Below, piece after piece: positions 1 through 64,000 of a stretch of 64,000 nucleotides of DNA; position 1 is the stretch's first letter, and every line of letters starts with the position of its first letter. The stretch lies in assembly GCF_001399755.1 (NCBI RefSeq), contig NZ_LJCP01000014.1, forward strand, positions 62,001 through 126,000, given 5' to 3'. The position numbers were made by a program, and so were the translations under genes. This stretch comes from Thiohalorhabdus denitrificans. Lineage in GTDB: Bacteria; Pseudomonadota; Gammaproteobacteria; Thiohalorhabdales; Thiohalorhabdaceae. The notes beneath the pieces were generated by a model, which had not been told where the DNA came from, ran no database searches, and worked only from the letters and a program-made list of their open reading frames with translations.

Positions 1-1
1 C

Positions 2-85
2 CTGGTGCGCTGGCAGAACCGCATCATGGCCAGGGTGGCCGCCAACGCCGAGCGGGTCCTGGACCGGGTGCTGGGGGGCAGCTAA
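2..85 (+). CDS. MotA/TolQ/ExbB-type proton channel, C-terminal end only
   Basis: The window opens inside a gene read in the frame that ends in TAA at 83-85. Only the last 27 residues are visible; they are a charged helix ending in VLDRVLGGS, as in the cytoplasmic tail of ExbB/TolQ proteins. The call rests mostly on the neighbour: a clear exbD follows about 130 nt downstream on the same strand, with a REP pair between. With ExbD it would form the proton-driven motor that energises TonB-dependent receptors such as the copper receptor at 1016. The 5' part lies outside the window, so the family cannot be confirmed from membrane segments. Confidence 0.6.
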   Translation: MVRWQNRIMARVAANAERVLDRVLGGS

Positions 86-99
86 CGGTTTCCCGGAAC

Positions 100-173
100 T
101 TGTAGGAGCGGCGTCCCCGCCGCGACCGCCGTTTTGCCTTGGCTGAATCGCGGCGAGGACGCCGCTCCTACGG
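100..173. repeat. REP pair, class A, between exbB-like end and exbD
   Basis: Two copies of the class A palindromic element (core GTAGGAGCGGC...GCCGCGAC) lie in opposite orientation: a forward copy at about 100-128 and an inverted copy at about 147-173. Together they can fold into a large cruciform or mRNA hairpin between two co-oriented genes of one operon, which could stabilise or attenuate the transcript. Confidence 0.85.
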
Positions 174-213
174 GGCGAAACGGCCCCCGCTGATAGACCC
201 AAGGAGCCGAACC

Positions 214-627
214 ATGGCCTTCGGACAGCACGCCGGCGACGCCGACGAGCCCATCTCGGACATCAACGTCACCCCCCTGGTGGACGTGATGCTGGTCCTG
301 CTGGTGATCTTCATCATCCTGGCGCCCATGTTCGCCCAGGCCCTGCGGGTGGACCTGCCCGAGGCGGAGGCGCCGCCCTCCGCCGAGCCGGTGGTGGCCG
401 ACCTGAGCGTGGCGGCCGACGGCACCCTGGCGCTGGACAACCGGACCGTCTCCGCGGCGGAGCTGACCGACCGCCTCAAGGCACGCCTGGAGGAGGATCC
501 CGACCTGGTGGTGCGCCTGAGCGCCGACCGCTCCGTGCCCTACGGCAAGATGGCGCAATTGCTCTCCCGGGTGCGCGGCGCCGGCGTGGAGCGCATCGCC
601 TTTCGGACCGAGGCGCCGGAGCCCTGA
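214..627 (+). CDS. exbD: ExbD/TolR-type biopolymer transport protein
   Basis: This 137-residue inner-membrane protein couples proton flow through ExbB to TonB. It has a short cytoplasmic N-terminus, one membrane segment at about residues 19-42 containing the family motif NVTPLVDVMLV with the proton-relay Asp24, and a periplasmic C-terminal domain. I chose the ATG at 214 because AAGGAG lies at 201-206; the upstream ATG at 139 would begin inside a REP element. It follows an ExbB-type end and precedes a copper TonB receptor, so the set probably powers copper uptake. TolR is an alternative name, but no tol genes are visible. Confidence 0.9.
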   Translation: MAFGQHAGDADEPISDINVTPLVDVMLVLLVIFIILAPMFAQALRVDLPEAEAPPSAEPVVADLSVAADGTLALDNRTVSAAELTDRLKARLEEDPDLVVRLSADRSVPYGKMAQLLSRVRGAGVERIAFRTEAPEP

Positions 628-650
628 CCGGGTATTCCCCTCCCCTTCCC

Positions 651-860
651 AGTCGCGGCCACTGGCCGCTCCCACAAGGGCATTGCAGCCCATGCGGGCC
701 CCTGTAGGAGCGGCTACTAGCCGCGACCGCCGCTGCCTCCTCCGGGCCTCCTTGAATGTCGCGGCCACTGGCCGCTCCTACAATCGCCCCAGGATTCCTC
801 CCCGAAGGACCCCCGGCTCCAGCCGATAGCCTCTGTAGGAGCGGCTATCAGCCGCGACCT
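651..860. repeat. Cluster of four class A REP elements
   Basis: The 388-nt gap between exbD and the copper receptor is largely filled by four class A REPs in alternating orientation, at about 651-676, 702-730, 758-783 and 834-860. Each has a GTAGGAGCGGC or GCCGCTCCTAC arm and a GTCGCGGC or GCCGCGAC arm around a short palindrome such as CTACTAG or CACTGG. No gene is seen here. From about 890 to 1000 the sequence is unremarkable leader up to the Shine-Dalgarno of the receptor. Confidence 0.9.
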
Positions 861-1015
861 GCGGTAAGGGATTTCCCGCACCCCTGTGGCATTTGCCACA
901 CCCCCGCCCCGCCCCTATTAGCACTAACCCGCTGTTTTTACGGGAAACCCCTCATAGGCACGGGTCTTGCCTCCCGGTGGGCGTCCTCGCACCCACACCC
1001 AGGAGGGGAGTCACC

Positions 1016-3055
1016 TTGTCGAAACGGGGCCTTGCAACCGCCGTATTGAGCACCCTGGCCGTCCAGCCCGCCCTGGCGCAGGACGTGATCCTGCCCGAGA
1101 CGGTGGTGGAGGCCACGCGCATCACCCCGCCCTCCCTGGAGAGCGCCGCGCCGGAGGAGCTCTCCGAAGCGCCGGCCGCGGACGGCGGGGAGCTGCTGCG
1201 CAGCGTGCCCGGGGTCTGGGGCAGCCGCTTCGGGGGCGCGGGCACGGACCCCACGATCCGTGGCCAGGACGAGACCCAGCTCAATGTCCTCACCGACGGC
1301 GGCTACACCCACGGCGGCTGCCCCAACCGCATGGACCCGCCCACCGCCTACGCGGTGCCGGAGACCTTTGACCGAGTGGAGGTGATCAAGGGCAGCCAGA
1401 CCGTCCTCTACGGGGGCGGGGGCAGCGGTGGCACCGTGCGGTTCGAGCGCGACACGCCGCCCTTCCGGGAGGGCGAGGGTCTGCGCGCCGAGGTGGGCGG
1501 CGGCTACCGCTCCAACGCCGACGCCAAGGAAGGCTATGCGGACGTGGCCGCCGGCACGCCCACGGGGTACGCCCGCCTCATCGGCAGCTACAGCGACGCC
1601 GACAGCTACGAGGACGGCGACGGCAACGAGGTGCGCAGCGCCTACACCCACCGCGACGGCAACCTGCTGCTCGGCTACACCCCCGACGACCACACCACCC
1701 TCGAGCTGGGCGCCGAGGCCTTCCGCGCCGAGGACACCCTCTACGCGGGCATGATGGATTCGCCGGAGTCGGAGAAGGACGGCGCCCGGCTCAGCTTCGA
1801 GCGCGAGGCCCCGGTGGGCGGCCTGGACGGTCTGACGGTGGAGGCCTACTACAACGACGTCTACCACCTCATGGACAACTACTCCCTGCGCGACGACCCC
1901 ATGATGTTCATGCGCACGCCGTCGGACTCCACCACCTACGGCGGCCGGGTGCTCGGCGAGGTGTTCGCCGGGGCGAGCTCCCACTGGACGGTGGGCGTGG
2001 ATTACCAGGGCCGGGAGCGCGAGGCCATCCGCTACCAGGGCATGAGCGCCGACAACGTGAACGCGGTGCAGTCGCTCATGTGGCCCGACATCAGCCAGGA
2101 CCAGCTGGGCGTTTTCACACAGGTGGACCACGAGCTGGGGTCCGCGGACCGGGTGCGGGTGGGCCTGCGCTACGACCGGGTCACCACCGACGCGGGCCGG
2201 GCCGACGAGGCCACCGCCTCCGGCACCAGCCCCGACGACCTCTACCAGCGCCACTACGGCACCACCGCCGACGAGCAGACCGAGGACAACGTGGGGGGGC
2301 TGCTGCGCTACGGCCACGACTTCGGCGACGCGGTCACCGGCTTCGCCACCCTGAGCCGGGCCGTGCGTACCGCCGACGAGACGGAGCGCTTCCTCGCCTC
2401 CGAGCGCACCATGATGATGGGCGACTGGGTGGGTAACCCGGAGATCGACCCGGAACAGCACCACCAGGCCGAGCTGGGGCTGGTGTGGAAGCGGGAAGCC
2501 ACCCGCCTGGAGGCGAGCGCCTACTACAACGACGTGACCGACTACATCCTGGTGGACCGGGGCGCCCAGGACCCCAACGGCAACTACGCCACCATCCACC
2601 GCAACGTGGACGCCACTCTCATCGGCGGCGAGGTGAGCGCCGAGCAGGGCTTCGGAAAGCACTGGACGGCCCGCCTCACGGGCTCCTACGTCCACGGCGA
2701 GAACGACACCGACGGCGAGGCCCTGTCCCAGATCCCGCCGCTGGAGGGCACCCTGCGCATCGCCTACGAGCGCCCCGCCTTCCGGCTCGGCGGCGAGGTG
2801 CGGGCCGTGGACCGCCAGGACCGGGTGGACCTGGCAAGCGGCCAGGACCTGCAGGAGACCGCCGGCTACGCCGTGGTCAACCTGTTCAGCCGGGTGCGCC
2901 TGCGGGAGGGCATCAAGCTCCGTCTCGGCGTCGACAACCTGCTGGACAAGACCTACGCCACCCACATCAACCGCCAGGACAGCACCAGCGGCGAGGCCAT
3001 CCTGGTCAACGAGCCGGGCCGCTCGGTCTGGGCGCGCCTGGAGGCCGCCTTCTAG
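1016..3055 (+). CDS. TonB-dependent copper receptor (NosA/OprC type)
   Basis: This is an outer-membrane receptor of 679 residues for copper or a copper complex. I place the start at the TTG at 1016, preceded by AGGAGG at 1001-1006; this gives a signal peptide (residues 1-22, ending PALAQ) followed by a TonB-box-like ETVVEATR. The plug carries GCPNRMDPPTAY (residues 101-112) and GSQTVLYGGGGSGGT, the hallmark of the NosA/OprC copper-receptor subfamily, with Cys102 and Met106 as likely ligands. The rest is a beta barrel ending in phenylalanine (RLEAAF). Copper periplasmic genes follow downstream and exbD lies upstream. A hairpin terminator closes the transcript. Confidence 0.9.
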   Translation: MSKRGLATAVLSTLAVQPALAQDVILPETVVEATRITPPSLESAAPEELSEAPAADGGELLRSVPGVWGSRFGGAGTDPTIRGQDETQLNVLTDGGYTHGGCPNRMDPPTAYAVPETFDRVEVIKGSQTVLYGGGGSGGTVRFERDTPPFREGEGLRAEVGGGYRSNADAKEGYADVAAGTPTGYARLIGSYSDADSYEDGDGNEVRSAYTHRDGNLLLGYTPDDHTTLELGAEAFRAEDTLYAGMMDSPESEKDGARLSFEREAPVGGLDGLTVEAYYNDVYHLMDNYSLRDDPMMFMRTPSDSTTYGGRVLGEVFAGASSHWTVGVDYQGREREAIRYQGMSADNVNAVQSLMWPDISQDQLGVFTQVDHELGSADRVRVGLRYDRVTTDAGRADEATASGTSPDDLYQRHYGTTADEQTEDNVGGLLRYGHDFGDAVTGFATLSRAVRTADETERFLASERTMMMGDWVGNPEIDPEQHHQAELGLVWKREATRLEASAYYNDVTDYILVDRGAQDPNGNYATIHRNVDATLIGGEVSAEQGFGKHWTARLTGSYVHGENDTDGEALSQIPPLEGTLRIAYERPAFRLGGEVRAVDRQDRVDLASGQDLQETAGYAVVNLFSRVRLREGIKLRLGVDNLLDKTYATHINRQDSTSGEAILVNEPGRSVWARLEAAF

Positions 3056-3082
3056 GCCCCAAGGATCCTCCGCTCTCCCTCC

Positions 3083-3125
3083 GGCGCCCGGTACGGCCTT
3101 TCCATGGCCTCCCGGGCGCTTTTTA
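3083..3125 (+). terminator. Rho-independent terminator after copper receptor
   Basis: GCGCCCGG at 3084-3091 pairs with CCGGGCGC at 3112-3119, with an inner GGCC/GGCC stem, and a run of T follows at 3120-3124. It begins about 28 nt after the receptor stop, so the PCu(A)C-SCO pair is probably a separate transcript. Confidence 0.8.
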
Positions 3126-3282
3126 TGGTACTTGCCCGAGTTGGGGTACCCGGCCCTGTAGGGGCGGCCAGTGGCAGCGATTTCCTTTGGAATGGAGAGC
3201 GGTTACCACTTCCGGGTAATCGGGATTCCCCCGACCGATATGCTAGGCTTTTGGCACCTTATCTCATCGAACGGAGGGCTCG

Positions 3283-3735
3283 ATGAAGCGGTCCACAGGG
3301 AGTGTCCGCCTGCTGTTGCTGCTGGCCGGCCTGGTCTGGGCGGGGGCCGCCCACGCCGGTGACGTGGAGATCCGGGAGCCCTGGATCCGCCACATGCCCG
3401 GGGACACCCCCTCGGGCGGCTACTTCCGGATCCACAACGGCACGGACAGCGCGGTGCGGCTGGTGGCCGCCGAATCCCCCGCCTTCCGCCGCATCATGCT
3501 CCACCGCAGCGGCAGCGAGGAGGGCAGCAGCCGGATGGAGCACGTGGACCGGGTGGACGTGCCCGCCGGCGGCCGGGTGGACTTCGCCCCGGGCGGCTAC
3601 CACCTGATGCTCATGGCCCCGCGGGAGGAGCTGGCGGTGGGCGAGGAGGTCGCCGTCACCCTCCGCTTCGTCGGTGGCCGGGAGAAGACCGTGTCGTTCC
3701 CTCTCCGCCCCCCTTACGCGCAGGGACCGAAATGA
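3283..3735 (+). CDS. PCu(A)C-type periplasmic copper chaperone
   Basis: This small exported protein (150 residues) binds Cu(I) and hands it to cytochrome oxidase. A signal peptide covers residues 1-25 (ends AHA). The family ligand pattern H-X10-M-X21-H-X-M is complete: His74, Met85, His107 and Met109. The start ATG at 3283 has GGAGG just upstream. The gene overlaps the SCO gene by 4 nt (ATGA), so the two are translationally coupled. That pairing is typical of assembly of the CuA site of cytochrome c oxidase. A degenerate REP-like stretch lies upstream near 3155-3178. Confidence 0.9.
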   Translation: MKRSTGSVRLLLLLAGLVWAGAAHAGDVEIREPWIRHMPGDTPSGGYFRIHNGTDSAVRLVAAESPAFRRIMLHRSGSEEGSSRMEHVDRVDVPAGGRVDFAPGGYHLMLMAPREELAVGEEVAVTLRFVGGREKTVSFPLRPPYAQGPK

Positions 3736-4364
3736 CCGGATTCCGTGGACGCTGGCGCGCGCTGCTCGGGCTGCTGGCCCTCGCCGGCCTGCTGGCGGTG
3801 GCCGGCTGCACCGAGGAGCCGCCGGAGTACGAGCTGTCGAGCCTCCAGGGGAAGCTACCGGACCTGCAGCTGGAGCTGCCGGACGCCAGCGGCGAGCCCC
3901 GGACCGCCGAGGACTTCCGGGGCGACGTGGTGCTGCTGTTCTTCGGCTACACCCATTGCCCCGACGTGTGCCCCATGACCCTGAGCCGGATCCGACAGGC
4001 GGTGGGGACGCTGGAAGAGGAATACGCGGACCGGATCACGGTGCTGTTCGTCGCCGTGGACCCGGAGCGGGACACCCCCAAGGCCATCCGCGAGTACGTG
4101 GACCAGTTCGACATGCCGCAGCTGGTGGGCCTGCGCGGCGTCGGGCAGGAATTCGAAACGCTCCGGGACCGCTACCACATCCACGTGAAGCTGTATAAGG
4201 ACGGCCCCGAGGACGAGGACTACGAGGTGGGCCACACCGGCGGGGTACTCATCTTCGGCCCCGAGGGCAAGGCCCAGCTCATGGGCAAGATGACCGGCCA
4301 GCAGGCCGATACCCCGGATACCCTGGCCTCCGACCTGCGCAAGCTCGTCGAATATTCCCTGTAA
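3732..4364 (+). CDS. SCO1/SenC-family copper chaperone lipoprotein
   Basis: This thioredoxin-fold protein (210 residues) delivers copper to, or reduces the thiols of, cytochrome oxidase CuA. The N-terminus has a lipobox (LAVAGC, Cys26), so it is probably anchored to the outer face of the inner membrane. The SCO copper site is intact: Cys76 and Cys80 in CPDVC and His168 in the GHTG segment. It starts inside the end of the PCu(A)C gene (ATGA overlap). REP elements follow downstream and may stabilise the 3' end. Function is assigned from family and context; no oxidase genes are in the window. Confidence 0.92.
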   Translation: MTGFRGRWRALLGLLALAGLLAVAGCTEEPPEYELSSLQGKLPDLQLELPDASGEPRTAEDFRGDVVLLFFGYTHCPDVCPMTLSRIRQAVGTLEEEYADRITVLFVAVDPERDTPKAIREYVDQFDMPQLVGLRGVGQEFETLRDRYHIHVKLYKDGPEDEDYEVGHTGGVLIFGPEGKAQLMGKMTGQQADTPDTLASDLRKLVEYSL

Positions 4365-4429
4365 TCCCGGCCAAGGGGTCTCCCGGCCCTAACCGAACCC
4401 ACCTTGCTCCTACAACCGCACACCGGCAT

Positions 4430-4556
4430 CCGTGGGAGCCCACTTCAGTGGGCGATTCCCGCCCCAGACGCGGTGCCGGATGGCCTTCGCCCGCTGAAGC
4501 GGGCTCCCACGGGGCCGCCCACAGGAACCTGTAGGAGCCCACTTTAGTGGGCGACC
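4430..4556. repeat. Three class B REP elements left of the RAYT gene
   Basis: Class B elements (core GTAGGAGCCCACTTTAGTGG, then GCGA, or its inverse TCGCCCGCTAAAGCGGGC followed by TCCTAC) occur at about 4430-4455 (forward), 4487-4513 (inverse) and 4530-4556 (forward). Each is a near-perfect palindrome with a GTAGGAG or GTGGGAG head. They sit between the SCO gene and the transposase that probably mobilises them. Confidence 0.9.
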
Positions 4557-4594
4557 TTGTGCAAAGCAGGGAATACTAGCGGGGGAGGGGGAAA

Positions 4595-5077
4595 TTGAGG
4601 GACACGCCTGGCCACGGACACAAACTGCGAAAAGGCCGCTTTTCGGAGGCAGGCCGACCTTATTTAGTTACCACCGTTACCCGAAACCGCCTTTCTATCT
4701 TCGATACCCCCCAGAATGCACGAATTGCCGCCCGAACCTTCCACGACCCCCGTTTGAAGGAGAAAGGTACAACACTGGCCTTCGTGGTCATGCCGGACCA
4801 TATCCATTGGCTCCTGCAACTGACTGGAGGAAGCCCTCTGTCCCAAATGGTTTGGTTTTACAAAGCCAAAGTAAGTCACACGATGGGGACCAAGGTGTGG
4901 CAAAAAGGGTTCCATGACCGCGCGATCCGGAAGGAGGAAGACATAAGGGATGTGGCCAGATATATAGTCGGCAATCCGCTCCGGAAAAATCTGGTTCAGG
5001 ATATCGGCGACTACCCCTATTGGGACGCGGTCTGGCTGGAGGAGGGAAAAGAAAAGGCGGGATCGTCCATGCTTTGA
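4595..5077 (+). CDS. REP-associated tyrosine transposase (RAYT)
   Basis: This is a single-strand DNA transposase of the Y1/IS200-like family (160 residues), of the kind that moves or maintains REP elements. The HUH-type motif is DHIH (His69, His71), the candidate catalytic tyrosine is Tyr123 in ARYIVGNPLR, and the conserved WQKGFHD lies before it. The start is TTG at 4595 after a strong GGGGGAGGGGG. Base composition is visibly more AT-rich than its neighbours, consistent with separate ancestry. It is a lone gene flanked by class B REPs on both sides, as expected of a domesticated RAYT and unlike an insertion sequence with its own ends. Confidence 0.93.
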   Translation: MRDTPGHGHKLRKGRFSEAGRPYLVTTVTRNRLSIFDTPQNARIAARTFHDPRLKEKGTTLAFVVMPDHIHWLLQLTGGSPLSQMVWFYKAKVSHTMGTKVWQKGFHDRAIRKEEDIRDVARYIVGNPLRKNLVQDIGDYPYWDAVWLEEGKEKAGSSML

Positions 5078-5093
5078 ATTGCTGCCCCAATTT

Positions 5094-5314
5094 TCGCCCG
5101 CTAAAGCGGGCTCCTACAGCCGGCCACCGGCATCCGTAGGAGCCCACTTTAGTGGGCGATCCCTGCCCGCGCCTCGGTGCCGGATATCCTTCGCCCGCTA
5201 AAGCGGGCTCCTACAATCGCCCATCGGCACCCGTAGGAGCCCACTTTAGTGGGCGATTCCCGCCCGAGACGCAGTGCCGGAATACCCCTCGCCCGCTAAA
5301 GCGGGCTCCTACGG
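5094..5314. repeat. Five class B REP elements right of the RAYT gene
   Basis: Five class B elements in strictly alternating orientation lie at about 5094-5119, 5136-5162, 5190-5215, 5231-5257 and 5289-5314. Spacers are 15-35 nt and two of them are similar in sequence (a GCCGGNAT...C run), so the block looks like tandem duplication of a REP doublet. No gene is seen in the 247-nt gap they occupy. Confidence 0.92.
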
Positions 5315-5324
5315 TGGGGGGGCC

Positions 5325-6683
5325 TCAGGCGTTCGCCCGGATCAGGAGGCCCAGCTCCTCGGTCTTCTCGCGCAGCAGGTCCGGGTCGGCGCGGGTCTCC
5401 ACGTTGAGCCGCAGCAGGGGCTCGGTGTTGGAGGGGCGCAGGTTGAAGCGCCACCCGGCGAATTCCACGCTCACGCCGTCGGTGCGGTCCACCTCCGGAT
5501 CCTCGCCCCGGTAGGCGCCCACCACCGTCTCCATGACCGCATGGGGATCGCGCACCTCGAAGTTGATCTCCCCGCTGCAGGGATAGGCCGCCTGCTGCTC
5601 GCCCACCAGCCGGGACAGGGACTTCCCCTCCTGGCTCATGAGCTCGGCGGCCAGGAGCCAGGGGATCATGCCGCTGTCGCAGTACCCGAAGCGGCGGAAG
5701 AAGTGGTGCCCGGACATCTCGGCGCCGTACACGGCGTCCTCCCGGCGCATGCTCTCCTTCATGAAGGCGTGGCCCGTCTTGCTCTGCACGGGAGTGCCGC
5801 CGCCGTTTTTCACCGTCTCGATGGTGTTCCAGGTGAGCCGCGGGTCGTGGATGATGCGCTCGCCCGGCTGCTTGCGCAGGAAAGACTGGGCGAGCAGGCC
5901 GATGAGGTAGTAGCCCTCCACGAACGCGCCGTCCTCCGTGAACAGGAAACAGCGGTCGTAGTCACCGTCCCAGGCGACGCCGAGGTCGGCGCCGTGCTCC
6001 CGCACCGCCGCGGCCGTGGCGTCCCGGTTCTCCGGCAGCAGCGGGTTGGGGATGCCGTTGGGGAAGCGGCCGTCGGGCTCGTGGTGGATCCGGATGAGCT
6101 CGAAGGGCAGGTGTGGCGCCAGGGCGTCGAGCACCGGGCCCGCCCCGCCGTTGCCGGGGTCGGTGACGATGCGCAGGGGGCGCAGGCGGTCGGGGCTGTC
6201 CAGGTAGCCCAGGAGGTGCTCCACGTAGTCCGCCCGGGCGTCCAGCGGCTCCGGCCGCGCGCTGAAGGTGGCCGGGGCCTCAATGGCGTTGGCCCGCTCC
6301 TGGATCGCGGCGAGCCCCGAGTCGCCGCTGATGGGCCGCGCCTCCTCCCGCACCAGCTTGAGGCCATTGTAGTCCATGGGGTTGTGGCTGGCGGTCACCA
6401 TGACGCCGCCGTCCAGGCCGTAGTGGAAGGTGGCGAAGTAGACGGTCTCCGTGCCGCACAGGCCCAGGTCGTGCGCCTTGGCGCCGCCGGCCTCCAGCCC
6501 GGCCGCGAGCGCTTCCAGCAGCTCCGGGCTGGTGAGGCGCACGTCCCGGCCCACGGCCACGTGCCGGGCGCCCAGCTCCTCGGCGAAGGCCTGGCCGATG
6601 CGGTGGGCCGTTCCGGGGTTCAGGTCGTCCGGGACCCGGCCCCGGACGTCGTAGGCCTTGAAGCAAGTGATCGGCTCGCCCAT
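5325..6683 (-). CDS. Phosphomannomutase/phosphoglucomutase (CpsG/ManB type)
   Basis: This alpha-D-phosphohexomutase (452 residues) interconverts the 6- and 1-phosphates of mannose or glucose for sugar nucleotides used in surface polysaccharides. The serine loop TASHNP is at residues 97-102 (phospho-Ser99). The metal loop DGDYDR and the C-terminal phosphate-binding RPSNTEP are also present. I chose the ATG at 6683 because the protein then begins MGEPITCFKAYDVRG like the family and has AAGGGGAA upstream; the longer reading frame adds an unrelated stretch. It stands alone between REPs and a convergently unrelated regulator, so substrate preference cannot be told from context. Confidence 0.92.
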   Translation of the reverse strand: MGEPITCFKAYDVRGRVPDDLNPGTAHRIGQAFAEELGARHVAVGRDVRLTSPELLEALAAGLEAGGAKAHDLGLCGTETVYFATFHYGLDGGVMVTASHNPMDYNGLKLVREEARPISGDSGLAAIQERANAIEAPATFSARPEPLDARADYVEHLLGYLDSPDRLRPLRIVTDPGNGGAGPVLDALAPHLPFELIRIHHEPDGRFPNGIPNPLLPENRDATAAAVREHGADLGVAWDGDYDRCFLFTEDGAFVEGYYLIGLLAQSFLRKQPGERIIHDPRLTWNTIETVKNGGGTPVQSKTGHAFMKESMRREDAVYGAEMSGHHFFRRFGYCDSGMIPWLLAAELMSQEGKSLSRLVGEQQAAYPCSGEINFEVRDPHAVMETVVGAYRGEDPEVDRTDGVSVEFAGWRFNLRPSNTEPLLRLNVETRADPDLLREKTEELGLLIRANA

Positions 6684-6800
6684 GGCTTCCCCTTTGGAAA
6701 ACGGATGGTTCCCCCATTCTGCCCGAGCCGCGGGACGGGATGGAGGCGCCGCGGTGACCCCGGTCAAATGGCCGTCCGGAGCGCCGGGCCCCTTCCGGCC

Positions 6801-7757
6801 TCAGGCTTGAATGGCGTATTTCTTCAGGCGGTACAGGAGGGTGTCGCGGGTGAGGCCGAGGAGGCGGGCGGCCCGGCTGCGGTTGCCCGCGGTGCGCTCC
6901 AGGGCCTGGCGGATCAGGTCGGCCTCCAGGGCGTCCAGGCGCAGGCCGGTCTCGGGCAGGGTGAAGGGGCCCGCCGGGGCCGCCTCCTCCCGGCCCAGCT
7001 CCTCGGGCAGGTTCCCGGGCCCCACCTCCCACCCCGGAAGCATGATCACCAGGCGCTCGCACAGGTTGCGCAGCTCCCGGACGTTGCCCGGCCAGGCGTA
7101 GGCCTCCAGTCGGGCGCGGGCCGCGCTGTTGAAACGGGGGGCGGCGAGGTCGTAGCGGTCGGCGAGATCGGCGGTGAGGCGCTCCAGGAGCAGGGACACG
7201 TCCCCCGGCCGCTCCCGCAGCGGCGGCAGCTCCACGGGGACCACGTGCAGGCGGTAGTAGAGATCCTCCCGGAAACGGCCGGCCCGCACCTCCTGGAACA
7301 GGTCCCGGTTGGTGGCCGCGACTAGGCGGACGTTGGCGCGCTGCGGCGCGGCGGCCCCCACCGGCTGGTACTCCCCGGCCTCCAGGAAGCGCAGCAGCTT
7401 GGCCTGCAGCCCCGCCGACAGCTCGCCCACCTCGTCCAGGAACAGGGTGCCGCCCTCGGCGGAGGCCACCATTCCCGGGCTGTTGTCCACCGCGCCGGTG
7501 AAGGCCCCCTTGCGGTGGCCGAAGAGCTGGGATTCCGCCAGCTCCTCGGGCAGGGCGGCGCAGTTCACCGACACGAAGGGGCCTCCGGACCGGGGGCTCT
7601 CGGCGTGCAGGGCGCGCGCCAGCAGCTCCTTGCCGGTGCCCGTCTCGCCCAGGACCAGGACCGAGACGTCCGTGGCCGCGGCGACCGCGGCGGTGCGCAG
7701 CGCCGCCTGGAAGCTGGGCGCCCTGCCGATCAGCGTTCGCTCGAAGGCATCCGCCAT
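6801..7757 (-). CDS. Sigma-54-dependent transcriptional activator without sensor domain
   Basis: This AAA+ activator of RNA polymerase-sigma54 has 318 residues. The AAA+ domain starts almost at the N-terminus: Walker A GETGTGKE (37-44), the sigma-54 contact loop GAFTGA (84-89) and Walker [13 protein letters not shown] (102-113). A Fis-type helix-turn-helix lies at the C-terminus ([22 protein letters not shown]). There is no receiver, GAF or PAS domain, so it resembles PspF-like activators that are controlled by partner proteins or by expression. Its target is unknown; no -24/-12 promoter was recognised nearby. Start ATG 7757 gives [11 protein letters not shown]. Confidence 0.88.
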
Positions 7758-7799
7758 GACCCTTTTCCCTCGCCCGTGCGCCGGCCCCAAGGGGCCGGC

Positions 7800-8498
7800 T
7801 TAAATCCCTAATTCGATTGGGTGATTCGTACTATACCAGAAGCCCGCCAGCCCCAACACGACCAGGATCAAGCCCAGCACCCGGCTCAGATGGGGGATGC
7901 GCCGCAGGCGGGCAACGAGGCCGGCGGCGGCCCCCGCCCCCGCCACCGCCGGCAGGGTGCCGATGCCGAAGGCCAGCATGAACAGGGCGCCGGGGAGCGC
8001 CCCACCCTGCCCCGCCGCCAGGATCACGGCGGAATACACCATGCCGCAGGGCAGCCAGCCCCAGATCAGGCCGTAGGCGAAGGCGGCGGGCAGGCTGGAG
8101 ACGGGGAACAGCCGCCGCCCAAGGGGCTCCAGCCGCCGCCACAGCGGCACGCCGAGGCGCTCCACGGTCGCGAAGCGGGGGAACCAGCCGGCCAGGTGCA
8201 GCCCCACCGCCGCCACCAGCAGCGCCGCGATGCTGCGCAGGACCATGGGGCCGCGCTCGGGGTCGATGACGGCGAACAGGCCGGCCCCTACCGCCCCCAC
8301 CAGCGCGCCGATCAGCGCGTAGCTGAGGATCCGCCCCAGGTTGTAGCCGCCCACGTACAGGAGCAGCCGGCGGCGGTCGCCGCGCACCTCCGGGGACAAC
8401 CCCATGGTGAGGGCGCCCATGATGCCCCCGCACATGCCCACGCAGTGCAGGGAGCTGAACAGGCCGAGGACGAGGGCGGCGGGCAGGGCGTAGAGCAA
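7800..8498 (-). CDS. TauE/SafE-like (COG2836-type) membrane protein
   Basis: This polytopic inner-membrane protein has 232 residues and about six membrane segments. It belongs to the sulfite exporter TauE/SafE-like or DsbD-related group often linked to cytochrome oxidase biogenesis and metal handling. Features are the N-terminal LHCVGMCGG motif with two cysteines, a second Cys in GWLPCGMVYSA, and glycine-rich repeats. The only in-frame start is TTG at 8498, without a good ribosome site. It lies 42 nt upstream of the sigma-54 activator, on the same strand, and the two may be co-transcribed. Substrate unknown. Confidence 0.8.
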   Translation of the reverse strand: MLYALPAALVLGLFSSLHCVGMCGGIMGALTMGLSPEVRGDRRRLLLYVGGYNLGRILSYALIGALVGAVGAGLFAVIDPERGPMVLRSIAALLVAAVGLHLAGWFPRFATVERLGVPLWRRLEPLGRRLFPVSSLPAAFAYGLIWGWLPCGMVYSAVILAAGQGGALPGALFMLAFGIGTLPAVAGAGAAAGLVARLRRIPHLSRVLGLILVVLGLAGFWYSTNHPIELGI

Positions 8499-8587
8499 GA
8501 TCGGCGAACCGCTGGGGGACCGGAGGGGAAGGATACCATTACGGGGCGTGCGGGAAAGCCGCTTGGCGACCTCTACCCGGGAATGCC

Positions 8588-8791
8588 TCTTGTGGGAGCG
8601 GCCATCGGCCGCGACAGCCGGGGCCGCCTCCCTGGTCGCGGCTGGTAGCCGCTCCCACAGGGGCCGCTCCCAGGGAGGCGGCCGGCTAGGCCTGGAACAA
8701 TTCGGCGCCCCGGCGCTCCCGGGATTCGCCCGCTGAAACGGGCTCCTACGAGTGCCGGCTCCCAGCCGTAGGAGCCCGCTTCAGCGGGCGA
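8588..8791. repeat. REP cluster (two class A, two class B) upstream of TauE-like gene
   Basis: Class A elements lie at about 8588-8614 and 8635-8660, in opposite orientation, and class B elements at about 8727-8752 and 8767-8791, also inverted relative to each other. The last one runs into the cobD gene: the cobD stop codon TGA (8781-8783) lies in the loop of this REP. No gene is seen in the 282-nt gap. Confidence 0.88.
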
Positions 8792-9755
8792 GCACCCCCT
8801 CCAGCCGCGCCCACCCCGCCTCGCTGCCGGGCAGACCGATGCGCAGCCCGGCGGGCTCCTGGAACAAGCGCGTCCACAGGCCCCGCTCCGCCAGGAGCCG
8901 ATGGCGCGCGGCGGCCTCCGTCCCCGGCACCCAGCGGAACAGGTCCGTGCCCCCGGGCGATGCCCAGCCGGCCCGCTCCAGGAGGTCCCCCAGGCGCCGG
9001 GCATTCGCGGCCAGGCGCTCCCGGCTCGCCTCCTGCCAGGAGCGGTCCTCCAGGGCCCGGCGCACCACCTCCCGCGCCGGGCCGGCCACCGGCCACGGCC
9101 CCAGCTCCGCGGCCAGGGCCTCGCGCACGGCGCCCTCGGCGGCCACGAAGCCCACCCGGGCCCCGGGCAGGCCGAAGAACTTCCCCGGCGAGCGCAGCAC
9201 CACCAGTCCCGCGCGGCCCGCCGTACCGGCCAGGCTGTGCTCCGGGGCCACGTCGGCGAAGGCCTCGTCCACGATGAGCCAGCCGCCGCGGGCCGCCAGC
9301 CGCCGGTGCCAGGCCAGCAGGTCCTCGGCGGCGAAGCGCCGGCCGTCCGGGTTGTTGGGATTGGTGACCACCAGCACGTCCACCCGCCCGGCGGCGGCCT
9401 CCAGCTCCTCCGCCGTCACCCGCTCCACGTGGTGGCCGGCCCATGCCCAGCGGAAGGCGTGCTCGCCGTAGGTGGGCCACAGGACCGCCACCCGCCCCGC
9501 CCGGCGCAGCCGCGGCAGGAGCTGGATGGCCGCCTCGGAGCCAGGGACGGCGAGCAGCTCGGGCGTGCCGTAGTAGGCGGCCGCCGCCTCCAGCAGGCCG
9601 TCGTCGCCCTCCGGGAGGCGGTGCCAAGCCGGCTCCGGAACCTCGGGAACCGGGTAGCCGCGAGAATTGATGCCGGTGGACAGATCCACCCACCCCCCCT
9701 CCGGCTCGCCGAAACGGGCCCGCGCGGCCGCCAGGTTGCCGCCGTGCTCAATCAA
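8781..9755 (-). CDS. cobD: L-threonine-O-3-phosphate decarboxylase
   Basis: This PLP enzyme (324 residues) makes (R)-1-amino-2-propanol phosphate, the linker of the cobalamin nucleotide loop. It has the aminotransferase class I/II fold with [10 protein letters not shown], the DEAF substrate-side motif and the PLP lysine in [15 protein letters not shown]. The start is TTG at 9755 with GGGAGG about 8 nt upstream, overlapping the end of cbiB by 8 nt. Its last codons and stop come from a class B REP element. The enzyme is named CobC in the Pseudomonas denitrificans nomenclature and CobD in Salmonella. It acts with CbiB, encoded just upstream. Confidence 0.93.
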
Positions 9756-10653
9756 GCAGGATCCCTCCCGCGCCGATCAGGGCCACCCACAGCAAGACCC
9801 CCCGCTGCACCAGGCACACCGCCGCCCGGATGCTGCCGGCGTCGGGCGCCCCGCCCTCCCCCAGCTCGGGCCGCCGCTCCTCGGCGCCGTGGTAGCGGGC
9901 CGCGCCGCCCAGGCGCACGCCCAGGGCCCCGGCCCCCGCGGCCATCACCGCCCCGGCGTTGGCGCTCTTCCAGGCCCGGGCCTGGGCGCGCCAGCTGCGC
10001 AGCGCGGCGCCGGTCCGGCCGAGCAGGGCGTAGGTCAGGGCGGTGAGCCGGGCGGGCGGGGCGTTCAGCAAGTCGTCGAAACGGGCCGCCGCCCAGCCGA
10101 AATCGCGATAGCGCGCCGTGCGGTAGCCCCACATGGCGTCGAGGGTGTTGGCGAGGCGGTGCAGCACCACCCCCGCCGGCCCCAGCACCACGAGCCAGAA
10201 CAGGCTGGCGAACACCGCGTCGCTGCCGTTCTCCAGCACCGACTCCACCGTGGCGCCGGCCACCCCGTTCCCATCCAGGGCGGTAGGATCGCGGCTCACC
10301 AGCCGGCCCACCGCCTCGCGGGCGCCCGCCAGGTCCCCGGCCGCCAGCGGGCCGGCCACCGCCCGCGCGTGCTCCCCCAGGCTGCGCAGCCCCACGGCGA
10401 GGTACAGCACCAGCGCCGCCACCGCTTCCCCCACCACGGGCACCCGCCCCAGCCACCAGGCGGCCAGGGCGAAGGGCGCCACCAGCAGGACCACCGCCGC
10501 CGCGCCCCGCAGCCCACCCCCCTTCCCCCGGTTGAGCCGCTGCTCGACGGCGTCGGCCAGGGCCCCGAAGGCGGCCAGCGGATGGCCGCGGCGGGGGTCG
10601 CCGAGGAGGGCGTCCAGGAGGAGGGCGGCGATGGCTACGAACAGTACGGTCAC
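9748..10653 (-). CDS. cbiB: Adenosylcobinamide-phosphate synthase
   Basis: This inner-membrane protein (301 residues) attaches aminopropanol phosphate to adenosylcobyric acid. It shows the family start [10 protein letters not shown], the central segment [28 protein letters not shown], and four to five hydrophobic helices. Start is GTG at 10653, weak in ribosome site. It is followed by cobD with an 8-nt overlap, so the linker is made beside the enzyme that uses it. The pair is transcribed divergently from cobQ, whose product adenosylcobyric acid is the other CbiB substrate. Confidence 0.93.
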
Positions 10654-10752
10654 TAGGAGCAGGCTCGTGTTGGGGCCGTTATGTGGCGATGGTCAGGGCT
10701 ACTCTGGTTCGTTGTTCCTGATCAGGCCGGTCCTCTGGCGGAAAAGGACCAT

Positions 10753-10975
10753 GTTGGAGCGATCCGCGATCGCGACCGGCCGAAGGGGCCACTTGGGTCG
10801 CGGTCGCGGACCGCTCCCACAGCCCCCCTGACCGGGCTCGGCCGAGAGAAAGTAAAAGTATTAGCACCCGGGTAGTGCGGGCTGTGGGAGCGGCCAGTAG
10901 GAGCGACGGCCCCCGTCGCAATCAACCGAGGAGGCTCCTCCCACAGGTCGCGACGGGGGCCGTCGCTCCTACAAG
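10753..10975. repeat. REP elements in the cbiB/cobQ divergent gap
   Basis: The 374-nt gap between the divergent cbiB and cobQ genes holds palindromic elements at about 10753-10780, 10797-10821, 10880-10918 and 10949-10975. The first pair uses GGAGCG...CGCGACC arms. The second pair has a longer CGACGGGGGCCGTCG core (class A variant) with GTAGGAGC or GCTCCTAC heads, and one copy seems interrupted by another. Promoters for both genes must lie among or beside them; none was recognised with confidence. Confidence 0.85.
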
Positions 10976-11027
10976 ATGGCCCGGTTCGCCGTAGGGGGCG
11001 CCTCAAGGATATGCGACAATCCGCGCC

Positions 11028-12485
11028 ATGCCAGCCACCACCCTCATGATTCAGGGCACCACCTCCGACGCCGGCAAGAGCGCCCTGGTGACCGGCCTGT
11101 GCCGGGCGCTGCGCCGCCGCGGGCTGCGGGTGGCGCCCTTAAAGCCGCAGAACATGGCCCTGAACAGCGCGGTCACCGCGGACGGCGGCGAGATCGGCCG
11201 GGCCCAGGCCGCGCAGGCCCAGGCCGCGGGGCTGGAGCCTACCACGGACATGAACCCCGTGCTGCTCAAGCCCAACACCGACACCGGCGCCCAGGTGATC
11301 GTCAACGGCCGCGCCGTGGGCACCATGGAGGCCCTCGCCTACCACGAATACAAGCGCACCGCTCGCGAGGCAGTGCTGGCGGCCCACGCCCGGCTGGCCC
11401 GGGCGTACGACGTGGTGGTGGTGGAGGGCGCCGGCAGCCCCGCGGAGGTGAACCTGCGCGAGCACGACATCGCCAACATGGGCTTCGCCGAGGCGGTGGA
11501 CTGCCCCGTGCTCCTGGTGGCCGACATCGACCGCGGCGGCGTCTTCGCCCAGCTGGTGGGCACGGCCGAGCTCCTCGCCGACAGCGAGCGCGCCCGCCTC
11601 GCCGGCTTCGTCATCAACCGCTTCCGCGGCGACCAGACGCTGCTCCAGCCGGGCCTGGACTGGCTGGAGGATTACACCGGCATCCCGGTGGCGGGAGTGC
11701 TGCCCCACCTGGAGGGACTGTACCTGGAGGCGGAGGACCGCCTGGACGGCGCGCCGGCCCCCACGGAAGGCGCCGACGCCCTGCGCGTCCACGTCCCCGC
11801 CTTCCCGCGCATCAGCAACCACACCGACCTCGATCCCCTGCGGCACCACCCCCGGGTGGATCTGCGGTTGGTCGGCCCCGGGGATTCCCTGGAGGGCGCC
11901 GACCTGATCCTGCTGCCGGGCTCCAAGTCCGTGCGCGCCGACCTGGACTGGCTACGCGCCCAGGGCTGGGAGGCGCAGATCCAGCGCCACCTGCGCTACG
12001 GCGGGCGGGTCCTCGGCGTCTGCGGCGGCTTCCAGATGCTCGGCACCGCCCTCCACGACCCGGAGGGGCTGGAAGGCCCGGCCGGCTCCTCCCCGGGGCT
12101 GGGGCTGCTGGCGATGGAGAGCACGCTGGCCCCGGAGAAGCGGCTGACCCGGGTGCGGGGGCGGCTGGCACCCGAAGGGGCGCCGGTGGCCGGCTACGAG
12201 ATCCACATGGGGGTGTCGGAGGGGCCCGACCTGTCCCGCCCCCTGGCGGACCTGCCGGAGGGGGATGACGGCGCCCGATCGGCGGACGACCGGGTACGCG
12301 GCACCTACCTGCACGGCCTGTTCGACGAGGGCGAGGCCTGCGCCGCCCTGCTGGGCTGGGCGGGCCTGGGAGACGCCGAGGCCAGGGACCACCACGCCCG
12401 CACGGAGGAGGGCATCGAGCGCCTGGCGGATGCGGTGGATGACCATCTCTGGACCGAGCCGCTTCGGCGGTGCCTGGGCCTGTAG
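11028..12485 (+). CDS. cobQ: Cobyric acid synthase (adenosylcobyrinate a,c-diamide amidotransferase)
   Basis: This enzyme (485 residues) amidates side chains b, d, e and g of adenosylcobyrinic acid a,c-diamide, using glutamine and ATP. The N-terminal dethiobiotin-synthase-like ATPase domain carries GTTSDAGKS (10-18) and [10 protein letters not shown]. The C-terminal class I glutamine amidotransferase domain has [12 protein letters not shown] with the catalytic cysteine, and an EIHMG segment near the end. It stands alone on the plus strand, divergent from cbiB-cobD, and ends toward the convergent cobS operon with a REP between. No riboswitch was found upstream, unlike the other B12 groups. Confidence 0.95.
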
Positions 12486-12518
12486 GTCCTTCGGCGGACA
12501 CCTTCCCAGGAATCCGCC

Positions 12519-12545
12519 AAGTCGCGGTCATGGACCGCTCCCACA
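12519..12545. repeat. Single REP between convergent cobQ and cobS
   Basis: A class A variant (GTCGCGGTCATGGACCGC, then TCCCAC) occupies most of the 69-nt gap between the two convergent genes. It could act as a bidirectional 3'-end stabiliser; there is no T-run to make it a canonical terminator. Confidence 0.75.
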
Positions 12546-12554
12546 GTCCCTATC

Positions 12555-13295
12555 TCACCCCAGCGCGTACACCATCCCCACCAGGAAGGCCGCTTCCCCC
12601 ACCTCGATGGCGGCGCCGATGGTGTCGCCGGTGACGCCGCCCAGGCGCCGCTCCATCAGCCAGCGCAGGAAGATCAGGACGATGGCCCCGGTCACCAGCC
12701 CGGCGAAGCCCATGCCTACGGTGAGGATGAGGCCCAGGAGCAGGGAGCCGGCCACCACGCCCCAGGCGGGCCAGGGGGACAGGTGCTCGGCGGGGCCCGC
12801 CCCCAGCCCCTCGGCGCGCACGTACGGAAGGGTGAGCAACAGCCACACCGCCGCGGTGCGGGCCAGCAGGGGGGCCGCCAGCAGGCCCAGGGTGGCCCCG
12901 CTCTCCAGCAGGGCGGTGAGCGCCACCACCTTGACCACCAGCACCACGCCCACCACGACCACGCCGGCCGGGCCGGTACTGGGATCCTTCATGATGGTCA
13001 GGGTCTTGTCCCGGTCGCCGTGGCCACCCAGCCAGGCGTCGGCGCTGTCCGCCAGGCCGTCCACGTGCAGGAGGCCCGTAAGCAGCAGCCACAGGGCCAC
13101 CACCAGCACGGCGGTCATACCGGCGTGGCCGGTGCCGAGGACGGCGGTGGCGGCCAGGAGCACCACGCCGATGGCCAGGCCCACCAGGGGGTAGAACAGC
13201 ACCGAACGGCCCCAGTCCCGCGGAGTGGTCTCGGCGGGCACGGCCACCGGGATCCGGGTCAGCAGCTGCACGGCAAGCCGTAGGGGTACCAGCAT
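12555..13295 (-). CDS. cobS: Adenosylcobinamide-GDP ribazoletransferase (cobalamin synthase)
   Basis: This inner-membrane enzyme (246 residues) joins adenosylcobinamide-GDP to alpha-ribazole (phosphate), the last assembly step. It has five to six membrane helices and the family motif LLHVDGLADSADAWLGG (about 75-91), followed by the KDPSTGPAG segment. The start ATG at 13293-13295 shares one base with the stop of cobC (TGATG), so the two are coupled. It should not be confused with the AAA+ CobS subunit of the aerobic cobaltochelatase. Last gene of the riboswitch-led btuB operon. Confidence 0.94.
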   Translation of the reverse strand: MLVPLRLAVQLLTRIPVAVPAETTPRDWGRSVLFYPLVGLAIGVVLLAATAVLGTGHAGMTAVLVVALWLLLTGLLHVDGLADSADAWLGGHGDRDKTLTIMKDPSTGPAGVVVVGVVLVVKVVALTALLESGATLGLLAAPLLARTAAVWLLLTLPYVRAEGLGAGPAEHLSPWPAWGVVAGSLLLGLILTVGMGFAGLVTGAIVLIFLRWLMERRLGGVTGDTIGAAIEVGEAAFLVGMVYALG

Positions 13296-13903
13296 CAGGT
13301 GATCACTCCGTGGGAAACCAGGCGTGCGTTCACCTCCCGGCCGTCGATGTCGGCCCGGATGCGGGTGCGGCAAGCGTAGGGCACCTCCATGCGGAACAGG
13401 TTGCTCAGCGGCATGCCCATGACATGGGCGATGAGGACCCGCATGGCGCCGCCGTGGCCCACCACCAGTACGTGGCGGCCGGCGTGCTGACGCACCAGGT
13501 CCTCCCAGCCGGCCGCCACCCGCTCGGCGAAGTCCTGCAGGGCCTCGCCACCCGGGGCCTGGGCGTTGGGCGGGTCGGCCCAGAAGGCGCTCAGGTCGCC
13601 CGGCCCGTTGGCCAGGATGTCCTCGGCGGTGCGCCCGTCCCACTCGCCGAAGTCCATCTCCCGCAGGCGGTGCTCGTACTTCAGGTCCAGGCCCCGGGCG
13701 CGGGACAGCTCCTCGGCGAACTCGCTGCAGCGCAGCATGGGGGAGGACACCACCACCTCCCAGCCCGCCTCGCCCGCGGAGGCCAGGCGCATCTGGCCCC
13801 AGCCCTTCTCGCTCAGGGGATGATCGGTGCGGCCGCGGAACATGCGGCCGCCCTCGGGCTCCCCGTGGCGGATCAGGTCGATCGTCGTAGCCGTCTGGTC
13901 CAT
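13295..13903 (-). CDS. cobC: Alpha-ribazole phosphatase, histidine phosphatase family
   Basis: This phosphatase (202 residues) removes the 5'-phosphate from alpha-ribazole phosphate or from adenosylcobalamin phosphate. The catalytic RHG is in LIRHGEPEGG near the N-terminus, the second histidine in VVGHGGAMR, and the FRGRTDHPLSEKGW stretch is typical of the CobC branch. It lies between cobT, which makes alpha-ribazole phosphate, and cobS, which uses the product, and overlaps the latter by one base. Distinction from other phosphoglycerate-mutase-like phosphatases rests on this context. Confidence 0.9.
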   Translation of the reverse strand: MDQTATTIDLIRHGEPEGGRMFRGRTDHPLSEKGWGQMRLASAGEAGWEVVVSSPMLRCSEFAEELSRARGLDLKYEHRLREMDFGEWDGRTAEDILANGPGDLSAFWADPPNAQAPGGEALQDFAERVAAGWEDLVRQHAGRHVLVVGHGGAMRVLIAHVMGMPLSNLFRMEVPYACRTRIRADIDGREVNARLVSHGVIT

Positions 13904-13935
13904 GGCCGCCCTCTATTGGTGCATGCACCCTCCGG

Positions 13936-14982
13936 TCAGGAGGGGATCCCGGCTTCCTCGAAGGTCGCCATTCGATTGTGCAGGGTAACGGCCTGTCGCA
14001 AAAGCGGTACCGCCGCGGCGGCGCCGCTGCCCTCGCCCAGCCGCATGTCCAGGTCCAGCAAGGGCGCGGCCCCCAGCTCCGCCAGCACGGCGGCGTGGCC
14101 CGGCTCGGCGGAGCGGTGACCGAAGGCGAGCCAGTCCGCCACGCCCGGGTTGAGGCGCACGGCCGCCAGGGCGGCGGTGGTGGCGATGAAGCCGTCCACC
14201 AATACCGGGATGCCGCGCTGGGCGGCGGCCACGAAGGCCCCCGCCAGACCGGCGATCTCGAAGCCGCCCACCCGCCTGAGCGCCTCCGCCGGGTTGGCGG
14301 GGTCCGGGGCGTGCAGGCCGAGGGCGTCGCGCACCACCGCGGCCTTGTGGTCCACCCCGCGCGCGTCCAGGCCGGTCCCCGGCCCGGCCAGGGCTTCGGG
14401 GCTGTCCCCGGTGAGGCCGCAGGCCACGGCGGTGGCGGCGGTGGTGTTGGCGATGCCCATCTCGCCGCCGATGAACAGCTGCGCGCCTTCCGCCTCCGCC
14501 CGTCTGGCGGCCTCGGCTCCGGCCGCCAGGGCCGCCGCCAGCTCCTCGGCGGTCATGGCGGGCTCCCGGCGCAGGTTGCCCGTCCCCGGGGCGATGCGGG
14601 CCGGGCGGACGCCGGGCAGGGAGCCGGGATCCTCCACCGCCCCCAGATCCACCACCTCCAGGTTGGCACCGGCCTCCCGCGCCAGGACGCTGACGGCGGC
14701 CCCGCCGCGGCTGAAGTTGCGGATCATCTCGGTGGTCACCGCCTGCGGGAAGGCGGAGACGCCCTCCGCCGCCACGCCGTGGTCCCCGGCGAACACGCTG
14801 ATCCAGACCCGGTCCAGGGCGGGCTTGGGCGCGCCCTGCCAGGCCGCCAGCCGCACGGCCACCTCCTCCAGCCGTCCCAGGGAGCCGGGCGGTTTGGTGA
14901 GCTGGCCCTGGCGGTCGCGGGCGGCCTGTTCGGCCGCCTCGTCGATGGATGCCACGGGCCGGAGGTACCAGGGCTCGGTCAT
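13936..14982 (-). CDS. cobT: Nicotinate-nucleotide:dimethylbenzimidazole phosphoribosyltransferase
   Basis: This enzyme (348 residues) activates the lower ligand: dimethylbenzimidazole plus nicotinate mononucleotide gives alpha-ribazole phosphate. Family blocks present are [12 protein letters not shown] near residue 30, [16 protein letters not shown], the GEMGIANTT segment and the C-terminal catalytic GEGSGA. The bases it uses can be made by BluB at 33340. It starts at ATG 14982 after a 200-nt stretch of REPs that separates it from cobU, so it may be expressed partly independently. It is not the AAA+ CobT chelatase subunit. Confidence 0.95.
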
Positions 14983-15029
14983 GGGATTCCTTCTGGTGTC
15001 TTATGGGAAATCTCGTTGCGGAACCAGAA

Positions 15030-15189
15030 TCGCGGTCGCGACGGGGGCCATCGCTCCTACGAACGTCTCCGTAGGAGCCCACCCGGAAAACCAGATCCCT
15101 GTGCGCGACAGGGACCGTAGGAGCGGCCGCCCCGGCCGCGACCACCTTCCAACGGCATGGCGATGGCGAGAGGGGCACCGCTCCTACCA
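15030..15189. repeat. REP elements between cobU and cobT
   Basis: The element at 15030-15061 is a class A variant with the CGACGGGGGCC core. A half element GTAGGAGCCCACCC lies at about 15070-15085, and a full class A copy is at 15116-15143. A further half element GCTCCTAC at 15181-15188 contains the stop codon of cobU (TAG, 15184-15186 on the minus strand). They interrupt an otherwise tightly packed operon. Confidence 0.85.
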
Positions 15190-15699
15190 CTCGTCCTTCA
15201 GCGTCCAGGGCAGCCCCGCCACCACCAAGGTCACCTGCTCGCAGCGCTCCGCCGCCGCCTGGTGCAGCCGCCCCGCCTCGTCCACGAACCGGCGCGACAA
15301 CGGATCGGCGGGCACCACCCCCTGCCCCACCTCGTTGCTCACCAGCAGCACCTCGCCGGGCGCCGACGCCAGGGCCTCCAGAAAAGCGGTCCGCTCCCGC
15401 TCCAGGACCTCCTCGCCTTCCCCCAGCAGGTTGCCCAGCCACAGGGTCAGGCAGTCCACCAGCAGGCAGCGGCCTGGCCTGGCCTCCTGGCGGAGCACGC
15501 GGGCCAGGGCCACCGGCTCTTCCACCAGTCCCCAGTGGTCGGGGCGGTCCGCCCGGTGGCGGGCGATGCGCGCCGCCATCTCCTCGTCCCCGGCGGTGGC
15601 GGTGGCCACGTAGACCACTTCCGCCCCGGATTCCACGGCGCGCTGCTCGGCCAGGCGACTCTTGCCGCTGCGGGCGCCGCCCAGGACCAGCTCCTTCAC
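15184..15699 (-). CDS. cobU: Adenosylcobinamide kinase / adenosylcobinamide-phosphate guanylyltransferase
   Basis: This bifunctional enzyme (171 residues from the chosen start) phosphorylates adenosylcobinamide and then transfers GMP. It has the P-loop GGARSGKSR at the N-terminus, the RHRADRP segment and the DCLTLWLGNLL block. I prefer the GTG at 15699, which overlaps the btuD stop as GTGA and gives the family start MKELVLGG; a GTG at 15711 would add four residues. It follows the uptake ABC genes directly, which fits salvage of imported cobinamide. The stop codon lies in a REP half element. Confidence 0.93.
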   Translation of the reverse strand: MKELVLGGARSGKSRLAEQRAVESGAEVVYVATATAGDEEMAARIARHRADRPDHWGLVEEPVALARVLRQEARPGRCLLVDCLTLWLGNLLGEGEEVLERERTAFLEALASAPGEVLLVSNEVGQGVVPADPLSRRFVDEAGRLHQAAAERCEQVTLVVAGLPWTLKDEW

Positions 15700-16466
15700 G
15701 CCCGCCCCCACGGCACCACGTAGGGCTCGCCCTCGACCTCGCCGTACACCGCCCGGATGCCGAATACCTCGTCGAGATGGCGGGGGTCCAGCACCTCCTT
15801 GGGCGTTCCCTGGGCCACCAGCTCCCCCTCGTCCATGAGGAACAGGCGGTCGCAGAAGCGGGCGGCGAGGTTCAGGTCGTGCAGCACCAGGGCCACCGTA
15901 CGCCCCTGGTGGGCGTAGTCCCGAACCAGCTCCATGAAGTGGACCTGGTGGTAGGGGTCGAGGCCGGCCACGGGCTCGTCGGCCAGTAGGATGGAGGGCT
16001 CGCCGGCCAGCACCCGGGCCAGGAGCACGCGGGCGCGCTCGCCGCCGGAGAGCTGGGTCACGGGCCGGTCGCGCAGCTCCTCCACCCCGGTGGCCGCCAG
16101 CGCCCGGTCCACGGCGTAGGCGTCCTCGCTCCCCAGGCGCTGCCAGGGGCCGAGGTGGGGCAGCCGGCCCAGGGCCACCACCCGCTCCACGGGCAGCGGC
16201 CAGTGGACCGTGGCCGCCTGGGGCAGGTAGCCAAGCTCGCGCGCCCGGTCGCGGCCGCGGAAGCGGTGCAGCCGCTCGCCGTTCAGACGCGCCTCGCCCT
16301 GCGCCGGCGTATGCAGCCCGGCCAGGGCGCGCAGCAGGGTGCTCTTGCCCGCGCCGTTGGGGCCGAGGATGCCCGCCACTTCGCCGGGCTGCAGCCCAAG
16401 GCTGACCCCGTGCACCACAGCCGTTCCGCCCTGCTCCAGAGTCAGGGCTTCCGCCGTGAGGCTCAT
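15696..16466 (-). CDS. btuD: Cobalamin ABC transporter, ATP-binding protein
   Basis: This ATPase (256 residues) powers corrinoid import through BtuC. Walker A is GPNGAGKST, the signature is LSGGERARV, Walker B is ILLADEPVAGLD and the switch histidine is in LVLHDLNLA. It belongs to the FecE/BtuD iron-chelate and B12 branch. It overlaps btuC by 4 nt upstream and cobU by 4 nt downstream, so uptake and salvage are translationally linked. Confidence 0.93.
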   Translation of the reverse strand: MSLTAEALTLEQGGTAVVHGVSLGLQPGEVAGILGPNGAGKSTLLRALAGLHTPAQGEARLNGERLHRFRGRDRARELGYLPQAATVHWPLPVERVVALGRLPHLGPWQRLGSEDAYAVDRALAATGVEELRDRPVTQLSGGERARVLLARVLAGEPSILLADEPVAGLDPYHQVHFMELVRDYAHQGRTVALVLHDLNLAARFCDRLFLMDEGELVAQGTPKEVLDPRHLDEVFGIRAVYGEVEGEPYVVPWGRA

Positions 16467-17464
16467 ACGGTCATCCTCCGGGTCTTGAGCACCAGGTGGA
16501 GGAAGAAGGGCGCCCCTACCAGGGCGGTGACCACCCCCAGCTTGAGGTCCACCTCGTCGCTGGCCAGGCGCAGGCCCATGTCGGCCAGAAGCAGCAGGAT
16601 GGCCCCGCCCAAAGCGCTGGCCGCCAGGAGCCGGGCGGGCTGGTAGCCCACCAGCGGCCGCAGCAGGTGCGGCACCACCAGGCCGACGAAGCCGATGCTC
16701 CCGGAAACCGCCACCCCGGCGCCCACCGCCAGGGTGGCCCCGGCGATGACCCGGAAGCGCAGGGCGCTCAGGTTGAAGCCCAGGCTGCGCGCCGTCTCCT
16801 CGCCCATGCTCAGGGCGTCGAGGGCCCGCCCGGCGGACAGCAGCAACGCCACCCCCACCCCCATGAACGGCAGGCCCCAGGCCACGTGGTCCATGCCCCG
16901 GTCGGCCAGGGAGCCGAGCAGCCAGAACAGGATCTCGGTGGTGGCGTGCGGGCTTGGCGCGAGGTTGAGGGCCACGGAGATGAGCGCCCCGGCCAGGCTG
17001 GATATGGCCACCCCGGCGAGGATCAGGGTCTGGACATTGGCCTCCCGTCCGGCGAGGCCATAGAGAACCAGCATGGACACCAGGGCGCCCGCCATGGCGG
17101 CCGCCGGGAGGGCCAGGGGAACGGCGGCGGCCACGCCGGTGTAGAGGGTAACCACGGCCCCCAGGGCGGCGGTGTTGGAGATGCCCAGCACCCCGGGCTC
17201 CGCCAGGGGGTTGCGCAGCAGGCCCTGCAGCCCGGCGCCGGCGATGCCGAGGCTCGCCCCCACCGCCACCCCGAGCAGGGTGCGCGGCAGGCGCAGCTCC
17301 TGGACGATCTGCGAGACAGGGGTTTCATCGGGGGCCACCAGGGCCGCCCATACCTGGCCCGGGGGAATGGCCACATAGCCCAGGACCAGGCTGAACCCCA
17401 TCAAGGCCAGAACCACCGCCCCCAGCAGGGGCAGCAGCCAGGGCCGGCTCACCTCATGGGGCAT
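16463..17464 (-). CDS. btuC: Cobalamin ABC transporter permease
   Basis: This FecCD-family permease (333 residues, nine to ten membrane helices) moves corrinoids across the inner membrane. Typical stretches are RLPRTLLGVAVGASLGIAG, the GLLRNPLAEPGVLGIS loop and the VSGSIGFVGLVVPHLLR segment. The ATG at 17464 has AGGAGG about 6 nt upstream (17471-17476). A REP pair fills part of the 123-nt gap to btuF. Specificity for B12 rather than siderophores is inferred from the operon and its riboswitch. Confidence 0.92.
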   Translation of the reverse strand: MPHEVSRPWLLPLLGAVVLALMGFSLVLGYVAIPPGQVWAALVAPDETPVSQIVQELRLPRTLLGVAVGASLGIAGAGLQGLLRNPLAEPGVLGISNTAALGAVVTLYTGVAAAVPLALPAAAMAGALVSMLVLYGLAGREANVQTLILAGVAISSLAGALISVALNLAPSPHATTEILFWLLGSLADRGMDHVAWGLPFMGVGVALLLSAGRALDALSMGEETARSLGFNLSALRFRVIAGATLAVGAGVAVSGSIGFVGLVVPHLLRPLVGYQPARLLAASALGGAILLLLADMGLRLASDEVDLKLGVVTALVGAPFFLHLVLKTRRMTV

Positions 17465-17523
17465 GTCATGGCCTCCTGCAAGCTCGAATCAATCCCATAG
17501 ACCTTTCCTTTAACCGCCAGTCC

Positions 17524-17593
17524 CTGTGGGAGCCCGCTTCGGAGGGCGAGCCGTGGATGGGGAAGGCTCGCGCACCGAAGTGAGTTCCTACGG
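17524..17593. repeat. REP pair between btuF and btuC, one arm ending btuF
   Basis: Two diverged class B elements in opposite orientation lie at about 17524-17550 and 17565-17593. The second, rightmost one carries TTCCTACGG, and its complementary TAG at 17588-17590 is the stop codon of btuF. The loops differ from the RAYT-flanking copies, so these are older or belong to another subclass. Confidence 0.8.
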
Positions 17594-18517
17594 ACGATCG
17601 GTATTGCCGGATTGCGGAACGCTAATGCCGTAGGCGTGCTCGGCCAGGCGGGCCACCGCCTCGGCATTGAACCAGCCCCCGCAGGACCACAGCCGGCCCG
17701 GCAGCCACATGCGGGGACGTTTGGTCTCCAGGGAGGCAAACACCGGATGGTGCATCACCCCCTGGGCCAGGGAGGGCTCGGCCTTGGCGAAGCCGGCCAG
17801 AATAAGGAGATCCGGCCGGGTGGTTACCAGCTTCTCCAGGGGAAACTCCTTGTAGGATCCGGCGCCCACTTCGCGGCCCACATTGCGCAGCCCGGCGGCC
17901 TCCATGATGGTATCCAGCAGGGCGCCCTCCCCCACGGTCACGCCGTTGGCCCGCAGCGCCAGGGCCCGCAGCCGCTCCTCCCGCGGCGGCAGGCGCTCGG
18001 CGACGGCCTCCAGGGTGCGGTCCATCTCGGCGATCAGCCGCTCCCCGCGCTCGGGATGGCCCAGCAGCCCGGCCATGCGCCGGATGGTCTCGCGGATGCC
18101 GGGAAAGGTGTCGGGGCTGTCCAGGGTGACCATCCGGTAGCCCAGTGCATCCAGGCGGTTGCGGGTCTCCCGCTTGGTGTAGGGACCGCCGACCACCAGG
18201 TCCGGGTCATGGGCCATCACCTCCTCGGCGTGGCCGCTGTTCAGCGGATATTCCGCGGCGGCCTCGGCCATGTAGGAGAAGGCCGGACTGCGGGCGTACT
18301 CCGAGACGGTGACGAGCTGCCCCGGATCGGCCAGTTCCAGCACCAGCTGGTCGGTGCAGGCGTTGATGGAGGCCACGGTGGGCCGCTCGGCGGCTCCCGT
18401 TTCGTCGGCCGGCGTCCCCAGCAAGACCGCGGCGACCAGGACCGCAGCGGTCCGAAGGGACAGGGGGATAGGCGCCCTCCGGGCGCCTTCCCGGAAAGCG
18501 GGCCTAGCGCGCCCCAT
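17588..18517 (-). CDS. btuF: Periplasmic cobalamin-binding protein
   Basis: This class III solute-binding protein (309 residues) delivers corrinoids to BtuCD. The N-terminal signal segment (hydrophobic about residues 20-35, ending near TGAAE) is followed by VASINACTDQLVLELA, the classic BtuF opening. The internal helix and HPVFASL segment are also typical. It starts 14 nt inside the end of btuB, so receptor and binding protein are coupled. The stop codon falls in a REP element. Confidence 0.9.
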   Translation of the reverse strand: MGRARPAFREGARRAPIPLSLRTAAVLVAAVLLGTPADETGAAERPTVASINACTDQLVLELADPGQLVTVSEYARSPAFSYMAEAAAEYPLNSGHAEEVMAHDPDLVVGGPYTKRETRNRLDALGYRMVTLDSPDTFPGIRETIRRMAGLLGHPERGERLIAEMDRTLEAVAERLPPREERLRALALRANGVTVGEGALLDTIMEAAGLRNVGREVGAGSYKEFPLEKLVTTRPDLLILAGFAKAEPSLAQGVMHHPVFASLETKRPRMWLPGRLWSCGGWFNAEAVARLAEHAYGISVPQSGNTDRP

Positions 18518-20339
18518 AGCTCAGGCTCACGAAGAATTCCCGGCCATGGGTGTTGTAGCCCTGCGCCAATTCATAGTCCTTATCAAGAATATTGTTGGCC
18601 TCCACCTTTAACCGCCAGACACTTCCAAGGGAGCGGGACCCTCGCAGGTGCAGGAGGGCGTAGCCGGGCATCTCCTGCTCGTCGGTATTATCCACCCGGT
18701 CGTAGCGCGGGCCCTTGGCCACCACGGTACCGCCGAAGGCCCACCGGTCCGCCCAGGTTTTTTGGATGTCCAGGGCGCCGCTGGCTTTGGCACGCCGGGG
18801 AAGCTGGTTGCCGGTCTCCTCGTCCTCGGGCTCCAGGTAGGTCACCGCGGGACGCACCCGCCAGCCGCCCTTGTTCAGGTCCGCGGAGAGCTCGGCACCG
18901 CGGATGCGGGCCTCGGCGAGGTTCACCGGGGTATCTACCCAGCCATCTTCGTTGGTATCCACATTAACGATGAGGTCCTCCACCCGGGTTTCAAAGACCC
19001 GCAGCTCCCAGCTCCCCCAGCCGGCCCGGCCCTCCAGGCCCAGCTCCGTGGAGCGGGACTCCTCCGGCTTCAAACCGGGATTGCTGAACCCGGGGTAATA
19101 GAGCTGGTTGAAGGTGGGCGCCTTGAAGGCCGTGCCGTAGGAGGCCACCAGCTTCAACCCCTCGGAGAGACGAAAGCCGAGGTTCGCGTTGCCAGTGGTG
19201 TGCTCGCCGTAGGCCTCGTTGTCGTCATGCCGCAGGCCGAGCCCGACCTCCACCGGACGCCAGTCGGCGAGCCACTGGGCGAACACCGCCCGATTGTACC
19301 GGCTGTCCGCGGCGTAATCCCGGCTGGAGTCCACCTGGTCTTGCTGGTAGTCGGCCCCCAGGACCAGTTCCTGATAGTCAGTGACATAGAAGCTGTTCGT
19401 CCAGGAGCCCTCCAGCCGCCGGGTCTCGTAGAAGTCGGTGCGCTGGCCGTCCTTGAAGATTTCGCTCTCGTCCCGGCCCTCCCCGACCCGCAGCCGAGTG
19501 TCCCAGACGGCACCCATGGACTGCAGAAAGGTCGCGGCAGCGGACTGCTGGACGATCTCGTCCTCATGATCGATATCGGGCTCCCAGGAACGGTCGAACT
19601 CCGTAGTTCCCTCGGCGCGCATGAAATCCAGCCCGGCCTCGGCCCCCGTCCACAGCTGCTGCTTCAAGCTCGCCGAGGCGGAGGTGCGCTCGTAGCCGTC
19701 ATGGTCGGGGTTGCCGCCATCCTGGACGTCGATGCCCTCGGTGGCCACATGGTCAAGGCCCAGGCTATAGCGCGTGCCGGCGCTGCCGCCCCGCACCCCG
19801 GCGCTGGCTTCCCGGTGGTTGTGGCTGCCGTAGCCGACTTCCGCATGGGGATGAAAGCCTTCTTCGCCCCGGCGCGTGAAGATCTGGATCACCCCGCCCA
19901 CGGCCTCGGCACCATACAGGCTGGAGCGGGGCCCGCGCACCACCTCGATGCGCTCGATCTGCTCCACGGGCAGATGCTGGAAGGCCGCCTTGCCGGTGGT
20001 GGCCGAATTCTGCTTGATGCCGTTCACCAGCACCAGAACGTGGTCGCTGTTGGTGCCGCGCAGAAAGACGCTGGAGTCCTTCCCGGCGCCGCCGCTGTTG
20101 CTCATCTGCAGGCCCGGGACCCGCTGCTCCAGCAGATCCTGCACACTGTGGGCGCTGCTGTCCTCGATATCGCTCCGGTCGATCACCGTGGTGGCCGCCA
20201 GGGTTTCGGACAGGGACTGGGTGGTCCGGCTCGCGGTGACCACGGTCTCGGCAAGTTGGGGCGCGGCGGTGGCGGAAGCGAGGGGGATGGCCGCGCCGAG
20301 CAGCACGGTTCCGGAATACGGAATACGGGATTGAAGCAA
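18504..20339 (-). CDS. btuB: TonB-dependent vitamin B12 receptor
   Basis: This outer-membrane receptor (611 residues) imports corrinoids. I choose the TTG at 20339, 5 nt after AGGAGG (20345-20350). It yields a signal peptide (ending ASATA) and TonB box ETVVTASR at residues 31-38. The plug has the RGTNSDHVLVLVNGIKQN and VEVVRGPRSSLYGAEAVGGVI motifs of the BtuB family. The barrel contains acidic calcium-loop-like stretches (NPDHDGYE, VDTNEDGWVD) and ends with an aromatic-rich strand FFVSLSYGAR. A cobalamin riboswitch precedes it, so expression should fall when B12 is plentiful. Confidence 0.94.
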   Translation of the reverse strand: MLQSRIPYSGTVLLGAAIPLASATAAPQLAETVVTASRTTQSLSETLAATTVIDRSDIEDSSAHSVQDLLEQRVPGLQMSNSGGAGKDSSVFLRGTNSDHVLVLVNGIKQNSATTGKAAFQHLPVEQIERIEVVRGPRSSLYGAEAVGGVIQIFTRRGEEGFHPHAEVGYGSHNHREASAGVRGGSAGTRYSLGLDHVATEGIDVQDGGNPDHDGYERTSASASLKQQLWTGAEAGLDFMRAEGTTEFDRSWEPDIDHEDEIVQQSAAATFLQSMGAVWDTRLRVGEGRDESEIFKDGQRTDFYETRRLEGSWTNSFYVTDYQELVLGADYQQDQVDSSRDYAADSRYNRAVFAQWLADWRPVEVGLGLRHDDNEAYGEHTTGNANLGFRLSEGLKLVASYGTAFKAPTFNQLYYPGFSNPGLKPEESRSTELGLEGRAGWGSWELRVFETRVEDLIVNVDTNEDGWVDTPVNLAEARIRGAELSADLNKGGWRVRPAVTYLEPEDEETGNQLPRRAKASGALDIQKTWADRWAFGGTVVAKGPRYDRVDNTDEQEMPGYALLHLRGSRSLGSVWRLKVEANNILDKDYELAQGYNTHGREFFVSLSYGAR

Positions 20340-20457
20340 GTTGTCCTCCTGAGACGTGCACACCCGCACGGGCCGGGCATCTCGGAGGACTTCACAGGCG
20401 GGACAGGACGGCGGAGGTCCGCGCCCGGCACCGCCCTCCGCAGTGCCGCAGCCAAAC

Positions 20458-20690
20458 CTCAGGCCGGTCTCCGGGCTGGCGAGCTGGCGGGTCCTCTCCG
20501 GGACACCGCCGGGACAGCCGCCTTCCCGCGCTTTTCGCGCAGTGGCATGAAGGCCGTCCCGTCACTCGCCTACCGTTGCGGGGGCAGCGCCGGCTTTGGC
20601 TCCCCTGGTCTCCCAAGGCGGGCCATACCGGACTTCCCGTTTCATTCCACGGCCCTGCCGGGGCCGCGGAACACCTGAGGCGGGTTTTCT
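20458..20690 (-). promoter_or_regulatory. Cobalamin riboswitch (leader of btuB operon)
   Basis: Read on the minus strand, the leader contains all hallmark blocks in order: CCTCAGGTG (about 20671-20685), AACGGGAAG, the GCTGCCCCCGCAACGG block, GCCACTGC and the B12 box AGCCCGGAGACCGGCCTG (20460-20477). Between the B12 box and the btuB ribosome site a GCGGAGG/CCTCCGC hairpin (20411-20441) has no T-run, so control may be of translation. The remainder of the leader holds no gene. Confidence 0.95.
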
Positions 20691-20733
20691 GGATTGCCAT
20701 TGCCGGGACATCCCCGGCAAAAAGATGGCCTAT

Positions 20734-20762
20734 AACCTACATGGGCCACCAGGGGACGTCAA
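20734..20762 (-). promoter_or_regulatory. Candidate sigma-70 promoter for the btuB leader
   Basis: On the minus strand, TTGACG (20757-20762) and TAGGTT (20734-20739) are separated by 17 nt, with a TG just before the -10 box (extended -10). Initiation would fall about 30 nt upstream of the first riboswitch block. Confidence 0.5.
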
Positions 20763-20808
20763 AGCCTGGCCGCTTCCCACAGTTATAAAGGGAAGTAGGC
20801 CCGGGAAC

Positions 20809-21576
20809 CTAGTTGCCGTTTTCCTGGCCCCGGAAACGGCGCACGTGCTTCGGGTCGTAGAGGGCGCTGTTCCGGAAATCGCCGGGATCCAGGGCGGGCC
20901 CCACCAGGATCAAGGCGGTGCGCCGTACCGGCAGATCCGCGGCTTGGTCGGCGATGGTGTCCAGGCGGCCGGTGAGGACGGTCTCGTCGGGCCAGCTCGC
21001 CCGCAGGACCACGGCGGCGGGACACTCGGCCCCGTAGTAGGGGGTCAGGCGGGCCACCACATCCTCGATGTTGTGCAGGGACAGGTGGACGGCCAGGGTG
21101 GACCCCGTGGCGGCGAAGGCCTCCAGGGTCTCCCCGCACGGCATGGAGGAGGCGCGCCCCTGGGTCCGGGTCAGCACCACCGACTGCGCCACCTCGGGCA
21201 CGGTGAGCTCGTGGCCCAGGGTGGCGGCCGCCGCGGAGAAGGCCGGTACGCCGGGGGTGATGGTGTAGTCGATGCCCGCCGCCTCCAGCCGCCGCACCTG
21301 CTCGCTCATGGCGCTGTAGACGGACATATCCCCCGAATGCAGCCGCGCCACATCCTGGCCGGCCGCGTGGGCCCGCTCGATCTCCGCCATGATCTCGTCG
21401 AGGGTCATGGGCGCGGTATTCACCACCCGGGCGTCCTCCGGGGCGTGGGCCAACACCCCCTCGGGGACCAGGGAGCCGGCGTAGAGGCACACCGGACAGG
21501 CGGCGATCCGATCGCGGCCGCGCAGGGTGAGCAGATCGGGGGCGCCGGGGCCGGCGCCGATGAAGTGGACGGTCAT
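20809..21576 (-). CDS. cobM: Precorrin-4 C11-methyltransferase
   Basis: This SAM-dependent methyltransferase (255 residues) makes precorrin-5. It has the tetrapyrrole methylase opening [18 protein letters not shown], the [11 protein letters not shown] loop, [12 protein letters not shown] and the LTRTQGRAS block specific to the C11 enzymes. I chose the ATG at 21576 because AGGAGG precedes it; the longer frame adds MTLSGGS. It lies downstream of cobL and cobE on the same strand with a REP pair between, and its 3' end faces the btuB promoter. Confidence 0.93.
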
Positions 21577-21648
21577 GCTTCCTCCTGAAAGGGTCACCGC
21601 TGTCGGGGAGCAAGATTGGAATGGGCAGCGTGAACCCGTGGCAGCGCA

Positions 21649-21732
21649 CCGTAGGAGCTTGCTTTAGCAAGCGAGTCTTTGATTGGCCCCGGTACCGGTT
21701 TCACGGCTCGCCTGCTGAAGCAGGCTCCTACA
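21649..21732. repeat. REP pair between cobE and cobM
   Basis: A forward element with GTAGGAGCTTGCTTTAGCAA (21649-21675) and an inverse element with TTGC replaced by CTGC arms (21707-21732) face each other. Their cores (CTTGCTTTAGCAAG and CCTGCTGAAGCAGG) differ from those beside the RAYT but keep the palindrome, so the arms have co-varied. Confidence 0.85.
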
Positions 21733-21765
21733 GACCCGGGGCCCCGATCCTGCCGAGCCGCGGCT

Positions 21766-22146
21766 TCATCCGGCCCCCTGCCCTATGGCCGCTGCGCAGG
21801 TGGCCCGGGGGCTGGCCGTCTTGGCCACCACCAACCGCGCCCCGGGAGCCGCGGCGGCCAGGGCCGCGGCCTCCGCCACCGCCGTCAGGCCCACGGCGGC
21901 CTCGGCCGGCGCTGAGCGACTCAGCCCCTCCTGGAACGGGGCCAGATCCTCGGCGCTCAGGTACAGCGGCGTCAGGTCCAGGCGCTCCGCCACCGCCTCC
22001 AGGAGGCCGGTTTCCCGCTTGCGCTCCAGGGTGGCGATGCGCCGGGGGCCTCTGTCGCCGGGGACTGCCCGCAGGACGCCGGCGGCGAGCGCCTCCAGCT
22101 CCGCCGCGGTACACCGGGCGCTGAACCCCACACCGAGGGCGATCAC
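21766..22146 (-). CDS. cobE: CobE, homologue of the CbiG C-terminal domain
   Basis: This small protein (126 residues) corresponds to the C-terminal domain of CbiG. It begins IALGVGFSARC and contains the conserved IATLERKRETGLLEA and LTPLYLSAEDLA segments. Start is GTG at 22146, overlapping the cobL stop as GTGA. In the anaerobic pathway CbiG opens the ring-A lactone; the role of the free-standing domain in aerobic organisms is less certain. It lies outside any longer CbiG reading frame, so it is a genuine single-domain gene. Easily missed because its reading frame continues open into cobL. Confidence 0.88.
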   Translation of the reverse strand: MIALGVGFSARCTAAELEALAAGVLRAVPGDRGPRRIATLERKRETGLLEAVAERLDLTPLYLSAEDLAPFQEGLSRSAPAEAAVGLTAVAEAAALAAAAPGARLVVAKTASPRATCAAAIGQGAG

Positions 22147-23390
22147 CGCACCACCAGCGACCAGACGGTCACCGGGCGCAGGGGGCTCCAGCCGCTGAAG
22201 CCGCCCAGGGGCTCGGCGCGGTCCACCGCCAGCCGGGTAAGCTGCCCCCCCAGGCGCTCCCGCGCCGCCGCCAGCACGGCATCCCCTTCCACGGTGACGC
22301 TGTTGGCCACCAGGCGTCCGCCGGGACGCAGGGCTTGCCGGCAGCGCTCCACGAGCCCGGGCGTGGTCAGGCCGCCGCCGATGAATACCGCATCGGGCGC
22401 CGGCAGCCCTTCCAGGGCCTCGGGGGCCTTGCCTTCGACGGTCTGCAGGTCCGGAACCCCCAGCTCCCCGGCGTTGGCGGCGATATTCGCAGCCCGCTCC
22501 GGGCGCGGCTCCACCGCCACGGCGCGGTTGGCCGGGTCCGCCAGCATCCACTCGATGGCAATGGCGCCCGAGCCGGCACCGATGTCCCACAGCAGCTCGC
22601 CGGCGCCCGGCGCCAGGTGGGCCAGGGTGACGGCGCGCACCTCCCGCTTGGTGATCTGGCCGTCGTGCGTGAAGGCCTCCTCCGGCCGGCCCGGTGCGCG
22701 GGCCACAGGCCGGGCTTCGGGATCCGCCCGACAGGCCAGGGCGATGGTGTTCAGGTCCGCCACCGTGGCCTCCCCCCAGTCGGCGGCCCGGGCCTCCCGG
22801 CGGCGCTCTTCCGGCCCGCCCATGCGCTCCAGCACGGTCAGGGTGGAGGCGCCGAAGCCGCGCTCCACCAGGCGCCGGGCCAGGGCCGCGGGGGTGGAGC
22901 CGTCCCAGCTGAGAAGCAGCAGGCGCGCACCGTCGTGCAGCCAGGGGTGCACGCGCTCCAGGGCCCGGCCGTGCAGGGACAGGCAGCGGGTCTCCTGCAG
23001 CGGCCATCCCAGTCGCGCCGCGGCCAGGCTGAAGGCCGAAGGCGCCGGATGGGCCACCATCTCCTCCGGCGGCAGGCGGCGGGCCAGGGTGGCGCCGATG
23101 CCGTGCCAGAAGGGGTCGCCGCTGGCCAGGACGCAGACCGGCCGGCCGCGCCGCGCCTCGATCCACGGCAGCGCGTCGGTGAGGGGCGAGGGCCAGGCGA
23201 TGCGCTCCTGCCCGGGAACCTCCGGCACCAGACCCAGATGCCTGTCCCCGCCGAACACGGTTTCCGCCTGCTCTACGGCGGCCCGGGCGGCGGGAGTCAG
23301 CCCCGCCGGACCGTCCTCGCCGAGGCCCACCAGGGTGAGCCACGGTTGCCCATCCCGGGCGGGGCTTTCATCATTACCGGCCTGTGGCAT
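22143..23390 (-). CDS. cobL: Precorrin-6Y C5,15-methyltransferase (decarboxylating)
   Basis: This two-domain enzyme (415 residues) methylates C5 and C15 and decarboxylates the ring-C acetate. The N-terminal CbiE-type domain begins LTLVGLGEDGPAGLT and has the LASGDPFWHGIG loop. The C-terminal CbiT-type domain has ITKREVRA, the SAM loop WDIGAGSGAIAIEWM and FIGGG. I place the start at ATG 23390, preceded by a GGAGAGGGGGAGG tract. Its start codon lies only 34 nt from that of the divergent cobK, so any promoter would overlap cobK. Confidence 0.94.
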   Translation of the reverse strand: MPQAGNDESPARDGQPWLTLVGLGEDGPAGLTPAARAAVEQAETVFGGDRHLGLVPEVPGQERIAWPSPLTDALPWIEARRGRPVCVLASGDPFWHGIGATLARRLPPEEMVAHPAPSAFSLAAARLGWPLQETRCLSLHGRALERVHPWLHDGARLLLLSWDGSTPAALARRLVERGFGASTLTVLERMGGPEERRREARAADWGEATVADLNTIALACRADPEARPVARAPGRPEEAFTHDGQITKREVRAVTLAHLAPGAGELLWDIGAGSGAIAIEWMLADPANRAVAVEPRPERAANIAANAGELGVPDLQTVEGKAPEALEGLPAPDAVFIGGGLTTPGLVERCRQALRPGGRLVANSVTVEGDAVLAAARERLGGQLTRLAVDRAEPLGGFSGWSPLRPVTVWSLVVR

Positions 23391-23424
23391 CGTCCCCTCC
23401 CCCTCTCCATCCGGGAGCGCTTCC

Positions 23425-24189
23425 ATGCAGGTACTGATCCTTGCGGGCACCACCGAGGCCACGGCCCTGGCCCGGCTTCTGGAGGGCCATCCCCGGCTCG
23501 ACGGCACCGTTTCCCTGGCCGGACGCACGGCGCGGCCAGCCCGCTCCAACCTGCCCCAGCGCACCGGAGGCTTCGGCGGGGTGGCGGGGCTGGCGGACTA
23601 CCTGCGCACCAACCGCATGGAAGCCGTGGTGGACGCCACCCACCCCTTCGCCGCCCGCATCAGTACCAACGCGGCCGCCGCGGCGCGGCAGGCCGGCGTT
23701 CCCCTGGCGGCGCTGGAGCGCCCGCCCTGGGAGCCCACCGCAGGGGACCATTGGATCCCGGTGGCCGACCTGGACGCCGCGGCCGAGGCCCTGCATACCC
23801 TCGGCCACCGGGTTCTGGTCACCACCGGGCGCCAGGAGCTGGCCCCCTACGAGCGCGCCCCGGACAAGCACTACGTGATCCGCACCATCGACCCGCCGGA
23901 GCCGCCCCCCGCCCTGCCCGATGCGGCCTACATCCAGGACCGGGGTCCCTTCGACCGGGACGCCGAGGCGGCGCTCATGGACGAGCACGGCATCGAGGTG
24001 CTGGTGACCAAGAACAGCGGCGGCGACGCCACCCGCGGCAAGCTCGACGCCGCCCGCGAGCGCGGCATCCCGGTAATCATGGTGGAGCGCCCGGCCCGCC
24101 CCGAGGGCGTGCCGGTGCACCACGACCCGGCCGCGGCCCTGCAGTGGCTGGAAGACCTCGCCGCCGGCGGTCATTCCGCCTCCTCGTAG
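23425..24189 (+). CDS. cobK: Precorrin-6A reductase
   Basis: This NADPH-dependent reductase (254 residues) turns precorrin-6A into precorrin-6B. It begins MQVLILAGTTEATALARLL, then has the VVDATHPFAARIS motif, VLVTTGRQEL and the C-terminal TKNSGGDATRGKLDAA and VERPARP blocks. ATG at 23425 has GGGAG upstream. It is the only ring-building gene on the plus strand. Its 3' end overlaps that of cobJ by 19 nt on the opposite strand, and its 5' end lies back to back with cobL. Confidence 0.94.
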   Translation: MQVLILAGTTEATALARLLEGHPRLDGTVSLAGRTARPARSNLPQRTGGFGGVAGLADYLRTNRMEAVVDATHPFAARISTNAAAAARQAGVPLAALERPPWEPTAGDHWIPVADLDAAAEALHTLGHRVLVTTGRQELAPYERAPDKHYVIRTIDPPEPPPALPDAAYIQDRGPFDRDAEAALMDEHGIEVLVTKNSGGDATRGKLDAARERGIPVIMVERPARPEGVPVHHDPAAALQWLEDLAAGGHSASS

Positions 24190-24941
24190 TACCGCGGGGT
24201 ATAGACCCGGAGCGTGCCGTCGGGCCGCTGCAGGACCCGGGTGGCCGGGATGCCCACCAGCACCAGGGTGCGCATGTCCGCGCGGGCCGGATCGGCCTCG
24301 GCCAGGGTGGTGACGGTGAGCCGTTCCTGGTCGCCGCGGCCGGCGGCGGTGGCGAAGATCACCGGCGTCTGCGGCGGGTGGACCTCGCCGAGCACCTCCA
24401 GGACCCGGCCCAGCTGCCAGGGCCGGGCGCGGGAGGCGGGGTTGTACAGGGCCATGACCAGCCCCGCCTCGGCCGCCAACCGCACACGCCGCTCCACCAC
24501 CGCCAGGGGCTTGAGGTTGTCCGACAGGGAGATGGCGCAGAAGTCGGCCCCCAGGGGGGCGCCCAGGCGGGCGGCCGCGGCCTGCATGGCCGACACTCCG
24601 GGATGTACGGTGACCTCCACATCCCGCCAGCGGCCCGCCGTGTCCCGATCCACGGCCTCCAGCACCGCCGCCCCCATGGCGAAAACCCCGGGATCCCCGC
24701 CGGAAACCACCGCCACCTTCGCCCCCTCGGCGGCCAGATCCAGGGCGTGGCCAGCCCGGGCAAGCTCTTCCCGGTTGTCCGAGGCGTGGCGGCGCTGGTG
24801 GCCCGCGGCGACCCGGTCCAGATAGGGCCCGTAGCCCACCAGGTCCGTGGCCTGCTCCAGGATTCCGGCGGTCTCCGGGGTCAGCCATTCCGGACCTGCG
24901 GGACCGGTGCCCACCACCGCCACCCAGCCCTCACCGCTCAT
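24171..24941 (-). CDS. cobJ: Precorrin-3B C17-methyltransferase
   Basis: This enzyme (256 residues) methylates C17 and drives ring contraction to precorrin-4. The opening VAVVGTGPAGPEWLTP, the YLDRV segment, VVSGGDPGVFAM and PGVSAMQAAAARLGAPLG are family blocks. It ends with the TPRYYEEAE tail, overlapping convergent cobK. It follows cobI with an 11-nt overlap at the far end of the second riboswitch operon. Confidence 0.94.
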   Translation of the reverse strand: MSGEGWVAVVGTGPAGPEWLTPETAGILEQATDLVGYGPYLDRVAAGHQRRHASDNREELARAGHALDLAAEGAKVAVVSGGDPGVFAMGAAVLEAVDRDTAGRWRDVEVTVHPGVSAMQAAAARLGAPLGADFCAISLSDNLKPLAVVERRVRLAAEAGLVMALYNPASRARPWQLGRVLEVLGEVHPPQTPVIFATAAGRGDQERLTVTTLAEADPARADMRTLVLVGIPATRVLQRPDGTLRVYTPRYYEEAE

Positions 24942-25683
24942 CGGCGCGCACCCCCCGGCCCGGCAGCACGATCAGGGAGAAATAGGGCGCCTTCGCCGGC
25001 GCCTCGGCCAGGGGCATGACCGCCTCGTCGGCCATGCTCGCCTTGGCCACGTACCAAGCCTCCTCGCTGCGCCCCAGCTCCTCCAGCAGGGCGACGATGC
25101 GGTCGCGGTGGCTCCCCACCTTCATGATCACCACCGCATCCGCCCCGCTCAGGGCGGCGCGCAGCTCCGCCTCGGGCAGGGTTCCGGGAATCACTGTCAG
25201 CACGTCGTCGCGCATGGTCAGCGGCTTGGGCAGCTGAGCCGCCGCGGCCAGGGGCGACGGCACGCCGGGGACCACCTCGGTGGGGAAGCGGTCCTTCAAG
25301 CGCAGATAGGCGTGCATGAAGGAACCGTAGAAGAAGGGGTCGCCCTCGTTGAGCACGGCCACGTCGCGCCCGGCCGCCAGGTGCTCGGCCAGCCGCTCCG
25401 CCGACTCGTCGAAGAAGGCCTCGATGCGCTCGCGGTACTCCGGGGAGCCGTGGGGCAGCTCGGTGGTGATCGGATAGACCAGGGGCAGCTCCTCCTGGTC
25501 GGCCTTCAGGTGGGCCTCGGAGATCCGGCGCGCCTGGCCGGCGCCGCCGCGGCGGCAGAAGTGGGCGACCACCGGGCATTCGCCGATGAGGCGGGCGGCC
25601 TTGAGGGTAATCAGCTCCGGGTCGCCGGGGCCGGTGCCGATGCCGTACAGGGTGCCCGGCCGGGCGCTTGGGTCGTTGCTCAT
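24931..25683 (-). CDS. cobI: Precorrin-2 C20-methyltransferase
   Basis: This SAM-dependent enzyme (250 residues) converts precorrin-2 to precorrin-3A, the substrate of CobG. It shows [37 protein letters not shown] and [13 protein letters not shown]. Overlaps of 4 nt with cobH upstream and 11 nt with cobJ downstream place it in a coupled block. The start ATG at 25683 gives [16 protein letters not shown]. Confidence 0.94.
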
Positions 25684-26321
25684 ATACGGTCACTCGCGAG
25701 CGCGTTGACGGCGGCGGCGGTGATGGCGCTGCCGCCGCGCCGCCCATGCACGGTCAGGTACTCCAGCCCCAGCGGGCTTTCCGCCAGGGCCTCCTTGCTC
25801 TCCACGGCTCCCACGAAGCCCACGGGGATGCCGAGCACCGCCGCGGGCCGGGGGGCGCCCTCCTGCAGCATTTCCAGCAGGCGGAACAGCGCCGTGGGGG
25901 CGTTGCCGATGGCCACCACGGCGCCCTCCAGCTGGGGGCGCCACAGCTCCAGCGCCGCGGCCGAGCGGGTGTTGCCCAGCTCCGCCGCCAGGTCCGGTAC
26001 GCGCTCGTCGCGCAGGGTGCAGACCACCGGGTTGTCCGCCGGCAGGCGGGCGCGGGTGATGCCGTGGGCCACCATCTCGCTGTCGCAGAGGATGGGGGCA
26101 CCCGCAGCCAGTGCCGACCGGGCCGACGCGGCGACCCCGGCGGAGAAGCCGATGTCCCCGGGCAGATCGGTCATGCCGCAGGCATGGATCATGCGCACCA
26201 CCGCGGGCACGAGGTCGTCCGGAAACCGATCCAGATTCGCCTCGGCCCGGATGATGGCGAAGGACTCCTCGTAGATGGCCTTGCCGTCACGGATGTAGTC
26301 CGTGGGGCCGCTATCCGCCAT
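25680..26321 (-). CDS. cobH: Precorrin-8X methylmutase
   Basis: This mutase (213 residues) moves the C11 methyl to C12 to give hydrogenobyrinic acid. Typical segments are the IHACGMTDL block with the candidate catalytic His46, [23 protein letters not shown] and [15 protein letters not shown]. The ATG at 26321 gives [13 protein letters not shown]; the longer frame merely runs through the end of cobG. It overlaps cobG by 11 nt and cobI by 4 nt. Confidence 0.95.
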
Positions 26322-27708
26322 GCCCCGCCTCCCTCCGGACCCGGGCGGCCAAGGTGCTTTTGCCCAACCGTTCCATGGTTTTCTCCACACGCTCTCCTTG
26401 TCGTTGTTCGGTCGCCACCACCCGGCCAAGCGCCGCCAGCCAGCGTCGGGCCGCCTCCGGAGCCAGCCCCGTTTGCAGCGGCTCCGCCGCCGAGTCGTCC
26501 GCCACGGTCAGGGCGTAGCCGTCCTCGAGCGCGGTCAGGACCACCGTGGCCGCGGCGGGCTCTCCACAGCCCTTTTCACAGCCGCTCACATGGAGCCGGC
26601 CACCCCGCTCCAGCAGATCGGCCGCTGCATCAACCAAGGTGGGCGCATCCGCCCGGGTGGCCGCTGCGGCCGAATCGCAGCCGGGGGCGCCGATGCAGGC
26701 GCTTACCCTAAGCCGGGGGTCGGCGGGATCACTAATGACACCCATCGCCTCCAGTACCGGAAGGGCGTCCGAACCGGCCCCGGTGACCAGCACCGCCCGC
26801 CACGGGGTAACGCGCAGTGTAGTCCCGGAGCCGGGCTCCACCAGCCCGGCCAGGCCCACCAGCTGGTCGGCACTCAACGCGCCAAAAGGAAAGGCCGCGC
26901 CCACCCAGGCGCCTTGGGGATCGCGGCCAAGGAAATCGCCAGAGGCCGCGGCCGGGCGCCGGGCTACCGGGTCCGCCCCGGATACCGGTTCCAGTCCCGC
27001 CATCCCCTGGAAAGGCTCCGTGCCGAAGCGGTCCACGGCCTCCGCCAACCGCCGGGGCGGCTCGGCCGCGGCCTCGCGGAGGGCGCGGAAACGCTCCAGC
27101 ACCGCCACCGCGGCCGGCACCGCCCCTTCCGCCGACACCCAGCCCAGCACGGCGGCCGAGCGGGCGGTACCGCCCACCGCGACCCGATAGCGGACCCCCG
27201 CCCCGGTGGCGACCGCCTCCAGGCGCACATCGGCGGGCAGGTCATCCAGACGCGCCCGACCGCCGCCGTCCACCACCGCCCCCACCTTGGGCGGCAGCTC
27301 GCGCAGGGCGGGGCTGGCGGTGATGGCCTCCGCCAGGGCTCGGGCAAGGGGACGGACATCCGCCGCCGCTTCCGGATCGCGATCGGCCACGGGGGAGGCC
27401 ACCACATTGCGCACCGCCTCCCGAGCGGGATCCGCGTCCGTCAGGCCGGTCCGCGCCAGCTCCTCCTGGGCGGCCGGCAGGGTCTCCGCCGTGAACCCCC
27501 GCAGCTGGAGGTTGGCCCGGTTGGTCAGCTCCAGGGCGCCGGAGCCGTACTGTCGGGCGACCCGGGCGATGGTGCGGGCCTGCTCGGGATCGAGCCCGCC
27601 GATGGGGTGGCGAAGCCGCAGTAGCAGGCCGTCTCCGGTTGCCATGGGGGCGGCCACGCCGGGGCAGGCCTCGCGAACCCAGGGGCCGGGCTTTTCATTT
27701 TGCATCAT
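26311..27708 (-). CDS. cobG: Precorrin-3B synthase (O2-dependent)
   Basis: This monooxygenase (465 residues) of the sulfite/nitrite reductase family hydroxylates C20 of precorrin-3A and forms the ring-A lactone. It marks the aerobic cobalamin route. The family substrate stretch [13 protein letters not shown] is near residue 60, and the C-terminal Fe-S cluster cysteines are in CIGAPGC and [12 protein letters not shown]. Start is ATG 27708 with GGAAGAGG upstream. A 79-nt gap, the largest inside this operon, separates it from the ABC permease gene upstream. Confidence 0.94.
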
Positions 27709-27787
27709 GCCTCTTCCACCTTCCGTCCCTTGGGTTCTGGACCCTTCCAGCTCCGAGCTCCCATGGGAGCGTTCCGCCCACGGGCCC

Positions 27788-28557
27788 TCAGGCCCGGATG
27801 CGGACGCCTCGCGCCACCAGCCCCCAGGCCAGGCCGCCCACCGCGACGGTGGCCGCCGCCAGGATGCCGAAGGTGACGGTTCCGTCGAAGCCGCCGGTGC
27901 CCAGCAGCCCGTGGCGGAAGCCGGCGATCATGTAGTGCATGGGGTTCGCCGCCGCCACCGTCTGCCACGGTTCATCGAGCCGCTCCACCGGGTAGAACAG
28001 CCCGCCGAGGTAGATGAGCGGGGTTAGCACGAAGGTGGAGATCACCGAGGTGTGGTCGAAGCTGCGGGCGAACAGGCCGTTGAGGAGCCCGGCCAGGGCG
28101 AACAGCAAGGCGCTCGTTATGGCGATCCCCAGCGTGGCCAGCGGATAGTGCACCTGCAGCGAGGTGAACGGCAGCGCCACCGCCAGCACCAGGGCCCCGG
28201 CCAGCAGGCCGCGCAGCACCCCGCCCGTGGCGAACCCCGCCACGATCAGCCAGGCCGGCAGGGGGGCCACCAGCAGCTCCTCGATGTGGCGCTGGAGCCG
28301 GGCCCCGTAGAAGGCCAGGGTGACGTTGCTGTAGGCGTTGGTGACCACCGCCAGGATGATCAGCCCGGGCAGGAGGAAGTCCGCGTAAGGCACCCCACCC
28401 ATGCCGCTCAGCTCGCGCCCCACCAGGTGGCCGAAGATGGTCAGGAAGAGCGCGGCGGTGACCACCGACGGCAGCAGGTTCTGCACCCAGGCACGCAGGA
28501 AGCGGCGGGTCTGCTTCACCACCATACCGCGGTAGGCGTACCAGTAGCGCCGCGCCC

Positions 28558-28561
<4 letters not shown>
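27788..28561 (-). CDS. ABC-2 type exporter permease (YadH-like)
   Basis: This inner-membrane permease (257 residues, six helices) is of the ABC-2/DrrB/NodJ class. The LLAPLPAW loop, TPLIYLGGLFYPVERL and ANPMHYMIAGFRHGLLG are class hallmarks. It overlaps the ATPase gene by 4 nt. The pair lies within the B12 operon between cbiD and cobG, so it should share riboswitch control. Its substrate is unknown; family members export lipids, polysaccharides or drugs, and a corrinoid or metal role is only a guess. Confidence 0.87.
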
Positions 28562-29483
<922 letters not shown>

Positions 29484-29487
<4 letters not shown>

Positions 29488-30629
29488 GGCTGCGCCTCCG
29501 GCTCCCCGGCCGCCTGGCCCACCACCCGACCCCGGCGGTCCACGGCGCAGACCTCCAGCGCGGTGGTGGCGGGCAGCAGGCGCCGGGCCTGGACCCAGGC
29601 CCGGGCGCAGACCCGGTCGGCCAGGGGGAGCCCGGCCTCCTGGCAGGCCGCCAGGGCCTCCATGGCGGTATTGGCATCGGCCACCCGGGCCACCAGCTCC
29701 CCGCCGGCCCCGAGCTGTTCCGCCTCGGCGGCCAGGCCGGCCAGGTCGATGGCGCACTTGCGGCTGTGGGTGTCGAGGTGGCCGTCGGCGAATTTGCTGA
29801 GCTTGCCGAAGCCCGCCATCAGGACCACGGCGGGAATGGGATGCTGGCGCAGGTACTTGAGGGCGGCGCCGAACAGGTCGCCCATCTCGATGAGCGCCAT
29901 GTCGTCGAGGCCGTAGTGGGCCTGCGCCGCGGCCTCGCTCGTCCCCCCGGTGCAGCAGGCCACCCGACCCAGCCCGTTGGCGCGGGCCACGTCGATGGCC
30001 TGGTGGATGGAGGCGATGTAGGCGGAGCAGGAAAAGGGCCGCACGATCCCCGTGGTGCCCAGGATGGAGATGCCGCCTTCGATGCCCAGGCGCGGGTTCA
30101 TGGTGCGCTGGGCGATGCGCTCGCCGCCGTCCACGCCCACGGTGACGGTGAAGCCTCCGGGGTGGCCCAGTTCAGCGGCCACCTCTTGCAAATATTCGGT
30201 AATCATCTGTCGCGGTACGGGATTGATGGCCGGCTCCCCGGGGGGAACCGGCAGGCCGGAGCGGGTGACGGTGCCCACCCCGGCGCCCGCCTGGAAGGCC
30301 ACCCCGCTTTCCGGAGTCGGCACGATCCGCACCCAGACCCGGGCCCCGTGGGTGGCGTCGGGATCGTCTCCGCCGTCCTTGATCACGCCGGCCTCCGCGC
30401 CCCCCTCCACCGCCCGGAGGTCCTGGAGCGGCAGGGTCACCGCCTCGCCCCGGGGCAGGGTCACCGGGACCGGCGTCCGCTGCTCCCCGCCCAGGGCCAG
30501 GCGTGCGGCCGCCGCGGCGGCCGCGGTGGCGCAGACGCCGGTGGTGAGCCCGGTGCGCAGCGGGCCGCCGCCCTCGCGGCTCTCCGGCCGCATGGCGCCC
30601 GCCTGCGGGCCGTCCTCAGGCTCCGGCAT
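29484..30629 (-). CDS. cbiD: CbiD, (cobalt-)precorrin-5B C1-methyltransferase
   Basis: This protein (381 residues) is the anaerobic-type C1-methyltransferase. It opens LRTGLTTGVCATAAAAAAA and contains VTRSGLPVPPGEPAINPVPRQ in shortened family form, SILGTTGIVRPFS and the GFGKLSKFADGHLDTHS block. In the classical aerobic pathway this step is done by CobF, which I do not see here. Its presence beside cobG therefore makes the pathway hybrid. The ATG at 30629 has AAGGAGAGG upstream and overlaps cobA by 14 nt. Confidence 0.94.
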
Positions 30630-31452
30630 CCGCCTCTCCTTCTCCAGCTACCGGCTCGCAGCCGGCGGCCTGGCGCAAACGGACCACCTCGCCCACGATG
30701 AGCAGGGCCGGCGACTGGATCTCCAGGCCCGCCACCCGGCCGGGGAGGTCGCCGAGGGTGCCGGTCACCACCCGCTGCGCGGCCAGGGTGCCCCGCTCCA
30801 CCAGGGCGGCGGGCATGGCCGACGGTGCCCCGGCCTCCACCATCTCCGTGCACACCTTGTCGAGGCCGTGCAGCCCCATGTAGACCACCACGGTCTGCTG
30901 CGGCTGCACCAGGGCGGCCCAATCGAGTTCCGTGCCGCCGTTGCGGCGGTGGGCGGTGACGAACTGGCAGCGATAGGCGTGGTCGCGGTGGGTGAGCGGG
31001 ATGCCGGCATAGGCGGCGCAGCCCCCCGCGGCGGTGATGCCGGGGATGATCCGCACCGGGATGCCTTCGGCGGCCAGGGCCTCAGCCTCCTCGCCGCCGC
31101 GCCCGAAGACGAAGGGATCGCCGCCCTTGAGCCGGACCACATAGTGGCCCTCCCGCGCCCGGGCCACCATCAGGGCGTTGAGCTCCTCCTGCTTGTAGTG
31201 ATGGCGCGCCCGCGCCTTGCCCACGTAGACGCGCTCGGCGTCCGGTTTGGCCAGATCCAGCACCTCCTGCGGGATCAGGCGGTCGTGGAGAACCACCTCC
31301 GCCCGTTGCAGCGCCGCCACCGCATGCAGGGTGAGCAGGCCCGGATCGCCGGGCCCGGCCCCCACCAGATCCACCCGGCCGGCCAGGTCTTCCCCGCTCC
31401 CGGGCACCGCCCGGGAGAGGAGCTCGCGCAGGGAGGGGTCTTGCCCGCTCAT
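30616..31452 (-). CDS. cobA: Uroporphyrinogen-III C-methyltransferase
   Basis: This SUMT enzyme (278 residues) makes precorrin-2 with two SAM-dependent methylations at C2 and C7, and so commits uroporphyrinogen III to corrinoids or siroheme. It has VDLVGAGPGDPGLLTLHA, LKGGDPFVFGRGGEEAEAL and PGITAAGGCAAYAGIPLTHR. It lacks the CysG-type dehydrogenase/chelatase domain. It overlaps cobB by 4 nt and cbiD by 14 nt, so it probably serves B12 synthesis rather than siroheme. Confidence 0.94.
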   Translation of the reverse strand: MSGQDPSLRELLSRAVPGSGEDLAGRVDLVGAGPGDPGLLTLHAVAALQRAEVVLHDRLIPQEVLDLAKPDAERVYVGKARARHHYKQEELNALMVARAREGHYVVRLKGGDPFVFGRGGEEAEALAAEGIPVRIIPGITAAGGCAAYAGIPLTHRDHAYRCQFVTAHRRNGGTELDWAALVQPQQTVVVYMGLHGLDKVCTEMVEAGAPSAMPAALVERGTLAAQRVVTGTLGDLPGRVAGLEIQSPALLIVGEVVRLRQAAGCEPVAGEGEADAGA

Positions 31453-32741
31453 GGCTTGAACAGCTCCGCCACGGCACTCGGATTGGAGGGGAACCAGGCA
31501 TGCAGGTAGGTGGCGGTGAGCCGGCCCTGGCGATAGATGGCCTCCGCAGTGCTTCCTCGGTTCCGGGCCCGGATGCAGTGGGCCACAGGCTCGAGGTTCA
31601 CCTCGGCGCGGCTGTGGTGGAAGGTGTGGCCGCGGATCTCGCCCTCGGGCAGCGGCGCGGCCTGCAGCCCGATGCCCTGCACCCGCTCTTCCAGCTGTGC
31701 CTCACCCGGGAGCAGGCCGGCCATGGGGGCGCGGTGGCCCTGGGCGTCGGCCAGGGTGTCCAGCAAGTAGAGGAAGCCGCCGCACTCGGCCAGGATGGGC
31801 CGTCCGGCCTGGTGATGAGCATGCAGGTCGGCCTTCAGGGCCTGGTTGGCGGTCAGGGTATCCAGGTGCAGCTCCGGGTAGCCCCCGGGCAGCCAGACGG
31901 CGTCCGCCTCGGGCAGGCCCTCGCCGGCCAGCGGCGAGAAGAAGACGAGCTCGGCGCCCATGGCCTCCAGCAGCCGCAGATTGCCGGGATAGAGGAAGGC
32001 GAAGGCGGCGTCCCGGGCGATGGCGATGCGCACGCCGCCCAGCTCCGCCTCGGGCTCCGGCAGGGAGCCCGGCTCGAAGGCCACCGGCTCCGGGAGGCCG
32101 GTCACCTCGGCCTCGGCCACGGCGTTGGCGGCCGCCGCGAGGCGCTGCTCCAGATCGTCGATCTCCTCGGCCTGCACCAGGCCCAGGTGGCGATCAGGCA
32201 GCCCAACCGCCTCGTTACGCGGCACAGCCCCGAAGTAGCGGATCCCCTCCGGAAGTGCCGCACCCAGCATGCGGCCGTGCCCCGCACTGCCCACCCGGTT
32301 TGCGATGACGCCGGCGAAGGGCAGGTCCGGGCGCCAGGTGGCCAAGCCGTTGACCACGGCCCCGAAGGTCTGCGCCATGCCGCTGGCGTCGATGAGGCCC
32401 AGCACCGGAAGGCCAAAGCGCACGGCCAGGTCGGCGCCCGAGGGGTCGCCGTCGAAGAGCCCCATGGAGCCCTCCACCAGGATCAGGTCGGCGGTTTCCG
32501 CGGCGCCATGGAGCATGGCCCGGCAGTCTTCCTCGCCCACCATCCACAGGTGGAGCGGGTCCACCGGATGGCCGCAGGCCTGCTCCAGGATCATGGGGTC
32601 GAGGAAATCGGGCCCCATCTTGAACACGCGCACCGCGCGGCCCTGGTCGCGGTGGTAGCGCGCCAGGGCGGCGGTGACCGTGGTCTTGCCCTGCCCGGAG
32701 GCGGGCGCGGCGATGAACACCGCCGGGCAGGTGGCGCTCAC
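31449..32741 (-). CDS. cobB: Hydrogenobyrinic/cobyrinic acid a,c-diamide synthase
   Basis: This glutamine- and ATP-dependent amidase (430 residues) amidates the a and c side chains before cobalt insertion in the aerobic order. The N-terminal P-loop is APASGQGKTTVTA, with FKMGPDFLDP and VEGSMGLFDG. The C-terminal glutaminase domain has PGGYPELHL and the catalytic AECGGFLYL. The start GTG at 32741 overlaps the cobO stop as GTGA. Whether cobalt-free or cobalt-bound substrate is used here depends on how the CobN homologue works. Confidence 0.94.
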   Translation of the reverse strand: MSATCPAVFIAAPASGQGKTTVTAALARYHRDQGRAVRVFKMGPDFLDPMILEQACGHPVDPLHLWMVGEEDCRAMLHGAAETADLILVEGSMGLFDGDPSGADLAVRFGLPVLGLIDASGMAQTFGAVVNGLATWRPDLPFAGVIANRVGSAGHGRMLGAALPEGIRYFGAVPRNEAVGLPDRHLGLVQAEEIDDLEQRLAAAANAVAEAEVTGLPEPVAFEPGSLPEPEAELGGVRIAIARDAAFAFLYPGNLRLLEAMGAELVFFSPLAGEGLPEADAVWLPGGYPELHLDTLTANQALKADLHAHHQAGRPILAECGGFLYLLDTLADAQGHRAPMAGLLPGEAQLEERVQGIGLQAAPLPEGEIRGHTFHHSRAEVNLEPVAHCIRARNRGSTAEAIYRQGRLTATYLHAWFPSNPSAVAELFKP

Positions 32742-33343
32742 AGCTCCACCCCCTTCTGCGCTTTCACCCCCGCCTCGAAGGCGTGCTTTTCCTTGCGCAT
32801 GTCCGTGACCGTGTCGGCCACCTCCATGAGGTCCTGGGGCGCACCGCGGCCGGTGATGACCACGTGCTGCATGGAGGGACGCCCGGCCAGGTCCTCGATC
32901 ACCGTGGGCAGGTCGAGGTATTCCTTCTTGAGGGCGATATTCAGCTCGTCGAGCAGCACCAGGCTGACGGACTCGTCCTGCAGCAGCGTCCGCGCCTTCT
33001 CCCAGGCGGCCTCGGCCATCTCCGTGTCCCGCTCCCGGTCCTGGGTCTCCCAGGTGTAGCCCTCGCCCATGACGTGGTAGGTCACGCCGTCGCACTGGCG
33101 GAAGAAGGCCTCCTCGCCGGTGGCGAACTTGCCCTTGATGAACTGCACCACCCCCACCTGCTGGCCGTGCCCCAGGGCCCGGGCCACCATGCCGAAACCG
33201 GCGCTGCTCTTGCCCTTGCCGGTGCCGGTATTGACGATCACCACGCCGCGCTCGTCATTGGCCTGGCCGATGCGGCTGTCCATGATCTCTTTTTTCTTCT
33301 GCATGCGCTCACCGTAGCGGGCGTCGCTCTGACCTTCGCTCAT
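32738..33343 (-). CDS. cobO: Cob(I)yrinic acid a,c-diamide adenosyltransferase (CobA/CobO/BtuR type)
   Basis: This enzyme (201 residues) transfers adenosyl from ATP to the cobalt of cob(I)yrinic acid a,c-diamide or other corrinoids. The P-loop is NTGTGKGKSSAGFG, and VGVVQFIKGKF and LLDELNIAL are family blocks. It is preceded by bluB (4-nt overlap) and followed by cobB (4-nt overlap). It also serves salvage of imported corrinoids from the Btu system. Confidence 0.94.
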   Translation of the reverse strand: MSEGQSDARYGERMQKKKEIMDSRIGQANDERGVVIVNTGTGKGKSSAGFGMVARALGHGQQVGVVQFIKGKFATGEEAFFRQCDGVTYHVMGEGYTWETQDRERDTEMAEAAWEKARTLLQDESVSLVLLDELNIALKKEYLDLPTVIEDLAGRPSMQHVVITGRGAPQDLMEVADTVTDMRKEKHAFEAGVKAQKGVEL

Positions 33344-34029
33344 TTATGGTTTCCTTGCTCAATTTCGGTCGTGGAATCCGGTAGGCCGCCCGGATTGCCC
33401 CAGCTATCGGCGTAGACCAGCTCCTCCAGGGGCTCGCGCTCGGCCCAGCCCTCCTGCTGCAGCATGGGCTCCTCGTAGAAGGCCTCCACATGGCCCAGGC
33501 ACAGCACGGCTACCGGATGGCCGCCCTCGGGCAGCCCCAGGAGGCCGCCCAGGGCCTGCGGATCGAAAAACGAGACCCAGCCCATACCCAGGCCTTCGGC
33601 CCGGGCGGCGAGCCACAGGTTCTGGATGGCGCAGGCCACCGAGGCCAGGTCCATCTCCGGCAGGGTCCGCCGACCGAACACGAACCGCTCCCGGCCGTCG
33701 GCCAGGGCCGCCACCAGCAACTCACCGGCCTCGCGCACGCCTTCTACCTTGAGACGCAGGAATTCCGCCTTGCGCCCGTCCATGGCCTCGGCGGTGCGAC
33801 GGCGCTCCTCTTCAACCAGCCCAGCGATGGCCTCGCGCAGCTCTGGATCGGTGACGCGAATGAACCGCCAGGGTTGCATGAAGCCCACACTGGGCGCCCG
33901 ATGAGCCGCCCCTAGCAACCGCCGCAGCACCGTTGGGTCCACCGGATCCGGGCGAAAATGGCGCATGTCCCGGCGCTGCTCGATGGCGCGGTAGACGGCG
34001 TCGATCTCGGGCTGGGAGAAGGCCGTCAC
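33340..34029 (-). CDS. bluB: 5,6-Dimethylbenzimidazole synthase
   Basis: This flavin-destroying enzyme (229 residues) of the nitroreductase fold cuts FMNH2 with O2 to form the lower ligand of B12. Features are IEQRRDMRHFRPDPVD, the APSVGFMQPWRFI stretch, and GLGMGWVSFFDPQAL. It supports aerobic life and shows that true cobalamin, with DMB, is made. It overlaps the DUF2149 gene and cobO by 4 nt each, linking a chelatase-type module to the lower-ligand gene. Confidence 0.93.
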   Translation of the reverse strand: MTAFSQPEIDAVYRAIEQRRDMRHFRPDPVDPTVLRRLLGAAHRAPSVGFMQPWRFIRVTDPELREAIAGLVEEERRRTAEAMDGRKAEFLRLKVEGVREAGELLVAALADGRERFVFGRRTLPEMDLASVACAIQNLWLAARAEGLGMGWVSFFDPQALGGLLGLPEGGHPVAVLCLGHVEAFYEEPMLQQEGWAEREPLEELVYADSWGNPGGLPDSTTEIEQGNHK

Positions 34030-34340
34030 TCCCCGCCTCCGCCGCCCTTGATCATGATGAGCTTGCCGGTCTCCGGGTCGCGGTAGACCTCGCCCATGGG
34101 CTCGTAGCCGGAGCCGGCGCCGCCCATGCCCTCGGGCACTTCGGGTAGCTCACGCCCCTTGGTGATCTCCTGGTTGCTCAGCTCCTCGAGCGGGGCGTCC
34201 TTGCCCCCCTGGCTGGCGGCCAGGGCGGCGATGAGCCCCACCGCGAACACCAGCATGATGTCCACCAGGTTGGCCATGGGCCCCATGGGCTCGGCATCCG
34301 CCTCGTCGAAGCGGCCCCGGCTCCAGTCACGCCCGGCCAT
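34026..34340 (-). CDS. DUF2149 protein with ExbD-like membrane segment
   Basis: This small membrane protein (104 residues) has one transmembrane segment at about 22-42 that contains LVDIMLV, with Asp27. The same motif with its proton-relay Asp occurs in the ExbD at 214 of this window (LVDVMLV). The periplasmic part is short and ends with EVYRDPETGKLIMIKGG. I chose ATG 34340; the longer frame is a shadow of the exbB-like gene, which it overlaps by 14 nt. It probably forms the stator-partner of that channel and acts on the CobN homologue. The DUF2149 assignment is from recognition of the family and its usual neighbours. Confidence 0.82.
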   Translation of the reverse strand: MAGRDWSRGRFDEADAEPMGPMANLVDIMLVFAVGLIAALAASQGGKDAPLEELSNQEITKGRELPEVPEGMGGAGSGYEPMGEVYRDPETGKLIMIKGGGGGE

Positions 34341-34779
34341 CGCCGGCCTCCAGGGCGTCAAGCAGGGAATCGTACCAGCGTCGGCGCACCCGGCCGAGGA
34401 TGAAGCCGACGATGCCCACCAACAGGCCCATGACGGTGGTATCAAAGGCCACCGTCACCGCTTGGGCGAGCGTCTGCAGCTCGCCGCGCCCAAGGGCGGC
34501 CAGGCCCGGGCCGAGAGGGATGAGCGTTCCCATGAGGCCGAGCATGGGGCCCACCCGGGCGATGAGGTCGGCCCGCTCGATGCGGCGCCGGCCCACCCGG
34601 CCCACCGTACCCCGGTCACCGATCCGGCTTAGGCGAGCCAGGCCGCCGAGGCCCTCGCCCAGAGCCTGTCCCACCTCCCATACCGCCAGGGCCACCAACA
34701 CGGCCAGGGCGGCGAGCACCGGCTCCAGCAGCCAGCTCACGCCGGCGTGGATCCACTGCACCAGGACACCGTCAAACAT
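34327..34779 (-). CDS. MotA/TolQ/ExbB-type proton channel in the cobN operon
   Basis: This inner-membrane protein (150 residues) has three predicted helices at about 12-38, 72-98 and 107-131. The second and third contain ARVGPMLGLMGTLIPLGPGL and TVAFDTTVMGLLVGIVGF, the conserved channel helices of ExbB/TolQ, with threonines lining the pore. It lacks the long cytoplasmic loop of full-length ExbB. It overlaps cobN by 8 nt and the DUF2149 gene by 14 nt. I infer that it supplies proton-motive force to the membrane-anchored CobN homologue. Confidence 0.88.
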   Translation of the reverse strand: MFDGVLVQWIHAGVSWLLEPVLAALAVLVALAVWEVGQALGEGLGGLARLSRIGDRGTVGRVGRRRIERADLIARVGPMLGLMGTLIPLGPGLAALGRGELQTLAQAVTVAFDTTVMGLLVGIVGFILGRVRRRWYDSLLDALEAGDGRA

Positions 34780-37700
34780 TGCTGCCTCCGCTGCGTAGTC
34801 CGCGATAGAAGCCGCCGCCGAGCAGGATCAGGGCCAGTCCGGCCGTGGCCCACAGGTACCAGGGCACGTGGCGATCTCGGGATTGGCTTTCGCCATCGCG
34901 GGCCTCTTTGTTCGATTCCCTGTCGGATTGCCGGCCCTCGCTCCGCTCGACCTGGCGGGCCTGCCCCGATTCGGTGGCCCGTTCGGTCGCGGCGGGGGCC
35001 GCCGCTCCTGCATCCTTCCTTTCGAGCGATTGCGCTTCGGGGGCCTGCTTCACCTCGGCTACCGTTTGCACTGCCTGCCCCTGCTCCTCCGGCTGCTTGC
35101 CGCCGGCGGCTTTCAGCTTCTGGTCCAGGGCCTCGGCCAGATCGTCGCCGATCTGGCCCTTCACGTGGTCGAAAACGGGATGCTTGGGCCGGGTATGGCC
35201 GGAGCCGGGCAGACCGTTTTCCACAACCGCCCGGGCCAGCTCCTCAGCAAGCTCCTGCTGGGTGGCCTGGGAGGCCTCCCAGAAGCCCTTGGCGATGGCC
35301 ACATTCATGATGGCGAGCATGTTGGTGCGCACGTGGGCCCGGTTGCCCTCGACCAGGAATTCGTCCAGGTCCAGATCGTGCTTGTCGTCGAGGTAGACGT
35401 CCTTGACCTCCTGCCACACCCAATCGTCGATCACCGCCGGATTGGTGACCTGCCACCCCCATAGGTGCTCCATGAACTTGGAGCCCATGGTGCGGGCGCC
35501 GCTGTAACCGTGGTCCATTTGGGCCCGGAGCCAGGCGGGGTTGAGGAAGCGGCCGCGCAGCTCCTGCAGCAGGGCGGCCTCCAGGGTCTGCATGCTCGGG
35601 TTTTCCGGATCCGAATGGTCGATGATGCGGCTATCCGGCGCCGCACCGGTGACCTGCTCCACGGCCATGGACAGCCCGCCCAGGTAGTCGAAGGCGTCGT
35701 TGTTGTCCAGCAGCCCGTAGAGGTTGGAGGCCCGGCCCAGATAGGTGCGCTCCACCCGGCCCAGGTTGCGCCGGAAATCGCCGTGGGCGGCCTCGCCGGC
35801 GGCACCGGCGCCATAGGCGTGGCCCATACGGCGCAGGTAGGTGTCCGCCACCTCATCCCGCTTTTCCCAGGAGCCGGAACGCTCCGCCATGCGGTTGACG
35901 CCGGCTCCGTAGCTGCCGGGGGCGTCGCCGTAGACCCGCAGGATGGCTTGGTTGCCGGCGTCGGCCGGCTCGGCTCCCTCTTCCACGCCCCGCCGGGCGT
36001 CGGCCACCCAATGGGCGGCCACCTTATTGCGCTTTAGCGACTCGGTGCCGGCATCGCGCAGCTCGCCCAGGGGCTTCAGGGCCGCCTCCAGCGCCGGGGT
36101 CAGCTCGGGATGCTTCTCCCGGATGGTCTGGCTGGCACCGTCCAGGGCCAGGCGCACGGACTTATCCAGCCAGGCGTTGAGGTTGCCGTAGAGGTCGCGG
36201 AACAGACCGGAGGTGGTGAACACCACGTCACGGCGGTAGCGGCCTTCTTCCAGCGGCCGGCGCTCGATGCCCTCGACGATACCTCGGCTGTTCCACACGG
36301 GCTTAATGCCCAGCATGTCCATGCCGAAGGCCACCATGGCGCCCTCGTCACGCACCGTATCCGAGGCCCACAGCACCACCGCCTCGCTGCCCTGCGGCGG
36401 GCCGTTATCGCCCTCCTTGCGGGCGTCGGCCGCCATTTGCGCGCCCATCTCCCAGCCCACGCGGCTGGGCAACAGGTTGCCGTTCAAGCCGAAGAAGTTA
36501 CGGCCGGTGGGCAGCACCTCGGGGGTGCGGACAGGGTCGTTGCCCTTGCCCGGGGCCACGAATCGACCGTCCAGACCGGCCAGCAGCCCGTCCATCTCGC
36601 GACCTGGCGAGTCGGCCAGGGCCTTGCGCCATTTGTCCTTGATCTCGCCCGCCCCGGCCATGGACTCCAGCATCATCCGCCGCTCCTCATTGGCCCACTC
36701 GGCGCCGAAGATGTGCAGGCCCCGGGGCATGAACTCCTCCTGCATCTCGGTGAGGTGGTGGCCCACCTCGTGCACCAGGAGGTCGCCGCCCACCTCGTCC
36801 AGGCTCAGCTCGGGATTGCCCCGCTCGGCCCGCAGCTCCGACTCCAGCTCGGAGACCATGTCCAGCTCGGCGATCTTGTCGCGGATGCGGTCCAGGGCGC
36901 GCTCACGGGCGGGGGTATTGCCCTGGCCTTCCGCCGACTCGAAGCTCTCCACCAGCCCACGCAGCTCCAAAAGCTGGTCGTACAGGGGCGTGGTGGACAG
37001 CGGCGGCGTGAGGTGGTCCACCATCACCGTCAGGCCACGGCGCTTGGCCTGCAGGCCTTCGCCCACGCCGTCGACGATGTAGGGGTAGACGCCGGGAATG
37101 TCGCCGGCAATGAGCCGCGGATAGTCGGTGTCGGTGAGCCCCACCCGGCGCCGGGGAAGGAACTCGTAGGTGGAGTGCCGGCCCAGGTGGACCAGGGCGT
37201 CCGCGCCGAACTGCGACTTCAGCCAGTGGTAGTAGCCCAGGTACTGGTGCGGCGGCGGCACGGCCAGGTTGGCGTGCAGCAGCTCCTCGTTCACCTCCCA
37301 ACCACGCGGCGGCTGGGGGCCGATCCAGACGTTGCCGAAGCGCAGGCCGGGGATGAGCATGTCGCCGTCGTGGACCATGACCCGCCCCGGGGGCTCACCC
37401 CAGCCGTGCAGGCCCTCGATGCCGGTGTCGCGCAGGCCGTTCACCAGCCTTTGCGCCTGCTCCCAGCTGGCATCGGGCTCCTCGGCGAGCAGGGACTCGT
37501 ATTCGGCGCGCAGCTGGTCCAGCAGGTCCCGGGCACGGGCGGTCGCCGGATGGTCCGCCCCCTCCACCAAGTGGCGCAGATCGCCGTGCATGCGCTCCAG
37601 CAGGTCCCGGCCCAGGTCCAGCCGGCCCGACTCCTCGGCCTCGCGCAGGGTCTCGTGCAGAAAGCCCAGGGGGCCGTCGCGCATCTCGGCACGGATCGGA

Positions 37701-39241
37701 TCGGGCAGCCCGGCGAACCACTCCCGGTACGCCTCCGCCGACAGGGTGGGCACCTCGCTGTGCAGGCGCGCCAGCTCCTCGCGATTCTCGGGCAGGTTCA
37801 CCCCCTGCTCCTGCATGCGCTCCAGCAGGGCCTCGGGGGAGCCGGGCAGCTCGCCGGTCTCGTAACCAGCGTCCCGCATGTTGCGCAGGATGCGCAGCAG
37901 CGAGCGCGGCACGTCCAGGTTGTCGGCGCCGATGTTGTGCCGGCCCGGGGGATGGTTGTAGTAGAGGATGCCGACGCGCTTGTCACTGTTGTCGGTGCGC
38001 CGCAGGCGGATCCAGTTGGCGGCGCGCTCGGCTATGGCGGCCACCTCCCGCTCCACCGGGCGGGTGGTGGCGAAGCGCAGCCCCGTGCGCGGGTCGGTGT
38101 GCGCGGGCTCCGCCGCGGCCAGCACCAGGGGCTGGCTGACGCCCTGCAGCTCGGGCATGCCCACACGGTAGTGGATGGAGTCCTGGGGCAGGCCGTCGGC
38201 GGACATCCGCCATTCGCCCCGGGTGCGGTCGGCGAGGCGGATGCCCTTGAGCACGGGCACGTCCAGCTCCTTCAGGGCCCCGGTCACCGCCTCGCGTCCC
38301 TCGCCGCCGCCCACCACGAAGTCCTGCAGGCTGATTACGGCCCCGAGGTCCGCCGGGGCACTCACCTTGCTCAAGCGCTCCACGGCCTGGCGGCTGGCCG
38401 TGCCCCAGCGCGCCAGCACGGCAAAGCAGGCCGGCCCCCGGGACTCCACCTCCTCGCAAAGGGCGTCCAGAAGGCGGCGCTTGCCGGCGGCGTCGCCGTC
38501 GTCGTAGGCCAGCACCGCCACCGCCGGCTCGCCCTCGGGCAGGTCCAGCTCGTCGGCGGCTACCACCGCGCCGTCGCGGTGGTAGCGCAGCGGGGCTGCC
38601 GGCTGCGGCGGGGCGGCGCTCACCTCCACCCCGCCCTTGCTCAATAGCCAGGCCACCAGGTTGGCGGCGTTGTCGGCGCCGCGCCCCCGCCAGTAGGCCC
38701 GGCCACGGAGCCACTCGGCCTGCTCCGGGTATTCGGCGGCCATCTCTTCCATGAAGGCCAGCGGATCCTCGTCGGCCCCCGGATCGGCGCCGATCACCGC
38801 TTTCGCCTCGCCGGAGAGATCGGCCAGCGGCCGCTCGCCGTCCAGGCGCGACTGGCGCACCAGGGAGCGGGTGCTGCTGACGATAAACACCGGCGCCCCC
38901 TTGGGCGGAGGCGACTGGCGCAGCAGCCGCTTAAGGCGCACGGCGGCATCGCCGAACACCCCGGCCATGAGCACGGCGTCGGCCCCGGCCCACAGCCCGG
39001 CCACCTCGGCGTCGGAGAGGTCCGAGAGCTGGCTCGGGGTCCGCAGCACCACCTCGTGATTGGGATGGTCGTCCAGATAGCGGTGCGCCCCGCCGGCGGC
39101 CATGGCCGCCGAGCGCTCCGAGACGACGCCCACCAGCTTGGCCGCCTGGGCGGAGGCCGCCGGGGCCAGGAGGACGGCTAGCAGGGGAAGAAGGAGTAAG
39201 ACGCTTCGTGCGGCGCGCCACGCCGCATTCGGGAAAGACAT
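34772..39241 (-). CDS. Exported, membrane-anchored CobN-like chelatase
   Basis: This CobN/BchH-family protein has 1489 residues. It has an N-terminal signal peptide (about 1-34, LLLLPLLAVLLAPAASAQA) and a C-terminal anchor (about 1458-1481, WYLWATAGLALILLGGGFY) followed by a basic tail, so the large domain should be periplasmic. Core family blocks are present: LGRHSTYEFLP, GVGEGLQAKRRG, VDHLTPPLS, the DLLVHEVGHHLTEM stretch and SMAVEQVTG. A charged Ala/Glu/Gln-rich linker (about 1375-1455) joins core and anchor. Classical CobN is cytosolic and works with two AAA+ subunits, absent here. Overlapping exbB-like and DUF2149 genes follow. It resembles HmuS-type proteins of Bacteroidota haem operons. 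A cobalamin riboswitch precedes it. Confidence 0.9.
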   Translation of the reverse strand: MSFPNAAWRAARSVLLLLPLLAVLLAPAASAQAAKLVGVVSERSAAMAAGGAHRYLDDHPNHEVVLRTPSQLSDLSDAEVAGLWAGADAVLMAGVFGDAAVRLKRLLRQSPPPKGAPVFIVSSTRSLVRQSRLDGERPLADLSGEAKAVIGADPGADEDPLAFMEEMAAEYPEQAEWLRGRAYWRGRGADNAANLVAWLLSKGGVEVSAAPPQPAAPLRYHRDGAVVAADELDLPEGEPAVAVLAYDDGDAAGKRRLLDALCEEVESRGPACFAVLARWGTASRQAVERLSKVSAPADLGAVISLQDFVVGGGEGREAVTGALKELDVPVLKGIRLADRTRGEWRMSADGLPQDSIHYRVGMPELQGVSQPLVLAAAEPAHTDPRTGLRFATTRPVEREVAAIAERAANWIRLRRTDNSDKRVGILYYNHPPGRHNIGADNLDVPRSLLRILRNMRDAGYETGELPGSPEALLERMQEQGVNLPENREELARLHSEVPTLSAEAYREWFAGLPDPIRAEMRDGPLGFLHETLREAEESGRLDLGRDLLERMHGDLRHLVEGADHPATARARDLLDQLRAEYESLLAEEPDASWEQAQRLVNGLRDTGIEGLHGWGEPPGRVMVHDGDMLIPGLRFGNVWIGPQPPRGWEVNEELLHANLAVPPPHQYLGYYHWLKSQFGADALVHLGRHSTYEFLPRRRVGLTDTDYPRLIAGDIPGVYPYIVDGVGEGLQAKRRGLTVMVDHLTPPLSTTPLYDQLLELRGLVESFESAEGQGNTPARERALDRIRDKIAELDMVSELESELRAERGNPELSLDEVGGDLLVHEVGHHLTEMQEEFMPRGLHIFGAEWANEERRMMLESMAGAGEIKDKWRKALADSPGREMDGLLAGLDGRFVAPGKGNDPVRTPEVLPTGRNFFGLNGNLLPSRVGWEMGAQMAADARKEGDNGPPQGSEAVVLWASDTVRDEGAMVAFGMDMLGIKPVWNSRGIVEGIERRPLEEGRYRRDVVFTTSGLFRDLYGNLNAWLDKSVRLALDGASQTIREKHPELTPALEAALKPLGELRDAGTESLKRNKVAAHWVADARRGVEEGAEPADAGNQAILRVYGDAPGSYGAGVNRMAERSGSWEKRDEVADTYLRRMGHAYGAGAAGEAAHGDFRRNLGRVERTYLGRASNLYGLLDNNDAFDYLGGLSMAVEQVTGAAPDSRIIDHSDPENPSMQTLEAALLQELRGRFLNPAWLRAQMDHGYSGARTMGSKFMEHLWGWQVTNPAVIDDWVWQEVKDVYLDDKHDLDLDEFLVEGNRAHVRTNMLAIMNVAIAKGFWEASQATQQELAEELARAVVENGLPGSGHTRPKHPVFDHVKGQIGDDLAEALDQKLKAAGGKQPEEQGQAVQTVAEVKQAPEAQSLERKDAGAAAPAATERATESGQARQVERSEGRQSDRESNKEARDGESQSRDRHVPWYLWATAGLALILLGGGFYRGLRSGGSNV
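34985..35011. repeat. REP-like element inside cobN coding sequence
   Basis: GGTCGCGGCGGGGGCCGCCG followed by CTCCTGC matches the class A variant at 10949-10975 with about four differences. On the coding strand it encodes part of the alanine-rich linker (GAAAPAATE) between the CobN core and the membrane anchor. Confidence 0.65.
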
Positions 39242-39369
39242 GAGAACTCCGCTGCGCCGGTTCCAGGATCGGGCGATTCCGGGCAGCGCGGGGGAGTCAG
39301 TGACGGGTCAGCGGCTGGAAGGGCCGGCTCCCCGCACGTCGCGCCCCGCGACGCCGTGGGTCAAGCCGC

Positions 39370-39572
39370 TCCAGGCCGGTCTCCGGGCTGACGAGCTGGC
39401 GGCGGGGCCGCCGGACGGTTGCCTTCCCGCGCCCGCAGGCGCAGTGGCCAAAGACCGCCCATCACTCGCTTACCGTTGCGGGGGCAGCGCCGGTTGGGCC
39501 GTGCGGGCCGTCCGGACTTCCCGTTTCACCCCGGCCGCGAGGCTCGGGGAACCTGGAGCAGGTTGGGATTCT
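39370..39572 (-). promoter_or_regulatory. Cobalamin riboswitch (leader of cobN operon)
   Basis: On the minus strand the leader shows CCAGGTTCC (about 39549-39558), AACGGGAAG (near 39519-39528), GCTGCCCCCGCAACGG (39473-39488), GGCCACTGC (near 39442-39449) and the B12 box AGCCCGGAGACCGGCCTG (39372-39389). It closely parallels the btuB riboswitch. About 130 nt of GC-rich leader with several possible hairpins separate it from the cobN ribosome site (CGGAG); no gene is seen there. Confidence 0.95.
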
Positions 39573-39602
39573 CGGTCGGGCAAGAATCCCCGGAACCCGG
39601 AG

Positions 39603-39632
39603 AGACTACGGGTCAAGATGGGAAAAGGTCAA
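39603..39632 (-). promoter_or_regulatory. Candidate sigma-70 promoter for the cobN leader
   Basis: TTGACC (39627-39632) and TAGTCT (39603-39608) on the minus strand are 18 nt apart, just upstream of the riboswitch and in the gap after the DUF1622 gene. A second TTGACC lies at 39611-39616. The -10 match is modest. Confidence 0.35.
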
Positions 39633-39663
39633 CTTGCCGGGAATGCGCCGGTAGTGGCCCCGG

Positions 39664-40044
39664 CTACCCCCGACCGGAACCACCGCGGCTGCCCTTGCCA
39701 TCTTGCTCCACGGCGTCCCAGGGCAACCGACCCTCGATTTCCAGGTGCAGGGCCAGGACGAGGAAGGTCCGGATCAGGATGATCATGGCGAGCATGAGCA
39801 CGCTGTTCAGGGTGTAGTCGATGGCCACGGTCTTGATGATGTCGGCGGCGACCAGGAACTCCAGGCCCAGGATGAGTCCGCGCACGCTGCGCCGGCGGTA
39901 TTCCAGGTAGGCTTGATGGGAGGACCAGTGCCGCAGACGCCCCAGATAGACGGCGGTGGCCACCAGGAACCCGCCCAGGATGACCGCGATCCCCACGCCT
40001 TCCAGGATCTGGACCAGGGCATTGACGACCTCCCGGAAGCCCAC
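39664..40044 (-). CDS. DUF1622 membrane protein
   Basis: This small integral membrane protein (126 residues) has three predicted helices (about 8-35, 60-80, 85-105) and a charged Gly/Ser/Arg-rich C-terminus. The RSVRGLILGLEFLVAADIIKTVAID stretch (here residues about 53-77) is characteristic of DUF1622. Function is unknown. It follows the NicO-type transporter by 9 nt and precedes the cobN riboswitch, so it may share a transcript with the metal transporter; a link to cobalt supply is only suggested by position. Confidence 0.85.
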   Translation of the reverse strand: MGFREVVNALVQILEGVGIAVILGGFLVATAVYLGRLRHWSSHQAYLEYRRRSVRGLILGLEFLVAADIIKTVAIDYTLNSVLMLAMIILIRTFLVLALHLEIEGRLPWDAVEQDGKGSRGGSGRG

Positions 40045-40053
40045 GGCTGACCC

Positions 40054-40734
40054 TCACCCGGCCAGCCAGGCACCGCCGAGCCCCAGGGACAGGGCACCCA
40101 CCAGGAGACGGAAACCGTTCATGAGGGCCTCGCCGCGGCGGGCCAGCCAGCCCTGGAGGCCGCCGAACAGGAGGCCGAAGGCGAGCATGCTGGCCAGCAC
40201 ACCCAGGGAGAAAAGCAGCAGGTAGGCCAGACCGGCCCAGGCACCGCCCTGGTGGAGGGTGGGAACCAGGGCCATCAGGGGCGCGGCGCCGGCGAAACCG
40301 TGGAGGATGCCCACCATGGTGGGGCTGTGATCGGCCAGGCGGACGGTGCGGGGTGGATGGAGATGGGCCGGTGTGGCCAGATGGACGTGGAGGCGGCTGC
40401 CGTGCCGGTGGGGGCGCAGGCGCACCCCGCGCCGCCACAGATCGGCCCAGACCCAGAGGCCCAGGGCGATGAGCACCAGGCCCACACCCCCCTCGGCCAG
40501 CGCGTACAGCCCCTCCGGAAGATGCCAGCCGAGGGCCAGCACCACGATGCCGATGGCGAGGATGGTGGCACCGTGGCCCAGGGCCCAGGCGGTGCAGAAG
40601 CGCAGCACCCGCCGCCAGCCGGGACGCCGCGTACCCAGGGCGGTTACGGCCATGATGTGGTCGGCGTCGAAGGCGTGCAGCAGGCCGAGCCCGAAGCCGA
40701 GGAACAGCAGGCCGGTCAATCCGTCATCCGCCAT
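40054..40734 (-). CDS. NicO/NiCoT-type nickel/cobalt transporter
   Basis: This inner-membrane transporter (226 residues, about six helices) carries the family signature HX4DH as HAFDADH at residues 20-26. It also has LGHGAT (52-57) and GILHGFAGAAP (142-152). A cytoplasmic or periplasmic loop at 109-126 is histidine-rich, as in metal-handling members of the group. It lies just upstream of the B12 synthesis leader, which suggests cobalt supply to the pathway. Export, as in RcnA, or nickel transport are alternatives. The ATG at 40734 has GGAG upstream; no riboswitch precedes it. Confidence 0.85.
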   Translation of the reverse strand: MADDGLTGLLFLGFGLGLLHAFDADHIMAVTALGTRRPGWRRVLRFCTAWALGHGATILAIGIVVLALGWHLPEGLYALAEGGVGLVLIALGLWVWADLWRRGVRLRPHRHGSRLHVHLATPAHLHPPRTVRLADHSPTMVGILHGFAGAAPLMALVPTLHQGGAWAGLAYLLLFSLGVLASMLAFGLLFGGLQGWLARRGEALMNGFRLLVGALSLGLGGAWLAG

Positions 40735-40815
40735 GGGTTCTCCGGGGAATGGATGGGGCCCCTTTACCCCCATCCACACCCATGGGGGCGCCAAAATCAA
40801 CCCCGCCGAAACCTA

Positions 40816-40845
40816 GAGGGCAGCCCGGCGATGGGGGCTGCCCTC
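40816..40845. other. Perfect 10-bp inverted repeat upstream of the NicO-type gene
   Basis: GAGGGCAGCC (40816-40825) and GGCTGCCCTC (40836-40845) form a hairpin with a 10-nt loop in the 210-nt gap upstream of the transporter. There is no T-run on either side, so it could be an operator or leader hairpin rather than a terminator. Confidence 0.5.
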
Positions 40846-40892
40846 CTGTATCCTCCGGCCCGGATCAGGACCCCAGACCGAATCCATCCCAA

Positions 40893-40919
40893 GAGCCCCC
40901 TGGTGTCGCAGGGGGGCCC
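40893..40919 (-). terminator. Candidate terminator after the small unknown gene
   Basis: On the minus strand GGGCCCCCCTG and CAGGGGGCTC pair around CGACAC, about 26 nt after the stop of the gene at 40945. The following sequence has only two T residues, so termination would be inefficient or Rho-assisted. Confidence 0.45.
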
Positions 40920-40944
40920 TTTCCGGGTAGTGGGCCGTTGCCGC

Positions 40945-41172
40945 TCAGGCGACCTCCTCGTCGTCCCCCGGCGAGCTGCGGTCGACGGCGATGCGCACGG
41001 GCTCACCAAATACGCGCCCGTATTCCCGTCCCACCTCCTCGGCGGTCATCTTCGTCAAGCCGCTATAACCGTTCCAGACGATGTCATCGAGCGCCTCGTG
41101 ATTGCGGCGGAGGCGGTCGCGCTGCTGGGCGAACAGGTCATTGATGGCTTCTCTATAAGGGATCCAGCGCAT
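40945..41172 (-). CDS. Small acidic hypothetical protein
   Basis: I do not recognise this 75-residue protein. It starts at ATG 41172 with AGGAGG 8 nt upstream, which supports it as a real gene. The sequence is soluble and mostly helical (YREAINDLFAQQRDRLRRNHEALDD, in two parts), with a central WNGYSGLTKMTAEE stretch and a C-terminal acidic tail SSPGDDEEV. No cysteines or membrane segment. It stands alone between the NicO-type transporter and the cysteine synthase-like gene. Confidence 0.7.
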   Translation of the reverse strand: MRWIPYREAINDLFAQQRDRLRRNHEALDDIVWNGYSGLTKMTAEEVGREYGRVFGEPVRIAVDRSSPGDDEEVA

Positions 41173-41334
41173 GGCGCCCTCCTATGGTCAGAGGTTGAGG
41201 CCGGCGAGGCGTCGCCGGTGGACAATTGGTTCCGAACTCACACTTCACGGGTCGTCGTTGAATTCCCTGTAGATGACGACAGCCCCCTTTCCTTCGCCGC
41301 CCCCGAAGGGGGGATTGATGGATTCAAGCGCGTT

Positions 41335-42303
41335 TTACCCTCCCGACTCGCTGCCCTGGACCGCCGCCGACAGGAAGTGCTCCGAGAAGTATTTTTCCCC
41401 ACCGTCGCAGAACAGGGTGACCACGGTCTTCAGCTCGGGACGGTCCCGTTGGAGCTTCTTGGCCGCAAGCAAGTGCGCCCCCGAACTGGGCCCCACGAAG
41501 CACCCGTGCTGCTGGGCGATGCGCCGCATCTCGCTCACCGCCTCGGCGCTGGGGACGGCCAACAGATAATCCACCTCGTCCCGATGGTCCTGGAGGATCT
41601 GCGGCACAAAGCCGTCGGAGATCCCCTCGATCTGGTGGCGGCCCACCGCTCCGGTAGCGATGGTGCGGGACTCCGTCGGCTCCACCCCCACCACCAGGCA
41701 ATCCGGATTGACGGCCCGAAAGGCCTGCCCCAGACCCACCAGGGTGCCGCCGGTTCCGATCCCGGCCACCACCGCATCGGGCACGGCGCCCTCGGGGAGC
41801 TGGTGTAGGATCTCCGGGCCCAGCCACGTCCGGTTCTCCTCCACGTTCCATTCGGAAGCGAACTGGCGGGGACAGAAGTAGCCCTCGGTCTCGCCCAGCT
41901 CCTGGGCGCGCGCCAGGGCCTCGTTGACATGGAAGTCGCCCACTTCCATCACCTCCGCCCCCAGTGCCCGGGACAGGGCCAGGCGCTCCGAGCTGATCCC
42001 CACGGGCTGGACCACCAGCATGCGGTATCCCTTCACGGCCGCCACCATGGCCATGGCGTTGCCGGTATTCCCGCTGGAGGCCTCCACGATGGTGTCGCCC
42101 GGACGCAGCTGACCCGCCTCCTCGGCCCGCTCGATGATGTGCTTCGCGATGCGCGCTTTGATCGAGCCGGACGGATTCAGGAACTCCAGCTTGCACCACA
42201 CCCCCTCCAGGTGGGCCAAGGGCGTGTTCCCTATCCGCTCCAGTACCGTGGCGGCCCCCTTCCCCTGCGTCGGGCGGAAGTCCGGACTGAGAACGCTGTC
42301 CAT
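41335..42303 (-). CDS. PLP-dependent cysteine synthase family protein
   Basis: This fold-type II PLP enzyme (322 residues) probably makes cysteine from O-acetylserine or a related beta-replacement product. The PLP lysine is in NPSGSIKAR, the substrate loop is EASSGNTGNAM, and the phosphate-binding glycine loop is GIGTGGT. I chose ATG 42303, which has GGGGAGA upstream; ATG 42315 adds four residues. A long C-terminal part resembles CysM/CBS-like enzymes and lacks CBS domains. The gap downstream (41173-41334) has a CCCCC/GGGGG hairpin but no gene. Confidence 0.87.
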   Translation of the reverse strand: MDSVLSPDFRPTQGKGAATVLERIGNTPLAHLEGVWCKLEFLNPSGSIKARIAKHIIERAEEAGQLRPGDTIVEASSGNTGNAMAMVAAVKGYRMLVVQPVGISSERLALSRALGAEVMEVGDFHVNEALARAQELGETEGYFCPRQFASEWNVEENRTWLGPEILHQLPEGAVPDAVVAGIGTGGTLVGLGQAFRAVNPDCLVVGVEPTESRTIATGAVGRHQIEGISDGFVPQILQDHRDEVDYLLAVPSAEAVSEMRRIAQQHGCFVGPSSGAHLLAAKKLQRDRPELKTVVTLFCDGGEKYFSEHFLSAAVQGSESGG

Positions 42304-42507
42304 TGGTCTCCCCATTACTGACGGTCAAGGACTGAGGTACCGCCTTACCCCTCTTCCCGGGAAGACTGCCGGTCATGAGGAATTAAGAAAATTCGAGTTT
42401 TTCGAGGACTGGAATAGAGTTTCGTCTATGGGTTAGGAGGGATGCACCCCGGGACCGGGAGCTGCTTGGGAGGAATGGGATGGGGGAGCGCGGGTCCCCG
42501 CCGCCGG

Positions 42508-43593
42508 CTAAGCGGCCGGGAGCAGGCGCCGCACCCGCTCCAGCCGCCCTTCCAGCTCCGCCGCGGAGTCGGCGCGCACGGTGATGTGCCCCACCTTGCG
42601 GCCGGGGCGGGAGTCCTTGCCGTAGAAGTGGAGGTGGGCGCCGGGAACGGCGAGGACGTCGGCACGCTCGGGCAGGACCCCGATCAGGTTGAGCATGGCG
42701 CTGTGCCCCACGGGGTCGGTGGCGCCCAGGGGCAGGCCGCAGACGGCGCGCAGGTGGTTCTCGAACTGGCTGGTCTCGGCGCCCTCGATGGTCCAGTGGC
42801 CGGAGTTGTGGACGCGCGGGGCCATCTCGTTGGCGAGCAACCGGTCCCCGGCATCGAACAGTTCCAGCGCCACGGTGCCCACGTAGTCCAGACGCTCCAG
42901 CAGCCGGGCGGCGTAATCCACGGCGTCCGCCTCGCGGGGGTCGGCCGGCCGGGGCCGGGACTCGAGCAGGATGCCCTGCTCGTGGTGGTTCTCGGCGAGG
43001 GGGTAGAAGCGCTGCGCGCCGTCGGCGCCCCGCACGGCGATCATGGACACCTCGCGCTCGAAGGGAACCACCTCCTCCAGGATCAGGGGCACGCCGCCGA
43101 TCTCGTTCCAGGCGGCATCCACGTCGCCGTCCTCGCGCAGCACCGCCTGGCCCTTGCCGTCGTAGCCCAGGGTGCGGGTCTTGAGCACCGCGGGCAGGCC
43201 GATGTCGGCCACCGCGGCCTTCAGAGCGTCCCGCGAATCCACGGCGGCGAAGCGGGCGGTGGGGATCCCCAGCTCCCGGAACAGGGTCTTCTCGTTGAGG
43301 CGGTCGCGGCCGGTGGCCAGGGCCTCCGGCCCGGGATGGACAGGGACCTGGCCCGCCAGCTCCGCGGGGGCGGCCTCCGGGACCTGCTCGAACTCGTAGG
43401 TGACCACGTCGGCCCATTCCGCCAGCCGCCGCAGCAGCCCAAGGTCGTCGTATTCGCCCCGCAGGTGGGCGGCCACCGCCGCCCCGCAGGGCGCCTCCCC
43501 CGGGTCGAGCACGGTGGTCTCCAGGCCGAGGGGATGCCCGGCCAGGGCCAGCATGCGGCCCAACTGCCCGCCGCCCAGGATGCCGACGCGCAC
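42508..43593 (-). CDS. purK: N5-carboxyaminoimidazole ribonucleotide synthase
   Basis: This ATP-grasp enzyme (361 residues) makes N5-CAIR from AIR, bicarbonate and ATP in purine synthesis. It starts VRVGILGGGQLGRMLALAG, then has TYEFEQVP, TLGYDGKGQ and the catalytic EMAPRVHNSGHWTIEGAETSQFE region in parts. The GTG at 43593 lies one base after the purE stop, which gives tight coupling; the longer frame only runs back through purE. The order purE-purK is the usual one. Confidence 0.95.
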   Translation of the reverse strand: MRVGILGGGQLGRMLALAGHPLGLETTVLDPGEAPCGAAVAAHLRGEYDDLGLLRRLAEWADVVTYEFEQVPEAAPAELAGQVPVHPGPEALATGRDRLNEKTLFRELGIPTARFAAVDSRDALKAAVADIGLPAVLKTRTLGYDGKGQAVLREDGDVDAAWNEIGGVPLILEEVVPFEREVSMIAVRGADGAQRFYPLAENHHEQGILLESRPRPADPREADAVDYAARLLERLDYVGTVALELFDAGDRLLANEMAPRVHNSGHWTIEGAETSQFENHLRAVCGLPLGATDPVGHSAMLNLIGVLPERADVLAVPGAHLHFYGKDSRPGRKVGHITVRADSAAELEGRLERVRRLLPAA

Positions 43594-43594
43594 C

Positions 43595-44089
43595 TCAGCC
43601 CTCCTCGCGCGGGTCGGGCCGCGCCAGGACATCCTCCGTCTGCTCCCGCCGGTAGTCGTGCAGGGCCCGGCGGATCTCGGGGTGCTTGTTGCCGAGGATG
43701 CTCGCGGCCAGCAGGGCGGCGTTAACGGCCCCGGAACGGCCGATGGCCAGGGTGCCGGTGGGGACGCCCGCGGGCATCTGCACGATGGAGAGCAGGGAGT
43801 CCACGCCGTTCAGGGCCTTGGACTGCACCGGGACGCCGAGCACCGGCAAGGCGGTCTTGGCGGCGGCCATGCCGGGCAGGTGGGCGGCCCCGCCGGCGCC
43901 GGCGATGAGCACCTCCAGACCCCGCTCCTCCGCTTCCGCGGCGTATTCGAACAGCAGGTCCGGGGTACGATGGGCGGAGACCACGCGCACCTCGTGGGGC
44001 ACGCCGAGCCGCTCCAGCGTCTCCGCGGCGTGCTGCAGGGTTTCCCAGTCGGAGGCCGAGCCCATGATCAGGCCTACCAGCGGTTGCAT
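43595..44089 (-). CDS. purE: N5-carboxyaminoimidazole ribonucleotide mutase
   Basis: This mutase (164 residues) converts N5-CAIR to CAIR. It begins [14 protein letters not shown], has VVSAHRTPD with the catalytic histidine region, and [11 protein letters not shown]. First gene of purEK, divergent from the carbonic anhydrase gene across a 278-nt gap in which I see no repeats or other genes. The bicarbonate-using PurK next to a carbonic anhydrase is a plausible but unproven link. Confidence 0.95.
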
Positions 44090-44367
44090 CGCTCACTCCC
44101 GGTTGGATGGGCCGCGCCCGCGGCGGCCCCGCCAGTTTGCGGGGAATTATACCCGCGGTGAAGGCGCTAGGTAACGGGGCAACCCGGGCGGGGGCCTCCC
44201 CTGCGGGCCTTACCGGTGGTAGCCTTAGCCCGGCTCGTTCGACCGCTCTGGGCAAAACCCGGGCCCCGGGGCGCAGAACCGGCTTGACGCCGATCATGGC
44301 CCGACCCGACCCCGCCGCCCACCCTGGGGCCCGGGTGTGCACGACCTCTCGCATGGGAGCGCTTCCG

Positions 44368-44994
44368 ATGGGTGAAATCCGCAACCTGCTCGACAACAAC
44401 CGCCGCTGGGCCGAAGGGATCCAGGAGGAGCACCCCGAGTTCTTCCCCCAGCTCGCCCACCAACAGAGCCCGGACTACCTGTGGATCGGCTGCGCCGACA
44501 GCCGGGTCCCGGCCAACCAGATCGTCAACCTTCCCCCCGGCGAGGTGTTCGTCCACCGCAATATCGCCAACCTCGCCCCGCATAACGACTTTAATTACCT
44601 CTCCGTGCTCCAGTACGCGGTGGAGGTACTGAAGGTGCACCATGTGATCGTTACCGGCCATTACGGCTGCGGCGGCATCCGGGCGGCCCTGAAGGGCGGG
44701 GGCTCGGGCTTCATCACCGGTTGGCTGGAGATGATCCGGGACGTGGCGGACCGGCACCGGGAGGAGCTGGACGGCCTCGACGAGGAGGAGCGGGTGAGCC
44801 GGCTCTGCGAGCTCAACGTCAGCCACCAGGTGGCCAACGTCTGCCGCTCCCAGGTGGTGCGCGAAGCCTGGGAGCGCGGTCAGCCCCTGCAGGTCCACGG
44901 CTGGATCTACGCCCTGAACGACGGCCTGCTGCGCGACCTGGAGGTAACCGCCGCCGGGCCGGAGGACATCCCCGGGGCCTCAGTCAGCCGCTGA
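44368..44994 (+). CDS. can: Beta-class carbonic anhydrase
   Basis: This zinc enzyme (208 residues) interconverts CO2 and bicarbonate in the cytoplasm. Zinc ligands and the active-site dyad are clear: CADSR (Cys and Asp-Arg) and TGHYGCGG (His and Cys). It belongs to the E. coli Can-like clade (HRNIANL, LNVSHQVANV, VHGWIY). I chose ATG 44368, which has GGGAG 8 nt upstream; ATG 44353 would add five residues. It is divergent from purEK. Confidence 0.94.
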   Translation: MGEIRNLLDNNRRWAEGIQEEHPEFFPQLAHQQSPDYLWIGCADSRVPANQIVNLPPGEVFVHRNIANLAPHNDFNYLSVLQYAVEVLKVHHVIVTGHYGCGGIRAALKGGGSGFITGWLEMIRDVADRHREELDGLDEEERVSRLCELNVSHQVANVCRSQVVREAWERGQPLQVHGWIYALNDGLLRDLEVTAAGPEDIPGASVSR

Positions 44995-45004
44995 CCTCCC
45001 GGGG

Positions 45005-45934
45005 CTAAACCAGGGACTCCCACAACTCCCGCATGCGCCTTCGCTGTCCGGCGTCGGGGAGCGGGCCCATGCCGGCGCGCATGTTGTCGGCGGCGTGCTC
45101 CGGATCGCTGGTGGCGGGGATGACGCAGGTCACCTCCGGGTGGCCGAGGATGTACTTCAGGAACAGCTGGGCCCAGCTCTCGGCACCGATCTCCCCCGCC
45201 CATTCCGGCAGCTCCCGGCCCCGAACGGCGCGGAACAGCCCGCCGTTCTCGAAGGGGCGGTTCACCAGCACGGCGATGCCACGGTCGGCGGCCAGGGGCA
45301 GCAGGCGGTCGGCGGCGTCGGGCGTGGCCAGGGACAGGGGCAGCTGCACCCAGTCCAGGCCCTCCTCGCGCATGATGCGCTCCAGGTCGTCGAAGGCCGA
45401 GACCCGGTAGTGGGTGATGCCCAGGTAGCGGATGCGCCCCTCGTCCTTCCAGCGGCGCAGGGTCTTCAGCTGGGTCCGCCAGTCCACCAGGTTGTGCACC
45501 TGGATCAGATCGATGACGTCCGTGCCCATGCGCTCGGCGGACTCCTCCATCTGGCGGATGCCCGCCTCCTCCCCCCGGGTCCAGACCTTGGTGGCGTAGA
45601 AGACCTCCGGGTGGTCCATGTCCCCCAGCAGGTCGCCGATCACCGTCTCGGCGGTGCCGTACATGGGCGAGGTATCGATGACCCGCCCGCCGGCGGCGAA
45701 GAATTCCCGCAGCACCCCGCGCAGGGGCTCCCGCTCCTCGCCGGGGTCCAGGTTGAAGGTGCGCGCCGTGCCCAGGCCCACCACGGGGACCTCCTCGCCG
45801 CTGGAGGGAATCGCGCGGCTTCGCATGGCCTCCCGGGCCGCCACCGACGGCACCCCGGTAACGGCCAAGCCGCCCGCGGCGGCCATCAGTTTCAGGACCG
45901 CGCGCCGGCTCATGCCGGGTATGGTGCTGGTCAT
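45005..45934 (-). CDS. Tat-exported aldo/keto reductase
   Basis: This NADPH-type aldo/keto reductase (309 residues) has a twin-arginine signal peptide: SRRAVLKLM at residues 9-17, then a hydrophobic stretch ending near VAARE. The barrel has VPVVGLGTART, DTSPMYGTAE with the catalytic tyrosine, and the KVWTRG lysine. The ATG at 45934 has AAGGAGG upstream and overlaps the transporter gene by 4 nt. Export of a folded, cofactor-bearing AKR is uncommon. Its substrate is unknown. Confidence 0.88.
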   Translation of the reverse strand: MTSTIPGMSRRAVLKLMAAAGGLAVTGVPSVAAREAMRSRAIPSSGEEVPVVGLGTARTFNLDPGEEREPLRGVLREFFAAGGRVIDTSPMYGTAETVIGDLLGDMDHPEVFYATKVWTRGEEAGIRQMEESAERMGTDVIDLIQVHNLVDWRTQLKTLRRWKDEGRIRYLGITHYRVSAFDDLERIMREEGLDWVQLPLSLATPDAADRLLPLAADRGIAVLVNRPFENGGLFRAVRGRELPEWAGEIGAESWAQLFLKYILGHPEVTCVIPATSDPEHAADNMRAGMGPLPDAGQRRRMRELWESLV

Positions 45935-47277
45935 CCCTGCCCTCCTTGTTCCGCCGCCGGATGGGATTCGCTGCGCAGGGCCTCCTGGCGCCGCCCCAGG
46001 GCCAGGCCGAGGCCCAGCCATACCAGCGCCAGGGGCACGGCCACCGCCGCAACCCCCGCCAGGCCCAGACCGAGGCCCGTGAGCCCGGCGAAGGCCCATC
46101 CGGTGGCCGCGTCCCCGCCCCGGTAAGCCACTGTATCAATGACGTTCTTGGCCTTGTAGCGGGCCTCGCGGCCCACCACCGTGAACAGCACCTCGCGGGC
46201 GGGCCGTGCCAGGGCGTAGTTGGAAGCCCGGCGCAGCACCTGGAAGACCACCAGCACCCCCAGCACGGGCGCAAAGGCCAGGACGGCGAAGCCGGCGGCC
46301 ACCACCCCCGGCAGCAGGGCCAGGCCCACGCCCACCCCTAGCCGGGCCAGCACCCGGCCGGTGACGAAAAGCTGGGTGCCCACCGTGAGGAGATTGACCG
46401 CCAGGTCCATGGCCGCGAACAGCGTCGTGCGGGCATCGGGGTCGGCGAGATTGTCCTCGACGATGTGGGCCTGGAGGAAGTAGAGGAAGGTGGAGGTGGC
46501 GGTGTACAGCAGGATGTAGCCGGCCACCCCGAGCAGGTAGGGGCTGCGCGCCAGCAGACGCACCCCGGCCCAGGCGCCGCCGCCCAGCCCGCGCTCTACC
46601 TCCTCTTGCCCGGCGCCCTCCCCTGCCTCCTCCGCCTTTCCTTCCGCGCGCAGCCGGGAGGCCTGCGCCAGAAGCCGACTTATGCACAGCAGGGTAAAGG
46701 CGAGCAGGGCGGCGGAGACGAGCACCAGCTCGTGGGTGCCGAGGACCTGCACCAGCCCGGTGGTGAGCGCCGGACCGGCCACCGCCCCGGCGCTGCCCCC
46801 GGCGGCCACGGCGCCGAACAGCCGGCGGCCCTGCTCGTTGGTGAACAGGTCGTCCATGAAGGTCCAGAAGACCGACACCACGAACAGGTTGAACACGCTC
46901 ACCCAGACGAAGAACACCCGCGCCACCCAGGCAGGATCCTCGGCGATGCGGAAGGCGGCGTAGAAGGCCAGCAGGTTGGCCAGGAAGAACAGGTAGACCC
47001 CCGGCACCAGCCGGCGGCGGGGGAAGCGGGAGGAGGCGGCGCCGTAGAGGGGAACGGCCGCCAGCATGGCGAGGAAGGTGGCGGTAAACATCCAGGGCAG
47101 GTTCTCCACCCCGCCCTCGATACCCATCTCGTCGCGCAGCGGCCGGACCACGTAGTAGGCGGCCAGGAGGCTGAAGAAGTACAGGAAGGCCCAGACCAGG
47201 GCCCACACCTCCCCTTCCCGGACCCCCACCCAGCGGTTCAGGAGCCCCATCAGGCGGTGCGACGGGCCACCCGCCAC
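45931..47277 (-). CDS. ATP/ADP translocase-like MFS transporter
   Basis: This integral membrane protein (448 residues) has about 12 helices in two halves and a charged central loop (EGKAEEAGEGAGQEE). It resembles the NTP/NDP exchange-like branch of MFS found in free-living bacteria, with WVGVREGEVWALVW and YYVVRPLRDEMG near the N-terminus. Substrate is unknown; true nucleotide exchange is unlikely to be the role in a free-living cell. Start is GTG 47277, four bases after the previous gene's stop; ATG 47250 is an alternative. Coupled to the Tat-exported reductase downstream. Confidence 0.82.
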   Translation of the reverse strand: MAGGPSHRLMGLLNRWVGVREGEVWALVWAFLYFFSLLAAYYVVRPLRDEMGIEGGVENLPWMFTATFLAMLAAVPLYGAASSRFPRRRLVPGVYLFFLANLLAFYAAFRIAEDPAWVARVFFVWVSVFNLFVVSVFWTFMDDLFTNEQGRRLFGAVAAGGSAGAVAGPALTTGLVQVLGTHELVLVSAALLAFTLLCISRLLAQASRLRAEGKAEEAGEGAGQEEVERGLGGGAWAGVRLLARSPYLLGVAGYILLYTATSTFLYFLQAHIVEDNLADPDARTTLFAAMDLAVNLLTVGTQLFVTGRVLARLGVGVGLALLPGVVAAGFAVLAFAPVLGVLVVFQVLRRASNYALARPAREVLFTVVGREARYKAKNVIDTVAYRGGDAATGWAFAGLTGLGLGLAGVAAVAVPLALVWLGLGLALGRRQEALRSESHPAAEQGGQG

Positions 47278-47281
47278 GTGT

Positions 47282-47869
47282 TCAGTCCCGGGCCACCAGC
47301 AGCGCGCCGTCGGAATGCCCGACCACGGTAGCGTTCACCCGGTCGCTCCTATCCTCCGCCGACGGCGTGGGCTGGGACAGCCCGAGCGTGTCCGCCCCCG
47401 CACGGGCCTCCTTGTCCGCGTATCCGCCGAAGCCTTGCGGCTCCGGGCCCTGGTCCACCAGCTCCACCGCGCCGGTCTCCAGCTCCACCACCGCGGCCTG
47501 GCCGCCGTAGCCGTGCTCCTGGTCGTGGCCGCGCACCACCACGTGGGTGTGCTCCTCCGGGCCCTCGATGGTGTCGGAGCGGGTGAAGGGCCGGGTACCG
47601 TGGGCGTGCAGCAGCTCCCGGCGGCCCAGTCGCTCGCCCTCCAGGGTCTCCACCTGCCACCAGTTGGCGTAGCCGGATTCGCCGTCGTCGTCGTGGTACA
47701 GGGTCACGTCGAAGCGGTAGGCGCCGCCCGTTTCCGCCACAGCCACCTCGGCGACGTTGGCCTCCTGCAGGTCGAGGTCCCCGGCAAGGGCGTTCCCCGC
47801 CAGGAGCCCAAGGGCGGCCAGGGGCAGCGGGAGACGGAAACAGGATGGGCCTCGGTTTGACCGGCGCAT
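47282..47869 (-). CDS. Secreted hypothetical protein
   Basis: I do not recognise this 195-residue protein. A signal peptide covers about residues 1-30 (LPLAALGLLAGNALAG). The mature part is acidic, beta-rich in appearance, has no cysteine, and contains two histidine-bearing stretches (LLHAHGTRP, HTHVVVRGHDQEHGYGG) that could bind metal. It is the first gene of a likely operon with the transporter and the exported aldo/keto reductase, which suggests a periplasmic partner. Function is open. Confidence 0.75.
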   Translation of the reverse strand: MRRSNRGPSCFRLPLPLAALGLLAGNALAGDLDLQEANVAEVAVAETGGAYRFDVTLYHDDDGESGYANWWQVETLEGERLGRRELLHAHGTRPFTRSDTIEGPEEHTHVVVRGHDQEHGYGGQAAVVELETGAVELVDQGPEPQGFGGYADKEARAGADTLGLSQPTPSAEDRSDRVNATVVGHSDGALLVARD

Positions 47870-47934
47870 GCAGGCCTCCTTTCGGCTGGTGGCTAGCGGC
47901 TTCCGCGGGCGGCCCGAGCCCCGGCGAGGAGCCC

Positions 47935-48975
47935 CTATTCCGACTCCTCCCCCCGCTCGTTGGTGGAGAAGGCCTCCTCCTCGGACTGGAAGGCCTCCAG
48001 CTCGGCGGCCACCTCGTCGGCGGCCTTGAAGCGGGCGATATGGAACAGGCCGTCCCCCTCGTTTACCAGGGGCAGGTTGGTGCGGCCAACCACGATGCCC
48101 TCCCCCAGGGCCTTCACCGCCTCCTCCTGCTCGCCGAAGGGATCGGAGACCACGCCCAGGCGGTCGCCCTTCTTCACCAGGGCGCCCAACTCGACGGTGG
48201 TGCGCAGGAAGCCGCTCTGCGGCGCCCGCACCCAGTTGCTGGAGCGGGCCACGTAGGGCTCGGGCAGGGGCCGCTTGCGCCGGCTGGGGCGCAGCATGCC
48301 CAGGGCTCGCAGCACGTTGAGCACGCCGCGCACCCCCACGCGGATGGAGAACTCGTCGAAGCGCAGCGCCTCCCCGGCCTCGTAGAGGAGCACCGGCACC
48401 CCGCGGTCGCCGGCGGCCTGGCGCAGGGAGCCGTCGCGCAGGGCGGAGTTGAGCAGCACCGGAACGCCGAACAGCTTGGCCAGGCGGTCCGCCTCGGGGT
48501 CGTCCAGGTCAGCGCGGATCTGCGGCAGGTTGCCGCGGTGGATGGCGCCGGTGTGGAGGTCGATGCCGTAGTCGCAGTTGCCCACCACTTCGCTCATGAA
48601 CAGGTGGGCCAGCCGGGCGGCCAGGGAGCCCCGCTCCGAGCCGGGGAAGGAGCGGTTGAGGTCGCGGCGGTCGGGCAGGTAGCGGGAGTGGTGGAGGACG
48701 CCGTGGACGTTGACGATGGGCACCGCCACCAGGGTGCCGCGCAGGCGTTTGAGGGCCTTGTGGCGCAGCACGCGCCGGATGATCTCCACGCCGTTGAGCT
48801 CGTCGCCATGGATGGCGGCGCTCACGAACACGCGGGGGCCGTCGCCGCGGCCGCGCACCACCTGCACCGGCATGTTCACGGGGGTGTGGGTGTGGAGCTG
48901 GGCCACCGGCAGGTCCACCGTGGCCCGGGTACCGGGGCGGATGGTCTGGCCGTGGATGGTGAAGGGCTGGGCCAC
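47935..48975 (-). CDS. Succinylglutamate desuccinylase/aspartoacylase-family protein
   Basis: This zinc carboxypeptidase-like protein (346 residues) has AAIHGDELNG with His56 and Glu59 as zinc ligands, DLNRSFPG, DLHTGA and a C-terminal YEAGEALRFDE with the catalytic glutamate. The C-terminal half has a biotinyl-like swivel region (GFLRTTVELGALVKKGD). It follows rimK by 7 nt in a three-gene set seen in many gammaproteobacteria. The role is probably hydrolysis or recycling linked to glutamate ligation, but is not established from sequence. Confidence 0.88.
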   Translation of the reverse strand: MAQPFTIHGQTIRPGTRATVDLPVAQLHTHTPVNMPVQVVRGRGDGPRVFVSAAIHGDELNGVEIIRRVLRHKALKRLRGTLVAVPIVNVHGVLHHSRYLPDRRDLNRSFPGSERGSLAARLAHLFMSEVVGNCDYGIDLHTGAIHRGNLPQIRADLDDPEADRLAKLFGVPVLLNSALRDGSLRQAAGDRGVPVLLYEAGEALRFDEFSIRVGVRGVLNVLRALGMLRPSRRKRPLPEPYVARSSNWVRAPQSGFLRTTVELGALVKKGDRLGVVSDPFGEQEEAVKALGEGIVVGRTNLPLVNEGDGLFHIARFKAADEVAAELEAFQSEEEAFSTNERGEESE

Positions 48976-48982
48976 CGGGACG

Positions 48983-49888
48983 CTAGCCCTTGCCCCGGGT
49001 ACGGGTGTGGTTGGGCTTGGCGTTCTTCTCCATGAACTGCACGATCATGGCGGCCACGTCCCTTTCGGTGGCGGCCTCGATGCCCTCCAGCCCCGGGGAG
49101 GAGTTCACCTCCATGACCACCGGGCCGTGGTTGGAGCGCAGGATGTCCACCCCGGCCACGTTCAGGCCCATGGTCTTGGCGGCGCGCAAGGCGGTGGAGC
49201 GCTCCTCGGGGGTGAGCCGAGTGAGGGTGGCCGCCCCGCCCCGATGGAGGTTGGAGCGGAACTCGCCCTCCTTGGCCTGGCGCTTCATGGAGGCCACCAC
49301 CTTGTCGCCGATGACGAAGCAGCGCATGTCCGCCCCGGCGGCCTCGCCGATGAACTCCTGCACCAGGAAGTTGGCGTCCAACTCGCGGAAGGCGTCGATG
49401 ACGCTCTCCGCGGCCTTCTGCGTCTCGGCCAGCACCACGCCGCGCCCCTGGGTGCCCTCCAGGAGCTTCACCACCAGCGGCGGGCCGCCCACCATCTCCA
49501 CCAGCGCCTCGGTGTCGTCCACGGAGTGGGCGAAGCCGGTGAGCGGCAGCCCCACCCCGGACCGGGCGAGGAGCTGCAGGGAGCGCAGCTTGTCGCGGGA
49601 GCGGCCGATGGCCACCGATTCGTTGAGGGAGTAGACCCCCATCATCTCGAACTGACGCACCACCGCCAGGCCGTAGAAGGTGATGGAGGCGCCGATGCGC
49701 GGCACCACCGCGTCGAAACCGGTGAGGCTCTGCTTCTTGAACTGGATGCTGGGGCGCTGGGAGGCGATGTCGATGGTGCAGCGAAGGGGGTCGATGATGT
49801 GGACCTCGTGTCCACGCTGCACCGCCGCCTCGGCCAGGCGGCGGGTGGAGTAGAGGCGGCGGTTGCGCGAAAGGACGGCCAGCTTCAT
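48983..49888 (-). CDS. rimK: RimK-type alpha-L-glutamate ligase
   Basis: This ATP-grasp ligase (301 residues) adds glutamates to the C-terminus of ribosomal protein S6, and related enzymes make poly-glutamate. It opens [18 protein letters not shown] and contains [30 protein letters not shown] and the [13 protein letters not shown] metal-binding block. I chose ATG 49888, overlapping the RimB-type gene by 4 nt; the longer frame is a shadow. The C-terminus is basic. Confidence 0.93.
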
Positions 49889-50367
49889 TCCTTCCCCTTG
49901 TGGTGGGCGACTGCCGGGTCCGGACGGCCGCTCAGGAAGGAGCGGTCGGGGTCCACGGTGTAGCGCCCGCGCAAGGCCGTCCGCCCGAGCAGCATGCGGA
50001 AGCGCATGGTGTCCCGGTTGGTGATGGTCATCTCCACCCGCCAGGCGGCGGCTCCCAGCACCACGAGGGTTTCGATCACATAGCGCCGCTCGCCGTGCCC
50101 ACCGGAATCCCGCACCCACCGCCGGTCCAACGCGGGGGCCCGGGTGATTACCTCGGCGTGCCCCTCCCGTCCTGGGTGGAGCCCGAACCGTACCATCCGC
50201 ACCCCTCGGTGGGTATAGGGCTCCACGAAGAAGGCGTGCAGGGCGGACGTGCGCGCCCCGGTGTCCACCTTGGCCTTGATGGCGTCGATGCCCAGCTCGG
50301 GCAGGGCCACCCATTCCCGCCAGCCGATTCCGGGGAGATTCCCCGGCATCCGGGCTTGGCGGTTCAC
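49885..50367 (-). CDS. RimB/RloA-type retropepsin-like protease
   Basis: This protein (about 160 residues) has [31 protein letters not shown] (in pieces), the signature of the ATP-dependent zinc protease/RimB family, with the aspartic-protease-like DTGA. It also has the [16 protein letters not shown] segment. The start is uncertain: GTG 50367 has GGAG 6 nt upstream, ATG 50349 is inside it, and TTG 50394 is possible. It is the first gene of the RimB-RimK-AstE-like set. Confidence 0.85.
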
Positions 50368-50449
50368 GGGCGGCTCCGGCGTTCCGCTGGACAACCGGGA
50401 AGGGGGTGCGGACCGGGCTCCGTCATGCGGCCAGTGTACCAGCCCCCCC

Positions 50450-50749
50450 CTACTGCACGCTGCGGAAATGGAGGGTGCGGTAGCCGTTCTGGTTCACCTG
50501 GATGAAGGCCTCGTCGCGGTGGTCCTCCACCCGGATGGGGATGTGCTCACCGCCCTCCAGGTCCAGCTCGTAACGGGCGTCCTGCTCGCCATCCGGGTCC
50601 AGGCGGCCGATGGGGGTCTCCCATTCGGGGTTGAGGTACCCCCAGTAGGTGCGGTGTCCGGAGCCGTCCTCCTCGGCGTTCACCCACACCCGCACGTTGT
50701 TTACCAGGACCTTGCCGTTTTTCTGGATGGAACCGGTTGCTACGGACAT
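50450..50749 (-). CDS. Small hypothetical protein
   Basis: I do not recognise this 99-residue acidic protein. It starts at ATG 50749 with AGGAGG about 7 nt upstream, which supports a real gene. It is soluble and beta-rich in appearance, with [23 protein letters not shown] and [17 protein letters not shown] (in pieces) and no cysteine. It lies between the RimB-type gene and the divergent DsrE-like gene; a relation to either is not visible. Confidence 0.72.
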
Positions 50750-50958
50750 TGCTCACCTCCTGTTCAGCCCATGAATTCGCGCCTGTCCGAAAGCGGGCGC
50801 TTGTGGAAAATCCGACCTTTCCCATAAACCTTTAGACTGCTACCAGGACGCTGGATTCCAGCCTTCTGCAAGGAACGGATTTTCAGGAGGACAAAAAGAG
50901 GTTACGTTTTCGGAAGTTACGGCTATTCACCCCCTCTTCGCATCCGGGAGGACCCAGC

Positions 50959-51444
50959 ATGCTTCGCATCCTCGCCCTCGCCCTCCTTCTCCCCTTCCTC
51001 GCGGCGGGCCCCGCCCAGGCGCAGGAGAGCGAGAACGCCCCCTGGGGCCACGCCGAGTCGGAAGACGTGGAGTACAGCGGGCAAAAGGTGGTCATGGACG
51101 TCACGGTGGACAGCGTGGAGCGCATGAACGCGGTGCTCGACCGCGCCAGCTACATCAGCGAGCTCAACGGCGCCAACCCCTTCGATACCTCCATCGTGCT
51201 GGTTCTCCACGGCGAGGAGATCCCCTTTTTCGCCATCGAGAACTACGACGAGTACGAGGACCTCATGACCCGCGCCCATAGCCTCACCATGGGCGACGTG
51301 ATCGAGTTCCGCATGTGCAAGGAGGCGGCCGCCGCCATGGACTACGGGCCCGAGGACATCCACGGCTTCGTCACCCTGGTTCCCATGGCCGAGGCGGAGA
51401 TCATCCGTCTGCAGGAGGAGGGTCACGCCTACCTGCAGTATTGA
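50959..51444 (+). CDS. Exported DsrE/DsrF-like protein
   Basis: This protein (161 residues) has a signal peptide (1-22, ending AQA) and a DsrE-fold domain. A single cysteine, Cys120, is in EFRMCKEAA, in the position of the sulfur-carrying cysteine of DsrE-like proteins. FVTLVPMAEAEIIRLQEEGHAYLQY (in pieces) is the usual tail of this COG1416 group. A periplasmic sulfur-carrier role is possible. GGGAGG at 50947-50952 precedes ATG 50959. Monocistronic, divergent from the small unknown gene. Confidence 0.83.
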   Translation: MLRILALALLLPFLAAGPAQAQESENAPWGHAESEDVEYSGQKVVMDVTVDSVERMNAVLDRASYISELNGANPFDTSIVLVLHGEEIPFFAIENYDEYEDLMTRAHSLTMGDVIEFRMCKEAAAAMDYGPEDIHGFVTLVPMAEAEIIRLQEEGHAYLQY

Positions 51445-51590
51445 GGCGCCCCGCCCGGCGAAGGGCCCACTTTGGTTTGTTGTCGGCCTGAGGCAACAAT
51501 GGCAGCATCCCGAGGATGCCCCGTTGATGAAAATGGCCGCACTCCGGCCTAACCGGCCGGGGTCGGTGGAAGCGATAGGAGAGAGAACCG

Positions 51591-52148
51591 ATGGCTAGCG
51601 TCTTGATGCCTCTGGCGGAGGGTTTCGAGGAGCTGGAGGCGATCACCATCGTTGACGTGCTGCGCCGCGGGGGTATCGAGGTGGTCCTGGCGGGCCTGCA
51701 CGGTACCGATCCGGTGCAGGGCTCCCGCGAGACCCGGATCGTGCCCGACGCTGCCCTGGACGAGGTCATGGACCGGGAATTCGACATGATCACCCTGCCT
51801 GGCGGCATGCCCGGGGTGGACCATCTGAAGCGGGACGACCGAATTCAGAAGCTGATCGAGCGCTATCAGAGCGGCGGCAAGTTCACCTCGGCCATCTGCG
51901 CCGCGCCGTCGATCCTGGCCGCCCACGGCCACCTGGAGGGCCGCCAGGCCACCAGCAACCCCAAGTTCATGAACCAGGTGAACATCGGCGACGTGGACTA
52001 CGTGGAGGACCCGGTGGTGGTGGACGGCTCGGTGATCACCTCCCGCGGTCCCGGCACCTCCATGGACTTCGGCCTCAAGCTGGTGGAGATGCTCGCGGGC
52101 GACGAAACCCGGGACAAGGTGGAGGAAGGCTTGGTGCGCATTCACTGA
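51591..52148 (+). CDS. DJ-1/PfpI-family protein (YajL-like)
   Basis: This cytoplasmic protein (185 residues) is of the DJ-1/ThiJ group. It has EGFEELEA with the glutamate that partners the nucleophile, the LPGGMPG loop and the reactive Cys103 in SAICAAPSIL. Members are credited with protection against oxidative or glyoxal damage; the exact activity is debated. AGGAGAG lies upstream of ATG 51591, and a strong terminator follows. Confidence 0.9.
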   Translation: MASVLMPLAEGFEELEAITIVDVLRRGGIEVVLAGLHGTDPVQGSRETRIVPDAALDEVMDREFDMITLPGGMPGVDHLKRDDRIQKLIERYQSGGKFTSAICAAPSILAAHGHLEGRQATSNPKFMNQVNIGDVDYVEDPVVVDGSVITSRGPGTSMDFGLKLVEMLAGDETRDKVEEGLVRIH

Positions 52149-52180
52149 CCCCGCCTTCCGGCAAACCGGGCCCCCAACCA

Positions 52181-52219
52181 GAAGAGCCCGTCGGGCGCAC
52201 CCGGCGGGCTCTTCTTTTA
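52181..52219 (+). terminator. Rho-independent terminator after the DJ-1-like gene
   Basis: A stem of about 15 bp (GAAGAGCCCGTCGGG against CCGGCGGGCTCTTC) is followed by CTTTT. It begins about 33 nt after the stop and may also serve the convergent methyltransferase gene. Confidence 0.88.
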
Positions 52220-52250
52220 GGACCCTGGTCCGGCGGCGCCGGACGCGGGC

Positions 52251-53099
52251 TCAGCCCTGCGGTTTGCGGAAGTGCAGGATGCCCCAGTTAAGGTAGCCGC
52301 TGTTGCCGCCGTCCACCCAGTGGCGCAGGCCCTTCTTCATGTTGGCGATGTACTCGTCGCTGACCTTGCCCTTGAGCTCGTCCTCGCGGCGCTCCAGCTC
52401 CTCGAGCACCCGGCCGTAGTGGCGCGGCAGCTGGCCGGTGTGGTCCTCGAAGCCCAGGTCCTCCCAGCCCAGCTTCCCGGCGGTCTCCTGGTAGAAGGTG
52501 ACGGAACCGAGGCTCGGCAGATGGATGCGGGCCAGGATGGGGTCGAGCACCCCCTCCGGCACGTTGTCGGTCTGCATGGGGTCGGTGAAGATAAACTCCC
52601 CGCCCGGCTTGAGGATCCGGTCCACCTCCTTCAGGACCGCGGCGCGGTCGTCGGCGTGGAGGATGGAGTCCTGGCACCACACCAGGTCGAAGCTCTCCGT
52701 CTCGAAGGGGGTGCCGTCGAAGCTGCCGTCGTAGACGTCGATCTTGTGATCGAGCCCCTGCTCCTTGTTCATCTGCCGGTCGCGCTCGTTCTCCACCTCG
52801 GAGAGGTTGAGGACGTCCACGTGGCAGTTGAAGCGCTTCACCAGGTGGCGGGCGGTGCCGCCGTAGCCACCGCCGATGTCGCAGACCCGGGTGTTTTCGC
52901 CGATGGTCTGCTCCACCTTGTCGGCCATGCGGTGCACGGTGCGGACGCTGGCGTCGAAAATCGGCTCGTCCTCGGACTCGTACATGCCGATGTGGAGGTC
53001 CTCACCGCCCCAGATAGTGAAGTAGAAGGTGTCGGCGTCCTCGCTGTTGTAGTACGCCCGCGCGGTCTCGACGGCGGAGGTGTAGTCCTGGTTGCTCAT
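52251..53099 (-). CDS. Sarcosine/dimethylglycine N-methyltransferase (glycine betaine synthesis)
   Basis: This SAM-dependent enzyme (282 residues) carries out the later methylations from glycine to glycine betaine, an osmoprotectant. It begins with AVETARAYYNSEDAD and FYFTIWGGEDLHIGMY, typical of the halophile enzymes. The SAM loop is VCDIGGGYGGTA (72-83), followed by EVENERDRQMNKEQG, WCQDSILHADDR, FTDPMQTD and the C-terminal GNSGYLNWGI. ATG 53099 has GAGAGGAGC upstream. The companion glycine/sarcosine methyltransferase is not in the window. Supports a salt-tolerant lifestyle. Confidence 0.9.
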   Translation of the reverse strand: MSNQDYTSAVETARAYYNSEDADTFYFTIWGGEDLHIGMYESEDEPIFDASVRTVHRMADKVEQTIGENTRVCDIGGGYGGTARHLVKRFNCHVDVLNLSEVENERDRQMNKEQGLDHKIDVYDGSFDGTPFETESFDLVWCQDSILHADDRAAVLKEVDRILKPGGEFIFTDPMQTDNVPEGVLDPILARIHLPSLGSVTFYQETAGKLGWEDLGFEDHTGQLPRHYGRVLEELERREDELKGKVSDEYIANMKKGLRHWVDGGNSGYLNWGILHFRKPQG

Positions 53100-53240
53100 G
53101 GGTGCTCCTCTCGAAGAATGTTCGGTAGGCGGTGGCGGGTCCAGGGCGGGGCCCGGGCAAGGTCGGTATGGGGATCGGGCCATGGGATCCCGCTATGGTA
53201 ACAAACCGACCGATGGGCCTCGAATCCCCGGCCCCACGCG

Positions 53241-53268
53241 AAAAAGCCCACGCCGCGGAGCGTGGGCC
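53241..53268 (-). terminator. Terminator downstream of tRNA-Thr
   Basis: On the minus strand GCCCACGCTCCGCGGCGTGGGC is followed by TTTTTCG, about 11 nt after the CCA end of the tRNA. Confidence 0.9.
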
Positions 53269-53278
53269 TTCAAGGGGA

Positions 53279-53354
53279 TGGTGCCGCCGGGGTGATTCGA
53301 ACACCCGACCTATCGATTACGAATCGATTGCTCTGCCAGCTGAGCTACGGCGGC
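53279..53354 (-). tRNA. tRNA-Thr, anticodon CGU
   Basis: The minus strand folds into a full cloverleaf of 76 nt including an encoded CCA. The acceptor stem is GCCGCCG/CGGCGGC with discriminator A. The D-arm is GCTCAGCTGGCAGAGC, the anticodon stem ATCGA/TCGAT with loop TTCGTAA, and the T-arm GGGTGTTCGAATCACCC. Anticodon CGT reads ACG. Confidence 0.96.
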
Positions 53355-53474
53355 GTCAAAGCGGTGGCCATTCTAGCCCGCCCCCGTGGAGCCCGGCAAC
53401 CAGCGGGGGCCGACGGCACGCGGACGGGCGCTCCACTGGGGGACGCCCGTCCGGCGAGGGAGAGAAGAGTGGCT

Positions 53475-53921
53475 TCAGCCGGCGCTGGTGGCCTGGCCCC
53501 GTACACGCACCACGATGTCCAGATCGTTCCCCGATACCCCCTCGGGCAGCTTGTGGAAGAGCTGCGCCGTGTCGATATCCTCGGCGGGGATATCCTGCAG
53601 GGTGCCGGTGGACTCGTCGTAGAGGTGGTGGTGCGGCTCGGTGTTGGCGTCGAAGAACACCTTACTGGAGGAAACCACCACGGCACGAATCAGGCCGGTC
53701 TCCTCGAACAGGCGCAGGGTATTGTAGACCGTAGCCTTGGAGACCCGATGGTAGTCGGCGTTCACCCGCTCCAGCACCTCATCGGCGCTCATATGGTGGT
53801 CGGCTCCCGCCTCCATGCCCCGCTCGAAGAGCACATGGGCGATCTCCACCCGCTGGCTCGTCGGCTGGATCCGATGCTCCCGGAGGGCCCGGGCGATCTC
53901 GTTCTTGCTCTGGAAGCTCAT
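53475..53921 (-). CDS. Fur-family regulator, Irr-like, without cysteines
   Basis: This winged-helix metalloregulator (148 residues) has HRIQPTSQRVEIAHVLF, the DNA-recognition helix SKATVYNTLRLFEETG and the metal motif EPHHHLYDESTG (His97-His99). It has no cysteine, so the structural zinc site of Fur and PerR is missing, as in the Irr group. An extra HHMSADEVLER segment replaces the usual spacing before the recognition helix. Target genes and the sensed signal (haem, iron or peroxide) are unknown. A good promoter is seen upstream. Confidence 0.88.
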   Translation of the reverse strand: MSFQSKNEIARALREHRIQPTSQRVEIAHVLFERGMEAGADHHMSADEVLERVNADYHRVSKATVYNTLRLFEETGLIRAVVVSSSKVFFDANTEPHHHLYDESTGTLQDIPAEDIDTAQLFHKLPEGVSGNDLDIVVRVRGQATSAG

Positions 53922-53953
53922 GGGGCCTTTACCTGACCATTAGAACGCTTGCA

Positions 53954-53982
53954 ACTATACAGAACGCATCCCGATTTGACCA
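53954..53982 (-). promoter_or_regulatory. Candidate promoter of the Irr-like gene
   Basis: On the minus strand TGGTCA (53977-53982) and TATAGT (53954-53959) are 17 nt apart, with TG immediately before the -10. The local sequence is more AT-rich than elsewhere. No clear operator palindrome was recognised. Confidence 0.55.
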
Positions 53983-54165
53983 TATACGGACCCTAACCCT
54001 GTTTCCCCCGATAAGATTTGACCGGGATCAACCCGGGGGATGCGCCCCACCACCACCGTCCCGCTCCCCCAGGGGCGCCGGCATCGGAGGCTCTAGGGGA
54101 ACCGTACTATCCTTGACCCGGGGCGAAAACCCCAGCGGTTCGCTCGGGCTTTCCCGGCCGGGGGC

Positions 54166-55296
54166 CTACTCCTCCCCCTCGGACAGGGACCGGCCGGGGG
54201 CGAAGGGCTCCGGGTCCAGCGGGGGCTCGGAGCCGGTCATCTGAGCGGCCAGGAGCTCCGCGGAAGCCGGGGCATGCACCACCCCATTGCGGTAGTGGCC
54301 GGAGCTCACGTAGAGCCCGTCCACGCCGGGCACCGGGCCGACAAAGGGGCGCTCGTCCGGGCTGCCCGGGCGCAGCCCCGACCAGAAGGTCTCCAGCTCC
54401 AGGTTGGCCGTTTCGGGGACCATCTCCACCGCCGCCTGGGAGAGGGCCCGCACCGAGCCCAGCACCGTCCGGTTATCGAAGCCCGCCTCCTCGGTGGTGG
54501 AGCCCACCAGGATCCGGTTATCGGCCCGCGGGATGAGGTAGTGGCTCCCGGTCATGACCACCTGCTCCAATACCGGATGCCAACCCTGCAGCAGAAGCAT
54601 GGTCCCCTTTACCGGCCGAACCGGCAGGTCCCAGCCCACCTGGCCCAAGAGCTGCGTGCTCCAGGGCCCGGCCGCCACCACCACGCGGTCCGCCTCCACC
54701 GAGCCCGCGTCGGTCTCCACGCCCCGGATGGTCCCGCCCTGCTCCCGGAGCCGGAGGGCCAGCGCCCCGTCCAGGATCTCCACGCCGCCATCCAGCGCCA
54801 GGCTCCGCAGACCCCGCATCAGGCGGGGATTGCGCACCCAACTGATACCCGGCATGCGCATGCCGTACTCGGCCACCGGGCTGAGCTCGGGCTCCGCGGC
54901 GGGCAGCTCGTCGCCTCCCAGCTCCTGGAACTCGACGCCCTGCTCCCGCGCCCAGTCCCGCGCGGTCTCGCGGTCCAGGGGCGGGTGGCTGGGGAAGTCC
55001 GCATAGAGCATACCCAGGGAGCGCAGCTCGGGATCGATGCCGGTGCGGTCCCGCACCTGCCGGCAGAGTTCGGGGTAGACCTGCTGGCTGCGCTTGGCCA
55101 GGGCGTTCACCGCGGGGTGCTGCCGCCACGGGTAGAGGGGCGACAGGATACCGCCCCCCGCCCAGGAGCTGACCCCCTCGCGCCGGCCCGGATCGACCAC
55201 AGTCACCGTCTGTCCGCGCTCGGACAGCGCCAGGGCCGTGGTCAGGCCGATGATGCCCCCGCCGATGACAACCGTGTCCGGCTGGAATGTACTCAA
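54166..55296 (-). CDS. thiO: Glycine oxidase-like FAD enzyme
   Basis: This flavoprotein (376 residues) oxidises glycine with O2 to the imine used for the thiazole of thiamine. The FAD-binding TVVIGGGIIGLTTALALSERG is at the N-terminus, with GGGILSPLYPWR, the VKGTMLLLQG segment, and the C-terminal SSGHYRNGVVHAP of the ThiO/DAO family. I place the start at TTG 55296, with GGAG 8 nt upstream; the longer frame adds an Arg-rich stretch. No other thiamine genes are near, so a general glycine or sarcosine oxidase role remains possible. Confidence 0.87.
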   Translation of the reverse strand: MSTFQPDTVVIGGGIIGLTTALALSERGQTVTVVDPGRREGVSSWAGGGILSPLYPWRQHPAVNALAKRSQQVYPELCRQVRDRTGIDPELRSLGMLYADFPSHPPLDRETARDWAREQGVEFQELGGDELPAAEPELSPVAEYGMRMPGISWVRNPRLMRGLRSLALDGGVEILDGALALRLREQGGTIRGVETDAGSVEADRVVVAAGPWSTQLLGQVGWDLPVRPVKGTMLLLQGWHPVLEQVVMTGSHYLIPRADNRILVGSTTEEAGFDNRTVLGSVRALSQAAVEMVPETANLELETFWSGLRPGSPDERPFVGPVPGVDGLYVSSGHYRNGVVHAPASAELLAAQMTGSEPPLDPEPFAPGRSLSEGEE

Positions 55297-55431
55297 TCGG
55301 GTGGCTCCGTTAAGGTGAAGTCCTGATTCCCGCCGCTCCCCGCGGGCGCCCGGCCGCCGGCGGCGGTTCACGCGCAACGGACGGGCGAAGAGAACGATTC
55401 TCCCATACCGACCGCGACAGGAGACACAAGC

Positions 55432-56190
55432 TTGTCGATAGATTCACGCCCTGGGCGCCTCCATCCCCTGCCCCTGGCCGCGGTGCTTGCCGCAGCCCCC
55501 GGAACGGCCGCCGCCCAGGAAGCGGCCGTGGAGGATCCCAAGCTCTGGGATTCCGAGGCCGAGCTGGGCATCAGCACCGCCTCCGGCAACTCGGAGAGCG
55601 CCACCTACACGGGAGCGGTATCCGGGGAGCGCGAATCGGGCCGGACGCATCTCCTGCTCCAGGCCAGCGGACGCTACTCCGAGGAGGAGGGGGAATCCAC
55701 CACCCAGCGCCTGCAGGGGGACACGCAGCTGGACTACGACCTCAACGCCAGCGTCTACGCATTCGGGGCCGTCGCCGCCCTCAACGACCGCTTCGCCGGC
55801 TACGAGCTCCAGCTCATCGAGACCCTGGGCATTGGCCGGCATTTCTTCCAGGACCACGAGACCCTGGAATGGCGCCTGGACGCCGGCCCCGCCCTGCGCC
55901 AGGACTGGCTGGTGGACGACACCTACGAGGACAGCGTCAACGCCCGGGTCCGGACCAAGTTCGCCTGGGCCTTCGCCGAGAATTCCTCCTTCCAGGAGCA
56001 GATCACCTGGACCCAGTCCGTGGAGAACGCCGACGAGTTCCTGCTCTCCAGCGAGACCTCCCTGAGCCTGCGGGTGAACGAGAGCCTCGCCTTCAAGACC
56101 AGCGTGGCGGTGGAGCACGACAGCCAGCCGCCCGAGGGCGCCGAGCGCACGGACGTGTTCACCTCCACCAGCCTGCTGTACCAGTTCTAG
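55432..56190 (+). CDS. DUF481 outer-membrane protein (YdiY-like)
   Basis: This protein (252 residues) has a signal peptide (about 1-29, ending TAAAQ). Its beta-barrel region begins WDSEAELGISTASGNSES, the usual start of DUF481, and it ends in phenylalanine (LLYQF). Members include salt-induced outer-membrane proteins. The start is TTG 55432 with GGAG upstream. The mature protein is very acidic, which fits a halophile. Divergent from thiO and convergent with moaE. Confidence 0.87.
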   Translation: MSIDSRPGRLHPLPLAAVLAAAPGTAAAQEAAVEDPKLWDSEAELGISTASGNSESATYTGAVSGERESGRTHLLLQASGRYSEEEGESTTQRLQGDTQLDYDLNASVYAFGAVAALNDRFAGYELQLIETLGIGRHFFQDHETLEWRLDAGPALRQDWLVDDTYEDSVNARVRTKFAWAFAENSSFQEQITWTQSVENADEFLLSSETSLSLRVNESLAFKTSVAVEHDSQPPEGAERTDVFTSTSLLYQF

Positions 56191-56203
56191 CCGGGGGTCC
56201 TGG

Positions 56204-56647
56204 CTACCGGACGGGCTCGCCTTCCCCGGCGCCGGGGGCCACCCACCGGTGCCCCCCTTCGGGGAGGGCCTCCTTCTTCCAGAACGGCACCGCGGTCTTC
56301 AGGGTATCGATGATGTAGCGGCAGGCGTCGAAGGCGTCCGCCCGGTGGGCCGACCACACGGAGACGAGGACGATGCGCTCCCCCGGGTGGAGCGGTCCGA
56401 AGCGGTGGATCACCAGGGTCTCCAGCAGCTCCCACCGCTCCCCGGCCTCGCGGGCCACCCGCTCCAGCTCCCGCTCGGTCATGCCCGGATAGTGCTCCAG
56501 CTCCATGACCTCCACCTCGTTGCCATCGTTCAGGTCCCGGACGTTGCCGACGAAGTGGACCTCCGCCCCCGCCCCGGCGCCGCTGGGGCGGTGGGCGGCC
56601 AGCTCGGCGCCCACGTCGAAGGCTTCCTGCTGCACGCGCACCTGCAT
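56204..56647 (-). CDS. moaE: Molybdopterin synthase catalytic subunit
   Basis: This subunit (147 residues) adds sulfur from MoaD thiocarboxylate to precursor Z. It has FVGNVRD, MELEHYPGM, SVWSAHRADAF, and the active-site lysines in KTAVPFWKKE (Lys117 and Lys124, close to Lys119 and Lys126 of E. coli MoaE). No moaD or other molybdenum cofactor genes are in the window. The 3' end faces the DUF481 gene. Confidence 0.94.
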   Translation of the reverse strand: MQVRVQQEAFDVGAELAAHRPSGAGAGAEVHFVGNVRDLNDGNEVEVMELEHYPGMTERELERVAREAGERWELLETLVIHRFGPLHPGERIVLVSVWSAHRADAFDACRYIIDTLKTAVPFWKKEALPEGGHRWVAPGAGEGEPVR

Positions 56648-56787
56648 GGGGCATCACTCCCTATCGCGGGGTCGTCCCGGACGGGGCGACCTGCCGGGCA
56701 GGATACCAAATCGGGGGCTTCCGGGGATAAAGGAGGGCGTTCGGGTACGTTGCCCAGCGAGGCGGGAGGGGCCCAAAGGGCGGGCGA

Positions 56788-57057
56788 TCAGGAGGAGCCG
56801 TTGCCGTCGGAGGGCGGCTCCGGCCCGTACAGGCGCTCGAGCAGCTGGTCCACGCAGCGGTCCAGCTCATCCTGGAAGCGGTCGTGGACCTCCTGGACCT
56901 CGCGCACCAGCGCCGCGGCCTCCCGCGCGTCCAGGGGCCGGCGCGGGGTCCGCAGCTGGTGGCGGCCCCGCAGCCGGATCAGGCCCGGACTCGGATAATA
57001 GGTATCGCTTTTGACTTCCCGCCAGGGGCGAAGCCAGCGGCGTTGCTGCTGGTCCAT
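56788..57057 (-). CDS. Small hypothetical protein
   Basis: I do not recognise this 89-residue protein. The N-terminal half is basic and Trp/Arg-rich (RRWLRPWREVKSD), with a YYPSPGLIRLRG strand. The C-terminal half is one amphipathic helix (EAAALVREVQEVHDRFQDELDRC, in pieces) that could form a coiled coil. No strong ribosome site is visible before ATG 57057. It lies between moaE and recG, with 108 nt to recG, and could be co-transcribed with it. Confidence 0.6.
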   Translation of the reverse strand: MDQQQRRWLRPWREVKSDTYYPSPGLIRLRGRHQLRTPRRPLDAREAAALVREVQEVHDRFQDELDRCVDQLLERLYGPEPPSDGNGSS

Positions 57058-57165
57058 GATCGTGCTTCTGCGTCTCTCGAAGGCCTGGTTGCGTCGATGG
57101 CTGCCCGCGAATTTAGGCGATTTCGCGGCGCTGTCAACCGTCGGGGCGGCAACCGGGAACGACCT

Positions 57166-59232
57166 TCATCCTACCTCCCCGTATACGGCCCGGTCGCCCA
57201 CCCAGCGCCGGATCAGCGCGTCGGCGGCCTCTGGATCCGTCCGGAGCAGGACGTCCGCCGCCCCGGGCAGGGCTGTGATCAGGTCCCGGTCCCGGCCCAG
57301 GTCGGCGATCCGCATCTGCTCCAGCCCCGTCTGCCTTGTCCCTAGGACTTCCCCCGGCCCCCGCAGTTCCAGGTCCACCTGGGCGATGCGGAAGCCGTCG
57401 TTGGTCTCGCGCATGGCGGCGATGCGCCACTTGGCCTTCTCGCCGAGGGGCGGATGGTAGAGCAGCACGCAGGCGGACTTGCGGCTGCCCCGCCCCACCC
57501 GGCCGCGCAGCTGGTGGAGCTGGGCCAGGCCCATGCGCTCGGCGTGCTCGATGACCATGAGGGTGGCGTTGGGCACGTCCACGCCCACCTCGATCACGGG
57601 GGTGGCCACCAGCAGGTGGGTCGCCCCCTCCTTGAAGGCGGCCATGGCGGCCTCCTTCTCTTCGGGGGTCATGCGGCCGTGGACGAGGCCTATGGACAGC
57701 TCCGGGAAGGCGGCCTGAAGCCGCTCATGGGTGGCGGTGGCGGCCTCCAGCTGCAGCATCTCGCTCTCGTCCACCAGCGGGCACACCCAGTAGGCCTGCT
57801 GGCCGCCGGCCACCGCCTCGCGGACGCGGGCCTCCACCTCCTCCCGGCGGGCGTCGGAGATGCCCACGGTGTCCACGGGCTGCCGTCCCGGAGGCAGCTC
57901 GTCGATGACGGTGCCCTCCAGGTCGGCGAAGGCGGTCATGGCCAGGGTGCGGGGAATGGGGGTGGCGGTCATGATCAGCAGGTGCGGGTCGGGCCCCTTC
58001 TCCTTGAGCGCCATGCGCTGGTGGACCCCGAAGCGGTGCTGCTCGTCGATGACCACCAGGCCCAGCTCGGCGAAGTGCACCTCCTTCTGGAACAGGGCGT
58101 GGGTGCCCACCACCACCCGGGCCGCGCCGTTGGCCATAGCCTCCGCCTGGGCGCGCCGCTCGCGCTCGGGGAGGCTGCCCGCCAGCCAGTGCACCTCCAG
58201 ACCCAGGGGGCGGAGCCACTCGGTCAGGGTGACGGCGTGCTGCTCGGCCAGGATCTCGGTGGGGGCCATGAGGGCGGCTTGATAGCCAGCCTCCACCGCC
58301 TGCAGGAGGGCCAGCGCCGCCACCACGGTCTTGCCCGAGCCCACGTCGCCCTGGATCAGGCGCTGCATGGGGTGGTCGCCCCGCAGGTCCCCCCGCACCT
58401 CCGCCCAGGCCCGCTCCTGGGCGCCGGTGAGGGCGAAGGGCAGCGAGGCCAGCAAGGCGTTGGTGAGCTCCCCCGTGCCCTCCAGGACCGGTGCCCGGGC
58501 GCTACGGCGCCCCTGGCCCACCTTGCGCAGGGCCAAGTGGTGAGCAAGCAGCTCCTCGAAGGCCAGACGCTGTTGGGCGGGGGTCCGGAAGGCCGTCAGG
58601 GCCTCCACGTCGGCGTCCGCCGGGGGACGGTGGACCGTCTCCAGGGCCTCCGCCAGGGCGGGCCAGCCGTGCTCCCCGCGCACCTCCGCCGGCAGGTGCT
58701 CGGAGAGTCGGGGCCCGGCCCGGGACAGGGCCTGGCCGATCCAGGCCCGCAGCCGCCCCTGGGTCAGCCCCTCGGTTGCGGCGTACACCGGCGTCAGGTG
58801 GGCGGGGGCCTCCGGCGGCTCCTCCGCGTCGGTCTCGAGCTCCGGGTGCACCATCTCCAGGCCCGCCTGCCCCGCCCGCACCGTGCCGAAGGCCCACACG
58901 CCCCGTCCGGGGCGCAGGCTCCGCTTCAGGTACTCCCGCACCTGAAAGAAGCGCAGGGTCAAAAACCCCGTGCCGTCCTCGATGCGCGCCACGAACATGG
59001 GCCGGCGCCGCCCCACCACCTCGGCGGCCCGCACCACCCCCTGGCAGCCCGCCTCCTGATCCGGGGCCAGGGCGCCGATGGCGGTGACGCGGGTACGGTC
59101 CTGGTAGCGGTAGGGAAGGTGGAAGAGCAGGCCTTCCTGGGAGGTGACGCCGAGGCGCTCGAGGCGCTCGGCCATGCGGGGGCCGAGGCCCGACAGCTCC
59201 GTCAGCGGGCGTCCGGATCCGCGCCCGGTCAC
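57166..59232 (-). CDS. recG: ATP-dependent DNA helicase RecG
   Basis: This branched-DNA translocase (688 residues) remodels stalled forks and Holliday junctions. The N-terminal wedge domain contains [15 protein letters not shown]. The helicase motor has Walker [31 protein letters not shown], and motifs V and VI ([29 protein letters not shown], in pieces). Length fits the family. Start is GTG 59232, divergent from rpmB. It closes the spoT-region gene set in the gammaproteobacterial order. Confidence 0.95.
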
Positions 59233-59327
59233 GGCCGGCGCCCCCCCGGCACCGCGCGGTGGCGGGGAGCGGGGGGGCGCTGGCTGGGGGAGTGCGCGAC
59301 GAGCGTAGACAATTCGGGCCCACCCGG

Positions 59328-59355
59328 TGGCGAAAACGCAAAAATATGGTAAACT
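59328..59355 (+). promoter_or_regulatory. Possible promoter of rpmB
   Basis: A TGGTAAACT extended -10 box (hexamer 59350-59355) lies in the most AT-rich stretch of the region, 36 nt before rpmB, with a weak -35 TGGCGA at 59328-59333, 16 nt upstream. The match is partial. Confidence 0.35.
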
Positions 59356-59390
59356 TTTTATTTTATGGCGTAAGCAAGTGGGGAGCCACC

Positions 59391-59582
59391 ATGGCGAAGC
59401 GTTGTGAGATCTGCGGGAAGGGGCCGGGCACGGGCAATAACGTCAGCCATGCCCACAACAAGACCCGGCGGCGCTACCTGCCCAACCTGCACAAGGTGCG
59501 TGCCGTGGCGGAAGGCGGGATCAAGCGCCTGAACGTCTGCGCCCAGTGCATCCGGAGCGGCAAGGTTCAGAAGCCTGCCTGA
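59391..59582 (+). CDS. rpmB: 50S ribosomal protein L28
   Basis: This ribosomal protein (63 residues) is a short L28 with four cysteines in two pairs (CEICG and CAQC), the zinc-binding C+ form. It also has [25 protein letters not shown] lies upstream of ATG 59391. In many gammaproteobacteria rpmB is followed by rpmG (L33); here a terminator follows at once and no rpmG is seen. Confidence 0.93.
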
Positions 59583-59612
59583 ACCGCCGTTTCCGAGCGG
59601 ACCGCACATGCA

Positions 59613-59645
59613 AACGCCGACCCCCGCGGGGGTCGGCGTTTTTTT
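59613..59645 (+). terminator. Strong Rho-independent terminator after rpmB
   Basis: AACGCCGACCCCC pairs with GGGGGTCGGCGTT around a CG turn and is followed by a run of seven or more T (59639-59645). It may also end the convergent ridA-spoT transcript. Confidence 0.93.
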
Positions 59646-59660
59646 GCGTGGCCGGGCGCG

Positions 59661-60062
59661 CTATTCCGCCTCCCCGGGCTCCACGTGCATGATGGCCTCC
59701 ATCTCCACCTCCGCCCCCTTGGGCAGGGCGGCCACCCCGAGCGCCGCGCGGGCGGGGTACGGCTCCAGGAAGTAGTCGTCGAGCACCTCGTTGACCACCT
59801 CGAACTTGGCGAGGTCCGTGAGGTAGACGGTGAGCTTGACCACCTGGCACAGCGTGCCGCCGGCCGCGCTGGCCACGGCCTCGATGTTGGTCAGCACCTG
59901 CTCCACCTGGCGGCGGAAGTCGCCTTCCACCAGCTCCATGGTCACCGGGTCCAGCGGGATCTGCCCGGAGATGAACACCAGCTCGCCCGCGCGCACCGCC
60001 TGGGAGTAGGGCCCGATGGCCTGCGGCGCGGCGTCCGTATGATAATTCTCCCGAAAATACAT
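59661..60062 (-). CDS. ridA: RidA-family reactive intermediate deaminase
   Basis: This enzyme (133 residues) hydrolyses reactive enamine/imine intermediates such as 2-aminoacrylate. It has APQAIGPYSQAVRAGELVFISGQIPLDP, VEQVLTNIEAV, and the active-site arginine in YPARAALGVAALPKGAEVEMEAI (all in pieces). It follows spoT by 17 nt on the same strand, as in many relatives. Confidence 0.94.
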   Translation of the reverse strand: MYFRENYHTDAAPQAIGPYSQAVRAGELVFISGQIPLDPVTMELVEGDFRRQVEQVLTNIEAVASAAGGTLCQVVKLTVYLTDLAKFEVVNEVLDDYFLEPYPARAALGVAALPKGAEVEMEAIMHVEPGEAE

Positions 60063-60079
60063 GGTCGTTCTTCCCTAGC

Positions 60080-62236
60080 TCAGCCCTTCTTGCGCACGAT
60101 CCGCTCCACCGCGCCCAATCCGCGCATGATCCGCATGATCTGGGCAAGGTGGTCGCGACCCTCCACTTCCAGGGTCAGGGCGATGGTCTTGTACACCCCG
60201 TCCCGGTCCTCCACCAGGACGTTGTCGATATTGGCGCCGTCCTCGGCGATGGCCGAGGCCATCCCGGCGAGCACCCCCTTGGTGTTCTGCACCACGGCCT
60301 GGATGGCCACCGGGAACGCGCCCTTGGTCTCCGGGGCCCAGTCCACGTCCACCCATTTCTCCGGATGGTGGGCGAGCTCGTGGAGGTTGGGGCAGTCCTT
60401 GCGGTGCACCATGACGCCCCGGCCCACGGAGATGAAACCGACGATCTCATCCCGCGGTATAGGGTAGCAGCACCGGGCCAGATTGGCGACGATCCCCTCC
60501 ATGCCCCGCACCAGCACGTTGCCGTTGCCCCGGTCCACGGCCTCGGCCTCCTCGCCGCCCAGGGCGCCGGCCACCCGCAGGTCCCGGTCCAGGTAGCCCG
60601 GGAACAGGTGCTGGACCACCGCGGGGGCCAGCACGGTGCCCCGCCCGATGGCCTCGAAGAGGGCCTCGCGGGACTGCAGGTGGAAGTGCTCGGCGGCCTC
60701 GCGCAAAGCGCTGTCGGGGACCTCGGCGAAGGGCACCCCCACCCCCTCCATGGTGCGCTCCAGCATGCCGCGGCCCAGGGCCACGGACTTCTCGCGCTGC
60801 TGGGTCTGGAGGAAATGGCGGATGGCGGAGCGCGCCTTGCCCGTGACCACGAAATGCAGCCAGGAGCTGTTGGGCTGGTGGTCCGGGTCGGTGAGGATCT
60901 CCACTCGGTCGCCGTTGCGCAGGGGGGTGCGCAGGCTGGTGATGCGGCCGTTGATCCGGGCGCCAACGCACTGGTGGCCGATCTCGGTGTGTACGGCGTA
61001 GGCGAAGTCCACCGGCGTGGCCCCCCGCGGCAGGCGCAGGATCTCGCCCTTGTGGGTGAACACGTAGACCTCGTCGGGGAACAGGTCCACCTTGACGTGC
61101 TCGAGGAACTCCGCCGAGTCGCCGGCCTCCTGCTGGATCTGCAGGAGCTGCTGGAGCCAGGCGTAGCTCTGCTCCAGCTTGCGGCGGTCCGGCGAGGTGA
61201 CGCCTTTCTCCTTGTACTTCCAGTGGGCGGCCACGCCCGCCTCGGCCACCTCGTGCATCTCCCGGGAGCGGATCTGGAACTCCATCACCCCGCCGAAGGG
61301 ATTCACCACCACCGTGTGCAGGGACTGGTAGCCGTTGGCCTTGGGGATCGCGATGTAGTCCTTGAAGCGCCCGGGAATGGGCTTGAACAGGTTATGAACC
61401 CGCCCCATCACCTGGTAGCAGGTGGGAACGTCCTCCACCAGGATGCGGAAGGCGTAGATGTCCTGGACCTCCTCGAAGGACAGGCCCTTGGAGCGCATCT
61501 TGCGGTAGATGCTGTAGAGGTGCTTCTCGCGGCCGATGACGTCGGCGTCCAGGCCCGCCTCCTCGAGGTCCCTGGCGATGGCCGCCTCGATGCGGTCCGT
61601 GATGTGGGCGCGGTTGCCGCGCTCCTTCCGCACCTGCTCGGACAGGACCCGGTAGCGCACCGGGTACAGGTGCTTGAAGGAGAGGTCCTCGAGCTCGTTC
61701 TTGATCCGGTTCAGACCCAGCCGGCTGGCGATGGGCGCGAAGATCTCCAGGGTCTCCCGACCCACCCGGCGGCGCTTGTTCTCGGACAGGTAGTCGAGAG
61801 TGCGCATGTTGTGCAGGCGGTCGGCCAGCTTGATGATGATGACCCGGAGGTCCTGGGACATGGCCAGGAGCATCTTGCGGAAGTTCTCCGCCTGGGCCTC
61901 CTCGTGGGTCTCGAAGTGCACCTGCCCCAGCTTGGTGACCCCGTCCACCAGCATGGCCACCTCCTCGCCGAACTGGCGCTGGATCTGGTCGAAGGTGGCG
62001 GGGGTGTCCTCCACGACGTCGTGGAGCACGGCGGCAGCCAAGCAGGCGCCGTCCATGTGGAAGCCCGCCAGGATGCGGGCCACCTCGATGGGATGGGTTA
62101 TGTAGGGCTCGCCCGAGGCCCGCTGCTGCCCCTCGTGGACGGCCGCAGCCAGCAGGTAGGCGCGATGGATGAGATCGACGTCTTCGGCGGGCAGGTAGGC
62201 CTGGGCGGCCTCAATGAGCTCGTTGATGCGCAGCAC
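60080..62236 (-). CDS. spoT: Bifunctional (p)ppGpp synthetase/hydrolase
   Basis: This stringent-response enzyme (718 residues) makes and degrades (p)ppGpp. The HD hydrolase domain is intact (YITHPIEVARIL, LHDVVEDT), as is the synthetase domain (KDYIAIPKANGYQSLHT). TGS (VFTHKGEILRLP), helical and zinc-finger-like CCYPIPRDEIVGF regions and a C-terminal ACT domain follow. The intact HD motif makes it SpoT/Rel-type rather than RelA. Between rpoZ and ridA, as in gammaproteobacteria. Confidence 0.95.
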   Translation of the reverse strand: MLRINELIEAAQAYLPAEDVDLIHRAYLLAAAVHEGQQRASGEPYITHPIEVARILAGFHMDGACLAAAVLHDVVEDTPATFDQIQRQFGEEVAMLVDGVTKLGQVHFETHEEAQAENFRKMLLAMSQDLRVIIIKLADRLHNMRTLDYLSENKRRRVGRETLEIFAPIASRLGLNRIKNELEDLSFKHLYPVRYRVLSEQVRKERGNRAHITDRIEAAIARDLEEAGLDADVIGREKHLYSIYRKMRSKGLSFEEVQDIYAFRILVEDVPTCYQVMGRVHNLFKPIPGRFKDYIAIPKANGYQSLHTVVVNPFGGVMEFQIRSREMHEVAEAGVAAHWKYKEKGVTSPDRRKLEQSYAWLQQLLQIQQEAGDSAEFLEHVKVDLFPDEVYVFTHKGEILRLPRGATPVDFAYAVHTEIGHQCVGARINGRITSLRTPLRNGDRVEILTDPDHQPNSSWLHFVVTGKARSAIRHFLQTQQREKSVALGRGMLERTMEGVGVPFAEVPDSALREAAEHFHLQSREALFEAIGRGTVLAPAVVQHLFPGYLDRDLRVAGALGGEEAEAVDRGNGNVLVRGMEGIVANLARCCYPIPRDEIVGFISVGRGVMVHRKDCPNLHELAHHPEKWVDVDWAPETKGAFPVAIQAVVQNTKGVLAGMASAIAEDGANIDNVLVEDRDGVYKTIALTLEVEGRDHLAQIMRIMRGLGAVERIVRKKG

Positions 62237-62304
62237 GGCGGGGGAATTTCACTCGCTTCGGAAGGGGGAGGCCCCCGACGGGGCTCCCCCGGGGGCGCGC
62301 GGTT

Positions 62305-62796
62305 TCAGGGGCTCTCCTCGTCGGAGGAGGCGTCGGCGGCGCCCTCCTCGCCCTCCGGCTCCTCCTCCGCCGGGCCGGGCTCCTCGGGGGCCGCCTCCTC
62401 CTGGGCCTCTTCGGCCTCCGGCTCTGCTTCCGCTTCGCCGGTACCCGCCTCGTCGGAGCCCGGCGCGGGGGCTTCCTGCCGGGTGCCGGAGGCCATGCCG
62501 GCCCCCAGGGCCTCGGCGGCCTCGGCCACGGAGGACTCCCCCCGCATGGCCTCGCCGCCGTCGGGCAGGTGGACGCCCTCCAGCTCCTGGTCCACCCGGT
62601 CCAGGAGCTCCATGCTGACCTGGCCGGTGGCGATCTCCCGCAGGGCCAGCACCGTGGCGTCGTCCTCGGGGGAGTCCACCAGCGGGGTGGCGCCATGGCT
62701 CAACTGCCGCGCCCGCCGTCCGGCGATCAGCGACAGGTGGAAGCGGTTGCGTTTGGGGATTTGGTCCAGACAGTCTTCAACGGTGATGCGCGCCAT
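62305..62796 (-). CDS. rpoZ: RNA polymerase omega subunit with long acidic tail
   Basis: This subunit (163 residues) helps assemble RNA polymerase by holding beta-prime. The conserved core is residues 1-75: [35 protein letters not shown]. Typical omega proteins are about 70-95 residues. Here residues 105-163 form a low-complexity tail of Glu, Ala, Pro and Ser with one basic residue. The tail is in frame and ends in DEESP, so it is not a frameshift artefact visible here. First in the order gmk-rpoZ-spoT. Confidence 0.93.
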
Positions 62797-62859
62797 GGAT
62801 TCCTTGCCCTCTCCCGGAAGCCATCGGAAGAATCTGACGGGAAACGTATTACCTTACTC

Positions 62860-63522
62860 TCAACCCCCCGCTTCGTCAATTTTCCCCATCAGCCGGTCCG
62901 CGAACACCGCAAGGGTCTCCCGGCGGTGGTCCAGCCGGCAGCGCTCGCCCCGCACCACCGCCACCAGGCTCCCCAGGGCCTCCTCGAACTCGTCGTTGAC
63001 GATGACGTAATCGTACTCGGCGTAGTGACTGATCTCCGCCTCGGCGTCGCGCATGCGGCGCTCGATCACCTCCGGGTCGTCCTGCCCCCGCCCCTCCAGG
63101 CGCTCACGCAGCGCCTCCCGCGAGGGCGGCAGAACGAACACGCTCACCGCGTCCGCCACCCGCTCGCGGATCTGGCGCGCGCCCTGCCAGTCGATCTCCA
63201 GGACCACGTCGCGGCCCGCGGCCCGCTCCGCCTCCACGGCCGCCCGGCTGGTGCCGTAGTAGCGGTCGAAGACCCGTGCATGCTCCAGGAAGGCCCCCTC
63301 CGCCACCTGCCGCTCGAACTCCGCCTCGTCTACGAAGTGGTAGTCCACGCCATCCCGCTCCCCCGGCCGTGGCGCCCGGGTGGTGTGGCTCACCGAGGCC
63401 ACCACGCCGTCCACGCGCTCCAGCAGCGCCCGGTACAGGGAGGTCTTCCCCGCGCCCGAGGGGGCGGAGAGGATGATCAGCAGCCCCGGCTGGTGGGGAA
63501 GATCGGCGGGTCCTTCGGGCAT
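62860..63522 (-). CDS. gmk: Guanylate kinase
   Basis: This kinase (220 residues) phosphorylates GMP to GDP. The P-loop is SAPSGAGKTS (19-28), the GMP-binding region has SHTTRAPRPGE and YYGTS, and the lid lies in RLEGRGQDDPEVIERRM. It follows yicC by 18 nt and precedes rpoZ by 63 nt. Confidence 0.95.
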   Translation of the reverse strand: MPEGPADLPHQPGLLIILSAPSGAGKTSLYRALLERVDGVVASVSHTTRAPRPGERDGVDYHFVDEAEFERQVAEGAFLEHARVFDRYYGTSRAAVEAERAAGRDVVLEIDWQGARQIRERVADAVSVFVLPPSREALRERLEGRGQDDPEVIERRMRDAEAEISHYAEYDYVIVNDEFEEALGSLVAVVRGERCRLDHRRETLAVFADRLMGKIDEAGG

Positions 63523-63540
63523 GACGGCCTCCCTTGGCGC

Positions 63541-64000
63541 TTACTCGATGTTCTGGGCCTGCTCGCGCAGCTGCTCCACCAGCACCTTGATGTCCACCAC
63601 CGTCTGGCTGATGGCGGTGTCCGGCGACTTGGAGCCGATGGTGTTGGCCTCCCGGTTCATCTCCTGCATGAGGAAGTCCAGGCGCCGGCCCACCGCCCCT
63701 CCTTCCCGCAGGACGCGGCGGACCTCGGCGGTGTGGGTGGCCAGCCGGTCCAGTTCCTCGTCCACGTCGGCGCGCTGCACCAGCAGGACCACCTCCTGCT
63801 CCAGCCGGTCGGGATCCACGCGCTCGCGCAGCTCGCCCAGGCGCTCCTCGAGGCGGTTGCGGAAGGCCTCCCGCACCTCCGGGAGGCGCTCCTTGATTCG
63901 GGCCAGGCCGGCCTCCACCCCGTCCAGGCGCTCCTCCAGGGCCGTACCCAGGGCCTGCCCCTCCCGTCCCCGGGCCTCCACCAGCTCCTGCAAGGCGGCG
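63541..64000 (-). CDS. YicC-family endoribonuclease, C-terminal part
   Basis: The gene runs off the right edge; about 153 C-terminal residues are visible. They include the conserved DUF1732 stretch GRRLDFLMQEMNREANTIGSKS (in pieces) and the C-terminal VVDIKVLVEQLREQAQNIE. The upstream part seen here is a long charged coiled coil. The yicC-gmk neighbourhood is widely conserved. Confidence 0.92.
   Translation of the reverse strand, partial: AALQELVEARGREGQALGTALEERLDGVEAGLARIKERLPEVREAFRNRLEERLGELRERVDPDRLEQEVVLLVQRADVDEELDRLATHTAEVRRVLREGGAVGRRLDFLMQEMNREANTIGSKSPDTAISQTVVDIKVLVEQLREQAQNIE

Follow-up and report, generated by a model that had tools for sequence, protein, structure and literature searches.

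Class I chelatases are taught as cytosolic, ATP-driven machines. The CobNST and CobN-ChlID systems are cytosolic, driven by AAA+ partners and supplied by CobW, the chaperone that handles cobalt in the cytosol for the late pathway (PMC7689651, PMC10206600). A third type of CobN relative, apart from biosynthetic CobN and ChlH and predicted to be periplasmic, is BtuS, a family name attributed to Rodionov et al. 2003; as described, it is not B12-regulated and is assigned to metalloporphyrin salvage (PMC6460266). The related HmuS (BtuS2) is exported, membrane-linked at both termini and has ExbB-like and DUF2149 partners, and its gene adjoins that of a TonB receptor (PMC10434189, PMC12583661, PMC13227078). 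HmuS removes metal and was active in vitro with NADH in a membrane fraction without ATP (PMC12583661), while the contribution of ExbB and DUF2149 to this activity is putative. The Bacteroides/Porphyromonas hmuYRSTUV operon includes both partner genes (PMC10434189), and the parallel that the original prediction for the present DNA drew with the Bacteroidota hmu operon is therefore sound. Two further loci are similar: the zinc locus of Pseudomonas aeruginosa (PA1922-PA1925), with a TonB receptor and CobN-like and ExbD-like proteins (PMC4542158), and the Trichlorobacter lovleyi pSZ77 cluster, in which a CobN without CobST lies beside ExbB, DUF2149, TonB receptors and cob genes (PMC3403914).

The locus of Thiohalorhabdus denitrificans studied here is a new variant among the exported CobN (BtuS/HmuS) proteins. 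It shares with CobNST and CobN-ChlID the CobN fold, the position in the corrin pathway and the superfamily His, but has no AAA+ drive or CobW supply and is not predicted to be cytosolic. In contrast to BtuS as described, it is under a riboswitch and stands alone as the recognisable chelatase in a cobalt-late pathway. HmuS differs in being an iron-controlled haem de-chelatase without cob genes, in carrying His1209 and a Met-rich insertion, and in lying outside the B12-type clade defined below. The zinc-locus type is Zur-controlled, and class relatives assigned there are about 28-30% identical and belong to a different clade. The pSZ77 CobN is about 32% identical over the aligned parts and lacks the HExGH motif, and its cluster is accompanied by DUF2162 and ExbB-ExbD-TonB.

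Results

A CobN with predicted export signals adjoins ExbB and DUF2149 genes

The features found in the window, that is, the whole 64-kb stretch of DNA analysed, are collected in Table 1. The cobN product is strongly predicted to be extracytoplasmic. Its hydrophobic N-terminus abuts the first conserved strand (LVGVVSERSAA), an arrangement that by sequence comparison the clade members in Pseudomonadota, Nitrospirota, Nitrospinota and Myxococcota share, and positive residues past the C-terminal helix indicate that the protein body lies on the outer side of the membrane. The export and C-terminal anchoring proposed in the original prediction thus agree with a signal-peptide-like N-terminus and one predicted C-terminal helix, and together with the adjoining ExbB and DUF2149 genes these make up the complete BtuS/HmuS architecture.

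All NCBIfam CobN/BchH equivalog models scored this protein under their cut-offs, and its structural model was nearest to CobN (9fpc, Z 47.6; 7c6o, Z 47.3), with HmuS at Z 36. H689 aligned with H538 of HmuS, and the position of HmuS H1209 is occupied by Asp; of three cytosolic CobNs in the comparison, two also have Asp there. The phmmer alignment to HmuS left out the HmuS head domain (haem ligands Met79 and His254 at the head/neck). The loop GRxSN(L/I)Y is similar to the HmuS and zinc-type loops. The HExGH motif was present in 79 of 80 clade members and in none of ten canonical, zinc-type, Trichlorobacter and Runella CobNs.

As originally reported, cobN overlaps exbB by exactly 8 nt and exbB overlaps the DUF2149 gene by 14 nt. 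The ExbB TM2/TM3 motifs GPMLGLMGTLIPLG and AFDTTVMGL are almost invariant, and T85, T114 and T115 in these helices are invariant or nearly so among relatives; an ExbB query against plasmids gave no match. The DUF2149 helix carries Asp27 (NLVDIMLVF), with Asp in 37/37 relatives, and a short, predicted periplasmic tail ends in GYEPMGEVYRDPETGKLIMI; the AlphaFold model consists only of the helix (20-44) and a small hairpin. A single N-terminal helix with an acidic residue in the membrane is also seen in ExbD, TolR and MotB partners. With hhalign, D27 lay opposite the ExbD Asp, over a short TM motif only and at a probability of 2.75%, a match too weak for homology to ExbD, which we do not claim. 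The sequence points strongly to a coupling of CobN to proton flow through ExbB and DUF2149.

Table 1. Features of the cobN region, with positions in the window
Feature	Position	Strand	Evidence
AdoCbl (cobalamin) riboswitch upstream of cobN	39357..39571	-	Rfam RF00174, 81.7 bits
cobN, predicted exported, C-terminally anchored CobN-type chelatase subunit, 1489 aa	34772..39241	-	PF02514, 852 bits
Predicted signal peptide, ~residues 1-33	39143..39241	-	sequence: hydrophobic N-terminus
H689, active-site His common to superfamily	37175..37177	-	alignment with HmuS, ChlH, CobN
HExGH, residues 824-828, candidate metal site	36758..36772	-	clade alignment
Predicted C-terminal anchor, ~residues 1461-1479, single TM helix	34805..34861	-	hydropathy
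ExbB/TolQ/MotA-type proton channel, 150 aa	34327..34779	-	PF01618, 38.6 bits (cut-off 22.9)
DUF2149 protein, 104 aa, one TM helix	34026..34340	-	PF09919, 33.8 bits
bluB	33340..34029	-	TIGR02476, 269 bits
cobO, adenosyltransferase	32738..33343	-	PF02572
cobB, a,c-diamide synthase (start approximate)	31449..32741	-	NF002204, 424 bits
cobA (SUMT)	30616..31452	-	TIGR01469, 296 bits
cbiD	29484..30629	-	TIGR00312, 409 bits
ABC-2 transporter ATPase (YadG/DrrA-like), proposed corrin exporter	28558..29487	-	PF00005
ABC-2 transporter permease (YadH-like)	27788..28561	-	PF01061; NF011648, 299 bits
cobG, O2-dependent precorrin-3B synthase, cobalt-late marker	26311..27708	-	TIGR02435, 323 bits (cut-off 234.8)
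cobH, cobI, cobJ, cbiET, cobE, cobM	20809..26429	-	profile matches
cobE (CbiG_C)	~21766-22143	-	profile match
cobK, precorrin-6A reductase, opposite strand	23428..24189	+	PF02571, 243 bits
Second cobalamin riboswitch, btuB, btuF, btuC, btuD	15696..20693	-	Rfam and profile matches; tblastn relatives
Second cobalamin riboswitch itself	20445-20693	-	Rfam

The genes belong to a B12-controlled ring operon

The riboswitch lies about 116 nt ahead of the cobN start, in line with the B12 control originally proposed, and a cobalamin riboswitch preceded the btuB/cobN unit in all six loci tested, from three phyla. The original prediction confined the unit to 34026-39241; its three genes are there, but the operon does not end with them. 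The bluB start falls within the DUF2149 gene (4 nt), and the order after the riboswitch is cobN, exbB, DUF2149, bluB, cobO, cobB, cobA, cbiD, the ABC-2 pair, cobG and the ring methylases. The ABC-2 ATPase gene overlaps cbiD and the permease gene by 4 nt each. No metal permease was found in the cobN cluster.

An ABC-2 pair between cbiD and cobG was present in 6/6 ring-makers with exported CobN and 0/4 with cytosolic CobN, and no permease match was found in any other locus fetched. CobW adjoined cytosolic CobN in 3/3 complete loci, and a motif search found none in the exported-type loci. Both contrasts come from few lineages, amounting to one or two independent events.

The predicted exported CobN is the sole recognisable candidate for cobalt insertion in the genome

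The source genome (99.9% complete) encodes a single CobN. Family searches found no AAA+ chelatase partner in the window, as originally noted, nor in the whole genome, which also gave no CobS, CobT or CbiX and no ChlI/ChlD (best match 31 bits). The refuting condition set by the original prediction, another CobN in the cytosol together with AAA+ subunits, was looked for and none was found. The PF01078 and CobS-model matches examined were sigma-54, CbbQ or MoxR AAA+ proteins, and the AAA_5 matches examined were CbbQ-type. The strongest match (L004) is putatively a ComM-like protein, to judge by its score, since proteins of that type give matches in almost every genome. The cobalt-late set is complete (CobG, CobK, CobE, CobH, CobI, CobJ, CobM), its aerobic assignment resting on CobG above the curated cut-off, the presence of CobE and the absence of CbiX. 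The exported CobN is the only recognisable candidate for cobalt insertion in this genome.

A second genome of the genus (G121) likewise has a single exported CobN and cobalt-late genes, without cytosolic partners or CbiX. For another genome, G089, the sole partner candidates are a divergent CobS/CobT-like pair (91/53 bits). ChlID-type (287-445 bits) or CobST partners are present in each of four ring-makers from the class whose CobN is cytosolic.

A B12-type clade with conserved ExbB and DUF2149 neighbours

In the tree, the source CobN falls in a monophyletic, B12-regulated clade of 281 relatives from several phyla (support 100), distinct from both the cytosolic and the zinc-locus CobNs. Core fragments of HmuS and ChlH lay on long branches of unsure placement, which was not used. 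The order cobN then exbB, with DUF2149 alongside, was found in 62 of 77 complete loci, a recurrence that argues against chance and supports the proton-channel partnership of the original prediction. The three-gene arrangement occurs in Gammaproteobacteria, Nitrospirota, Nitrospinota and Myxococcota. In the same 77 loci, the C-terminal anchor and ExbB/DUF2149 were both present in 61 and both absent in 15, with one exception. The 15 are Marinobacter and represent one loss; their unanchored CobN retains the signal peptide, indicating that the motor is not always needed.

Discussion

We consider it somewhat probable, as our best reading, that the complex works in the periplasm as a chelatase, coupled to the proton-motive force, that supplies metal-free corrins with cobalt, serving salvage and, here, de novo synthesis. 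The CobN body would lie on the periplasmic side, tethered by its C-terminal helix, and the task that CobST or ChlID perform with ATP in the cytosol would fall to the ExbB-type channel with an ExbD-like DUF2149 rod, so that cobalt would be put into a metal-free corrin within the periplasm. In most relatives, BtuB would import the corrin and the metallated product would pass via BtuFCD to CobB, CobO and CobQ, a pathway for salvage of non-amidated corrins. In the clade of the source organism and Thioalkalivibrio, which are cobalt-late ring-makers, exported CobN would carry out late cobalt insertion when the ring is made de novo, and the ABC-2 pair may move the metal-free corrin to the periplasm. 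The original interpretation stands in its location, channel, B12 control and hmu parallel, while its mechanism is one that we infer.

The original prediction did not decide between insertion and removal of metal. The riboswitch, the downstream CobB/CobO/CobQ and BtuFCD, the lack of a metal permease and the position as sole chelatase of a cobalt-late pathway together make it more likely that a corrin receives cobalt than that metal is stripped; the direction of insertion, the exact substrate and the exporter role of the ABC-2 pair are proposed as hypotheses. More tentative, and in our view rather less probable than the chelatase function, is a full route of de novo B12 synthesis with extracytoplasmic metallation, in which the ABC-2 pair would export the finished metal-free corrin, the chelatase would metallate it using proton-motive force instead of ATP, and the product would be re-imported; through the same enzyme, ring-less neighbours could use metal-free corrins that others release. 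Some points speak against our best reading itself: we know of no precedent for a ring intermediate that leaves the cytoplasm and is taken up again, such a cycle would be costly, and HmuS, biochemically the best studied of the exported relatives, takes metal out.

It is also conceivable, though unlikely, that the complex acts in salvage only, exchanging, repairing or removing metal in imported corrinoids while an unrecognised cytosolic enzyme inserts cobalt de novo. Ring synthesis is absent from 7 of the 11 class genomes with exported-type CobN, many relatives adjoin btuB and btuFCD in such genomes, Azotobacter chroococcum carries a plasmid-borne cytosolic-type CobN in addition to its exported one, and HmuS is a de-chelatase. 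However, no other chelatase family was found in the source genome or G121, cobN comes first in a ring operon with overlapping reading frames, a B12-repressed switch over removal of cobalt from B12 makes little sense, and cobN lacks the metal permease of the Fe and Ni types. The Marinobacter order btuB-cobN-btuF-btuC-btuD would suit a large corrinoid binder that passes substrate from BtuB to BtuF, with ExbB/DUF2149 powering transport and not chelation, and transport was proposed by the authors of the related Trichlorobacter lovleyi work (PMC3403914). This we hold to be distinctly improbable, given that the active-site His and cleft residues of the superfamily are retained, cobB, cobO and cobQ come after, the cluster has no TonB-like part, and HmuS is an exported relative proven to be a real (de)chelatase.

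A haem or other porphyrin de-chelatase placed in a B12 operon by accident would fit the architecture, which is that of HmuS, and the GRxSN(L/I)Y loop, which resembles that of HmuS and the zinc type; the cobalamin riboswitches, the cob genes on both sides, the separate clade, the Asp in place of His1209 and a fold nearer to CobN make this very improbable, and a plain HmuS homologue was dropped. Slighter still is the chance that the N-terminus was misread and that the enzyme is cytosolic, its anchor being peripheral: the exported location is a sequence prediction, but the clade-wide hydrophobic N-terminus in four phyla and the positive residues beyond the C-terminal helix speak against it, and this candidate was also rejected.

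If the periplasmic cobalt chelatase is real, a central step of B12 synthesis is shifted to another compartment and energy source, which would account for the absence of CobW and of CobST/ChlID from ring-makers with exported CobN. It would also imply that Marinobacter, Halomonas, Nitrospira and others, which would currently be annotated as mere salvagers with a stray cobN, take part in a new kind of corrin exchange by importing corrins that are metal-free and non-amidated. Experimental confirmation would establish a new route for finishing vitamin B12. Several features go beyond the original prediction: the wider B12-type clade and its place in salvage, the ABC-2 pair, the lack of CobW, and the loss of anchor and motor together.

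Operon structure and regulation

The original prediction described a riboswitch-headed CobN gene that overlaps an ExbB gene, which in turn overlaps a DUF2149 gene, and we found all three genes and both overlaps at the positions claimed, with a riboswitch ahead of cobN. The DUF2149 gene overlaps bluB by 4 nt, after which the operon runs cobO, cobB, cobA, cbiD, ABC-2 ATPase, ABC-2 permease, cobG, cobH, cobI, cobJ, cbiET, cobE and cobM, with 4-nt overlaps of the ABC-2 ATPase gene with both cbiD and the permease gene. A second riboswitch in the window heads btuB-btuF-btuC-btuD. In all six loci tested (Gammaproteobacteria, Nitrospirota, Nitrospinota), a cobalamin riboswitch preceded either cobN or the btuB/cobN unit. 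A gene shut off by B12 would be expected to serve in making or taking up B12, not in dismantling it.

Features of the window discussed in the text
Feature	Position	Strand	Remark
CobN	39241-34772	minus	
ExbB	34779-34327	minus	8 nt overlap with cobN
DUF2149	34340-34026	minus	14 nt overlap with exbB
Cobalamin riboswitch	39571-39357		
cobK	about 23428-24189	opposite to operon	
DUF1622 and NicO-like genes	39664-40800	same strand	just upstream of riboswitch
ORF of low third-position GC	4595-5077		

The NicO-like protein, a putative metal permease, might be a cobalt supplier, but no relatives were seen adjoining cobN elsewhere. The ORF with a third-position GC of 0.61, much below that of neighbouring ORFs, looks by eye like a REP-associated transposase.

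Pathway type and chelatase inventory

CobG of the window scored above its curated cut-off, a CbiG_C-type CobE is present, and a family search showed that CbiX is absent from the Thiohalorhabdus denitrificans genome. The pathway is the cobalt-late route with CbiD replacing CobF, the same substitution as in Pseudomonas aeruginosa, and a late chelatase is therefore required. The window had appeared to lack AAA+ partners for CobN, and searches of the whole genome (99.9% complete) likewise returned neither these nor a second, cytosolic cobN: the window CobN is the only PF02514 protein, no CobT was found by family searches, the best CobS match (35 bits) is a CbbQ-type ATPase, and the best ChlID match reached only 31 bits. 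Three CbbQ/NorQ-type AAA+ ATPases are encoded in this genome (loci L151, L152 and L154). The inventory was similar in the same-genus genome G121 and also in G089, of another family, apart from a divergent CobS/CobT-like pair in the latter (91 bits for CobS, 53 bits for CobT; locus L144). By comparison, all four same-class ring-makers with a cytosolic CobN (G279, G295, G364, G272) carried ChlID-like partners (287-445 bits) or CobST. Genome G143 lacks both cytosolic CobN and ring synthesis, yet it encodes a CobS/CobT pair (L143, G143:C29), with a strong CobS match of 492 bits and CobT at 80 bits.

In three Thioalkalivibrio, as in G121, G089 and the window, cbiD and cobG are separated by the ABC-2 pair (66-92% identical); the pair occurs in 0/4 ring-makers with cytosolic CobN, and the permease in no other fetched locus. 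CobW, recognised by motif, adjoins cytosolic CobN in 3/3 complete loci, whereas no such motif was found in the exported-type loci examined. Both contrasts come from few independent lineages, and the ring block may have travelled as one unit. They are compatible with cobalt insertion outside the cytoplasm, for which the ring would have to be exported and a cytosolic cobalt chaperone would be unnecessary. The ABC-2 pair could be a corrin exporter, a tentative assignment.

A distinct CobN clade with an intact core

Ten CobN proteins, drawn from the window and the class sample, share a common build with the 80 loci of the genome-wide scan (281 confirmed relatives). B12-type CobN formed one clade (support 100), to which neither canonical CobN nor the zinc-locus type belongs; no weight was given to the placement of the HmuS and ChlH fragments, which sat on long branches. 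Within the B12-type clade, ring-makers fall into two groups that branch at different positions, Thioalkalivibrio and the window clade. Clade proteins with a readable start carry a hydrophobic N-terminus directly ahead of the first conserved strand. An HExGH motif (window residues 824-828), found in 79/80 members, is clade-specific, and a conserved Cys pair (residues 262 and 272) is also missing from the other types compared; the motif may be a metal site and the Cys pair may form a periplasmic disulfide.

In the alignment, the superfamily His (HmuS H538) corresponds to H689, while the position of HmuS H1209 is Asp, as in 2/3 cytosolic CobNs compared. The closest folds to an AlphaFold model of residues 140-1339 (mean pLDDT 79) were CobN 9fpc (Z 47.6 over 376 residues) and 7c6o (Z 47.3 over 885), followed by ChlH (Z about 44) and HmuS (Z about 36). 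Since Z depends on domain posture, the comparison says only that the modelled CobN core is intact.

Predicted membrane anchor and motor

Among 77 complete loci with sufficient downstream sequence, 61 had both a C-terminal TM and ExbB and 15 had neither; the exception, L086, has a shortened frame with ExbB present and an unclear TM. As all 15 are Marinobacter and represent one evolutionary loss, the nominal Fisher p of 5e-15 is overstated. Anchor, ExbB and DUF2149 were lost together there, and the predicted signal peptide was retained. In several Marinobacter loci (btuB-cobN-btuF-btuC-btuD-cobB-cobO-cobQ), btuF directly follows cobN, an order that puts the function of the enzyme after uptake through the outer membrane and before import across the inner one.

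The TM2/TM3 motifs of ExbB, with their conserved Thr residues, are retained. DUF2149 has a single TM helix in which one Asp is invariant (NLVDIMLVF; PFIDIMLVL in ExbD); its conserved tail is short, and it has no peptidoglycan-binding domain. The likeness to ExbD is one of motif, not demonstrated homology. We rate a periplasmic location of CobN with coupling to ExbB as very likely.

Probable corrin substrate and direction of the reaction

Seven class genomes with an exported-type CobN (97-100% complete) lack CbiC/CobH and therefore ring synthesis. Several ring-less class genomes retain CobB and CobQ in the CobN cluster. Because CobB and CobQ work on corrin acids that are not amidated, what these bacteria import may resemble (hydrogeno)byrinic acid. 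According to Shelton et al. (PMC6461909), genes annotated as chelatases occur in bacteria that lack the ring genes, and 46% of precursor salvagers carry cbiA/cobB. We consider it likely that CobN acts on a corrin in B12 metabolism, and cobalt insertion is the probable direction rather than removal. That the window CobN is itself the de novo late chelatase here is favoured only slightly.

In one genome that lacks CbiC/CobH, a gene for a stand-alone CbiE-type C5-methyltransferase (L046:11615-12289) separates exbB from DUF2149, and the same gene occurs in Methylohalomonas lacus (L053). Azotobacter chroococcum carries an exported CobN on a genome contig (L105) and, on a plasmid, a CobN of the canonical type (hits H28/H29), which would make this species convenient for telling the two roles apart.

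Known relatives

A non-exhaustive literature search found no description of a cobalt-late operon whose sole CobN is exported and under B12 control, and no proposal of proton coupling for cobalt insertion. A third CobN type was named BtuS by Rodionov 2003, as quoted in PMC6460266. The architecture is known from haem loci (hmuYRSTUV; PMC10434189, PMC12583661, PMC13227078), from the P. aeruginosa zinc regulon (PMC4542158) and, close to cob genes, from a plasmid of T. lovleyi (PMC3403914). We identified it also in Runella slithyformis, where plasmid pRUNSL01 (L150) carries a TonB receptor, a urease-accessory-like permease, ExbB, DUF2149 and CobN within a hyp/Ni-hydrogenase cluster, which suggests that this machinery also comes in a form for nickel.
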